A DNA stretch of 42,027 nt from Aliiroseovarius halocynthiae (GTDB taxonomy: Bacteria; Pseudomonadota; Alphaproteobacteria; Rhodobacterales; Rhodobacteraceae): assembly GCF_007004645.1 (NCBI RefSeq), contig NZ_ML660029.1:1-42027 (forward strand), in the 5' to 3' direction. The notes under the pieces were generated by a model. That model was not told the DNA's origin. It worked only from the letters and a program-made list of their open reading frames with translations, and made no database searches. The translations under genes were made by a program, and so were the position numbers. Below are positions 1 to 42,027 of the stretch, piece by piece; positions within the stretch are counted from its first letter, which is position 1, and every line of letters begins with the position of its first letter.

Positions 1-26
1 TTGGACCAGTCAGATGAGGCTGCTCA
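1..26. mobile_element. Outer end of an insertion sequence (partial)
   Basis: Read outward on the minus strand from base 26 to base 2, this edge starts with TGAGC and ends with ACTGGTCCA. The last bases of the window (42002-42027) carry the same outer TGAGC and inner ACTGGTCCA in the opposite orientation. About 21 of 26 positions agree with one gap, as expected for the two imperfect inverted ends of one IS. The element body would lie outside the window. Bases 27-220 hold no gene I can support. The family cannot be named because no transposase is visible. Confidence 0.5.
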
Positions 27-220
27 CTCTCGCGGCCAGCATCGATCCACAAAGCGCACTGGGATACAGGCCGCCGGCGCCAAAACTCAGCATTCCGACG
101 AAGCAGAGCATACTGCACTGACATCAAACCGGACCACCCTATGGGGGCGTCCCACGCTCACGCGGGCAGATCTTGCCTAGCATCAAATCCGTTTGGCAAA
201 GACATTCACCTTTAACCTAT

Positions 221-1057
221 TTAGGCCGCTAGACGAACTTCGGTTCCATAAATCTGCTGCGCACTATCACCGAAGATCTGCGCTACATCGCGATTGTCGA
301 GCCCCCTCAGCACCCTGTCACACAGGGACACCCACGCACCATAGTCTGCGCTTTCCTTCAGCACCGGCCAATCACTGCCCCAGATCAACCGGCTGGGCCC
401 GAACTGAGACACAAGCACATCAACATAAGGCTGTAGCGCGTCGATCCGATCCGAAAACACAGTCAGGCCCGACAGTTTGCAACTGACATTCGGCAGAGTT
501 GCCAAGCGCGCAATGCGGCATTGCCATTCGTCCATTGGACGCACTCCGATCTCGGGCTTGGCGGCGTGGTTGATCACAACGGTCAATTCAGGATTGGCAC
601 GGCACAGAGTGTCGAGGGCTGGCAAATGATGGGGCTGCACCAGGGCATCCAGTGACAAGCCCCGTGCCGCCATGAAAGACAACGCGGGGCTGTGGGCGAT
701 TTGCGCCAGCCAATTTGCATCCGGGTTCGGCTGCGCCATGGCACGCACCCCCAGAAACAAAGGGTTTTCCGAAAGACGCCGCAAGTCTTCAAGGGCATGT
801 TGTGCTTCAAGATCCACCCATCCGACGACACCTAGAATAGAGGGCGTCGTCTCGGCCAGAAACAGCAGAAACTCGGTTTCCGCAAGGGTGGGTGTGGACT
901 GCACCACAATCGATTGCACGACGCCCGCCGCTCGCATTTCAGGCTCCAGATCGTGTGGCAGGAAATCCCGGTTGATCACCGGACGATGCGGGCCAAGCCA
1001 ACCATAATCCTTGCGGGCCAGCGCCCAGTAATGCTGATGAGCGTCGATGCGGATCAT
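221..1057 (-). CDS. Amidohydrolase, L-fucono/L-galactono-lactonase type (COG3618)
   Basis: A 278-residue amidohydrolase-2 family protein, probably hydrolysing a sugar 1,4- or 1,5-lactone to the aldonate in the cytoplasm. The metal-site opening D5-A-H7-Q-H9 is present. Later motifs are VINHAAKP, CKLSGL and a late IWGSDWP carrying the conserved Asp, all typical of COG3618 lactonases. I start at the Met before IRIDAHQHYW because the longer upstream extension (36 residues) has no family counterpart, and this ATG overlaps the TGA of the permease upstream in an ATGA. It is the last gene of a minus-strand operon: MR-family enzyme, solute-binding protein, two permeases, lactonase. It is paralogous to the gene at 28682. 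Substrate is inferred from neighbours. Confidence 0.85.
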   Translation of the reverse strand: MIRIDAHQHYWALARKDYGWLGPHRPVINRDFLPHDLEPEMRAAGVVQSIVVQSTPTLAETEFLLFLAETTPSILGVVGWVDLEAQHALEDLRRLSENPLFLGVRAMAQPNPDANWLAQIAHSPALSFMAARGLSLDALVQPHHLPALDTLCRANPELTVVINHAAKPEIGVRPMDEWQCRIARLATLPNVSCKLSGLTVFSDRIDALQPYVDVLVSQFGPSRLIWGSDWPVLKESADYGAWVSLCDRVLRGLDNRDVAQIFGDSAQQIYGTEVRLAA

Positions 1058-1887
1058 TTGGTTGCCCCCGACGTCAGACCCGAAACCAGCTTTTTCTGAA
1101 GCGGCAGGAACAGCAGAAGCGTTGGCACTGTGGCGACCACAGACCCCGCCATCACTGCACCCCAATCGACATTCACATCTCCGAAATACTGATACAGCCC
1201 CAGCGGGATCGTTTTCATGCTGTCATCGGTGATCAGCGCAAGCGCCAGAAGATATTCAGACCAGCTTTGCAGAAACCCAAAGGTCGCAGCCGCCACCATG
1301 CCCGGCCACATGATCGGCAGGATAATCTTGGTCACCACCGTCAGGCGTGAGGCCCCGTCGACGATAGCGGCTTCGTCCAAGCTTTTCGGGATCGTGGTCA
1401 AATAGCCCACCAGAAGATAGATCGTGAAGGGCGTGATGAAGGCAGTGTAACACAAGATCAGACCGATCTGGCTGTTGATCATCCCGCCGCGCGCGAACAG
1501 GATGAAAATAGGGTTCACCAGAATGATCCACGGGAAAAACTGCCCCCCCATGATCGAGCCAAATACCAACCCACGCCCCCTGAACCGGAACCGCGACAGG
1601 CCATAGGCCGCAAAAAGCGAGATGGTGCAGGCCAGAAATGTTGCCGTGATACAGACGATCAGGCTGTTGATCACATAGACATAGTATCCGGACGAGAAGA
1701 TGTTGACATAGTTCGACAGCGTCCACCCACCATCCGAGGACACCAGTGAAACCGAGAGGTTCTCGAACGAGCCTTTGAAGACGTAGAAGGCCGGTGCTAA
1801 CAGGAAGATTGCAAAGATCGCAAAGCCGGTCAGAAGGGCTCCGTTTTCGATTAGGCCAGCAAGGCCCTTAGGGCGTTGAGTATCCAT
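1054..1887 (-). CDS. Sugar ABC transporter permease, MalG/CUT1 type
   Basis: A 277-residue inner-membrane permease with about six hydrophobic segments. The cytoplasmic EAA loop, EAAIVDGASRLTVVTKIILP, docks the ATPase. It pairs with the MalF-type permease immediately upstream, whose TAA lies one base before this ATG. The ATG starting MDTQRP is preferred over a start 20 codons earlier, because the earlier one sits deep inside the upstream gene and adds a polar tail unlike family members. It overlaps the downstream lactonase by four bases. The matching ATPase is not in this operon but at 6109-7167. Substrate unknown; context suggests an L-sugar or oligosaccharide. Confidence 0.9.
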   Translation of the reverse strand: MDTQRPKGLAGLIENGALLTGFAIFAIFLLAPAFYVFKGSFENLSVSLVSSDGGWTLSNYVNIFSSGYYVYVINSLIVCITATFLACTISLFAAYGLSRFRFRGRGLVFGSIMGGQFFPWIILVNPIFILFARGGMINSQIGLILCYTAFITPFTIYLLVGYLTTIPKSLDEAAIVDGASRLTVVTKIILPIMWPGMVAAATFGFLQSWSEYLLALALITDDSMKTIPLGLYQYFGDVNVDWGAVMAGSVVATVPTLLLFLPLQKKLVSGLTSGATK

Positions 1888-1888
1888 C

Positions 1889-2809
1889 TTATCCCACCTT
1901 GTCCTGCATGTCAGAAAGTCCGAAGAAGCGGAAATACAGCGCGCCAAACGCCGCCATTACAATCGCCATGGTCACGCCGATCGCGGCGGAATAGCCAAGG
2001 CGCAGATCAACAAAGGCTTTCAGATAGACCTCGGTCGCCAGCACGTTCGTATAGGTGCCCGGCCCGGCGCCAGTGGTCAGCCAGACATAGACGAAATTGT
2101 TGAAGGTCCAGATCACGCTCATCAGGGTCAGCACCGAAATCGTTGGCATCAGATATGGCAACGTGATGAACCGGAAGCTCTGCCAGCGATTGGCACCGTC
2201 AATCTCGGACGCTTCCAGAAGATCAGACGGCACGGTTTGCAGTGCGGCCAGAAGCGATACACCGATCAGAGGCGTCGTGTTCCAGACGATGATCGTCACG
2301 ATGGACGGCCAGACGGTGGTCAAGTTGGCGGTGAAGGCAACCGGATCTGAAATCAACCCGGTTGCCAGAAGCCAGCTGTTAATTGGTCCGTGAGTGGGGT
2401 CAAACAGCCAGCGCCACGCGATCACCGCCACCACTGGCGGCGTCGCCCACGGCACCAAAAGGATCAGCCGTGCAAGCGTGGTCATATGCATCCGTTTCAG
2501 GAAGTTTGAATTCAGAAGAAGCGCGAACCCCAGCCCCAGAATGATCCGACACACAACCGAAATCGCCGTTAGCCAGAAGACGGTGTTGATCGCAATGTCG
2601 AAAAACGAGGACGAGGTCAGGAACTCGGTATAATTGGCCAGCCCCACAGGATCGCCACCTTGGCGCAACTTCAACAAGGTGATGTCGGTGAAGCTAAGCT
2701 CAAGATTATAGAGGGTCGGGTACAGGTAGAACCCAACCAAAATTAGGAAAGTGGGAAACAGCATCATAAAGATTGTGAAGCGTTCCCGTGCAAGCGGCGA
2801 GAGTTTCAT
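1889..2809 (-). CDS. Sugar ABC transporter permease, MalF/UgpA type
   Basis: A 306-residue CUT1 permease with an N-terminal transmembrane segment (about residues 14-34) and the family EAA motif EASEIDGANRWQSFRFITLP in the second half. The start is fixed by a GGAG ribosome site shortly upstream of the ATG. It forms the heterodimeric channel with the MalG-type gene one base downstream and receives substrate from the binding protein at 2873-4138. The 63-base gap on its 5' side contains a stable hairpin, a common way to make the binding protein in excess over the membrane parts. Confidence 0.9.
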   Translation of the reverse strand: MKLSPLARERFTIFMMLFPTFLILVGFYLYPTLYNLELSFTDITLLKLRQGGDPVGLANYTEFLTSSSFFDIAINTVFWLTAISVVCRIILGLGFALLLNSNFLKRMHMTTLARLILLVPWATPPVVAVIAWRWLFDPTHGPINSWLLATGLISDPVAFTANLTTVWPSIVTIIVWNTTPLIGVSLLAALQTVPSDLLEASEIDGANRWQSFRFITLPYLMPTISVLTLMSVIWTFNNFVYVWLTTGAGPGTYTNVLATEVYLKAFVDLRLGYSAAIGVTMAIVMAAFGALYFRFFGLSDMQDKVG

Positions 2810-2839
2810 TGTGGCTCCATGACCAGTCAGAAAAGCGAA

Positions 2840-2861
2840 GGGGGCAGCATGCGCCGCCCCC
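2840..2861 (-). terminator. Intra-operon stem-loop after solute-binding protein gene
   Basis: Arms GGGGGCGGC and GCTGCCCCC (minus strand) pair at 8 of 9 positions around a 4-base loop, followed by TTCGCTTTTC. It lies between the binding-protein stop and the permease start. Position suggests an attenuating or 3'-stabilising hairpin rather than a full terminator. Confidence 0.55.
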
Positions 2862-2872
2862 CTCTGGGAGAG

Positions 2873-4138
2873 TTAGTTACCAAGCATACGGTTGATTTCA
2901 GCAATCAACTCGTCTGCGGCCTGTTCGGGCGAGTTCTGCCCTGACAAGGCTGCACCAAAGGCGCGCGACGTGACATTCCACAGCGGGCCAACACCGACAC
3001 CACTGTCTGCATATGCCCCCCAGGTGCGGGTGTTTTCCGCCAACTGGGTCGAGAAGCCGCTTTCCTCGGGGCGGTATTCAATTTCCGACAACATGGTCTT
3101 CTGGGCCGGGAACTGGTTGGTATAGTATTTCTCGAACAAGGGCGCCGAGTTCAGGAACTGCATCAGTTTCCAGGCCTCTTCCGGGTGCTTGGTGTTCGAG
3201 TTCACGACCAGTGTACGGCCGCCCAGATGGGTCTTCGGACCTTCGCTGCCGCCCATCATCACCCCAGATTGCAGCGGAACTTCTGCGCCGGGATTGGCCT
3301 CTTCCCACGCGGACAGAAGCTGACGGAAGGTGTTGGTCGGCATCACTGCCATGCCCTGCTGACCGTCAATCAGCGCCTGCATCAGCGCCGGGTCATGCGG
3401 CATGTCGATCGACAAGATCGATTGCGACACCAGACCGTCATCCAGATAGGTCTTAAAATAGTTCATCGCATCGACCAGCTGCTCTTTGGTCACACCGACC
3501 TTATAGCCGCCATTCCCATCAGCCGACACGAACTCGGCCCCGTTGGACCACAGGTAATAGTTCACTGGGAACCAGATCTGGTTGGCAGCGGGGAAAGCAA
3601 AGCCGGTCTTCCCGGTCTTTTCTTTCACGATCTTACTGTCCTCCAGAAGCTCGTCCCACGTGGTTGGGAAGTCCGAGACCCCCGCCTCTTCCAGCACATC
3701 CGTGCGATAAACCATCGCCCACGTATCCGCCGACCACGGCACACCATAGGCGGTGCCCTCATACTTGGTCAGGTCCGTGGCGATGTGGTCTTCGAACCCA
3801 TTGGGGAATGCGCCGTATTGCACCAGATCATCAATCGCGGTTACGGCCCCAGCCTCGGCCATTTCCTGGGTCCAGACAAATGCGATATGCACAACATCCG
3901 GCCCCTGCCCCACAGCACTTTCACGCAGGAACTGGTCGCGGCTGTCTTTCCACGCGATGGTCTGCATATCGACGGTGATGCCGGGATTGGCCGCCTCGAA
4001 CTCATCCAGTGCAGCGCGCATTTCTTCACGCTCGCTGTCATTGAACCGGAATGTCAGATTGACATCCGCAGCGGCCGACAGGGCTGTGCTGGCCATCAAG
4101 GCCGCTGAAAGCAGCAGTTTCTTGCTCAGGTATTTCAT
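2873..4138 (-). CDS. Periplasmic sugar-binding protein, family 1 (MalE-like)
   Basis: A 421-residue extracellular solute-binding protein. The N-terminus is a clear Sec signal (MKYLSKK, then a hydrophobic stretch, cleavage near ALSAAA-DV at about residue 24). The mature part has the family 1 pattern: LTFRFNDSEREEM, a mid-protein Trp-rich PWSADTWAMVYR hinge region, and GGRTLVVNSNTKHPEEAWKLMQFL near the C-terminus. A strong GGAGG site precedes the ATG. It delivers substrate to the two CUT1 permeases downstream. The gene is co-transcribed with an enolase-superfamily dehydratase 21 bases upstream, linking the imported sugar to acid-sugar dehydration. Confidence 0.92.
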   Translation of the reverse strand: MKYLSKKLLLSAALMASTALSAAADVNLTFRFNDSEREEMRAALDEFEAANPGITVDMQTIAWKDSRDQFLRESAVGQGPDVVHIAFVWTQEMAEAGAVTAIDDLVQYGAFPNGFEDHIATDLTKYEGTAYGVPWSADTWAMVYRTDVLEEAGVSDFPTTWDELLEDSKIVKEKTGKTGFAFPAANQIWFPVNYYLWSNGAEFVSADGNGGYKVGVTKEQLVDAMNYFKTYLDDGLVSQSILSIDMPHDPALMQALIDGQQGMAVMPTNTFRQLLSAWEEANPGAEVPLQSGVMMGGSEGPKTHLGGRTLVVNSNTKHPEEAWKLMQFLNSAPLFEKYYTNQFPAQKTMLSEIEYRPEESGFSTQLAENTRTWGAYADSGVGVGPLWNVTSRAFGAALSGQNSPEQAADELIAEINRMLGN

Positions 4139-4159
4139 TGTGTCCTCCCTAGACGATTT

Positions 4160-5308
4160 TCATTCTTTTATGGTGATAGTTGCAACGCTGAACCGCTTCA
4201 GCGCCTCGAGGTCGGGTACAAAGCCAAAGCCCGCTCCCTCGGGCAACGGCACGTATCCGTTCGTGGGTTTCAGGGCGATGTCGCCCAAATCAGTGCGCAG
4301 CGGGTTGGGGTTGGCGTCCAGCTCGACCCGACCATCTGCTTTCAACGCGGCCAGGACATGAAATGACGCGGCCAGCCCCAAAGCTGTCCCCATATAGTGC
4401 AGCGTCACCCCTGCCCCATGGGCCAGCGCGTGACGCCCGGCATCAAAACACCCCGAAATCCCGCCCCATTTGGCGACATCCGGCTGGATCACTTTCAAAG
4501 ACCCCGTCGTGACATGATCGGCAAATTGCGACGCCGAGGTGACGTTCTCGCCCCCCGCCAGCGGCACGTCCACTAACTGTGCAACACGTACCCAATCTGC
4601 GCGCGGAGCGTCCGCCATAATGGGCTCTTCGACAAAGCCAAGGTCAAACCCAGCCAGATCAGAGATCGCCGTGATTGCTTGACCCACGCGCCAGTTCTGG
4701 TTCGCATCGACGCCAACAAACATGCCTTGCGAGTCATGGGCGCGGAAACGCGACAACACATCACGGTCCCGTTCGGGATCAAATCCGATCTTGATCTTGA
4801 CCCCGCTATGCCCTTCGCTGGTCAACCGCGCTGCAAGCTCTTCCGGGGCCTCCGCAGACGGGGATGAGGCATAGACCTGCGCCTGCGCAAGCGGGTCTTC
4901 GGCAAGCATCCGTGACATCGGCACACCAGCGACGCGGGCCGCCATATCCGCGACCGCCATATCGATGGCGGCAAGGCAATGGGCGAAGGGGCCGAATTCA
5001 CCGGTATGGATCATCATCCGCGCCAGCTCATTTTCCAGTTTCGGACGCACACCGCGCCAATCAGAAACATCACGTCCGACAAGCATCGGGCCGATCGGAT
5101 CCTGCATCAGATTAAGTTTCGCAACATTGCCTTTCGGGGGGTAGTTGCACCATGCTTCGCCCCAGCCAAACGCGCCGTGCTCGTCTTCGATCCGAATCAG
5201 CAGCCCATTGCGAACGGGCATAAGCGCCAAGGTTGACACCGGACCTCCATCCACTGCGCAGGACAGTGCAAACACTTCAATTTGTTTAACTTTCCGCGTT
5301 TCAGTCAT
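4160..5308 (-). CDS. Enolase-superfamily (mandelate racemase type) sugar-acid dehydratase
   Basis: A 382-residue enzyme with the full mandelate-racemase subgroup set. It has K171-I-K173 at the end of the second barrel strand, metal ligands D201 (VDANQNW), E227 (FVEEP) and E254 (AGGEN), the D277/H304 dyad (QPDVAKW, LHYMG) and a late E329 (ELDANPNP). Such enzymes remove water from aldonates to give 2-keto-3-deoxy acids. With an SDR and an FAH hydrolase in the window, L-fuconate or L-galactonate dehydratase is the best guess, but rhamnonate or other acids cannot be excluded. I start at MTETRK; a longer in-frame start 17 codons upstream has no ribosome site. It is the first gene of the CUT1 operon. 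Confidence 0.85.
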   Translation of the reverse strand: MTETRKVKQIEVFALSCAVDGGPVSTLALMPVRNGLLIRIEDEHGAFGWGEAWCNYPPKGNVAKLNLMQDPIGPMLVGRDVSDWRGVRPKLENELARMMIHTGEFGPFAHCLAAIDMAVADMAARVAGVPMSRMLAEDPLAQAQVYASSPSAEAPEELAARLTSEGHSGVKIKIGFDPERDRDVLSRFRAHDSQGMFVGVDANQNWRVGQAITAISDLAGFDLGFVEEPIMADAPRADWVRVAQLVDVPLAGGENVTSASQFADHVTTGSLKVIQPDVAKWGGISGCFDAGRHALAHGAGVTLHYMGTALGLAASFHVLAALKADGRVELDANPNPLRTDLGDIALKPTNGYVPLPEGAGFGFVPDLEALKRFSVATITIKE

Positions 5309-5375
5309 GGAGTTTATTCCGCATTTTAGCCCGATCTGATTTGGATTGTTTTTATTCATAACAAGCTAATTGTTA

Positions 5376-5389
5376 ACTGATTAATCAGT
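5376..5389. promoter_or_regulatory. Perfect 14-bp palindrome, candidate operator
   Basis: ACTGATTAATCAGT is self-complementary over its whole length. It lies in the divergent gap between the dehydratase/ABC operon (minus) and the GntR gene at 5472 (plus), the usual place for an autoregulatory GntR site. Confidence 0.6.
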
Positions 5390-5410
5390 GATTGTCCACT
5401 GTACGATTAT

Positions 5411-5431
5411 TGATTGACATTTCAGCAATCA
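5411..5431. promoter_or_regulatory. Inverted repeat TGATTG-N9-CAATCA
   Basis: Six-base arms are exactly complementary around nine bases, 40 bp before the GntR start codon. The core TGATT also occurs inside the palindrome at 5376, so both may be contacted by the same regulator. Inference only. Confidence 0.4.
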
Positions 5432-5471
5432 CATCGCTATCTTCAGAAAAACATCAAAACTTCAGGATCAC

Positions 5472-6107
5472 ATGACCCGCGCCACTGCTTATCAACAATT
5501 CCGCGACCGCCTGCTCTCGGGCGAATTGCAACCCGGCCAGTTCGTCACCCAAAAGGAACTGGCCCAGCTTGCTGGCGTCCCCATTGGGACCGCTCGTGAG
5601 GCAATTCAGAAACTGGAGCATGAAGCGCTGCTAAAGGTGCATCCGCAGCGCGGCATCCAAGTGGCGGACGTGACCACCAAGTTCATCCGCGAGGCTTTTG
5701 GACTGCGCGAAGCACTTGAGGTTCAGGGCGTGCGCAACTTTGCCTCGGGCGATTTCGGGATCGAGATCGACATGCTGCTGGCCGCCACCCGTGACGTGCT
5801 GGAAGACGCGCGCGCGAACCCCACCGCAGACACACTGGAACGCGCGGTCGAAGTCGACTGGGATATGCATGACCGCATTATCGGCAGTCTGAACAATGAC
5901 CTACTGAACGAAACATACCAGATCAACGCCACGCGGCTGCGCCTGATCAAGGTCAGCAACCGGTTTTCACCGGATCGCGCCCTGACTGCGCTGGCGGAAC
6001 ATCTGGACATTCTGGAACTGTGCAAGGCGCAGGAGGCCGAGGGCGCGGCCAAGGCGCTGTCCCATCACATCCACACCGCCATGACACGTGCCTTACAAGG
6101 ACAATAA
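5472..6107 (+). CDS. GntR-family regulator with FCD ligand domain
   Basis: A 211-residue regulator. Residues about 1-68 form the winged helix (LQPGQFVTQKELAQLAGV, then GTAREAIQKLEHEALL) and residues 75-205 the all-helical FCD domain that binds small carboxylates, with VEVDWDMHDRIIG and a C-terminal HLDILELCKAQEAEGA helix pair. It is divergent from the dehydratase/CUT1 operon and one base upstream of the CUT1 ATPase gene, so it probably controls both. The likely effector is a sugar acid or its keto-deoxy product. Confidence 0.88.
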   Translation: MTRATAYQQFRDRLLSGELQPGQFVTQKELAQLAGVPIGTAREAIQKLEHEALLKVHPQRGIQVADVTTKFIREAFGLREALEVQGVRNFASGDFGIEIDMLLAATRDVLEDARANPTADTLERAVEVDWDMHDRIIGSLNNDLLNETYQINATRLRLIKVSNRFSPDRALTALAEHLDILELCKAQEAEGAAKALSHHIHTAMTRALQGQ

Positions 6108-6108
6108 C

Positions 6109-7167
6109 ATGTCAGATATCGCTATCTCATCCGCCGTTAAGAAATACGGGGCCGTGCAGGTGTTGCACGGCATCGACGTCGACATCCAAGACGGTGAGTT
6201 CGTCGTGCTTGTCGGGCCGTCAGGCTGCGGCAAGTCAACGCTGCTGCGGATGATTGCCGGACTTGAAAACATCTCGGGCGGGAACATTGCAATTGGCGGC
6301 GAGGTGGTCAATGACCTGCGCCCCAAGGAACGCGGCATCGCCATGGTGTTCCAGAACTATGCGCTTTATCCGCATATGACCGTCGCCGAAAACATGGGCT
6401 TTGCCCTGCGCCTGTCCAAGCTTGCGAAGGACGAAATCGACGCCAAGGTACGTGAAGCAGCCGAGATCTTGGACCTGGGCCCGCTGCTGGCCCGCTATCC
6501 CCGTCAATTGTCGGGTGGCCAGCGTCAGCGCGTCGCTATGGGCCGCGCCATTGTGCGCGATCCGTCAGTGTTCCTGTTCGACGAACCCCTGTCGAACCTG
6601 GACGCCAAACTGCGCGTGAAAATGCGCACCGAGATCAAGGCGCTGCATCAGAAGCTGAAAACCACCATCGTTTATGTGACCCATGACCAGATCGAAGCCA
6701 TGACCATGGCGGACAAGATCGTGGTTCTGGAAGGCGGACATGTCTCGCAAGTTGGCTCACCGCTTGAACTTTATGACAACCCATCGAACCGGTTTGTGGC
6801 GACCTTCATCGGCTCGCCCTCGATGAATTTGTTGCCCGCCACCACGCGTGACGGAACCGGCCTGACACTTGGCAATGGTCAAGACGTGGCCGTGCCCCAT
6901 CAGCTGGCGTCGGAACGCGCCGTCGACTACGGCATCCGCCCCGAGCATCTGACCGTGGGCGCCGAGGGCGAAGGTTTTGCGGCCGAGGTTATGGTGGTCG
7001 AACCAACAGGTTCGGAAACCCATGTGATCTGCGACCTAAACGGCACCGAAGTCGTCGCTGCCTTGCGTGATCGTGTGACCTATCAGCCTGGCGACACGAT
7101 CTGGCTGGTCCCAGATCTGGAACGGTCTCACCTATTCTGTCAGGACAGCGGGCAAGTTCTGCACTGA
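6109..7167 (+). CDS. Sugar ABC transporter ATPase, MalK/UgpC type
   Basis: A 352-residue ATPase: Walker A GPSGCGKST (36-44), Q-loop QNYALYP (81-87), signature LSGGQRQR (133-140), Walker B VFLFDEP (153-159), H-loop H191. A C-terminal TOBE/regulatory part begins near residue 235 (IGSPSMNLLP) and contains the family motif YGIRPEHL. I start at MSDIAI, one base after the GntR stop, rather than seven codons earlier inside the regulator. It is the only MalK-type ATPase here and completes the CUT1 importer encoded on the other strand. Confidence 0.93.
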   Translation: MSDIAISSAVKKYGAVQVLHGIDVDIQDGEFVVLVGPSGCGKSTLLRMIAGLENISGGNIAIGGEVVNDLRPKERGIAMVFQNYALYPHMTVAENMGFALRLSKLAKDEIDAKVREAAEILDLGPLLARYPRQLSGGQRQRVAMGRAIVRDPSVFLFDEPLSNLDAKLRVKMRTEIKALHQKLKTTIVYVTHDQIEAMTMADKIVVLEGGHVSQVGSPLELYDNPSNRFVATFIGSPSMNLLPATTRDGTGLTLGNGQDVAVPHQLASERAVDYGIRPEHLTVGAEGEGFAAEVMVVEPTGSETHVICDLNGTEVVAALRDRVTYQPGDTIWLVPDLERSHLFCQDSGQVLH

Positions 7168-7186
7168 CAAACTACGTCCCCACCCT

Positions 7187-7227
7187 GCCCGCGCGTGCTT
7201 CTTCCTGTCATGCGTGGGCTTTTTTTG
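7187..7227 (+). terminator. Rho-independent terminator after the CUT1 ATPase
   Basis: Arms GCCCGCGCGTG (7187-7197) and CATGCGTGGGC (7209-7219) pair with two G-U wobbles and are followed at once by an eight-T run. It lies 20 bases after the ATPase stop. Confidence 0.85.
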
Positions 7228-7244
7228 TGGCCTGTCGAGCCCAC

Positions 7245-7279
7245 AAAAAAATAACGCCCGATCGAAGAGACCGGACGTT
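7245..7279 (-). terminator. Rho-independent terminator after the Zn dehydrogenase operon
   Basis: On the minus strand AACGTCCGGTC pairs with GATCGGGCGTT around a TCTTC loop, then ATTTTTTT. It ends the transcript of 7309-11161 and sits back to back with the plus-strand terminator. Confidence 0.85.
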
Positions 7280-7308
7280 ACTGCTGTGAGTGGTATTTAC
7301 GGCGTCTT

Positions 7309-8307
7309 CTAGGGAATGACGACAGCTTTGATAAGCGCCTCGCGATCCTCGACAAGATCTTTGAAACGGGCAGGAAGATCCGCCAACCGCACTGTTTCCG
7401 AGCACAGCGCGTCTGTGTCGATCTGGCCTGAACGGATGGCCTGCATCACCATATCAAAATCGGATTTCAGCGCGTTTCTGCTGCCGATAATCCGGGCTTC
7501 GCGCTTGTGGAATTCGGCGTCCGTAAAGGTGATATCGCCTTTCACAACGCTGATCAAAACATAGCTGCTGCCATGGGCCAACAGATCGAACCCCGCCTCG
7601 ATGGCCTGTCCGTTTCCAGTGGCATCAAAGATGATATCGAACCCGTCCGCCAAATCGCCAGACAACACGCTGTCTGACGGCTGATGAAGGTTGGTGAAGC
7701 CAAACTTTGTTCGGGCCTGCTCCAACCGCGCGGGGCTGAGGTCCATCAGATGCACTTCTGCGCCCGCAAGCCGAGCAAACAGCGCCGCACCAAGCCCGAT
7801 TGGACCTGCTCCGGTAACCAGAACCCTGTCTTCTTTCGCGATGTCAGAACGGTTGACCGCATGAGCGCCGATGGCAAGAAATTCCACCATCGCAGCCTGC
7901 AATTCGGTCAGTCCGTCGGCGGCGTAAAGATTGCCTACAGGAACCGCAATACGCGAGCACATGCCACCATCACGGTGAACGCCCAGAACTTCGATCCCTG
8001 TGCAGCAGTTGGGCTTACCCTTTCTGCACGCACGGCAGTTCCCGCAGGACACATAGGGATTGATCACAACCAGTGACCCTGCTGGAAGCCCCGGCAGGTC
8101 TGACACTGTGCGCCCGGACAATTCATGTCCAATCACGCGCGGATATTCGAGGAACGGGTGCTTGCCTTCGAAGATATGGTAATCCGTGCCACAGATGCCA
8201 ATTGCTGTGATGTCCACCAAGACCCAGCCGTCTGGCGCCTGATCGGGTCGGGGATATTCGCGCAGCTCGAACTGGTCGGGCGCGACAACCGTGCCGCTGA
8301 TCTGCAT
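7309..8307 (-). CDS. Zn-dependent MDR dehydrogenase, L-galactonate dehydrogenase (LgoD)-like
   Basis: A 332-residue medium-chain dehydrogenase. Catalytic zinc ligands are C39 (GICGTD) and H61-E62 (GHE). The structural zinc Cys set is C88, C91, C94, C102. The Rossmann motif is GAGPIGLGAA. The PRVIGHE stretch, the EVLGVHRDGG segment after the Cys cluster and EFHKREARIIGSRNA resemble E. coli LgoD (YjjN), which oxidises L-galactonate to D-tagaturonate; this comparison is from memory, not an alignment. The start is MQISGT: AAGGA overlaps the stop of the ATPase gene five bases upstream, and the longer form would begin inside that gene. It is the last gene of the CUT2 transporter operon. A different polyol or sugar-acid substrate is possible. 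Confidence 0.75.
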   Translation of the reverse strand: MQISGTVVAPDQFELREYPRPDQAPDGWVLVDITAIGICGTDYHIFEGKHPFLEYPRVIGHELSGRTVSDLPGLPAGSLVVINPYVSCGNCRACRKGKPNCCTGIEVLGVHRDGGMCSRIAVPVGNLYAADGLTELQAAMVEFLAIGAHAVNRSDIAKEDRVLVTGAGPIGLGAALFARLAGAEVHLMDLSPARLEQARTKFGFTNLHQPSDSVLSGDLADGFDIIFDATGNGQAIEAGFDLLAHGSSYVLISVVKGDITFTDAEFHKREARIIGSRNALKSDFDMVMQAIRSGQIDTDALCSETVRLADLPARFKDLVEDREALIKAVVIP

Positions 8308-8312
8308 ATCCT

Positions 8313-9104
8313 TCACTGTGCCACCTCGCGATTGCGGGGCACCCAATTATCTGGAAGACCGCCTTTGATGATCAGACTCAGAACGTCATCCTTGCTGACT
8401 TCCTCGATGGGGTGCGATCCCACATTTCGGCCTTTATTCATTACCATGATCCGGTCGCAAAGTTCGAACACATCGTGCATGTCATGGCTGACCAAGAAGA
8501 TGCCAATCCCCTGCGCCTTCAGCTTGCGGATCAGGTCCGCAACCATCGCCGTCTCAGACGGGCCAAGAGCCGCAGTCGGTTCGTCCATGATCAGAATCTT
8601 AACGTCGAAATAGATCGCACGTGCGATGGCGATCACCTGCCGCTGCCCACCAGACAGGCTGGATACAGGGTCGGTCAGATTGGTGAAATTCGGGTTAAGC
8701 GTATGCAGCACTTTGCGCGCTTCTTCCAACATCCGTTTGTCGTCAAGGTTGCCGAATTTCGTGCGTAGCTCGCGGCCCAAAAATAGGTTCGACGGCGCGT
8801 CCAGATGGTCGGCCAGCGCCAAGGTTTGATAAATCGTTTCGATACCCAGATCCCGCGCGTCATGCGGGGACGCAATATGGGCGTCTTCTCCGCGCACCCG
8901 GATCTGACCATGGCTGGGCATCATTGCGCCCGACAGGATCCGCATCAAGCAGGATTTGCCAGCACCGTTATGGCCCAGCACGCCAACAACTTCACCCGGG
9001 TAAAGGTCAGCCGAGACACCGTTGACGGCCCGCACCCCGCCGAAGTGTTTTTCGATATCAACAAGCTCGACCAAGGGGGTCTGGCCAGAGGGGGGAGAGG
9101 ACAT
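8313..9104 (-). CDS. Sugar ABC transporter ATPase, single-domain CUT2 (FrcA-like)
   Basis: A 263-residue ATPase with Walker A GHNGAGKS (44-51), signature LSGGQRQ (150-156) and Walker B MDEPT (173-177). Classical RbsA has two fused ATPase halves (about 500 residues). This one has a single half, as in the FrcA-type proteins of alphaproteobacteria, and must homodimerise. The second in-frame ATG is chosen because GGAG precedes it at proper spacing; the first, five codons upstream, has no ribosome site. It acts with the binding protein and permease upstream. Confidence 0.9.
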   Translation of the reverse strand: MSSPPSGQTPLVELVDIEKHFGGVRAVNGVSADLYPGEVVGVLGHNGAGKSCLMRILSGAMMPSHGQIRVRGEDAHIASPHDARDLGIETIYQTLALADHLDAPSNLFLGRELRTKFGNLDDKRMLEEARKVLHTLNPNFTNLTDPVSSLSGGQRQVIAIARAIYFDVKILIMDEPTAALGPSETAMVADLIRKLKAQGIGIFLVSHDMHDVFELCDRIMVMNKGRNVGSHPIEEVSKDDVLSLIIKGGLPDNWVPRNREVAQ

Positions 9105-9122
9105 GAGGGACTCCGTCATAGA

Positions 9123-9157
9123 ATAAAAATGGCCGGCCCCCGAAGGGACCGACCGGC
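9123..9157 (-). terminator. Intra-operon hairpin with T-rich tail after binding-protein gene
   Basis: On the minus strand GCCGG and CCGGC enclose an inner CCC-TTCG-GGG tetraloop stem, followed by ATTTTTATT. It lies between the binding-protein stop and the ATPase start, so it probably attenuates downstream genes rather than ending the transcript. Confidence 0.6.
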
Positions 9158-9163
9158 GGGAAT

Positions 9164-10105
9164 TTAGTACAGAACGTTCTGTGCTTCGGGCGCGTCGATA
9201 TTGTCTTTGGTCACAAGAACGACGCCAGTGTCGATGTAGCTTTCAACCTTGTTGCCAGCCAAAATCTCCATCACAGCTTTTACGCCCAGCTCACCCATCT
9301 GGAACGAGCCCTGAACGGCGGTCGCCTCAAGTGTGCCATTGCGCACGAAGTCCTGCAGGTCGCCATTGCCGTCAAAACCAAACGCCGCAACAGCACCGGC
9401 TTTACCAGCTTGCTCCAGCGCACGGCCCATGCCGATGGCAGTGGGTTCGTTGGCGCCAAAGATGCCGACCAGGTCACTATTTGCAGCCAGAATATCGGTG
9501 GTCTGGTTCAAAGCGGTCGCCATCTGCGACTGCGAATAGAACGGGCCAACAATTTCAAGGTTCGAATTCGCGCCCAGCTCTTCCACGAAGCAGCCAACGC
9601 GACCGATTTCCGAACCAACACCGGCAACATAGGACATCACGGCAACTTTGCCGTCCTTGCCGACCTTGTCGATCATCTTGCCCGCAATCATCTTGCCAGC
9701 CGCACAGTTGTCGGTCGACAGGAAGGCCTGATAGGTGCCTTCGGCGTCCTCGGACAGGCCGCTGTCTACGATCACAACAGGGATACCTGCTTCATACGCA
9801 CGCTTCACAGCCGGGGTCAGGGCGTCAGGGTCCGACGGCGCCAGAACGATACCGGCAACCCCACGGTTGATGGCATTTTCGACCAGGTTTACCTGATCAG
9901 CAATCGCGCTTTCCGATGCCGGTCCGTTGAACGAGAACGTGTGATCCGACACACCTTCCATCGCCGCAGTCGCACCTTTGTTAACGTTCTGCCAGAAGTT
10001 CGAGTTTGTGGTCTTTACGATCACCGCAATCTCTCCGGCCATGCCGGTTGCGGGGATCAGAGCCAAAGTGCTTGCGGCCAGTGCCGCCTTCAGAGTCAGT
10101 TTCAT
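9164..10105 (-). CDS. Periplasmic sugar-binding protein, ribose/RbsB type
   Basis: A 313-residue type-I periplasmic binding protein. The signal peptide covers about residues 1-23 (MKLTLKAALAAS to GMAG). Mature features are IAVIVKTTNSNFWQNVNKGA, the first-lobe GIVLAPSDPDALTPAV, the hinge-region VVIVDSGL, and the late GAVAAFGFDGNGDLQDFV that in this family contributes sugar-contacting Asp residues. It is the second gene of the CUT2 operon, after the permease and before the ATPase. A monosaccharide ligand is likely; which one cannot be read from sequence. Confidence 0.92.
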   Translation of the reverse strand: MKLTLKAALAASTLALIPATGMAGEIAVIVKTTNSNFWQNVNKGATAAMEGVSDHTFSFNGPASESAIADQVNLVENAINRGVAGIVLAPSDPDALTPAVKRAYEAGIPVVIVDSGLSEDAEGTYQAFLSTDNCAAGKMIAGKMIDKVGKDGKVAVMSYVAGVGSEIGRVGCFVEELGANSNLEIVGPFYSQSQMATALNQTTDILAANSDLVGIFGANEPTAIGMGRALEQAGKAGAVAAFGFDGNGDLQDFVRNGTLEATAVQGSFQMGELGVKAVMEILAGNKVESYIDTGVVLVTKDNIDAPEAQNVLY

Positions 10106-10138
10106 GGTTTCCTCCCTTAATGAACTGATTTGGTTGTG

Positions 10139-11161
10139 TTATTTTCGGTTCCGCAGCTGGTCGATATAGACCGCCAGAATGACGACAAAACCGATGATGA
10201 TCTGTTGAATAAAGGCCGATACGCCAGCCATATTCAGCCCGTTGCGCAACACGCCAATGATGAACGCGCCCAGCATTGTGCCCGAGATATTGCCAACACC
10301 GCCCATCAGCGACGCTCCGCCAACCACAGCCGCGGCAATCGCGTCCAGCTCGTACATCACGCCTTCGTTTGGCTGCGCGGTCACAAGGCGCGACATCAAT
10401 ACGATGCCAGCCAGCCCTGCCAGCGCGCCAGACAGCGCATAGGCGGTGATTTTGGTGCGGTCGACTTCAACACCGGCAAGGCGTGCGGCCTCTTCGTTTG
10501 ATCCGGTTGCATAGATGTGGCGGCCAAGGCGGCGGCGGCGCAGCAGGTACCCGCCTGCCAGCGCGACGATCACAAGAAGGATGGCCGGATAGGGGATCCC
10601 GGGAAACACCACGCGGGGAAAGCCGTTGGCCCCCTGCTCTACAACACGGAACAAGGCACCATTCCCCAGCACGCCAAAAGCTTCGCCTAGACGTGAAATC
10701 GGGGCTGCACCGGTTAATTGCAGCGCGACGCCTCGCGCGATCAACATCATGCCAAGCGTTGCGACGAAGGGGGTGATCTTCATTTTTGTGATGACAAAGC
10801 CGTTGAACAGCCCACACGCCGCACCGACCAGAACACCAATCAACATCGCCGGCACCACCGGCATTCCGGATTTGACCAACATCCCAGTGACTGTGCCTGA
10901 CAGGGCCAACACCGAACCGACGCTCAGATCGATGCCTCCGGTGATGATCACCAGCGTCATACCGATACCCAGCAGCCCAATCACCGAGGTTTGCAATAGC
11001 ACCGTCAGCCCGTTATTCACGGATAGGAACGCTGCATTTCCAAACGCGAATACGATGATCAGGATCATAAGAGTAAGAAACGCCGACAGTTTGTGGAACA
11101 TCTCGGCCGACATATTCAGCTGCTTGCCCTTGCTTCGGATCGAAGTGAGTGAAAGGTCCAT
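10139..11161 (-). CDS. Sugar ABC transporter permease, CUT2 (RbsC/FrcC-like)
   Basis: A 340-residue permease with 8-10 hydrophobic segments. Family signatures are GGIDLSVGSVLALSGTVTGML (about residues 90-110) and the C-terminal ASLMGGVGNISGTMLGAFIIGVLRNGLNM region. A GGAGACGGGA stretch precedes the ATG. It is the first gene of the CUT2 operon, read away from the double-winged-helix regulator at 11327; the shared gap has two AT-rich operator-like sites. Confidence 0.92.
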   Translation of the reverse strand: MDLSLTSIRSKGKQLNMSAEMFHKLSAFLTLMILIIVFAFGNAAFLSVNNGLTVLLQTSVIGLLGIGMTLVIITGGIDLSVGSVLALSGTVTGMLVKSGMPVVPAMLIGVLVGAACGLFNGFVITKMKITPFVATLGMMLIARGVALQLTGAAPISRLGEAFGVLGNGALFRVVEQGANGFPRVVFPGIPYPAILLVIVALAGGYLLRRRRLGRHIYATGSNEEAARLAGVEVDRTKITAYALSGALAGLAGIVLMSRLVTAQPNEGVMYELDAIAAAVVGGASLMGGVGNISGTMLGAFIIGVLRNGLNMAGVSAFIQQIIIGFVVILAVYIDQLRNRK

Positions 11162-11205
11162 TCCCGTCTCCAGTGCCCCCCTCTTACCGACGGGGTGTAT
11201 TTTTG

Positions 11206-11224
11206 GTATTTAATTATTTGATAC
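11206..11224. promoter_or_regulatory. AT-rich operator-like site 1
   Basis: GTATTTAATTATTTGATAC is an imperfect inverted repeat (GTAT...ATAC) 45 bp upstream of the permease start. It matches the motif at 18684 closely over the first nine bases (GTATTTAAT) and fits the loose pattern GTA-N3-AATWATWAAA-N-AC found in other gaps of the island. Confidence 0.5.
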
Positions 11225-11255
11225 AGAGAAGCAGGCGATGCACCATAAGTCAATT

Positions 11256-11274
11256 GTTTTTTATAATTGCGTAC
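11256..11274. promoter_or_regulatory. AT-rich operator-like site 2
   Basis: GTTTTTTATAATTGCGTAC differs at only two of 19 positions from the site at 14390-14408 in another divergent gap of the same island. Just downstream the TATAAAAAA half mirrors the TTTTTTATA, giving a 9-bp inverted repeat. Probable target of the regulator encoded at 11327. Confidence 0.6.
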
Positions 11275-11326
11275 TGTATATAAAAAAACATAGCTGCACC
11301 AATCAGTTACAAAGAGGTAAGATCAC

Positions 11327-12229
11327 GTGGCACGAACGGACGAACGGTTTCGCGAAGCATTCAATGCTCTTCTCACGATCTGCGAGGGGCTGAAGGTGGG
11401 CGAAACGCTTCCATCTGAAACACAACTTGCCGCAAAGCTTGAAGTCAGCAGAACCGTGGTCCGCTCTGTGCTGACCCGGCTGGACAATGAAGGCGTCATC
11501 CAGTGGGAGGGTCGATCCAAGACGCTCTTGCGTGCGCCCCGCAAAGGTGATCAGCTTGCAACACGTGAAGAAGGCCTGTCATCTGAAGAGCTTGAACAAC
11601 GCTTCCTTGACTGGATCTTGCGCTTTGACGTCCCCCCCGGCACGCCAATCAACGTCACAGAACTTGCCCGAAACTGGAACGTCCAGCAGCACTCGCTGCA
11701 AGAATTTCTGGCATCCCTCAGCCGTTTTAGCCTTGTCCGGCGGCGAAAGCGCGGCGGGTGGGAGCTGTTGGGGTTCACGTCAGATTTCGCCATCGAGCTG
11801 TCCGACTTTCGGACTGTGCTTGAACTGAATGCAGTCAGCAAGTTCGCGCAGCTTCCTGATGACGCCCCCATCTGGGCGGACCTAAAGAAACTGAAACAAG
11901 AGCATCTGGAACTGCGCGACCAGATCGATACCCGGTTTCACGATTTCTCGTTGCTGGACGAACGCTTTCACAACACGATTGGCGGTGTGGTCAAGAACCG
12001 GTTCACGGCCGAATTTCAACGGGTGATCGCGCTTATTTTCCACTATCATTATCAGTGGGACAAAAAAGACGAACAAGAACGCAACGCAGCCGCGATCACG
12101 GAACATCTTCGGCTGATTGACGCCCTGTTGACCCGTGACGAGCCTGCTGCGTTGGCCGCCGCGAAAGACCATTTGGTCACGTCGAAGCAGACCCTGCTGG
12201 CATCGCTGGGCATCCACGATTTTGCCTAA
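11327..12229 (+). CDS. GntR-like regulator with two winged-helix domains plus FCD-like domain
   Basis: A 300-residue regulator starting at GTG (GAGG upstream). Residues 1-70 are a GntR winged helix (LPSETQLAAKLEVSRTVVRSV, 28-48). Residues 88-148 look like a second winged helix (NVTELARNWNVQQHSLQEFL, then the wing RRRKRGGWELLGF). Residues 150-295 are a helical FCD-like effector domain with LLDERFHNTIGG and EHLRLIDALLTRDEPAALAA. Typical FadR-type proteins have one winged helix and about 230 residues. It is paralogous to 18785-19681, and the two share the architecture and length. It is divergent from the CUT2 operon and likely controls it. Confidence 0.85.
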   Translation: MARTDERFREAFNALLTICEGLKVGETLPSETQLAAKLEVSRTVVRSVLTRLDNEGVIQWEGRSKTLLRAPRKGDQLATREEGLSSEELEQRFLDWILRFDVPPGTPINVTELARNWNVQQHSLQEFLASLSRFSLVRRRKRGGWELLGFTSDFAIELSDFRTVLELNAVSKFAQLPDDAPIWADLKKLKQEHLELRDQIDTRFHDFSLLDERFHNTIGGVVKNRFTAEFQRVIALIFHYHYQWDKKDEQERNAAAITEHLRLIDALLTRDEPAALAAAKDHLVTSKQTLLASLGIHDFA

Positions 12230-12264
12230 GGGGCGGGGGCGAGCACAATAAGCGCCCTGCCCTT
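12230..12264 (+). terminator. Weak terminator-like hairpin
   Basis: GGGGCGGGGGCG pairs with CGCCCTGCCC with a bulge, followed by TTTC. It sits between the convergent regulator and aldo-keto reductase genes. The short T run makes it uncertain. Confidence 0.4.
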
Positions 12265-12272
12265 TCACCACA

Positions 12273-13244
12273 TTACACCGGGTCAAACACCCAGTCTGAT
12301 GCCGTATCCCACGGAACGTCCAAGGCATCCAAGTTTCGCTTCAACGACGACACTTTTCCGGTTCCTAGCAAAACCGATGCCGCCGCTGGGTGACGCCGAG
12401 CATATTGCATAGCGACAGTGGCCAGCGGCACACCGATCTCGTCCGCACGGGATTGCAGCTGTGCGACCTGCTCCATGACCTCGTCCGAGGCGGGTTGATA
12501 ATCGAAATGCGCGCCGGGTACTGGTCCGGTGGCCAGAATGCCCGAATTGAAAATCCCGCCCAGAACCAAGCTGGTCTGCGCATCCTGGCAGCGCCCAACC
12601 AGTTCCTCTTCGCCTTGGCGGTCCAAAAGGGTAAGCCGCCCTGCCAGCAAAATGACGTCCAGCGGGCACTCTCTCATCACATCCAGACAGACCTGCGTTT
12701 CGTTGACGCCCAGACCGAAGGCTCCAATCCGTCCCGCCGCTTTCAGTTTTTGCAATCGCTCCAGCCCCGAGGACATGAGCGCATCAAAATGCGGTACATT
12801 GCCATCGCCATGGGCATAAGTGCCAATGTCGTGCACATAGATGATGTCGATATATGATGTGCCAAGCCGTTCACAGCTTTGCTCAAACGACGCCTCGATC
12901 CCGTCCCCGGAATAGTCATAGCGCACATCATTGGGAAGCGGATTGATGAACCCGTTCGCCTCGGCCATCGGCTGACCGGGGGACAGCAGGCGCCCCACCT
13001 TGGTCGAGATTGCGAAGCTGTCGCGCGCTCGGCCCTTTAGAAAGGCGCCCAAACGCTGTTCGGACAGGCCTCGCCCATAATGCGGGGCTGTGTCGAAGTA
13101 ACGAATGCCCGCATCCCATGCACAAGCCAAAACCTCGGCGGCCTCGGTTTCGGGGATGTCGCGATACAGATTGCCAATGCCCGAACAGCCAAAAGACAGA
13201 TCGCTGACATGTACGTCGGTTTGCCCGATACGATTGGTGATCAT
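12273..13244 (-). CDS. Aldo-keto reductase, L-galactose/L-fucose (D-threo-aldose) 1-dehydrogenase type
   Basis: A 323-residue AKR oxidising the anomeric carbon of an aldose to the lactone with NAD(P). The catalytic tetrad is visible: Asp and Tyr in YFDTAPHYGRG (about 49-59), Lys in STKVGR (about 82), His in IYVHDIG (about 137). The C-terminal cofactor region contains SVLLGTGKVSSLKRNL. The subgroup signature FNSGILATG is shared with the paralogue at 27659 (YNSGILVGG). It is co-transcribed with the UxaB-like gene 15 bases upstream. L-fucose, L-galactose and D-arabinose are all plausible substrates. Confidence 0.85.
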   Translation of the reverse strand: MITNRIGQTDVHVSDLSFGCSGIGNLYRDIPETEAAEVLACAWDAGIRYFDTAPHYGRGLSEQRLGAFLKGRARDSFAISTKVGRLLSPGQPMAEANGFINPLPNDVRYDYSGDGIEASFEQSCERLGTSYIDIIYVHDIGTYAHGDGNVPHFDALMSSGLERLQKLKAAGRIGAFGLGVNETQVCLDVMRECPLDVILLAGRLTLLDRQGEEELVGRCQDAQTSLVLGGIFNSGILATGPVPGAHFDYQPASDEVMEQVAQLQSRADEIGVPLATVAMQYARRHPAAASVLLGTGKVSSLKRNLDALDVPWDTASDWVFDPV

Positions 13245-13259
13245 GATAATGTCTCCCTT

Positions 13260-14366
13260 TTATGTCCGGCGTGCCACTTGGGACAGGCGTGGCATGTCAT
13301 GCGTTGCCCCCTGTGCCTGCGCCCAGTCGATGAAGGCTGCGATGCGACGTGTGCATTTTTCGGTATGGTTACCGGCGATGTCTTCAAGTTTGTGTTCCAG
13401 AAATGGATTGTCGAACCGATCCAACGTTACACGTATATACGCGGATGCCTGATCGCCAAGCCCAGCGGCCTGGAACCCAGGCAGAACCTCGGTTTGATAC
13501 AGGTCCTCCAGGTCAGTCCGCACGGTGGGATCCCGCATCAGATCACGAACAAATTCGGCCCTGACGCGCCCGCGTTTCAACCAGCCTTCAACAAGATAGC
13601 TGTGACCCAGATTAAGGATATGCAGCTTCTGTTTCTCAACCGGATCCAGATCTTGCACCACCTGCACCGCATGGTGCCGTGCAGGCAGGATCAGCCCCGT
13701 GCAATCCTCGATCGCCCAAAGCGCATAAGGTTCGGCGACGGCTCCTGCGGGTTCCAAAGGCTCGGACACAATCCTGTCGACCAACGAATTCACAAAGCGC
13801 ACGTCAGACGCCACCCAGTCAGCAAATTTCGGATCCAGCGCGTGGGCGAGCTGCAACACCCGGTCACGCAGGACCTCTCCGTTTCGGGCGACCAGCTCGG
13901 TCGGCATGATCTGGATCGGCCGTCCGCCGCCCTCAAACCGCGCCCGCAAAAGATGGGTCAGTTTCGCGGGAAACGACATGGGCTGAGCAAACTGCGCATT
14001 ATCGTCCTGCGGCTGTGGCTTCCAGCCCGCATCGCCAGTATTCGAAATCACAATCTCGGCCTCGTCCACGAAACGTCGCTGTAGTTCTGTAAGATCCGTC
14101 GCCGTGGACAGCGTACATTTCACCGCACTGGCGCGGGTTTCATAAGATACCTCGACGCCATCAACCATGCCCTGCACCCGCACCGGGTATCCTTCGGGCG
14201 CAGCAAGCGCCTGCAAACGATGCGCGCGCGCCGGGTCGCCCGATGATTGCACAACGCAGATCGGCCCCGGCGCATCCCCCGCTTTCAGCGCGTCTGAAAT
14301 GAACAGATCAGCATGCGCCTGAAGAAAGCGGCTTGTGCCAAATTGGATGATTGGTGTGATTGACAT
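13260..14366 (-). CDS. Mannitol dehydrogenase-family oxidoreductase, UxaB/UxuB-like (tagaturonate reductase candidate)
   Basis: A 368-residue long-chain polyol dehydrogenase. It has an N-terminal Rossmann part (IIQFGTSRFLQAHADLFI, and VISNTGDAGW near 108-117), then the family catalytic element K-x3-LN-x2-H in KLHILNLGHSYLVEGW. It is shorter than E. coli UxaB (about 480). In the altronate route this family reduces D-tagaturonate to D-altronate, and the window also has an LgoD-like enzyme before it and UxaA after it in the pathway. Fructuronate or polyol substrates remain possible. It shares a divergent gap with the kinase gene at 14486. Confidence 0.78.
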   Translation of the reverse strand: MSITPIIQFGTSRFLQAHADLFISDALKAGDAPGPICVVQSSGDPARAHRLQALAAPEGYPVRVQGMVDGVEVSYETRASAVKCTLSTATDLTELQRRFVDEAEIVISNTGDAGWKPQPQDDNAQFAQPMSFPAKLTHLLRARFEGGGRPIQIMPTELVARNGEVLRDRVLQLAHALDPKFADWVASDVRFVNSLVDRIVSEPLEPAGAVAEPYALWAIEDCTGLILPARHHAVQVVQDLDPVEKQKLHILNLGHSYLVEGWLKRGRVRAEFVRDLMRDPTVRTDLEDLYQTEVLPGFQAAGLGDQASAYIRVTLDRFDNPFLEHKLEDIAGNHTEKCTRRIAAFIDWAQAQGATHDMPRLSQVARRT

Positions 14367-14389
14367 CTTAGCCTCCGGTTTGCTATTTC

Positions 14390-14408
14390 GTTTTTTATTA
14401 TTACGTAC
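14390..14408. promoter_or_regulatory. AT-rich operator-like site 3
   Basis: GTTTTTTATTATTACGTAC matches 11256-11274 at 17 of 19 positions. It lies midway in the divergent gap between the UxaB-like/AKR operon and the KdgK-like/mutarotase operon. Confidence 0.6.
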
Positions 14409-14485
14409 AAATTGTCAAGTCGGCACACGCTTGGCTACAACGGAAAACGAATGCCGGCATCAACCGGCTGGGAGGGTTCACCAGA

Positions 14486-15394
14486 ATGGCCATGCGGATA
14501 CTTTTTGCAGGCGAAGTCATGGGCGAATTACGCCGGAACGACACAGGGTATGCCTTGGGTTTTGCTGGCGATACGTTCAACGCCGCCGTCTATTGCAAAC
14601 GCTTGTTGGGGAAGGACGGGCACGTGTCGTATCTGACACGTGTTGGCACCGATCCAATGTCGCAAGGCGCACTGGATCTGGCAGAGGCTGAGGGATTGGA
14701 CACGTCGTCTATCCAGCGCGATACCCGTTACAATCTGGGCCTTTACGCGGTTGCGACGGACGCCGAAGGAGAGCGCAGCTTTTCCTATTGGCGCGACCAA
14801 TCTGCGGCGCGACAGTTGTTCTCCGACCCCGCTGAGCTGGATGCACTGGAGCAGACCGATCTGCTGTGCCTGTCAGGGATCACATTGGCAATCTTGTCGC
14901 CCCAACAGCGCGAGGAACTGTTTCAAAGAATCGCAGAACTGCGGGATGCTGGAACGTTGCGATTGGTCTTCGATGACAACTATCGGCCTGCCTTGTGGGA
15001 AAGCCCCAAGGTCGCACAACAGGTGATGACGCAGGCGTGGTGCTTGACCGACGTCGCTCTGCCCTCGGTCGATGATGAAATGGCGCTGTTTGGCGATGCA
15101 GACGAGGCGGCAGTGCTGGCACGGTTGCGCGGGCTTGGTGTGACCGATGGGGCGCTAAAACGGGCAGCCTCGGGTCCGGTTCCGATCAACCCCGACGTTC
15201 AGATTTCTGCACCCTATCCCGCAGCCGAGCGTGTCGTGGACACCACCGCCGCGGGCGACAGTTTCAATGGCGGCTTTCTGGCCGCGCTGATGCAGGGCGC
15301 CCCGACCGACGCCTGCCTGATGCAAGGTCACATGATGGCACGCGAAGTGGTCGGCCATCCCGGCGCGATCATTCCTAATAGAAAGGACAACTGA
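14486..15394 (+). CDS. PfkB-family sugar kinase, 2-keto-3-deoxygluconate kinase (KdgK)-like
   Basis: A 302-residue ribokinase-fold kinase. The N-terminal substrate motif FAGDTFNAAVYCKRLLG resembles the KdgK GGDTLNTAVYLARLG type. The C-terminal anion-hole and catalytic-base motif reads DTTAAGDSFNGGFLAAL, with Ala where most members have the first Gly of GAGD. GGAGGG nine bases before the ATG sets the start. It would phosphorylate KDG from the UxaA step to KDPG. No KDPG aldolase lies in the window, so it must be elsewhere. The downstream mutarotase begins one base after the stop. Confidence 0.82.
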   Translation: MAMRILFAGEVMGELRRNDTGYALGFAGDTFNAAVYCKRLLGKDGHVSYLTRVGTDPMSQGALDLAEAEGLDTSSIQRDTRYNLGLYAVATDAEGERSFSYWRDQSAARQLFSDPAELDALEQTDLLCLSGITLAILSPQQREELFQRIAELRDAGTLRLVFDDNYRPALWESPKVAQQVMTQAWCLTDVALPSVDDEMALFGDADEAAVLARLRGLGVTDGALKRAASGPVPINPDVQISAPYPAAERVVDTTAAGDSFNGGFLAALMQGAPTDACLMQGHMMAREVVGHPGAIIPNRKDN

Positions 15395-15395
15395 T

Positions 15396-15728
15396 ATGGC
15401 ACAACGCATGGGCAAGGTAATTGGCCTGAAACCTGAACACATGGCCGAATACAAACGTCTGCACGCCGATGTCTGGCCGGATGTGCTGGCGCGGCTGCGC
15501 AAATCGAATATCACCAACTATTCGATCTTCCTGCGCGAGCCCGAAAACCTGATGTTCAGCTATTGGGAATATACCGGAACGGATTTCGAGGCCGACAGCG
15601 CTGCGATTGCCGCCGACCCAGTCACGCAGGATTGGTGGAAAGTCTGTGGTCCGATGCAGGCCCCGCTAGAGACCCGCGCCGAAGGCGAATGGTGGGCGTC
15701 CATGGAAGAGGTTTTCCACCTCGATTAA
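15396..15728 (+). CDS. L-rhamnose/L-fucose mutarotase family protein (RhaM-like)
   Basis: A 110-residue single-domain ferredoxin-like protein of the RhaM/DUF718 family. Conserved positions are the YKRLHADVWPDVLARL helix (19-34), NYSIFL (41-46) and FSYWEYTG. It interconverts sugar anomers so that only the form used by the aldose dehydrogenase or importer is consumed. It is translationally coupled to the KdgK-like gene (one base apart). The family acts on 6-deoxyhexoses, the main sequence clue that L-fucose or L-rhamnose is a substrate of this island. Confidence 0.88.
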   Translation: MAQRMGKVIGLKPEHMAEYKRLHADVWPDVLARLRKSNITNYSIFLREPENLMFSYWEYTGTDFEADSAAIAADPVTQDWWKVCGPMQAPLETRAEGEWWASMEEVFHLD

Positions 15729-15748
15729 TATCCATCAGATAAAATGCA

Positions 15749-15775
15749 AAAGGCCGCCCCAAAAGGGTGGCCTTT
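15749..15775. terminator. Bidirectional terminator between convergent operons
   Basis: AAAGGCCGCCC pairs with GGGTGGCCTTT around CAAAA, with one G-U wobble. It is T-rich on both outer sides (GTCGTTTT on plus, TTGCATTTT on minus). It separates the mutarotase from the TRAP operon. Confidence 0.75.
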
Positions 15776-15801
15776 GTCGTTTTGGACCACGGTCTGCGGG
15801 C

Positions 15802-17082
15802 TTAGTTGCGATACAGCAGCTCGGGCAGGAACATGGTCAGTTGCGGCACGAAGGTTAGCAGCAAAAGCACACCGACCAGCGGAACGACGAAGGGCATGGT
15901 CGCACGCACGCATCGTTCGAACGGCACGTCGGACACCTTGGCCAATACAAACAGTACCATTCCAACGGGTGGCGTCAGTAGGCCGATCATCAGGTTCAGG
16001 ATCACGATCACACCCAAATGGATTGGGTCCACACCAATCTGTGTCGCAATTGGAAGCAACACCGGCACAAGGATCGAAATCGCGGCGATGGTCTCCATAA
16101 ACAGGCCAATGATCAACACGACAAACATGATCATCAGAAGGACCACATATTTGTTTTCGCTGATCCCCAGCAGGGTTTCCGCGAACAACGCCGCTGCCTG
16201 ATTGGCGGTCAGGATCCACGCAAACACGGTGGCTCCGCCCACAATCAACAGGATTGATGCCGTGGTTTCGATCGTCTCAAGCGAGACTTCAACCAACCGC
16301 GGCAGCGTCAGACTTTTATAGACAAACAGCCCAAGAAGCAGCGCATAGGTGGCGGCGCAGACGGCGGCCTCGGTCGGGGTGAAGGCACCGGTTACAATGC
16401 CGCCGACGATGATGACGGGGGTCATCAGGGGCAGAACAGCACGTTTGAAAGACGAACCAACGGTCGACAGGCGGAACGCCACATCGCGCGGATAATTCCG
16501 CTTGCGCGACAGGTACCAGACCATCCCCATCAAGGCGCCAGCCATCAACAGTCCGGGGATAATCCCAGCCACGAACAGCTCGCCAATCGACACCGATGCC
16601 ATGACCCCGAAGATCACCAAGGGCAGCGACGGCGGGATGATCGGTCCGATGGTGGACGAAGCCGCCGTCACACCGACCGAGAAATCATCATCATAGCCTG
16701 CATCTCGCATGGCCTTGATCTCGATCGCGCCAAGCCCTCCCGCATCGGCAACCGCCGCGCCAGACATACCGGCAAAGATGATGCTCGCGCCGATATTCAC
16801 ATGGCCAAGACCGCCATGCATCCAGCCGACAATCGACCGCGCGAAGGTGAAGATCCGCTCGGTGATCCCGGCCGAGTTCATAAGCCCGCCCGCAAGGATG
16901 AAGAACGGGATAGCCAACAGCGGGAACGAGTTCATGCCGTTGATCATGTTATGGGCCAGCAGCACCGGCGGCATGCCTTCGATCAGGATATAGCCCAGTG
17001 AAGATAGGCCAAGTGCGACAGCAATCGGCACGCGCAGCGCCATCAGCGCAAACAGGGCAAGGAACAGAAGTAAGACGGTCAT
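15802..17082 (-). CDS. TRAP transporter large permease, DctM type
   Basis: A 426-residue integral membrane protein of about 12 segments. DctM hallmarks are FFILAGGLMNSAGITERI, AAVADAGGLGAIEIKAM, SSTIGPIIPPSLPLVIFG and LLTPPVGMVLFVLAKVSD. Its ATG overlaps the TGA of the DctQ gene in an ATGA. It forms the Na+-driven elevator that takes organic acids from the DctP binding protein. TRAP systems generally carry carboxylates, so this one may bring in uronates or aldonates while the two ABC systems take neutral sugars. Confidence 0.95.
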   Translation of the reverse strand: MTVLLLFLALFALMALRVPIAVALGLSSLGYILIEGMPPVLLAHNMINGMNSFPLLAIPFFILAGGLMNSAGITERIFTFARSIVGWMHGGLGHVNIGASIIFAGMSGAAVADAGGLGAIEIKAMRDAGYDDDFSVGVTAASSTIGPIIPPSLPLVIFGVMASVSIGELFVAGIIPGLLMAGALMGMVWYLSRKRNYPRDVAFRLSTVGSSFKRAVLPLMTPVIIVGGIVTGAFTPTEAAVCAATYALLLGLFVYKSLTLPRLVEVSLETIETTASILLIVGGATVFAWILTANQAAALFAETLLGISENKYVVLLMIMFVVLIIGLFMETIAAISILVPVLLPIATQIGVDPIHLGVIVILNLMIGLLTPPVGMVLFVLAKVSDVPFERCVRATMPFVVPLVGVLLLLTFVPQLTMFLPELLYRN

Positions 17083-17603
17083 GCGTCACCCCCTTTCACC
17101 AATCGCCATAGCTGGCGCAGTTGCAGCACGACCAGTGCCACCAACGCCGCCAGCAAAAGGGCATAAAGGTAGTATTTCGGGAACGGCAGCGAGACCATTT
17201 TCTGGAAGCTGGTCTGGCGCGCCAGAATGTAAAGTGAATAGAGCAGAAAGCCGAACATGCCGGTCGTGACGATGGCGGCAAAGATCTTGATCGGATGCAG
17301 CAGGTGCCCAACGAACCCGTCAATGAACTCGAGCCGGATATGGGTATCGCGCAGCTGACAACGCAGCGCGCCGGTAAAGGCCAAAAGGATCAAAAGATAG
17401 CGCGCAGCTTCTTCCGTCCAGGACAGCGAGTCGTTCAACACATAGCGCGTCAAAAACTGCAACAGCACTGTGAAGAACAGCGCAGTAAACACGATCAGTG
17501 CAGGGATATCCCAGACCGAGAAAAACTGTCGCCAGGATTTGGTCGTGTTGCCCATCACCTCTTCGGTGAACAGATCGTCCAGATCTTCCGTAGATCGCCC
17601 CAT
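17079..17603 (-). CDS. TRAP transporter small permease, DctQ type
   Basis: A 174-residue protein with four hydrophobic segments and the DctQ motif LSWTEEAARYLLILLAFTGA in the second half of the first pair. The start at MGRSTEDL is chosen because AAGGAGGG lies directly before it; the in-frame Met 34 codons upstream has no such site and begins close to the preceding gene's stop. Unusually long polar N-terminus (about 25 residues) before the first membrane segment. Coupled by a four-base overlap to DctM. Confidence 0.9.
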   Translation of the reverse strand: MGRSTEDLDDLFTEEVMGNTTKSWRQFFSVWDIPALIVFTALFFTVLLQFLTRYVLNDSLSWTEEAARYLLILLAFTGALRCQLRDTHIRLEFIDGFVGHLLHPIKIFAAIVTTGMFGFLLYSLYILARQTSFQKMVSLPFPKYYLYALLLAALVALVVLQLRQLWRLVKGGDA

Positions 17604-17667
17604 GACGCCCTCCTTCAAAGATGAGGGCGCGCGACTAGATCGCACGCCCGTAAGATTTTTATGTGGA

Positions 17668-18648
17668 TTACTTGATCGCCTGAAGGCGCTCGTAAACTTC
17701 GGCATCCCACGGAACGTTCGAACCGGTCAAAGCGGGGGAAACGGCTTCGATAAACGGGCCACGATCGACTTCATTTACGGTCACGCCTTGTTCACGGAAC
17801 CAGTCGGCAAGGCTGGCTTCCGATGCGACGATTTCATTCGACGCCCATTCGGCACCGTGGCGGATCGCGTCTTTCAAGGTTGCCAGATCTTCGTCACTCA
17901 GCTTGGCCACCGTCGCGGGCGAAATCAGCGTTACCAGCGAATTGGTGATGTGGCTGGTTAGGTTAATGTTCGTCTGAACTTCATAGAACTTCTTGAACTG
18001 GATCGTGGGCAGCGGGTTTTCTTGTGCGTCCACCACACCTTGTTGCAGCGCAAGATAGACTTCCGAAAATGCCATCGGCGTCGGGTTCGCACCGGTCGCT
18101 GCGGGGAACATCTGATAGGCAGGTGCGTTCGGCGTACGGATCTTCAACCCTTCCATATCGGCAGGCTTAAGGATCGGCTTGTTCGACGTCACCTGACGCG
18201 ACCCGTAATAGGTCATGGCCACAACGTGGTTGCCGGTCACATCGGTATAGCTTTGCGCAAGTTCCGTAAACAGGTCCGAATTCGCATAGGCCTTCCAGTG
18301 ATCATAGTCACGCAAGGTGAACGGATAGTCCGAGATCGAAATCGGCGGATAGCTTTGGCCCAGGAACGCAACACCGGTATAGATCATGTCGACTGTGCCC
18401 AGCGACAGCCCTTCGTTCAGCGCGGCTTCTTTGCCCAGCTGAGACGCCGGGAAAACTTCGATCTTATAGCGCCCATCGGTGCCTTTTGCGAATTCTTCAG
18501 CCACTTGAAGTGCAGCTTCGTGATACGGAGTTGCTGTCTCATAGACATGGGCAAACTTCAGCACGTCCTCGGCGAATGCCGGGGTAGAGATCGCGATGGT
18601 TGTGGCAGCAAATGCACCAAGAACGGCGCGACGCGGCAGTGAAAACAT
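17668..18648 (-). CDS. TRAP transporter substrate-binding protein, DctP type
   Basis: A 326-residue periplasmic protein with a signal peptide to about residue 26 (FSLPRRAVLG, then ISTPAFA-ED); the twin Arg may allow Tat use but lacks a full motif. DctP features: FAHVYETATPYHEAA, the GLKIRTPNAPAYQ segment with the conserved carboxylate-binding Arg, and FSEVYLALQQGVVDAQENPLP. GGGAGG precedes the ATG; the longer start five codons earlier overlaps that site. It is the first gene of the TRAP operon, read away from the regulator at 18785. Confidence 0.93.
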   Translation of the reverse strand: MFSLPRRAVLGAFAATTIAISTPAFAEDVLKFAHVYETATPYHEAALQVAEEFAKGTDGRYKIEVFPASQLGKEAALNEGLSLGTVDMIYTGVAFLGQSYPPISISDYPFTLRDYDHWKAYANSDLFTELAQSYTDVTGNHVVAMTYYGSRQVTSNKPILKPADMEGLKIRTPNAPAYQMFPAATGANPTPMAFSEVYLALQQGVVDAQENPLPTIQFKKFYEVQTNINLTSHITNSLVTLISPATVAKLSDEDLATLKDAIRHGAEWASNEIVASEASLADWFREQGVTVNEVDRGPFIEAVSPALTGSNVPWDAEVYERLQAIK

Positions 18649-18683
18649 TTGATATCCTCCCAAAATGGACAGTGTCGTGCACT

Positions 18684-18703
18684 GTATTTAATTGATTAAA
18701 TAC
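18684..18703. promoter_or_regulatory. 20-bp palindromic operator candidate
   Basis: GTATTTAATTGATTAAATAC has perfect 9-bp arms around TG. It lies 35 bp upstream of the DctP start in the divergent gap with the 18785 regulator, and is the most symmetric member of the AT-rich motif set of this island. Confidence 0.68.
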
Positions 18704-18724
18704 TGATTTCGTGGGTTCGCAAGT

Positions 18725-18743
18725 GGTTTTAATTATTATATAC
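18725..18743. promoter_or_regulatory. AT-rich operator-like site 4
   Basis: Read on the minus strand, GTATATAATAATTAAAACC agrees with the minus-strand form of the site at 14390 at about 15 of 19 positions. It lies 41 bp before the GTG of the 18785 regulator. Confidence 0.45.
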
Positions 18744-18784
18744 ACTCATTAAAGCCAGTATTTGCCCCACCCCATGAGGAAACA

Positions 18785-19681
18785 GTGGCACGTTCCAGTC
18801 GACAGTTCCGAAAATCCTATAATGAGACGCTGACCCGGTTGCAGCTTGGAATTCCGGTTCCGAACCCGACACAATTGGCCTTGCAGCTGGGCATCAGCCG
18901 AACGACCAGCCGCAAAATCCAAGCAAAACTGCAAGAGTGCGGCCTGATCAGCAGCGACCCGACGCAGCATAAGGACCAGCACCTGCCCGCTTTGCGGTCA
19001 CCACGCCCAGACGACTTTTTCCCCAAGGAAAGCACCCTCACCACCGAGGCCAGGATACAAGAGAAACTGATGACGTGGGTAATCGACCAGAAAATTCAGG
19101 CCGACGGGGGCTTCACCGAGGCGCAGGTCGTACGCGCGCTTGGCATCTCACATGCGGCCATTCGCGAGTTCCTTATCAGACTGAGCAGCTTTGGCCTGAT
19201 CCGGCGCGAACCCAGTCGCCGCTGGAAGTTTCAAAGCATGACCCGAGACTACGCAGACGAGGTGTATGAATTCCGGAAGTTTATCGAGTTTCGATCCCTG
19301 CGCAAAGTTCTGGCACTTCCGGATACAGACCCAATCTGGTCCGATCTGAGGACGCTTAAGTTAAAGCACTTACGTGCGCTGGAGCGGCCAATGCGGGATC
19401 CCATTCAGTTTAAAGAGCTGGATGTAGAGTTTCATGCCGCATTGAACCAAGCTGCGCGACACAGGTTCCTTCTGGGAAATGACGATGCGGTCTCGCTTTT
19501 GTTTTTCTCGCATTACCACCTATCTGCGGATCAGCATGTGGTGTCGGACCGAAACGAACGCACGATCCACGAGCATATCCGCATTATTGATGCATTGATA
19601 TCATCAGATCTGGACCAGGCCGTGGTGGCTATGGAACACCACTTAGATGCAGCAAAACGCGAACTGATCAACCGTCTTTGA
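18785..19681 (+). CDS. GntR-like regulator, double winged helix plus FCD-like domain (paralogue)
   Basis: A 298-residue protein starting at GTG with GAGG upstream. Residues 1-60 carry the first winged helix (NPTQLALQLGISRTTSRKI, 27-45), residues 88-150 a second one (TEAQVVRALGISHAAIREFL, wing REPSRRWKF) and residues 152-298 the helical FCD-like part (ELDVEFHAALNQ, EHIRIIDALISSDLDQAV). It is collinear with the product of 11327-12229, implying duplication. It is divergent from the TRAP operon and probably regulates it. The first domain has weaker GntR similarity than the second, so the second may be the main DNA reader. Confidence 0.83.
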   Translation: MARSSRQFRKSYNETLTRLQLGIPVPNPTQLALQLGISRTTSRKIQAKLQECGLISSDPTQHKDQHLPALRSPRPDDFFPKESTLTTEARIQEKLMTWVIDQKIQADGGFTEAQVVRALGISHAAIREFLIRLSSFGLIRREPSRRWKFQSMTRDYADEVYEFRKFIEFRSLRKVLALPDTDPIWSDLRTLKLKHLRALERPMRDPIQFKELDVEFHAALNQAARHRFLLGNDDAVSLLFFSHYHLSADQHVVSDRNERTIHEHIRIIDALISSDLDQAVVAMEHHLDAAKRELINRL

Positions 19682-19712
19682 TCCGGCCCTGATAGGTCCA
19701 CCAAACGAAGCT

Positions 19713-20480
19713 CTATTTCAGATCAGACGGGTCCATATCGACAATGAAGTAATTGGGATAGCGCTCTAACGCGTCCAAGGTATCACTTTTCAACTGGCTC
19801 AGATGGTGGTCCATACACTCCGCCGCACGCTCGGCATCGCCAGCCTCGATCGCATCTGCGATTTGGCTGTGTTCGGTCACAACCTGATGCATCCGGTTGG
19901 CCACGGGCAAAGTCAGATGGCGGTGCCGATCCATCGGCGTTTTGATCTGCTGAATCACCCGCCACAGCCCCGGAAAGCCGCTCATCTCGGCGATTTGGGC
20001 ATGAAAAGCGCTGTCGGTCTTATCGAATTCGGACTGCTTTCCCGCATCAGCCGCGTCGCGATTATCTTCTATGATCGCACGAAGGTGCAGTTTTTGGGCA
20101 GCCGTTGCCGAAGTTGCGGCGCGCGCCACAAGATCCCGTTCCAAAGCCCGACGCGCGACCAGCGCCTCGGGCAAGATCGACAAAGGAATGCGGGCAACGA
20201 AAGTGCCAGATTTTGGCACCACTTCGACCAACATCTCTTTCACCAGACGCAGCACCGCTTCGCGCACCGGCGTGCGCGAGGCATCAAAGTCGCTGGCGAC
20301 CTCGCGTTCCAGAATGGGGGTGCCAGGCGGCAGGATTAGATTGGTGATGTCATGGTGCAGCTGCTCATAGATGCGATCCGCCAAGGTTTGGCGTGTTCCG
20401 CTTTCGAACTGCCCCTGCCCGGAAGGCGCTGTATTTGCGGCCCTCCGTCGCGGGGCCTGTTTTTCCTGCTCTGACATCAT
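19713..20480 (-). CDS. GntR-family regulator (FadR/FCD subgroup)
   Basis: About 255 residues. A low-complexity basic N-tail (QAPRRRAANTAPSGQG) precedes the winged helix (LPPGTPILEREVASDFDASRTPVREAVLRL) and an FCD domain with FDKTDSAFHAQIAEMSG and a late HSQIADAIEAGDAERAAECMDHHL, where metal-binding His residues usually fall. GGTGAC lies just before ATG-ATG (20480/20477); a GTG nine codons further upstream is less likely. It is divergent from the SDR/hydrolase genes and flanked by a strong inverted repeat, so it likely represses that operon and itself. Confidence 0.87.
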   Translation of the reverse strand: MMSEQEKQAPRRRAANTAPSGQGQFESGTRQTLADRIYEQLHHDITNLILPPGTPILEREVASDFDASRTPVREAVLRLVKEMLVEVVPKSGTFVARIPLSILPEALVARRALERDLVARAATSATAAQKLHLRAIIEDNRDAADAGKQSEFDKTDSAFHAQIAEMSGFPGLWRVIQQIKTPMDRHRHLTLPVANRMHQVVTEHSQIADAIEAGDAERAAECMDHHLSQLKSDTLDALERYPNYFIVDMDPSDLK

Positions 20481-20541
20481 CGTCACCGTTCTGACTGTTG
20501 CCAACACGCCTAAGCGGGCGCGTTGATAATCTCAACTTGTA

Positions 20542-20568
20542 TAACTGGTATATCTGGTATACTAGTTA
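20542..20568. promoter_or_regulatory. 27-bp inverted repeat, GntR operator candidate
   Basis: Arms TAACTGGTATA and TATACTAGTTA are complementary at 10 of 11 positions around TCTGG. It lies in the 164-bp divergent gap between the GntR gene and the SDR. The TGGTATA core resembles TGGT-type sites of FadR-group regulators. Confidence 0.7.
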
Positions 20569-20644
20569 CCAAGAAAACGCAAACTCGCCGCATTCACCGT
20601 GTCGTTTCACCGACAAAGGCGATCTTGTGCAGAAAGGAAACAAG

Positions 20645-21391
20645 ATGAGCTATGAGCTGTCACTGAACGGCAAAACCGCCCTTATCACCGCCGCAGGTCA
20701 GGGCATTGGCCGCGCCAGCGCCGAGGCATTCGCCCGTGCGGGCGCAACGGTCTATGCCACCGATGTCAACGAAACCACACTGGCCGAGCTAGACAAGGTG
20801 GATGGCATTACCGCCCTGAAACTGGACGTGATGGACGCAGACAACATCGCCTCGGTTCTGGCGCAAACCGGACCGCTGGACGTCCTGTTCAACTGCGCAG
20901 GCTTCGTGCATGCGGGTAGTATTCTGGAATGCCCGGAAGACGACTGGGATTTCGCCTTCAACCTGAATGCCAAAGCGCAATACCGCATGTGTCAGGCCGT
21001 TCTGCCCGATATGCTGGCCAAGGGTGGCGGATCGATCATCAACATGGCCTCGGTCGCGTCGTCGATCAAAGGCGTGCCGAACCGCTTTGCATATTGTGCA
21101 TCGAAAGCCGCCGTCATTGGCCTGACAAAAGCCATCGCTGCCGACTTTGTTACCAAAGGCATTCGATGCAACGCGATCTGCCCCGGCACCGTCGACAGCC
21201 CGTCGCTGCACGACCGCCTGCGCGCGACCGGAGATTACGATCAAGCCATGAAAGATTTCATTGCCCGCCAGCCCATGGGCCGCGTTGGGGACGCTGATGA
21301 GGTCGCTGCACTAGCGCTGTATCTGGCCTCGGATGCCAGCGGCTTTACCACCGGACAAACCCACACAATCGACGGCGGCTGGACCGCCTGA
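20645..21391 (+). CDS. SDR dehydrogenase, 2-keto-3-deoxy-L-fuconate 4-dehydrogenase candidate
   Basis: A 248-residue classical SDR. The cofactor motif T15-AAGQGIG (15-22) is followed by D40 at the end of strand 2, which favours NAD. NCAG (83-86), catalytic Ser in VASS (137-140), Y150 and K154 (YCASK) and PGTVDSP are present. The C-terminus ends TIDGGWTA. In the non-phosphorylating L-fucose and L-rhamnose routes an SDR oxidises C4 of the 2-keto-3-deoxy acid, and the FAH hydrolase encoded 13 bases downstream then splits the product. The start is set by AAGGA; the in-frame extension of 49 codons runs through the operator and is rejected. Confidence 0.85.
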   Translation: MSYELSLNGKTALITAAGQGIGRASAEAFARAGATVYATDVNETTLAELDKVDGITALKLDVMDADNIASVLAQTGPLDVLFNCAGFVHAGSILECPEDDWDFAFNLNAKAQYRMCQAVLPDMLAKGGGSIINMASVASSIKGVPNRFAYCASKAAVIGLTKAIAADFVTKGIRCNAICPGTVDSPSLHDRLRATGDYDQAMKDFIARQPMGRVGDADEVAALALYLASDASGFTTGQTHTIDGGWTA

Positions 21392-21404
21392 ACAGGAGAC
21401 AGAC

Positions 21405-22247
21405 ATGAAACTTTTGCGTTACGGCCCCAAGGGGCAGGAAAAGCCGGGCATTCTGGATGCTGACGGCAAAGTGCGGGATCTGTCTGCACATGTGGCCGAC
21501 ATTGCGGGTGATGCACTGGGCGACGCAGGTCTTGCGAAGATCGCAGCCCTTGATCTGGCCACCCTGCCCGAAGTCGAAATCGATCGCTATGGCCCCTGCG
21601 TCTCGGGCGTGGGAAAGTTCATCTGTATCGGTCTGAACTACTCTGACCACGCCGCCGAAAGCGGCCTGCCTGTGCCTTCCGAGCCTGTAATTTTCGCCAA
21701 GGCCACATCGGCCATCTGCGGCCCCAACGACAATATCGAAATCCCGCGCGGATCCACCGCCACCGACTGGGAAGTCGAACTGGGCGTCGTGATCGGAAAA
21801 GAGGCCAAATATATCGACGAGGCCGACGCGCTGGACTATATCGCGGGCTATTGCGTAATCAACGACATCTCGGAACGCGACTTCCAGATCAAGCGCGAAG
21901 GCCAGTGGACCAAAGGCAAATCTGCCGACACCTTCGGCCCAATCGGCCCGTGGCTGGTTACCCGGGACGAGGTTCCGGACCCGCAGGCCCTGTCCATGTA
22001 TCTGGACGTAAATGACAAGCGCATGCAGGACGGTTCGACCAACACCATGGTCTATGGCGTCGCCCATGTGGTTGCTTACCTTTCGCAATTCATGTCGCTT
22101 CAGCCGGGTGACATCATCTCGACCGGGACACCTCCGGGTGTTGGTCTGGGCATGAAGCCCGACCCTGTTTATCTCAAGGCAGGGGACAAGATGGAGCTTG
22201 GCATTGATGGGCTTGGCACGCAGACCCAAACGGTTGTGCAAGGCTAA
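21405..22247 (+). CDS. FAH-family hydrolase, 2,4-diketo-3-deoxy-L-fuconate hydrolase candidate
   Basis: A 280-residue fumarylacetoacetase-fold protein. Diagnostic stretches are KFICIGLNYSDHAAESG (with the catalytic His), the metal-ligand pair in DWEVELGVVIG, INDISERDFQ, SADTFGPIGPWLV and ISTGTPPGVGLGM. It would cleave a 2,4-diketo-3-deoxyhexonate to pyruvate plus a 2-hydroxyacid: L-lactate from L-fucose or L-rhamnose, L-glycerate if C6 carries a hydroxyl. GGAG before the ATG sets the start. It is followed by a terminator-like hairpin before the glycerate kinase. Confidence 0.87.
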   Translation: MKLLRYGPKGQEKPGILDADGKVRDLSAHVADIAGDALGDAGLAKIAALDLATLPEVEIDRYGPCVSGVGKFICIGLNYSDHAAESGLPVPSEPVIFAKATSAICGPNDNIEIPRGSTATDWEVELGVVIGKEAKYIDEADALDYIAGYCVINDISERDFQIKREGQWTKGKSADTFGPIGPWLVTRDEVPDPQALSMYLDVNDKRMQDGSTNTMVYGVAHVVAYLSQFMSLQPGDIISTGTPPGVGLGMKPDPVYLKAGDKMELGIDGLGTQTQTVVQG

Positions 22248-22257
22248 TCCCATCTGA

Positions 22258-22299
22258 AACCGGGCGTTCCACTTATACCTCCTCGGACGCCCGGTTTTT
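22258..22299 (+). terminator. Terminator-like hairpin between hydrolase and glycerate kinase
   Basis: AACCGGGCGTTC pairs with GGACGCCCGGTT (one G-U wobble) and runs into TTTTT. The next gene starts 19 bases later with only a weak ribosome site, so partial read-through or an unseen promoter is needed for the lar genes. Confidence 0.75.
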
Positions 22300-22318
22300 C
22301 ACTTGAAAGACCCTGCCC

Positions 22319-23590
22319 ATGGACACGAAAACCCTTCTTCACGACATGTTTGACGCGGCACTTTCCGCCGCCGATCCGTTGAAAGCCGTAACGGGCCACT
22401 TGCCCCCACGCCCGACGGGTCGTGTGATCGTTGTGGGGGCCGGAAAGGCCTCGGCCCGCATGGCGCAGGCGGTCGAGGCAGAATGGGGTCCGTGCGAAGG
22501 TATCGTCATTGTGCCCTACGGCGCGGCCCTGCCCTGCGACGGCATCCGCATTGTCGAAGGGCGCCATCCGGTGCCCGATCAGGCCGGATCAGATGCCGCG
22601 CACGAAATCCTATCTCTGGTCAGTTCTGCGGATGAAGACGACTTTGTGCTTTGCCTGATTTCCGGTGGCGGCTCAGCACTGTTGTCGGTGCCGGGCGCTG
22701 GCCTCAACCTTGAGGACAAGCAGTTGATCAACCGTGCGCTTCTGACCTCGGGCGCAGCGATTGACGAGATGAACATCGTGCGCAAACACACGTCTTCCAT
22801 CAAAGGCGGGCGGCTGGCGCAGGCGGCCTATCCCGCGCAGGTTCTGACGCTGGTAATCTCGGATGTGCCGGGGGATGACCCGGCCGACATCGCCTCTGGC
22901 CCCACAGTGCCGGACCCATCCACAGCCGCAGATGCGCGCGCCATTATCGACCGGTTTGATTTGGATCTGCCCGATCAGATTCTGGCCGCATTGCACCAAG
23001 CCAGCGCCGAGACACCAACCCCATCCAACCCCTGTTATATAAAAACCGAAACACGGGTGGTCGCGGCGCCGCAGGCATCGCTTGATGCCGCCACCAAGGT
23101 CGCCCGCGCTGCTGGATACACTCCGGTCCTACTGGGTGACGCACTGGAAGGCGAAGCCCGCGAGATGGGTAAAATTATGGGGGGCATCGCGAAACAGGTG
23201 CGCCGCCACGGCCAACCCGCACGCGGCAAGGTCGCGCTAATCTCTGGCGGCGAGGCCACCGTGACCGTGACCGTGACCGGCACGCCCGGCAAAGGCGGCC
23301 GCTGCACCGAGTTCTTGCTGGGTTTCGCGCTGGCCACTTGGGACGAAACAGGCATGGCCGCGCTGGCCTGCGACACGGATGGGCGCGACGGATCGGAACA
23401 CAATGCAGGCGCAGTTTGGCTGCCGCAACATCGCGCCAATGCGGACCGCGAGGACGCGTTGGATCATCTGTCGCGCCACGACGCCTATTCCTTTTTTGAC
23501 CAACACGACGCGCTGGTCACGACCGGCCCAACTCATACCAATGTGAACGACTTCCGGGTCGTTCTGGTGGAGACTGCAAATGACGATTGA
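22319..23590 (+). CDS. Glycerate 2-kinase (GckA/TtuD, MOFRL family)
   Basis: A 423-residue class II glycerate kinase that forms 2-phosphoglycerate from D-glycerate and ATP. Motifs: GRVIVVGAGKASARMAQAVE (34-53), EGRHPVPDQAG, LISGGGSALL (113-122), catalytic-region RKHTSSIKGGRLA, LVISDVPGDDPADIASGPTVPDP, and the MOFRL part with ISGGEATVTV, GGRCTEF, ACDTDGRDG and TGPTHTNVNDFRV. Many members read GGRNQE where this has GGRCTE. A short triple repeat of ACCGTG encodes TVTVTV. It overlaps larA by 11 bases, which ties glycerate use to the nickel-pincer enzyme. Confidence 0.9.
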   Translation: MDTKTLLHDMFDAALSAADPLKAVTGHLPPRPTGRVIVVGAGKASARMAQAVEAEWGPCEGIVIVPYGAALPCDGIRIVEGRHPVPDQAGSDAAHEILSLVSSADEDDFVLCLISGGGSALLSVPGAGLNLEDKQLINRALLTSGAAIDEMNIVRKHTSSIKGGRLAQAAYPAQVLTLVISDVPGDDPADIASGPTVPDPSTAADARAIIDRFDLDLPDQILAALHQASAETPTPSNPCYIKTETRVVAAPQASLDAATKVARAAGYTPVLLGDALEGEAREMGKIMGGIAKQVRRHGQPARGKVALISGGEATVTVTVTGTPGKGGRCTEFLLGFALATWDETGMAALACDTDGRDGSEHNAGAVWLPQHRANADREDALDHLSRHDAYSFFDQHDALVTTGPTHTNVNDFRVVLVETANDD

Positions 23591-24887
23591 ATTACTTTTT
23601 GGCCGGGCCGGCCTGTCCCTGACCCTGCCCGAAACCGCCCGCGCCCATGTGATCGAAAAACCCGCCTTTCCGCCATGCACCGCGCCCAATGAGCAGATCG
23701 CTCAGGCCTTCGTGACGCCGCACGGATCTGCACCTTTGGCGGAACTGGCGCGTGGCAAACGCTCGGCCTGTATCCTGATCTGCGACATCACCCGGCCCGT
23801 CCCCAACCACCTGTTTCTGCGCCCGATGATCGAGACACTCACCAACGAGGGCATTCCACTTGATCAGATCACCGTGCTGATCGCCACTGGGCTGCACCGT
23901 CCCAACGAAGGCGACGAACTGGCCGAGCTGGTCGGTGATCCTTGGGTGGTCGAAAACGTCCGGGTCGAAAACCATTTTGCGCTGGAAGATGCCGATCACA
24001 TTGATCTTGGCGTGACCCCGAAACGCGGCGTCCCCATCAAGATTGACCGCCGAATTGTCGAGGCAGATTTGAAAATCGCCACCGGTCTGGTCGAACCGCA
24101 TTTCATGGCGGGCTTTTCCGGTGGTCGCAAAGTCGTTGCCCCCGGCGTCGCCCATCACGAAACCATCCGCACCTTCCATTCCGCTCGTTTCATGGAGCAC
24201 CCCTTGGCCCGCGAATGCAATCTGGACGGCAATCCACTGCATGAAGAGCAGCTGGAAATCGTGCGCCGTCTGGGCGACGTGTATGCGCTGAACACCGTGA
24301 TCGACGATAAGCGCAATCTGGTCTATTGCAGCTTTGGCGAGATTGTTGAAAGCCATCTGGCCGCCGTGGATTTCGTACGTGGCTATACAGAGATCCCTGT
24401 GGGGCGAAAGTTTAAAACCGTGGTTACCTCGGCCGCCGGATATCCGTTGGATCAGACCTATTACCAGACGGTGAAAGGCATGGTCACGCCGCTTGATATA
24501 CTGGCCGAAGGCGGCACGCTGATCATCGCATCCTCTTGCGCCGAGGGCATCGGGTCCGACCATTTCCGCGCCGCTCAGGAACGGCTGGTCGCCTTGGGCC
24601 CAGAGGCGTTTTTGGCTGGCCTGGAAGCGAAGAGTTTCGCTGACGTGGATGAATGGCAGACAGAAATGCAGCTGAAACCCATGCGGGTCGGGCAGATCCA
24701 GCTTTACGCCCCAGCCCTGTCCGATGATGATTTCGCCGTCACTGGGGTCGAGCGGATTTCCGATCTGCCAACTGCCATTGCCGACAGCATCGCGCGCCAT
24801 GGTGATACAGATATCGCCGTGATCCCCGAAGGTCCTTATGTGGTACCTCAGGCCACCCCGCGCATGCCTTCTGTGGCCACCCAATGA
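23580..24887 (+). CDS. larA: LarA-family nickel-pincer racemase/epimerase
   Basis: A 435-residue member of the LarA (DUF2088) family, which inverts 2-hydroxyacids through a tethered nickel-pincer nucleotide (NPN). The functional residues known from Lactobacillus LarA fall almost at the same numbers: H106 (TGLHRPN; H108 there), H174 (EPHFMAGF), K184 (GGRKVVAPG, the NPN-binding Lys) and H200 (RTFHSARFM, nickel ligand). DITRPVP (69-75) carries the conserved Arg. The enzyme therefore looks active. Substrate is not readable: LarA homologues act on lactate, malate, aromatic hydroxyacids and gluconate. It overlaps the glycerate kinase upstream (11 bases) and larC downstream (4 bases), suggesting glycerate, lactate or an aldonate. 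Confidence 0.9.
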   Translation: MTIELLFGRAGLSLTLPETARAHVIEKPAFPPCTAPNEQIAQAFVTPHGSAPLAELARGKRSACILICDITRPVPNHLFLRPMIETLTNEGIPLDQITVLIATGLHRPNEGDELAELVGDPWVVENVRVENHFALEDADHIDLGVTPKRGVPIKIDRRIVEADLKIATGLVEPHFMAGFSGGRKVVAPGVAHHETIRTFHSARFMEHPLARECNLDGNPLHEEQLEIVRRLGDVYALNTVIDDKRNLVYCSFGEIVESHLAAVDFVRGYTEIPVGRKFKTVVTSAAGYPLDQTYYQTVKGMVTPLDILAEGGTLIIASSCAEGIGSDHFRAAQERLVALGPEAFLAGLEAKSFADVDEWQTEMQLKPMRVGQIQLYAPALSDDDFAVTGVERISDLPTAIADSIARHGDTDIAVIPEGPYVVPQATPRMPSVATQ

Positions 24888-26041
24888 ACCGCCATCTGCA
24901 TCTTGACCCGGTAGGCGGGATATCGGGCGACATGTTTCTGGGGGCTATGCTGTCAGCCTTTCCCGACGCCCGCACACCCTTAGTGCAGGATTGGCAAGAC
25001 GCTGGGATCGCCGATCATGTGCGACTTGAGCTTGAGGAAACGCGCGAGAAAGGCTTTGCCTGCCTGCGCGCCAAAGTGATCACCGCAAGCGACGCGCCCC
25101 CCACCGCCCATTGGGCCGACATTCGTGCGAGGATTGCTGAAAGCGCCCTGCGCACCCCGGTGCAAGAACGCGCAATCGCGATCTTCTCAAAACTGGCAGA
25201 AGCGGAAGCCGCGTGCCACGGCGTGACCGTTGATCAGGTACATTTCCACGAAATCGCCGACTGGGATTCGCTGGCCGACATCATCGGCGCGGCCTCGGTT
25301 CTGGAAAGCAGCGGCGCAAGCAGCTTTTCCACCAGCCCCATCCCAATAGGCGGCGGGCGTACCCGCACGCAGCACGGCCTGATCCCCGTTCCCGCGCCGG
25401 CAACCGCCGAATTGTTGCACGGGTTTGAACTGTTTGACGATGGTGGGCGCGGCGAGCGCGTCACCCCCACAGGCGCCGCAATCCTGGCGCATCTAATCCC
25501 AACACCTCTGCCCTATTCGCCACGCGGACTGCTTGCAAGCAGGGGCACCGGAGCGGGCCAGATGCAGATTGCAGGCATCCCCAATATTCTTCGCATTCTG
25601 ACGCTCGACACACTGAGCGCGCCCGCCCAAGCTGTTTCCCTGATCCGGTTTGAAATCGACGACATGACCCCCGAAGAGTTGTCTGTCGCGCTGGACCATT
25701 TACGCGCGGCAGACGGTGTTCTGGATGCTGGATATCAGATCGGGTTCGGCAAAAAGGGGCGCACCCAGTTTTCTGTGACCGTGATGACCCAGCCCGCCCA
25801 ATGCGACCACGTGATCACGCGCTGTTTTGAAGAAACTAGCACCATTGGATTGCGCGTAGACATGACTCATCGCCATGTATTGCCCCGCACCGAAACTGTT
25901 CGAAATGGCACACCAATCAAAACCGTTGCCCGGCCCGGCGGCACCACGTCCAAGGCCGAAAGTGACGCTTTGGCACGGACCTCCACCTTGAAGGCACGAC
26001 GATGGCAGGCAAAACAAGCGGAACAGTGCGATGACGATTGA
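24884..26041 (+). CDS. larC: LarC, nickel insertion enzyme for the NPN cofactor
   Basis: A 385-residue DUF111-family protein, cytosolic, which inserts nickel into the pincer nucleotide in a CTP-dependent reaction. Features: N-terminal HLDPVGGISGDMFLGAML (6-23), VHFHEIADWDSLADIIGAA, HGLIPVPAPATAELL, ERVTPTGAAIL, and a C-terminal part with FEIDDMTPEELSVALDHL and STIGLRV. In Lactobacillus the gene is split and needs a frameshift; here both halves are in one uninterrupted frame. ATGA overlap with larA and 11-base overlap with larE. Confidence 0.9.
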   Translation: MNRHLHLDPVGGISGDMFLGAMLSAFPDARTPLVQDWQDAGIADHVRLELEETREKGFACLRAKVITASDAPPTAHWADIRARIAESALRTPVQERAIAIFSKLAEAEAACHGVTVDQVHFHEIADWDSLADIIGAASVLESSGASSFSTSPIPIGGGRTRTQHGLIPVPAPATAELLHGFELFDDGGRGERVTPTGAAILAHLIPTPLPYSPRGLLASRGTGAGQMQIAGIPNILRILTLDTLSAPAQAVSLIRFEIDDMTPEELSVALDHLRAADGVLDAGYQIGFGKKGRTQFSVTVMTQPAQCDHVITRCFEETSTIGLRVDMTHRHVLPRTETVRNGTPIKTVARPGGTTSKAESDALARTSTLKARRWQAKQAEQCDDD

Positions 26042-26825
26042 TCCCCTGATCCGCCTGCACGATGTCCTGTGTGAACTGCCCAACCTGACCGTGGCCGTAA
26101 GCGGTGGCGTCGACAGCCTGACCCTTGCATTCACCGCCGCCCGCGTGGTCCCCGGTTTTTCCGCACTCCACGCTGTTTCACCCTCGGTCCCACCTGCTGC
26201 GACACAGCGGGTGAAAGACTATGCGCTGCGTCACAACTGGCCGCTAAAGTTGATTGAAAGTGGCGAGTTTAACGATGAACGCTATCGCGCAAACCCTCAC
26301 GATCGTTGCTATTTTTGCAAATCAAACCTCTATGCCACAATGGCCGCGCGCAGTTCCGGACCACTAGCGTCTGGCACCAATCTTGATGATCTGGGCGACT
26401 ATCGCCCCGGCCTGATTGCCGCAAAAGAACACGGTGTGCGTCATCCCTTTGTCGAAGCCGGAATCGACAAGGCTACGCTGCGCCAGATCGCGGTGCAGTT
26501 TGGGCTTGCGGACATCGCCGCGCTGCCCGCTCAGCCCTGTCTGGCCAGCCGCATCATGACCGGGTTGCGGATCGCGCCCGAAGATCTGGAGTTTGTAGAC
26601 AAAGTCGAAGCCCTTCTGCGCGACCATGTACCGGGCGATCTACGCTGTCGGGTCACAGCCGATGGCGTGGTGATCGAAGCCGACCACCTTCCCACAACCG
26701 CCACCGCCTTGGCTGCAGCACAGTGCCAAAAAGCTGGCCGCATCTTTCTGGGGCATAAACCCTATCAACGCGGCAGTGCCTTTGTATTGCCTGACACTCT
26801 GGAAGCGGATCAACACCATGGATGA
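26031..26825 (+). CDS. larE: LarE, ATP-dependent sulfur transferase for the NPN cofactor
   Basis: A 264-residue PP-loop protein. SGGVDS (24-29) binds ATP to adenylylate the pyridinium carboxylate. C170 in PCLASRI corresponds to the sulfur-donating Cys of the sacrificial type; C93 and C96 (DRCYFCK) add two more conserved Cys. A three-Cys arrangement is the one reported for LarE proteins that hold a [4Fe-4S] cluster and turn over catalytically, so this may be that type (inference). ASGTNLDDLGDYRPG is the usual PP-loop helper motif. It overlaps larC and larB. Confidence 0.9.
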   Translation: MTIDPLIRLHDVLCELPNLTVAVSGGVDSLTLAFTAARVVPGFSALHAVSPSVPPAATQRVKDYALRHNWPLKLIESGEFNDERYRANPHDRCYFCKSNLYATMAARSSGPLASGTNLDDLGDYRPGLIAAKEHGVRHPFVEAGIDKATLRQIAVQFGLADIAALPAQPCLASRIMTGLRIAPEDLEFVDKVEALLRDHVPGDLRCRVTADGVVIEADHLPTTATALAAAQCQKAGRIFLGHKPYQRGSAFVLPDTLEADQHHG

Positions 26826-27498
26826 GCACACGATTTTCGACTGGTCCCGAAAGGCACGCACCGGCGTCCCAGAAGTCGTGTTTGCCGAAGGCAAGACCGT
26901 GGAGCAGATCGACGACATCCTTATGGCGCATCACGAGCGCAGCGCGCCCCTGTTGACAACCCGCCTGACGCCAGAGCAGATGGCGCATCTTGGCGCGCTG
27001 ACCCTGCCCCACTTGTCCCTTGATCCTCTGGCGCGATTGGCCAGCCATCGCGCACCCATCCCCGCCGCCGACGCACCTGAAGTTGCCGTCGTCTGTGCGG
27101 GCACTTCAGATCTTCCCGTCGCACGCGAGGCGCTTTTGTCGGCACGTTTCCTAGGCCTGCGGGCCGATCTGATCTGCGATGTGGGCGTGGCCGGCCTGTG
27201 GCGGTTAGAACAGCACTTGCCCACGCTGACCCGACACCGGGTGGTGATCGCCGTGGCCGGAATGGAGGGCGCGCTTTTCTCGGTCCTCGGGGGGCTGTTA
27301 CCCGGTGCAATTATCGCGGTGCCAACATCGGTGGGCTACGGTGTTGGCGCACAGGGAAAAGCAGCGCTCAGCTCGGCCCTGTCCAGCTGCGCGCCGGGCG
27401 TGCTGACTGTGAATATCGACAATGGGTTCGGCGCTGCAGCGGCGGCGGCCAAGATCTTAAGGCCACCCCAAATTCAAAGCGACAATCCATCGGGATGA
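26818..27498 (+). CDS. larB: LarB, nicotinic acid adenine dinucleotide carboxylase/hydrolase
   Basis: A 226-residue AIR-carboxylase-like enzyme making the first NPN precursor from NaAD and CO2. Motifs: VVCAGTSDLPVAREAL (91-106), VAGMEGALFSVLGGLLPG (146-163), VPTSVGYG (168-175), and C191 in SCAPGVLTVNIDNGFGAA, where the adduct-forming Cys of known LarB lies. The ATG at 26818 overlaps the larE stop by eight bases (ATGGATGA); an in-frame ATG 14 codons upstream sits inside larE and is rejected. Last gene of the lar operon; no clear terminator follows. Confidence 0.9.
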   Translation: MDEHTIFDWSRKARTGVPEVVFAEGKTVEQIDDILMAHHERSAPLLTTRLTPEQMAHLGALTLPHLSLDPLARLASHRAPIPAADAPEVAVVCAGTSDLPVAREALLSARFLGLRADLICDVGVAGLWRLEQHLPTLTRHRVVIAVAGMEGALFSVLGGLLPGAIIAVPTSVGYGVGAQGKAALSSALSSCAPGVLTVNIDNGFGAAAAAAKILRPPQIQSDNPSG

Positions 27499-27544
27499 TC
27501 AGACAGAAAAGCCTTCCACTGCATTCGAAATCTACGTGCATAAT

Positions 27545-27563
27545 GTTTTTATTTATATTATAC
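27545..27563. promoter_or_regulatory. AT-rich operator-like site 5
   Basis: GTTTTTATTTATATTATAC is a 19-bp AT-rich site with the GT...AC ends of the other sites. Its minus-strand form matches that of 14390 at about 13 of 19 positions. It lies in the 160-bp gap before the aldo-keto reductase/lactonase/dehydratase operon. The weakest of the set. Confidence 0.35.
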
Positions 27564-27658
27564 ATTTACTGACCCCAAACGCCCACACGGGCATAAGGTT
27601 CGCGCCCCCCACAAGGCGCACATGTATTCGGCGGCCTAAAGAACAAGGAGGATGCGCA

Positions 27659-28678
27659 GTGAATTCATTCCCGACCCGCCGTCTTGCAGGCACGCAGATT
27701 GATCTGCCGGTTCTTGGCTTTGGTGGCGCACCTCTTGGCGGGTTGATGACCGCAAATGACACGACCGAAACGCAAGCTATGCTGCCCGAAGTGCTGGCAG
27801 CCGGGTATCGCTATGTGGACACAGCGCCCTTTTATGGGTTTGGCAAATCCGAACGGATGATCGGCGACCTGCTGCGCGGGCGCGACTATGTCCTATCCAC
27901 CAAAGTAGGCCGCCTTCTGAAACCCGGCCTGCCCGCCGATCCTGCTGCTATGGGCTGGCCCGATCCCCTGCCGTTCCACCCGGTCTTTGACTACTCCTAT
28001 GACGCGATCATGCGGTCTTTTGAGGACAGCCAACAACGGCTTGGGCTGGATAAGATCGACATCCTGTTTGTCCATGACATAGGCGAGATGACCCATGGCG
28101 CTGACGACAATGCGCACCACTTCGCCACGCTGCGCGACAGTGGCTACCGCGCGCTAGACGAGCTGCGCAGCGCAGGTAACATCAAAGCCATCGGGCTGGG
28201 CGTGAACGAAGTGCAAGTCTGTCGCGATGCGCTTACAATCGGCGATTGGGACGTCTTTCTGCTGGCCGGACGCTATACGCTGCTAGAGCAGGCTCCGCTG
28301 GATGATCTGTTCCCCGAATGCGCTGCTGCCGGGACCCAGATCATCGTTGGAGGGCCATATAACTCTGGCATTCTGGTCGGCGGCACCACGTGGAATTATG
28401 GCGACGCACCGGAACAGGTGATCACCCGCGTGTCCGCCTTACGCGCCTGTGCAGATCGCCACAACGTTCCCCTGCCCGCCGCCGCGCTACAATTCCCGCT
28501 CGCCCATCCGCTGGTCGTCTCGATCATTCCGGGCCTGCGGTCACGCGCCGAGCTGACCCAGACGCTGGACTGGGTCGCAACCGACATTCCCGCCGCCTTC
28601 TGGCACGACCTTCGGGCCGAGGGGCTTTTGCATCCCAAAGCCCCAATCCCGACACAGAACCCATATAAAAGGGGATAA
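27659..28678 (+). CDS. Aldo-keto reductase, L-galactose/L-fucose 1-dehydrogenase type (second copy)
   Basis: A 339-residue AKR starting at GTG, with a perfect AAGGAGG seven bases upstream; the in-frame ATG 41 codons earlier lacks a ribosome site and runs through the promoter gap. The catalytic set is Asp/Tyr in YVDTAPFYGFG, Lys in STKVGR and His in LFVHDIGE. YNSGILVGG and SIIPGLRSRAEL match the cofactor region. It is paralogous to 12273-13244. It opens an operon with a lactonase three bases downstream and a UxaA-type dehydratase, so oxidation, lactone opening and dehydration are encoded in pathway order. Confidence 0.87.
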   Translation: MNSFPTRRLAGTQIDLPVLGFGGAPLGGLMTANDTTETQAMLPEVLAAGYRYVDTAPFYGFGKSERMIGDLLRGRDYVLSTKVGRLLKPGLPADPAAMGWPDPLPFHPVFDYSYDAIMRSFEDSQQRLGLDKIDILFVHDIGEMTHGADDNAHHFATLRDSGYRALDELRSAGNIKAIGLGVNEVQVCRDALTIGDWDVFLLAGRYTLLEQAPLDDLFPECAAAGTQIIVGGPYNSGILVGGTTWNYGDAPEQVITRVSALRACADRHNVPLPAAALQFPLAHPLVVSIIPGLRSRAELTQTLDWVATDIPAAFWHDLRAEGLLHPKAPIPTQNPYKRG

Positions 28679-28681
28679 GAC

Positions 28682-29512
28682 ATGCGTATCGACGCACACC
28701 AACATTTCTGGGCGCTGGCCCGTGGCGACTATGGCTGGTTATCCGATGATCTGGCCGCAATCTATCGCGATTTCTTGCCCGAAGATCTGGCCCCGATGCT
28801 GGACACCGCCGGCATAGATGGCACGGTTCTGGTGCAGGCTGCCCCCACTGTGGCCGAGACCGATTTTATGCTGTCTCTGGCCGATAGAAACACCTTCATT
28901 AAAGGCGTGGTTGGCTGGGTGGATTTCGAGAACGCAGCGTCGGTCGCGGAGATCGACCGCTATATGCAGCACCCAGCTTTTGTGGGCCTGCGCCCGCTAA
29001 TTCAGGACATCGCGGACGCTGACTGGATGTTGCGCGACGACCTGACGCCTGTCTTTGACGCTTTGATCGCTCGTGATCTGACCTTTGACGCGCTGACCCT
29101 GCCGCGCCACCTGCCGAACCTGCACAAGCTGCTGGCCCGCCACCCGGATATGCGGGTTGTGATCGACCATAGCTCGAAACCTCTGATCCGCGATGGCGTG
29201 ATGGACGGCTGGGCGCAGGACATGAGCGCTTTGGCGCACAACACCAACGCCTTCTGCAAGCTGTCAGGGCTATTGACCGAGGCCAAATCCGACTGGATTG
29301 TCGACGATCTGCGCCCCTATGTCGATCACCTGCTGAACACATTCGGTCCCGACCGCCTGCTGTGGGGCAGCGACTGGCCGGTTCTTAACCTTGCCGGGGA
29401 TTATGCCCGCTGGGTCGAGGTCACCGACCAACTGCTCTCCGACCTCTCGGATGCGGATCGCAGCGCAATTTTGGGCGGAAATGCTGCCCGTGCCTATAAG
29501 TTGCGGGATTAA
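28682..29512 (+). CDS. Amidohydrolase, L-fucono/L-galactono-lactonase type (second copy)
   Basis: A 276-residue COG3618 protein: D4-A-H6-Q-H8 at the N-terminus, GVVGWVDFE, VIDHSSKP, CKLSGLLTE and LLWGSDWPVL. It is collinear with 221-1057, including the unusual ALARxDYGWL stretch after the metal motif, so the two are recent paralogues. It starts three bases after the aldo-keto reductase stop. Expected to open the lactone made by that enzyme. Confidence 0.88.
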   Translation: MRIDAHQHFWALARGDYGWLSDDLAAIYRDFLPEDLAPMLDTAGIDGTVLVQAAPTVAETDFMLSLADRNTFIKGVVGWVDFENAASVAEIDRYMQHPAFVGLRPLIQDIADADWMLRDDLTPVFDALIARDLTFDALTLPRHLPNLHKLLARHPDMRVVIDHSSKPLIRDGVMDGWAQDMSALAHNTNAFCKLSGLLTEAKSDWIVDDLRPYVDHLLNTFGPDRLLWGSDWPVLNLAGDYARWVEVTDQLLSDLSDADRSAILGGNAARAYKLRD

Positions 29513-29563
29513 CCCCCCTCAGCCCCAAAAAGCTTCACTCAGCCGTCTGCCAAGGAGCCTATC

Positions 29564-31081
29564 GTGCCGACCCAATACATCCGCCTTCACCCCACAGACA
29601 ACGTGGTCGTCGCACTGTGTGACCTGCCGGACGCCTGCGCGCTGGACGGGCTTGACCTGACCCTGTCGCAACCCATCACGCAGGGGCATAAGATCGCGAC
29701 CCGTGCTGTGTCAGCCGGGGAAAACATCGTGAAATACGGGCAGATCATCGGACAGGCCAAAGCGGATATTGCCGCGGGCGATCACGTCCACATCCATAAT
29801 CTGGGCATGGGGGCGCATCAGCAAGACTATGGTTTCGCCAGCCAAAACACCCCACTTCCCGCAATCACCGAAACGCGCCAATTCCAGGGTTTTCACCGCG
29901 CCGATGGCAGGGTCGGCACCCGCAACTATGTGGGTATCGTGACCTCGGTGAACTGCTCGGGATCGGTCGCGCGTTTCATCGCCGAAGCGGCCCGGAATGA
30001 AGGGTTGCTGGACGCCTTCCCCAATGTGGACGGGATCGTGCCCATCGTGCATGGCACCGGCTGCGGCATGGCCAATAAAGGCGTTGGATTTGACACACTG
30101 TTTCGCACGCTCAAAGGCTATGCACAGCATCCGAATTTCGGCGGCATCCTGATGATCGGGCTGGGCTGCGAAATCATGCAGCTCGCAGATCTGGTGGGCG
30201 ACCGCCCCATTCGCGCCGATGGTGCACTGCGCTATATGACCATTCAACACGAAGGCGGCACACGCCGCACCGTCGACAAAGGGCTGGCAGAACTGCGTGG
30301 CATTCTAGAGCTGGCCAATCAGGCAACCCGCGCGCCCGCGCCCATCAGCGCAATCACTGTGGGCATGCAATGCGGCGGCTCGGACGGGTATTCAGGGATC
30401 ACCGCGAACCCGGCATTGGGTGCAGCCTCGGACCTTTTGGTGCGCCAGGGCGGCACCACCATCCTGTCCGAAACATCCGAGATCTATGGCGCCGAACATC
30501 TGCTGACCCGTCGCGCCGAGACACAGGCCATTGGCGAGAAACTAATCGCGCGGATCCAGTGGTGGGAAGACTATACCGCCCGCAATGATGGCGAGATGGA
30601 CAACAATCCCAGCCCCGGCAACAAGCGCGGCGGGCTGACGACCATTCTGGAAAAGTCTCTGGGCGCTGTGGCCAAAGGCGGCTCGGCCCCCCTGCGCGAT
30701 GTCTATCTGTACGGCGAAAAGATCGACACGCCCGGCTTCGTCTTTATGGACAGCCCCGGCTATGACCCGTGTTCGGTCACCGGGCAGGTTGCTTCGGGCG
30801 CGAACCTGATCGTGTTCACCACCGGGCGCGGATCGGTGTCGGGCTATCAGCCCACGCCCTGCATCAAGGTTGCCACCAATTCCGAAATGTACGCCCGCCT
30901 GTCCGAAGATATGGATCTGAACTGCGGGGATATCGTGACCGATGGCGTATCCATTGACGACAAAGGAGCTGAGATGCTGGAGCTGATGATCCGCGTGGCC
31001 TCGGGCGAGCGGACCAAAAGCGAAGAGCTGGGATTTGGAGGGGTCGAATTCGTCCCCTGGCAAATCGGCGCGGTGATGTAA
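29564..31081 (+). CDS. uxaA: UxaA/GarD-family dehydratase (altronate dehydratase type)
   Basis: A 505-residue protein, full length for the family. An N-terminal SAF-like domain (residues 1-95: IATRAVSAGENIVKYGQIIGQA) is joined to the catalytic part, with DGRVGTRNYVGIVTSVNCS, VHGTGCGMANKG, MIGLGCEIMQ, MQCGGSDGYSGITANPALG, FMDSPGYDPCSVTGQVASGANLIVFTTGRGSV and GYQPTPCIKVATNSEM. Members are iron-dependent and dehydrate D-altronate, galactarate or related acids. With the LgoD-, UxaB- and KdgK-like genes, D-altronate to KDG fits best. It starts at GTG with AAGGAG seven bases upstream and closes the second AKR/lactonase operon. Confidence 0.85.
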   Translation: MPTQYIRLHPTDNVVVALCDLPDACALDGLDLTLSQPITQGHKIATRAVSAGENIVKYGQIIGQAKADIAAGDHVHIHNLGMGAHQQDYGFASQNTPLPAITETRQFQGFHRADGRVGTRNYVGIVTSVNCSGSVARFIAEAARNEGLLDAFPNVDGIVPIVHGTGCGMANKGVGFDTLFRTLKGYAQHPNFGGILMIGLGCEIMQLADLVGDRPIRADGALRYMTIQHEGGTRRTVDKGLAELRGILELANQATRAPAPISAITVGMQCGGSDGYSGITANPALGAASDLLVRQGGTTILSETSEIYGAEHLLTRRAETQAIGEKLIARIQWWEDYTARNDGEMDNNPSPGNKRGGLTTILEKSLGAVAKGGSAPLRDVYLYGEKIDTPGFVFMDSPGYDPCSVTGQVASGANLIVFTTGRGSVSGYQPTPCIKVATNSEMYARLSEDMDLNCGDIVTDGVSIDDKGAEMLELMIRVASGERTKSEELGFGGVEFVPWQIGAVM

Positions 31082-31098
31082 GCGCACGCACCCAAAGA

Positions 31099-31135
31099 AA
31101 AAACGGCCCCGCTGTCATCATGCGGGGCCGTTTTT
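31099..31135. terminator. Strong bidirectional terminator
   Basis: AAAAACGGCCCCGC and GCGGGGCCGTTTTT form a perfect 14-bp stem around a 9-base loop, with T runs on both strands. It separates the dehydratase from the flotillin gene, whose stop codon begins three bases away. Confidence 0.92.
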
Positions 31136-31137
31136 GG

Positions 31138-32814
31138 TTAGTTTACAGGCACTTCAGCATCCGCCGCGTCGATCTCGTCGACGGGCAGCGGCGCGGGCGT
31201 TTCGACATCCATCGCCCCGTTGGCGACACCTGCGATGCCGTTTTCCATGCTGATCCCCAGCTCTTTACCAAGGGCTTGCATAGCGGGCATTTGCAGCGCC
31301 ATTCCCAGCACCGAATCCAGTGCCTGATTTACCGGCGTGCCAGATGATCCTTCGCCCACGGCACCACCGGGCTGACCCATGCCGGTCACCTGGTGGATCT
31401 TGATCGAGTCGATCTTCTCGGCCGGTTTCACCATTTCGGCGATGATAGCGGGCATGGCTTCCAGCTGCGCGATGCGGACCTTCATCGCGATGATCTCGGC
31501 GCTCAGCTCGTTTTCCGAGTTCGCGATGGCCTTTTGACCCTCAGCAGTTGCCAGCATGTCGGTGCGTTTCGCTTCGGCCCGGACGGTCAGCGCGTTGGCA
31601 TCCGCCTGCGCTTCTTCCAGCTTTGCGGCGGCGCGGTCGCTTGCGGCTTCCTTTTCTGCGTTCGCAGAAAGACGGATCGCGGTTGCTTGACGTTCGGCTT
31701 CCTTCTCGGCCTCGATCAATGCGATGCGCTTGACACGTTCGGCTTCCGCAACCGCCCGCGCGGTCTCGATGGCCTCGGCGGCTTTCTTGGCTTCTGCACG
31801 TGCATTGTCAGCGGACGCCTTGGCATGGCTTTCCTCTTCCGACTTCTTCGCAACGATGATCGCACGCTCCTGATCAGCCACTTCCAGCTCACGTTCTTTG
31901 GCAATCTCAGCTTCACGAATGGCACGTTCACGCTCGATCTCGGCCGCACGCACAGCGCGTTCGCGTTCAATCCGCGCCTCATCTTTAGCCCGGTCAGACG
32001 CTTCCTGATTGCGTGCAATCTGAGCTTCCTGCTGCGCCTGAAGGGTCTGGATCTCTTCGATCTGCGCAATTTCGGCCTGCTTTTGCTCGCGCTCAATCTG
32101 ATACTTCCGCTTCTCAGCTTCCATTTCAGACTGCGCAACCGACACGTCCGCTTCGGCCGAGATTTCGGCACGCTCTTTGCGCGACGTCGCGATCACCGCC
32201 GCCAGTTTCTGCATACCAACTGCGTTAAAGGCGTTGTTTTCGTCCAAAGCCTCGAACGGGGTCTGATCCAGTGCGGTCAGCGATACGGCTTCAAGCTCCA
32301 GACCGTTTTTCAACAGATCCTCGGAGATAGCGTTCTGCACTTCCTGTACAAAGCTTGCGCGGTTCTCGTGCAGCTCGTCCATGGTCATCTGAGCAGCCAC
32401 AGCACGCAGACCGTCAACCAGCTTACCTTCGATCATCTCGCGCAGTTGTTCGACATGGAAGGTACGGTCGCCAAGCGTTTGCGCCGCGCGCGAAATGCCG
32501 TCTTCGGTCGCATTAACCGAGACATAGAATTCAACGCCAACATCAACGCGCATACGGTCTTTGGTGATCAGCGATTGTTCAGCGACGCGCGAAACTTCAA
32601 GCCGCAAGGTCTTCATATTGACCTTCGAGATCTCATGCAGGAAGGGCACGACAATCGTCCCGCCATCCATGATGACCTTCTTGCCGCCCGAACCGGTTTT
32701 CACCAGACTGGTTTCGCGGGTGGCACGTTTATAAAGCCGGGCCATGATCAGGCCGATGAAGACCAGAAGACCAACGATGACGCCAGCAATGACTGCAATG
32801 GATGAAAGATCCAT
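31138..32814 (-). CDS. Flotillin-like SPFH-domain membrane protein (YqiK type)
   Basis: A 558-residue protein. A single N-terminal membrane segment (about residues 5-25) is followed by an SPFH domain (about 35-205, with GGTIVVPFLHEISKVNM and LRLEVSRVAEQSLITKD). A long Glu/Ala/Arg-rich coiled coil runs from about 215 to 455 with many ERERA and EAE repeats. The tail (460-558) is Gly/Pro-rich and acidic. Such proteins assemble in membrane microdomains with NfeD-like partners. AAGGAG precedes the ATG. The partner gene lies 49 bases upstream. The role in this organism is unknown; stress or membrane-fluidity functions are usual. Confidence 0.9.
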   Translation of the reverse strand: MDLSSIAVIAGVIVGLLVFIGLIMARLYKRATRETSLVKTGSGGKKVIMDGGTIVVPFLHEISKVNMKTLRLEVSRVAEQSLITKDRMRVDVGVEFYVSVNATEDGISRAAQTLGDRTFHVEQLREMIEGKLVDGLRAVAAQMTMDELHENRASFVQEVQNAISEDLLKNGLELEAVSLTALDQTPFEALDENNAFNAVGMQKLAAVIATSRKERAEISAEADVSVAQSEMEAEKRKYQIEREQKQAEIAQIEEIQTLQAQQEAQIARNQEASDRAKDEARIERERAVRAAEIERERAIREAEIAKERELEVADQERAIIVAKKSEEESHAKASADNARAEAKKAAEAIETARAVAEAERVKRIALIEAEKEAERQATAIRLSANAEKEAASDRAAAKLEEAQADANALTVRAEAKRTDMLATAEGQKAIANSENELSAEIIAMKVRIAQLEAMPAIIAEMVKPAEKIDSIKIHQVTGMGQPGGAVGEGSSGTPVNQALDSVLGMALQMPAMQALGKELGISMENGIAGVANGAMDVETPAPLPVDEIDAADAEVPVN

Positions 32815-32863
32815 GAAACTACTCCTTATAATGTGAATGGGTGCGTGAGGTGCAGGGCGCGGG

Positions 32864-33559
32864 TCAGATCACGAAGAACTTGTCGCCGCGCTTGCGGATC
32901 AGGGTGACCTCGCTGCCTTGCGGAAAGACGTCATCGTCCCGCAGGGGTTCCACACGCAGATAGTGGATGTTGTCGTGCCGGTCCTTGATCTTGATCTCGG
33001 CCGGTTTTCCACGCGATGCCGTGCCTTGGGTGATCGTCCCGTTATATCCCCCAAGATGTCGCGCCTTCAGGGCGGTCGTTTCGGTTTTCGGCATCAAAAG
33101 CGCAACCCAATTGGCGATGACCCGTGTGACCGCAAGGGCAGGGATGATTACAGCGGCGGACGCAAGAAGCGCGGGCAGCTGAAGGCCAATGGTGCTTGTC
33201 AGCATGGATTGCAGGATCAGCCCAAACAGGCCAAACATGGTCAGAAAAGAAACAAGCCAAATTAGGAATGGCACGTCACGCGCACCAATCCAGGTAAACA
33301 TCCCACCCGAGGTTGCGGCCTCGGCGGCTTCTGCCCCTTCAGGGCCGTCAACCACATCGATATCAATGTCGATATCCGCATCAAGCTCGGTCGACAGGTC
33401 AAAGTCGAAATCTGCGTCCACATCAGGCGCATCCGTTCCGACCCCAAGAATAGATCCGCCCAGCACTGCGCTGAGAAGTTCAAGCAAAAACAGACCAGTC
33501 ACGACAGCAAGCGCGATCGCGAAAGGGAATGTGTTCGGGGATGTAAGCAGTTCGTACAT
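32864..33559 (-). CDS. NfeD/YqiJ-like membrane protein with C-terminal OB fold
   Basis: A 231-residue protein: a membrane segment at about 12-34, then an Asp-rich acidic stretch (about 45-70, DVDADFDFDL and DADIDIDIDVVDG) and two or three more membrane segments at about 95-155. The C-terminal OB-fold-like domain (KARHLGGYNGTITQGTASRG, EVTLIRKRGDKFFVI) is typical of the YqiJ group. It pairs with the flotillin gene downstream. AAGGAAAC precedes the ATG. The long acidic run between the first and second membrane segments is unusual and may bind cations. Confidence 0.85.
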   Translation of the reverse strand: MYELLTSPNTFPFAIALAVVTGLFLLELLSAVLGGSILGVGTDAPDVDADFDFDLSTELDADIDIDIDVVDGPEGAEAAEAATSGGMFTWIGARDVPFLIWLVSFLTMFGLFGLILQSMLTSTIGLQLPALLASAAVIIPALAVTRVIANWVALLMPKTETTALKARHLGGYNGTITQGTASRGKPAEIKIKDRHDNIHYLRVEPLRDDDVFPQGSEVTLIRKRGDKFFVI

Positions 33560-33655
33560 AAGTTTCCTTTCAATGAATATATAACTACTATGGATAGATA
33601 TTTTAAGTATATATGTGCAAAAAAGTGCGATTGCCTATAATAAAGGTTTCTAGTA

Positions 33656-34144
33656 GTGTGGGAGATCAACAAATCGCTAAGCCAACAGGCCTATATGCCA
33701 GACTTTATTGAACAAAGACGTCTTGCGCGCATGATTGACCGCGCCGCCAAGCAATTCGACGGGTTAGATCCCCCGGAACGTGGGTGGATTGCGTCTGTCC
33801 GGCGCGCGCTGGGGATGTCTGCGGATTATGTCGCCAAGCGCAAAGGGGTCAGCCGGAACGCCGTGTACCAAGCCGAACGAAGCGAGAAAGACGGCGCGGT
33901 ATCCTTGCGGCAGATGGAACAGCTTGCCGCCGCGATGGGTGGCAAGTTTGTTTACGCGATCATCCCCGACGGTCGGATCGAGGACATGAAATACAAACAG
34001 GCGGTGGCGAAGGCGACGTCTCTTCTGACACACGAGCCTGACGCCACATCATGGTCCAAGGAAGATCGCGAAGATTGGGTTGACGACAAAGCGGCCGAGC
34101 TGTTGCACGACATGCCCGCCAATTTTTGGGAAGATACCGCCTAG
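33656..34144 (+). CDS. Helix-turn-helix protein, mobile mystery protein A-like
   Basis: A 162-residue (from GTG) or 149-residue (from ATG 33695) protein resembling MobMystA: RMIDRAAKQFDGLDPPERGWIASVRRALGMS, then an HTH (DYVAKRKGVSRNAVYQAERSEKDGAVSLRQMEQLAAAMGGKFVYAIIP). Such genes usually pair with a Fic-domain mobile mystery protein B on mobile elements; none follows here. Upstream, ACTACTA (33584) and TAGTAGT (33651, overlapping the GTG) form a spaced inverted repeat that could be its own operator. It is divergent from the YqiJ gene. The start is uncertain. Confidence 0.72.
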   Translation: MWEINKSLSQQAYMPDFIEQRRLARMIDRAAKQFDGLDPPERGWIASVRRALGMSADYVAKRKGVSRNAVYQAERSEKDGAVSLRQMEQLAAAMGGKFVYAIIPDGRIEDMKYKQAVAKATSLLTHEPDATSWSKEDREDWVDDKAAELLHDMPANFWEDTA

Positions 34145-34202
34145 GCTATAGAAGCCGAGGCGGAATTCGCCACGCCCAGCCCTCTCATCGAATAAATCCT
34201 GC

Positions 34203-35603
34203 TCACGACCATAGCCCATGGAAATCTCCGTCCTTGTCCGAACGGCGAAACCCGTGTGCGCCGAAAATATCTCGCTGGGCCTGAATCAGGTTGGTCGTGC
34301 CACGTGCCTTGCTGATCTCATCATACCAGGACACAGCCGAAGACAGCGCAGGAACAGGGATCCCCGCCAAAACGGCGGTCGAGACCACGCGACGCAACGC
34401 GGCAACATTGCCCTTCAGAAGCGCAGCAAAATGATCCGACAGCACCAAACGACCCTGTGGAAGTTCGGAGCGGAAAGCGTCCGAGATATCATCTAGCAAA
34501 GCCGAACGGATAATGCATCCCGCGCGCCAGATTTCGGCGATCTTGGCGAAATCCAAGCCCCAGCCGAACTCATCGGACGCCGCTTTCAAAATACGGAATC
34601 CTTGTGCGTAAGCCAGAACGCGCGCCACACGGAACGCGGCCTCCAGATCATCCTCGTCAAATCCAACCACGGGCATGTCTTGTTCGCGCAGAACTCTTTC
34701 CGCCATCTGGCGCACAGCGCGCTCTGACGACACCACCCGCGAGCCAACCGCCGCTTCAATAATCGACGCCGACTGCCCCATGCGGATGGCCTCGATCACC
34801 GTCCAGCGCCCTGTTCCCTTCTGACCGGCCTGATCAACGATCACGTCGACAACAGGCTTCCCCGTTTCAGGGTCAATAGCCGCCAACGCACCCGCCGTGA
34901 TCTCGACCAAATAGCTGTTCAGATCCCCTTGGTTCCAACGCCCGAATAGCAGAGAAATCTGACCAGGGCTCTGTGCTTCGCCATCGCGAAGAAGGCCATA
35001 GATCTCAGCGATGATCTGCATATCGGCATATTCGATCCCGTTATGCACGGTCTTCACGAAATGACCCGCCCCATCGGGGCCAAGATGCGCAACGCAGGGG
35101 GTACCTTCGAAATCGGCTGCGATGGCCTCGAATACGGATTGCAGGTTTTGCCAGACCTGCTGCGAGCCACCGACCATCATTGAGGGCCCATGACGTGCGC
35201 CATCTTCGCCGCCGCTGACCCCGACACCTAGATATTGCAGCCCGGCCGCTTCCAGCTTGGCTGTCCGTGCCTGCGTGTCACGAAAATCGCTGTTGCCGCC
35301 ATCGATGATCGTGTCTCCCGGATCCAGATGCGGCATCAACGCGTCGATCGAAGCGTCCACCGGCCCACCCGCCGGCACCAGCAGCATAATTGCACGCGGC
35401 GGCGTCATCGAGGCCACAAGTTCAGTGACACTTTCAGTTTTCTGCAAACGAGGTGCCAGATCCCCTGCCCGCGCAATCAGTACATCAATGGTTCTGGGAT
35501 CGAGATTGTATAGCGACAGGTCATAGCCATGCTCTGCCAAGTTCAACGCCAAGGCACCGCCCATTGTTCCAACGCCAATCAATCCAAGTGAAATCTGATA
35601 CAT
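34203..35603 (-). CDS. gnd: 6-phosphogluconate dehydrogenase, decarboxylating
   Basis: A 466-residue protein of normal length, converting 6-phosphogluconate to ribulose 5-phosphate. The N-terminal cofactor motif is GLIGVGTMGGALALNLAEHG. Substrate and catalytic motifs are GVGVSGGEDGARHGPSMMVGG and GHFVKTVHNGIEYADMQ (Lys, Asn, Glu). DQAGQKGTGRWT and the C-terminal RDIFGAHGFRRSDKDGDFHG complete the family. GGGAAGG precedes the ATG. A perfect 7-bp hairpin (CGAAAGA/TCTTTCG, 35621-35639) lies in its 5' leader. It stands alone, convergent with the HTH gene, and could handle gluconate-derived carbon. Confidence 0.94.
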   Translation of the reverse strand: MYQISLGLIGVGTMGGALALNLAEHGYDLSLYNLDPRTIDVLIARAGDLAPRLQKTESVTELVASMTPPRAIMLLVPAGGPVDASIDALMPHLDPGDTIIDGGNSDFRDTQARTAKLEAAGLQYLGVGVSGGEDGARHGPSMMVGGSQQVWQNLQSVFEAIAADFEGTPCVAHLGPDGAGHFVKTVHNGIEYADMQIIAEIYGLLRDGEAQSPGQISLLFGRWNQGDLNSYLVEITAGALAAIDPETGKPVVDVIVDQAGQKGTGRWTVIEAIRMGQSASIIEAAVGSRVVSSERAVRQMAERVLREQDMPVVGFDEDDLEAAFRVARVLAYAQGFRILKAASDEFGWGLDFAKIAEIWRAGCIIRSALLDDISDAFRSELPQGRLVLSDHFAALLKGNVAALRRVVSTAVLAGIPVPALSSAVSWYDEISKARGTTNLIQAQRDIFGAHGFRRSDKDGDFHGLWS

Positions 35604-35748
35604 GCTAAAACCTTCCCCATCGAAAGACCTCTTCTTTCGTTCGGGTGTATTTGCGCATCCTAACCGGATCCCACAAGCCGAAATATGGACAGATGAGATA
35701 ATTACCGCGTTGCGCGCGCAAGCTCTACCCCGCGCCCTAAACGCACCT

Positions 35749-36003
35749 TTACATCACATAGGCAATATCGGCGGCCGTGACCTGGTCTGCTGGCTTGTGG
35801 ACCTGCACACGGATTTCGCGAAACTGCAAAGTAGTGACCCTGATTTCGGTCGCCAGCCCCTCACAGGCAGGATCCGTGCACATGACCTCGCGCACCGACA
35901 CAAGACATTGGGCGCCCTGACCCACGCGTTCGCGGACAAGACCTTTGATGCGCTGGCTGTGCCAGAGTGTATGCACCGTTTTGCCAAAGGAACCACCCTG
36001 CAT
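35749..36003 (-). CDS. Small conserved Cys-containing protein of unknown function
   Basis: Eighty-four residues with MCTDPACEGLATEIRV in the middle, a Cys-x4-Cys pair that could bind metal, and a charged N-terminal half. It starts 10 bases after the hisI stop with TAAGG at ribosome-site spacing, so it is probably the second gene of that operon. An opposing 150-codon frame covers the same bases but lacks a plausible ribosome site and any recognisable motif. Operon position next to COG0523 GTPases suggests a role in metal supply. I do not recognise a named family with certainty. Confidence 0.6.
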   Translation of the reverse strand: MQGGSFGKTVHTLWHSQRIKGLVRERVGQGAQCLVSVREVMCTDPACEGLATEIRVTTLQFREIRVQVHKPADQVTAADIAYVM

Positions 36004-36013
36004 CCGTCAGACC

Positions 36014-36487
36014 TTACAGCTGCGTCGGGTTCGGCACATCGCCATAGACCTTGACAGGATCGAACGTCTTCTGATCTTCGGTGAAGACCAACGACATTCC
36101 TGCATCACCCCCGATGGGAATCGCACGATAGAAACACGACCGATAGCCCACGTGGCAGGACGCCCTTGACCCGGCGGTTTCCACCCGCAGCCAGATCGCA
36201 TCCTGATCATCATCGATCCGCGCCTCGATCACTTTCTGCACCAATCCAGATGTCGCGCCCTTGTGCCACAACACCTGACGCGCCCGGCTGAAGTAATGCG
36301 CCTCGCCGGTCTCGATGGTCAGGCGCAACGCCTCGTCATTCATCCATCCCAGCATCAACACATCTCCGCTTGCGGCATCTGCTGTGATGCAGGGCATCAG
36401 CCCATCGGGGCCGAACTTTGGCGCAAACTCGGCGCTCTCCTCTACCTGTTCGACCGAGGTTCTCGGCTGAAATTGGATCTGGCTCAT
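36014..36487 (-). CDS. hisI: Phosphoribosyl-AMP cyclohydrolase paralogue (HisI type)
   Basis: A 157-residue HisI-fold protein opening the purine ring of PR-AMP in histidine synthesis. It has MLGWMNDEAL (45-54), HYFSRARQVLWHKGATSG (64-81) and CHVGYRSCFYR (111-121). The motif normally read D-C-D-x-D is D92-D93-D94-Q-D96 here, so one of the three Cys zinc ligands (the one shared across the dimer) is Asp; the other two, C111 and C118, remain. Its placement divergent from two COG0523 GTPases across a Zur-like palindrome suggests a second HisI used when zinc is scarce. It is not in a histidine operon. Confidence 0.85.
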   Translation of the reverse strand: MSQIQFQPRTSVEQVEESAEFAPKFGPDGLMPCITADAASGDVLMLGWMNDEALRLTIETGEAHYFSRARQVLWHKGATSGLVQKVIEARIDDDQDAIWLRVETAGSRASCHVGYRSCFYRAIPIGGDAGMSLVFTEDQKTFDPVKVYGDVPNPTQL

Positions 36488-36503
36488 TCTCGCCCCTTGT
36501 GTG

Positions 36504-36520
36504 ATGTTATACTATTACAT
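36504..36520. promoter_or_regulatory. Zur-box-like palindrome
   Basis: ATGTTATACTATTACAT has arms ATGTTATA and TATTACAT, complementary at 7 of 8 positions around C, close to the TGTTATA-N-TATAACA type used by proteobacterial Zur. It lies 17 bases before the hisI start and 48 before the first CobW gene, so it could repress both directions when zinc is plentiful. Confidence 0.65.
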
Positions 36521-36567
36521 ATACTCTTTACTCGCTCAGGACGCCGGCAATGTAAAGGACAAGTCTT

Positions 36568-37701
36568 ATGAACGCAGATGAACTGGACGGCCGTGTTCCG
36601 GTCACCTTGCTGACCGGCTTTCTGGGGGTGGGAAAAACGACCCTTCTGAACCACCTAATCCGCGATCCGAATGCTGGACGCATAGCAGTGGTCATGAATG
36701 AATTCGGAGATGCCGGTCTGGATCACGATCTGATCGAGGAATCGACCGAAGAGACAATCCTGATGCAATCCGGTTGCCTGTGTTGCTCGATCCGCGGGGA
36801 TCTGTCGAAAACCCTGACATCCCTGATGGCGCGCCGGAAGCGGGGGGAGTTAAGCTTTGATCGGGTGGTGATCGAAACCACTGGGATCGCAGACCCCGGC
36901 CCAATCATGCACACAATGGTGGTCGATAACCTGATCGCCCCGCATTATCGCACCGACGGTGTGGTCACTGTCGCCGACGCGGCAACCGGCCCCAGCACGC
37001 TTGAAAAACAAAGCGAGGCGGTGAACCAGATTGCGATGGCCGACCTTGTAGTGCTTAGCAAAACAGATCTTGTCACCCCAACCGAACTTACCCGCTTCGA
37101 AACTCGCATCGCTGGCATCAACAGCAGCGCCAAGCGGATCAAGGCGCAAAAAGGCCAAGTGCCTTTGGGCGCGCTGTTTGGATTGTCTGCAATGCGGTCA
37201 AATGTGACGACGGACGATATCTCGGACTGGCTGGGCATGGCAAAAGCGACGCCTGACCCCCTGGCCGGGCTTTCCGGCTTTGCTGCCCCTGATAGCGCCC
37301 CTGCCGCGCTGCCATTGCCCACAGCCCACGCACATCACGATCACAAGATCATCTCGGCCTCGATCGAGTTGGAGCATCCAATCCCGGCCAATGTCTTTGA
37401 CTATTGGCTGGACTCGCTGATCACAATCCGCGGCCCCGACATCCTTCGCATGAAGGGTATCGTACATGTCGAGGGCATGGGCTGGCCCTTCGTCTTCCAC
37501 GGGGTCCAGCACATATTTGACGCGCCGGTTCCGTTGACCTCGTGGTCCGGCACGGACACCACCAGCCGTGTTGTCGTCATCGCCCGCAACATGAGCCTAA
37601 GCTTGCTTGATGCCAGCCTAGAGACCCTGCGCCTTCAGGCCAACGAACCAGACGCACAGCTTGATGGGATGATGGTTCACACGACCGAAATCTCGATCTA
37701 G
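36568..37701 (+). CDS. CobW/COG0523 family GTPase, putative zinc chaperone (1)
   Basis: A 377-residue G3E GTPase. Walker A is GFLGVGKT (17-24), followed by [16 protein letters not shown] and the metal-binding CxCC motif C70-L-C72-C73. IETTGIADP serves as switch region, and SKTD (164-167) stands in for NKxD. A His-rich loop HAHHDH (254-259) precedes the CobW C-terminal domain ([28 protein letters not shown]). AAGGAC precedes the ATG. Such proteins hand zinc or other metals to client enzymes. First of two COG0523 genes in a row downstream of a Zur-like site. Confidence 0.9.
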
Positions 37702-37732
37702 CTCCCTTTTGACCCCGTTACAGGAGCACATG

Positions 37733-38947
37733 ATGTCCGCCCCAGCCATCGCCACCGATCCCCGCCTTCCCGTTACTGTCCTGTCCGGCTTTCTTGGGGC
37801 AGGCAAAACGACCCTTCTGAACCGTGTCCTGAACAACCGTGAAGGCCGCCGCGTCGCCGTCATCGTCAATGATATGTCCGAAGTGAATATCGACGCGGAT
37901 CTGGTGCGCGAGGGAACCGAACTGTCCCGCTCGGAAGAAAAACTAGTCGAGATGTCAAACGGTTGCATCTGTTGTACCCTGCGTGATGACCTGTTGAAAG
38001 AAGTTCGCCAGTTGTCTCAAGAAGGCCGCTTTGATTATCTTCTGATCGAAAGCACCGGGATTTCAGAACCTCTGCCCGTCGCCGCCACCTTTGACTTCCG
38101 GGACGAGCATGGCGAAAGCCTGTCAGACGTCGCGCGACTGGACACGATGGTGACCGTCGTGGACGCGGTGAACATGCTGCAGGACTATTCCAGCCATGAT
38201 TTCCTGACCGATCGCGGCGAGTCGCTGGGCGAGCAGGACGACCGTAGCCTTGTCAGCCTGCTAACCGAACAGATCGAATTTGCCGATGTGGTGATCCTGA
38301 ACAAGGTGGCGGATGCAGGGCCCGAACGGACCGACGCGGCCCGCAAAATCATCCGCAGCCTAAATGCCGACGCAAAGATCATCGAAACCAATCACTCGGA
38401 CGTCGCCTCGGACAAAATTCTGGATACGGGCCTGTTCGACTTTGACACGGCCCATGAACATCCGATGTGGGCGAAAGAGTTGTATGGCTTTGCCAATCAC
38501 GTGCCCGAGGATGAAGAATATGGCATCACCTCGTTCGTTTATAACGCCCGTGCGCCGTTCGACCCCGCCAAGCTTTACGACGTGCTAAACGGTCCGCTAC
38601 CCGGCACCATTCGGGCCAAAGGGCATTTCTGGATTGCAACCCGCCCCGAATGGGCGGTCGAATTCAGCCTTGCTGGCGCAATGTCTTCCGTCAAACCGCT
38701 GGGCCTATGGTGGGCCTCACTGCCCGAAGAACGACTGCCCACTCACCCTGAGGCACAGGCCGAGATCGCACGCAACTGGGTCGAGCCATGGGGAGATCGT
38801 CGTCAGGAAATCGTGTTCATCGGAACGGATCTTGATCGCGAGGCAATCTGCGCCAAACTGAATGCGGCTTCGCTTGATACGACCGAATTCGATCCACAAT
38901 CCTGGGTTGATATTCCTGATCCTTTCCCGCTCTGGCGTCATGGGTAA
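37733..38947 (+). CDS. CobW/COG0523 family GTPase, putative zinc chaperone (2)
   Basis: A 404-residue G3E GTPase, distinct in sequence from the one before it: Walker A GFLGAGKT (19-26), [14 protein letters not shown], CxCC at C78-I-C80-C81, [15 protein letters not shown] and NKVAD as the guanine-binding motif. The C-terminal domain has [18 protein letters not shown] and [19 protein letters not shown], as in the ZigA/YeiR-like subgroup. Of the ATG pair at 37730/37733 the second has better spacing from AGGAG. It follows the first GTPase by 31 bases and probably shares its Zur-type control. Confidence 0.9.
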
Positions 38948-38996
38948 TCCTTGTGATATACCCCATTGAACGCGAATGAAGAGAAGGGTTAGCCCA

Positions 38997-39467
38997 GTGA
39001 TCACTACGGACGAGCTTCTGGCCGCACGCATTGCTTGGGGCAATGGAAAAGTCGCAATCTCGAAAGCTTTTGAGGAAGGCGGCGTCGACGCTGCGCGTGA
39101 AACTGCAACGGCACATCTGAATGCAGTTTACGGCTATAATATGGGTCCGGTTTTGTTCAAACCGACCATGGCCAGCGGCGTGCAGACCTTTCGAACAGAC
39201 CAAGACGGCGCGCTGGCCTACTTCGTCGGTCATTCCGAAGAATACCCGCTGGACGCTGGCTTTGCCATTCAGGGCTGGCGCTCGATGGAAAGCCAGACAG
39301 CTGCTGAGTTCATCGAAGGCAATGCCGCCATGTGGATGGGCTGGATCAGCCTGACTGACAAGGATGGAAACGTGACCAAAGTCGACAAAAGCTTTGGCTA
39401 CAAGAAAGATGCCGAAGGCACATTACGCGTCGTTCTGCATCACTCATCGCTGCCCTATCAGCCTTGA
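38997..39467 (+). CDS. SnoaL/NTF2-like protein, family often mislabelled phosphoribosyl-AMP cyclohydrolase
   Basis: A 156-residue protein from GTG (AAGGG just upstream) or 163 residues from ATG 38976, which lacks a ribosome site. The conserved stretches AARIAWGNGKVAISKAFEEGG, GPVLFKPTMA, TFRTDQDGALAYFVG, GFAIQGW and LRVVLHHSSLPY define a family that databases often call phosphoribosyl-AMP cyclohydrolase, though no HisI motif is present. Unlike many relatives it has no signal peptide. It lies 49 bases after the second COG0523 gene, so a metal-related role is possible; its chemistry is unknown. Confidence 0.8.
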   Translation: MITTDELLAARIAWGNGKVAISKAFEEGGVDAARETATAHLNAVYGYNMGPVLFKPTMASGVQTFRTDQDGALAYFVGHSEEYPLDAGFAIQGWRSMESQTAAEFIEGNAAMWMGWISLTDKDGNVTKVDKSFGYKKDAEGTLRVVLHHSSLPYQP

Positions 39468-39908
39468 AATATCTGTCAATGGGCACTGTGACGAGTGTCC
39501 GTTTCGACTGATTTCACACAAATAGAAGGCGCCGTGCCGGGCAAAACGTGACACCCGACGCCCGGCGCCACAACTCCTAAGTCAGTACTGCATCTGCCCC
39601 AGTTTTGAGACTTGAGCTGGCCTTCCCTGAGGCTGCTCTCTCGTACGAAAGCCGCGGGTCTAATTTTCATGCCCTTCGTCGTCACTTCCTCGCGGCGGGG
39701 CCAGATTAAAGCCAGAGATTCAGAGAATGAACTGTTGAGTCTCTTGAGCAGACAGTTCGTGCGTGGTGTGTCGCTAGGATTGGAACGCCTAGAAAACGGC
39801 ACCAACGACCTACCCTTTGCGGCGATCTATATGACCATGTACATCCTGCGCCCGGGGCTTGTTGTTGAAGCAGCCCAAAGTTGAAAGCTCACTTTTTTGT
39901 GAGCTTCG
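39468..39908. other. Non-coding stretch upstream of nirS
   Basis: No frame here shows a recognisable protein or a good ribosome site; short frames on both strands overlap each other. A GC hairpin (GCCGGGC/GCCCGGC, 39536-39566) without a T run may end the preceding operon. A second perfect stem, AAGCTCAC-TTTTTT-GTGAGCTT (39885-39906), sits directly before the FNR-type box. The rest may be a decayed gene or insertion scar, which I cannot identify. Confidence 0.5.
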
Positions 39909-39922
39909 TTGACTATTGTCAA
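39909..39922. promoter_or_regulatory. FNR/NnrR-type box upstream of nirS
   Basis: TTGACTATTGTCAA is a perfect TTGAC-N4-GTCAA dyad of the CRP/FNR class, 61 bases before the nirS ATG. Low oxygen or nitric oxide control through FnrL or an NnrR/Dnr-type regulator is the likely reading. Confidence 0.8.
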
Positions 39923-39983
39923 GTTACCATGTCGTTTGTAAGCGCACTCTCCGGTTGCCTCACCAAGCAAACGGAGAGTGATC

Positions 39984-41660
39984 ATGTCACTTGGAACCAC
40001 CCAAAAGAAGATCCGAAATTCGCTGGGGATTGGCTTTGCCATGATGCTAGGCAGCGTCGCTCTGCCGGCTATGGCCGAAGGTCCAACCCTGAGCGAGGAG
40101 GCTTTCGAAGCCTCAAAACAACTCTACTTTGAACGCTGCGCCGGTTGTCACGGCGTATTGCGCAAAGGTGCAACCGGTAAAAGCCTTGAGCCAGTCGTAA
40201 AAACCAAGAACACTGACGGCACTGAAACCATCAGCGGTACACTTAAGCTTGGTCAGGAACGCCTTGAGAAAATCATCTCTTGGGGTACTGAAGGCGGTAT
40301 GAACAACTTCTCGGACATCATGACCGAGCAGGAAATCAAAGACATGGCGACCTATATCCAAATGGATCCGCCCAAGCCGCCAGAAATGTCACTGGCCATG
40401 ATGAGAGAGACCCGCAAGGTCTATGTCGAGGAAGCTGACTATCCGACCGAGCCGCTGCACGGCCGAAACTGGGAAAACTTCTTCGTCGTCATCGAGCGTG
40501 ACGTAGGTAAAGTGGCCGTTATTGATGGCGACACCAAAGAAGTTCTGGCGCACATTCCGACAGGTTATGCTGTGCACGTTCTGAAAGCCTCAGAGCATCA
40601 CAAACTGGAAGAGCCTGAAAACCCGGGACGCTTCTGGTACACAATGGGCCGCGACGGAAAAATGACCAAAATCGACCTCTGGCAGACGCCAGACAAGATG
40701 CTGGTTTCGGAAGTGACCATTGGTTATGACGCGCGTGACGTGGCTGTGTCCGGCGACGGTAAATACGTCATAGGTGGCGCTTACTGGCCTCCGCACTTCG
40801 CGATCGTGGACGCACAAACCATGGAGCCACTTAAGGTTGTTTCGACCCGCGGTACCAACGTGGATGGCGACTATGTTGAAGAAAGCCGTGTGGCTGCCAT
40901 CTACACCACGCCGAACGAACCCACATGGATCGTCGCGGTGAAGGAACTGGGCCAGTTGTGGCAGGTTGATTACTCTGACCTCGACAACCTGCGGATCGAC
41001 AAGATTAACTCGGCCAAGTTCCTACACGATGGTTTCTTTGACCCGACAGGTCGTTACTTCCAGATCGCGGCAAACGCCTCGAACAAGATGGTTGTTGTCG
41101 ACACCAAAGAGCGCAAGCTTGAGGCCATGATCGACACCGCCCCGCTGCCACACCCCGGCCCGGGCGCCAACTGGAACGATCCGAATTGTGGTCCCGTTGC
41201 TGGCGCAACCCACTTGGGTGAAGGCACTGTGACAGTTTGGGGCAACGATCCCGAAGGTCGTCCTGACGATGCTTGGAAGACTTGCTACGAGGTTGAAACC
41301 GATGGCGCTGGTCTGTTCATCCGAACCCACCCGAACTCTGACTATGTCTGGGTTGACCAGACAAGGCACCCAGAGCTTGAAGTCCAACAATCGGTTCAGG
41401 TCATTTCAAAGGAAACCGGCGAGATCGTGAAAACCATCCAGATCACTGAAGAAGAAGGCAACGTCGCAGTTCACTTCGAATTCAACAAAGATGGTACCGA
41501 GGTTTGGGTTTCAAAATGGAACCGTGCTTCGTCGAAAGAGCCAAATGGTGAGATGGTCATCTATGACGCGCAGACGCTTGAAGAAAAAACGCGCGTGAAG
41601 GGTCTCTATGCTCCGACGGGCAAGTTCAACGTCTATAACCGTTCGAACCACGTCACATAA
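39984..41660 (+). CDS. nirS: Cytochrome cd1 nitrite reductase
   Basis: A 558-residue periplasmic enzyme reducing nitrite to nitric oxide. The signal peptide ends near residue 31 (VALPAMA-EG). The cytochrome c domain has heme site C52-A-G-C55-H56 and the distal Met region MNNFSDIM. The eight-bladed d1 propeller follows from about residue 155 ([94 protein letters not shown], and a final [10 protein letters not shown]). GGAG at 39973-39976 favours ATG 39984 over GTG 39978. The gene looks intact. It has its own FNR-type box and terminator, so it may be monocistronic. Confidence 0.95.
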
Positions 41661-41682
41661 AGGCAATTTGAAGACACCCAAA

Positions 41683-41710
41683 GGGGCGGGCCAAACGCCC
41701 GCCCCTTTTT
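41683..41710 (+). terminator. Rho-independent terminator after nirS
   Basis: GGGGCGGGC and GCCCGCCCC form a perfect 9-bp stem around CAAAC, followed by TTTTT, 22 bases after the nirS stop. Confidence 0.9.
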
Positions 41711-41763
41711 GCTGCCCCTCATGGGGTCGACCAACAACCCAGCCACACAACGGAGCCTGGACA

Positions 41764-42001
41764 ATGACTGAAGGTCTGGAACCGAAAAAGCCACTTTGGC
41801 GGCGCACGCTATTTTGGGGCATGCCGCTTGCAGGCATTGCTGGCGTCTTCGTCGCCGGGATCATTTTTTGGGGCGGTTTCAACACCGCAATGGAAGCCAC
41901 CAACACCAAAGAGTTCTGCATCTCGTGCCACGAGATGGAAGCCTTTGTGTACGAGGAATACAAAGGCACGATCCACGATGTGAACCGATCCGGTGTAGGG
42001 G
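41764..42001 (+). pseudogene. nirT: NirT/NapC-type multiheme cytochrome c, truncated by an IS
   Basis: The first 78-79 codons read as a normal membrane-anchored NapC/NirT tetraheme quinol dehydrogenase: a short cytoplasmic tail, a membrane segment (about 16-38) and the first heme site C52-I-S-C-H56-EM, then [13 protein letters not shown]. In the family RATCPDCHVP, with the second heme, would follow. Instead the frame runs into the IS end (from about 42002) and stops at 42016-42018 after six foreign residues, losing three hemes. GGAG precedes the ATG. If intact, it would carry quinol electrons toward NirS. Confidence 0.8.
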
Positions 42002-42027
42002 TGAGCCTCCCCAACTGAACTGGTCCA
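42002..42027. mobile_element. Outer end of an insertion sequence (partial) inside nirT
   Basis: It starts TGAGC and ends ACTGGTCCA, mirroring the opposite window edge (26 to 2) at about 21 of 26 positions with one gap. The nirT reading frame turns nonsensical at this point, which places the junction at or just before 42002. The transposase lies outside the window. Confidence 0.6.

Follow-up and report, generated by a model that had tools for sequence, protein, structure and literature searches.

The window, as we call the whole 42,027-nucleotide stretch of Aliiroseovarius halocynthiae DNA that was analysed, carries an operon in which the gene of a class II glycerate 2-kinase runs head to tail into larA, larC, larE and larB (Table 1). 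We conclude that the kinase and the lar genes probably form a single glycerate assimilation unit, in which L-glycerate would be converted to D-glycerate and then to 2-phosphoglycerate. This kinase-racemase logic, proposed in an earlier note on the same DNA, is supported by the recurrence of the linkage in 13 further loci, and two unrelated kinase families take part in it.

Table 1. Genes of the kinase-lar operon and of its surroundings in the window
Feature	Position	Strand	Evidence
Zn-alcohol dehydrogenase, nearest PRK10083	7309-8346		
Tagaturonate-reductase-like protein	13260-14366		
KDG kinase relative	14486-15394		
GntR/FCD regulator, divergent from the SDR-FAH-kinase-lar run	19713-20507	-	NCBIfam GntR-type matches, all below cut-off
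SDR dehydrogenase, relative of L-2-keto-3-deoxyfuconate 4-dehydrogenase	20498-21391	+	8y4j/8xwk, E about 3e-96; adh_short families
FAH-family hydrolase, relative of L-2,4-diketo-3-deoxyrhamnonate hydrolase	21405-22247	+	8gsr, E 3e-101
Glycerate 2-kinase, class II (DUF4147 + MOFRL)	22319-23590	+	Pfam; structures 2b8n, 1x3l
LarA, nickel-pincer (NPN) 2-hydroxyacid racemase, proposed L-/D-glycerate racemase	23580-24887	+	Lar_N, LarA_C; nearest structure 9eia; residues
LarC, nickel insertion	24884-26041	+	Ni_insertion (Pfam); LarC1 and LarC2 models above cut-off
LarE, sulfur transferase for NPN	26031-26825	+	TIGR00268 224 bits, cut-off 150
LarB, NPN carboxylase	26818-27498	+	NF033503 251 bits, cut-off 175
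Aldo/keto reductase, putative L-fucose/L-galactose dehydrogenase	27660-28678	+	Aldo_ket_red; sequence read; place in cluster
Amidohydrolase, L-fucono-1,5-lactonase-like	28682-29512	+	NF052480 229 bits, under cut-off 400
Altronate/galactarate dehydratase family protein	29564-31081	+	GD_AH_C, GD_AH_second, SAF; 6u7l

The overlaps between the five genes, re-read from the open reading frames and directly from the sequence, are 11, 4, 11 and 8 bases, exactly as first described, and Pfam and NCBIfam models matched every member of the operon to its family. The 11-base overlap couples the translation of larA to that of the kinase, and a GGAG ribosome site lies within the kinase gene. The larC gene is a single unbroken frame, and the NPN-synthesis set of larB, larC and larE stands complete in larA's own operon. 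Scans of the sequence for promoters and terminators gave a signal no better than shuffled sequence.

The window kinase scored 285 bits on DUF4147 (cut-off 23) and 105 bits on MOFRL (cut-off 28.3), the two domains also found in the class II glycerate 2-kinases (T. tenax GK, GckA type). Its scores on the NCBIfam equivalog models, which are archaeal-type by name, were under the cut-offs (NF041176, 255 of 550 bits; NF040791, 166 of 670). According to PMC2063504 the known class II kinases serve Entner-Doudoroff (ED), C1 or glyoxylate routes; the window kinase instead overlaps larA. The A. halocynthiae genome has two MOFRL kinases, and the lar-linked one is 35% identical to the other. PMC2063504 also reports that the T. 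tenax enzyme accepts L-glycerate, at 30% of its rate with the D form, and because of this a racemase is not strictly demanded.

Window LarA scored 181 bits on Lar_N (cut-off 23.3) and 57 bits on LarA_C (cut-off 25). The residues H106, H174, K184 and H200 that the earlier note had pointed out are present, their aligned counterparts in L. plantarum LarA being H108, H174, K184 and H200, and the alignment showed that the catalytic His108/His174 and the NPN residues R75, K184 and H200 are all identical. Among the LarA models listed the best was NF033504, lactate racemase, with 344 bits against a cut-off of 460, and hence the protein receives no curated substrate assignment. F175 and M176, which follow His174, agree with the group 2 (SAR) rule of Leu-Met or Phe-Met (PMC7583248). 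The pocket residues F, M, W and Q at 175, 176, 358 and 359 were found in 81 of 82 members of the clade, the exception being L057 (F, V), and judged by these residues the pocket is of the LAR/SAR type. Characterised LAR/SAR enzymes accept glycerate (PMC11770544, PMC11851776).

The solved structure nearest to window LarA is that of I. pallida LarA (LarAH2; 9eia), a short-chain aliphatic 2-hydroxyacid racemase of group 2. The two proteins share the group 2 His-X-Met loop, W358 and Q359, and differ in the loop residue, Phe in window LarA vs. Leu in the I. pallida enzyme. I. pallida LarA takes L-glycerate (PMC11851776), although it favours lactate and 2-hydroxybutyrate. LarAH43 of Enterocloster asparagiformis has Q359 as well and is slightly more active on glycerate than on lactate (kcat/KM 114,000 vs. 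83,000 per M per s; PMC11770544); its published description places it in the LAR branch, among the relatives of L. plantarum LarA, where F, F is the norm instead of the F, M of the window. The earlier note had looked to the specificity residues for an answer, but they did not separate kinase-linked from GlcD-linked loci, and since the two share them we rejected the pocket as a specificity test. Q359 was likewise rejected as a glycerate marker, since lactate racemases commonly have it and so does the I. pallida enzyme. As the pocket is identical in loci that have a GlcD-like oxidase and no kinase, sequence cannot tell whether window LarA prefers glycerate over lactate.

A linkage confined to this genome, which the earlier note had considered, is excluded, since a glycerate kinase was found within 10 kb of lar at 14 loci, the window and 13 others. 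The MOFRL type occurs near lar in Rhodobacterales, Granulosicoccaceae, Rhizobiales and one Burkholderiales genome. The unrelated GarK type (PF02595) does so in Betaproteobacteria, Rhodovastum and one genome with a distant LarA, its clusters being L101, L056, L060 and L094. In L094 the GarK-type kinase lies between larA and larC and LarA is only about 31% identical; a second larA-garK operon was sought in the family of genome G542 and none was seen (1 of 246, G542 itself), so L094 is a single case. The 11-base kinase-larA overlap is common to four Rhodobacterales loci (the window, L003, L005 and L090), two of which (L003 and L090) consist of a divergent GntR gene, kinase and larA, C, E and B with no L-sugar genes alongside. 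Elsewhere the unit lies beside a TRAP transporter (L058, L069), the kinase follows larB (L038, L051, L102), or the kinase is convergent with lar and next to a gcl-hyi-glxR-kinase-pyk run (L019). In the genomes of L003, L005, L058, L069 and L090 the lar-linked kinase was the sole glycerate kinase of either family that was found.

Around the 80 nearest LarA relatives a kinase was present at nine loci, and MOFRL kinases at seven where 0.31 would be expected by chance. The figure is conservative, because the background rate was taken from the kinase count in the genomes, lar-linked kinases included. A first estimate (9 of 38 genomes, 0.17 expected) was set aside, as its genomes were hand-chosen and included kinase-linked ones. 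The other 71 loci had no kinase in the stretch covered, which was short for some; with 5 kb on both sides, 46 of 54 loci were without one, and so was the neighbourhood of the closest relative, L002 (83%). The kinase label changes several times on the LarA tree (11 over all 92 rows), which was made by a quick method and gave a long-branch warning at I. pallida LarA. A sample of the phylum held Lar_N in 7 of 397 genomes, too few for linkage statistics. Forty chosen neighbour proteins were annotated by Pfam. On balance we lean towards a dedicated nickel-dependent pathway of L-glycerate assimilation that was assembled more than once from lar and either of the two kinase families and that, in Rhodobacterales, took the form of a compact GntR-kinase-larA-C-E-B module inserted alone or beside L-sugar genes.

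The mechanism that we infer would start with LarB, LarE and LarC, which would make the nickel-pincer cofactor for LarA. LarA would then interconvert L- and D-glycerate via proton-coupled hydride transfer, and the overlapping kinase would trap D-glycerate as 2-phosphoglycerate, by which, we propose, the racemase is pulled towards D-glycerate. A plausible source of L-glycerate in this island is L-galactose-type acids, from which a dehydratase would form L-2-keto-3-deoxygalactonate; the SDR would oxidise its C4 and the FAH hydrolase would cleave the product to pyruvate and L-glycerate, while 6-deoxy sugars would yield L-lactate through the same enzymes. The assignments of these two proteins were borne out by their best structures (8y4j/8xwk and 8gsr), and 8XWK is an L-2-keto-3-deoxyfuconate 4-dehydrogenase (PMC11199699). 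On the diketo-rhamnonate hydrolase model NF053535 the FAH protein had 442 bits, under the cut-off of 500, and its predicted products would be pyruvate plus L-lactate or L-glycerate. The two genes lie side by side and correspond to enzymes of the non-phosphorylating L-fucose/L-rhamnose pathway, route 3 (FucF/FucG, LRA5/LRA6); in the window they are joined by genes of a kinase and of a racemase. The specific coupling of kinase and lar to SDR and FAH genes, also part of the earlier claim, is weakly supported: all three lie near lar in the window and in L005 only, and most kinase-lar loci are without L-sugar genes.

A glycerate racemase had been expected to be a new function, yet L/D-glycerate racemisation by LarA is already published (PMC11770544, 2024; PMC11851776). 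The 2024 paper on LarAH43 leaves open what this activity means physiologically (PMC11770544). With the chemistry known, what would be new is the probable cellular role, D-glycerate supply to central metabolism in several unrelated bacteria, to which the recurrent kinase linkage would give concrete form. The module would also explain bacterial use of L-glycerate, the expected route 3 product of L-galactose-type acids, and kinase linkage offers a way to predict substrates of many proteins named 'lactate racemase' by default.

LarA could instead be a lactate racemase, acting on L-lactate that SDR and FAH release from L-fucose or L-rhamnose, with a FAD-linked oxidase turning D-lactate into pyruvate and the kinase serving another branch and sharing only the transcript. 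We regard this as unlikely, even though the lactate-yielding deoxy substrate is preferred by the characterised SDR relative to L-2-keto-3-deoxygalactonate (L-KDGal; 7900 vs. 1480), Q359 is common among lactate racemases and occurs in the I. pallida enzyme, which prefers lactate, and the genome encodes four FAD-oxidase_C proteins. It fits better the loci with a GlcD-like FAD oxidase and SDR, often FAH, and no kinase (8 of 80, or 10 with two plasmids; Rhizobium, Phyllobacterium and Kaistia clusters among them), whose LarA has the same pocket as the window. However, the genome already has an LldD-type L-lactate dehydrogenase (420 bits, cut-off 376), so that lactate needs no racemase, and no relative of this LldD was found in any lar locus examined. 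The lactate reading also leaves unexplained the linkage with two unrelated kinase families and the kinase-lar units free of SDR and FAH (L003, L058, L069, L090).

D-Glycerate might also arise directly, if L-galactonate passed via tagaturonate and altronate to D-2-keto-3-deoxygluconate (KDG) and SDR and FAH then gave pyruvate and D-glycerate for the kinase, LarA acting elsewhere. The window does hold relatives of the enzymes concerned (PRK10083-like Zn-alcohol dehydrogenase, tagaturonate reductase, altronate dehydratase family, KDG kinase), and PMC12632266 reports an L-galactose route via altronate and KDG for Luteolibacter. We nevertheless find it improbable, as a KDG kinase would more simply lead KDG to KDPG, the characterised dehydrogenase handles D-KDG poorly (L-KDGal is 20-fold better, 1480 vs. 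75), and the kinase-lar units that lie apart from genes of this kind would have no explanation. It is very improbable that LarA epimerises a sugar acid from the island at C2. Sugar-acid genes do surround larA, and epimerisation of gluconate/mannonate is known from some LarA homologues (PMC7583248, PMC11770544), but gluconate epimerases have E, V, A, H in the pocket where window LarA has F, M, W, Q, and the kinase linkage would be left unexplained.

Besides its GarK-type kinase, L056 encodes a genuine tartronate semialdehyde reductase, with 487 bits against a cut-off of 397. In the window, the true start of the SDR is probably near 20648, and larB starts at the ATG at 26818, with a longer GTG start possible at 26776. 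A 161-base AT-rich gap separates larB from the aldo/keto reductase, which has its own Shine-Dalgarno sequence.

The overlapping run of kinase, larA, larC, larE and larB described in the earlier note was confirmed, in positions and overlaps alike, by open reading frames and direct read-out of the sequence. Domain and profile searches identified the products as a class II glycerate kinase (MOFRL type), LarA, LarC, LarE and LarB. The window spans an entire contig (42,027 bases), and the genome measures 3.39 Mb. Among 394 genomes of the same family, four, its own counted, carry a LarA relative (E 1e-20 or better), and the sole other genome of the genus among those listed in this survey has none; Lar_N was present in 7 of 397 genomes of the phylum. 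The larA of the window is an accessory gene.

Positions of the features discussed (L numbers denote compared loci from other genomes or plasmids)
Locus	Position	Feature
Window	221-18663	second L-sugar gene set
Window	4160-5359	enolase-superfamily sugar-acid dehydratase
Window	20498-21391	SDR
Window	21405-22247	FAH hydrolase
Window	22319-23590	MOFRL kinase
Window	23580-24887	larA
Window	to 27498	larC, larE, larB
L005 (Oceanomicrobium)	17569-19218	sulfatase
L090 (G013:C1)	10208-11496	larA, frame change near codon 89
L103 (Qingshengfaniella plasmid)	8001-9236	kinase

Linkage of a glycerate kinase to lar extends beyond this genome, to 13 other loci. We scanned genome contigs and took the best 80 of at least 539 LarA relatives, each with at most 10 kb of flanking sequence per side. 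All of larC, larE and larB were present in 62 of these loci, a MOFRL kinase in seven (L003, L005, L019, L038, L051, L058, L069) and a GarK-type kinase, by Pfam an unrelated family, in two (L056, L060); these nine, the window, L090, L094 and the plasmids L101 and L102 make up the 14 kinase-lar loci. From a background of 48 MOFRL kinases in 210.6 Mb (38 lar-bearing genomes), the 80 loci, 1.38 Mb in total, should hold 0.31 by chance, against 7 observed (Poisson 4.5e-8, or 3e-4 with the seven collapsed to four lineages). Where 5 kb was available on both sides, 8 of 54 loci held a kinase.

The arrangements vary between lineages, and this speaks against a single accident passed on by descent. The Rhodobacterales loci (window, L003, L005, L090) have the kinase 5' of larA with an identical 11-base overlap and a GGAG site within the kinase gene, and a divergent GntR regulator is found in the latter three. 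In Granulosicoccaceae (Gammaproteobacteria; L058, L069) kinase-larA-C-E-B is accompanied by a TRAP transporter, and in Rhizobiales (L038, L051, L102) the kinase is 3' of larB. In L019 it is convergent, about 2.2 kb from lar, in a run of pyruvate kinase, kinase, reductase, isomerase and TPP carboligase that is a tartronate semialdehyde route. With GarK, the order is KdgT permease, larA-C-E-B and GarK in L101, tartronate semialdehyde reductase, GarK, KdgT and then larA in Propionivibrio and Accumulibacter (Betaproteobacteria; L056 and L060), and larA-GarK-larC-larE-larB in L094, whose LarA is about 31% identical to that of the window (loop F, F; Q359). A tree with 92 LarA rows requires 11 changes of the kinase label in all (4 for MOFRL and 2 for GarK among labelled rows). 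The larA of L090 is broken, either through decay of the copy or through an error in sequencing, and the kinase, larC, larE and larB of this locus look open. KdgT-family permeases adjoin lar repeatedly, with or without a kinase (L053, L056, L060, L093, L095, L101), and their substrates may be short hydroxyacids instead of 2-keto-3-deoxygluconate.

The closest structures to the window LarA were, in order, the Isosphaera pallida broad-spectrum racemase, L. plantarum LarA and the malate racemase Mar2. As the earlier note held, key residues are kept, every listed catalytic and NPN residue being identical to L. plantarum LarA. Its substrate loop is Phe-Met, a group 2 (SAR) pattern according to PMC7583248, with W at 358 and Q at 359; the usual LAR residues given in PMC11770544 are F, F, W and E/Q. 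The same source reports glycerate racemisation by all LARs tested, and for LarAH43 (Q359) a kcat/KM of 114,000 on glycerate vs 83,000 on lactate; the proposal that a glycerate racemase would be a new function therefore fails for the reaction itself. The open-licence PMC papers searched yielded neither the phrase 'glycerate racemase' nor 'lactate racemase' together with 'glycerate kinase'. The kinase and lar enzymes are members of known families; what is new is the physiological context that their coupling gives to an already published activity.

Phosphorylated L-glycerate would not be the normal enolase substrate. The window genome encodes a second MOFRL kinase, 35% identical to the lar-linked one, and no GarK-type kinase was found in it; the genomes of L003, L005, L058, L069 and L090 gave no match of either family other than the lar-linked kinase. 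The T. tenax class II kinase is reported to have 30% activity on L-glycerate (PMC2063504).

Taken together, we consider glycerate the probable working substrate of the kinase-linked LarA, and lactate an unlikely one. Some related loci speak against the glycerate reading: no kinase was found near lar in L002, which holds the closest LarA (83%; among the best 80 of at least 539 relatives), or in its clade members L004 and L006. A further arrangement, seen in eight of the 80 loci and on the plasmids L099 and L100, all without a kinase, combines an ABC transporter, larA, an NAD-dependent reductase, larC-E-B, an SDR, mostly an FAH gene and a GlcD-like oxidase, which at 243 bits against a cut-off of 568 falls below curated substrate assignment. 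Their LarA pocket is the same as that of the window, and a lactate role explains these loci as well or better. On a Tepidibacter plasmid an L-lactate permease beside larA forms an ordinary lactate context. The LarA clade may well act on both glycerate and lactate, with context deciding.

The window SDR is close to L-2-keto-3-deoxyfuconate 4-dehydrogenase, and L-KDGal would be converted by the SDR and the FAH enzyme to L-glycerate. Watanabe et al. 2019 (Mol. Microbiol.) reportedly proposed D- or L-glycerate as route III end products. According to PMC11199699, the dehydrogenase shows values of 7900, 1480 and 75 per min per mM for L-KDF, L-KDGal and D-KDG, and L-KDF yields L-lactate with the FAH enzyme. 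For an H. huttiense enzyme of the altronate dehydratase family, weak activities on D-altronate, L-fuconate and L-galactonate are reported (12, 5.6 and 2.4% of D-arabinonate; PMC6336799). The components for an altronate-KDG route are also encoded in the window, and L-glycerate is therefore not the sole possible product.

The second L-sugar set, upstream, comprises a lactonase-like amidohydrolase, the enolase-superfamily dehydratase, a Zn-alcohol dehydrogenase, an aldo/keto reductase, a tagaturonate-reductase-like protein, a KDG kinase relative, a mutarotase and ABC and TRAP transporters. Within the window, the pair of amidohydrolases shares 45% identity and the pair of reductases 43%. The dehydratase best matches the structure of an uncharacterised protein, 3ddm, and no relative of it was found in the lar loci examined. 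On the L103 plasmid a kinase 56% identical to that of the window, with no lar alongside, neighbours an SDR, a TRAP transporter and a D-erythronate dehydrogenase. In L005 the sulfatase adjoins the lar, FAH and SDR cluster, and may point to sulfated algal sugars.
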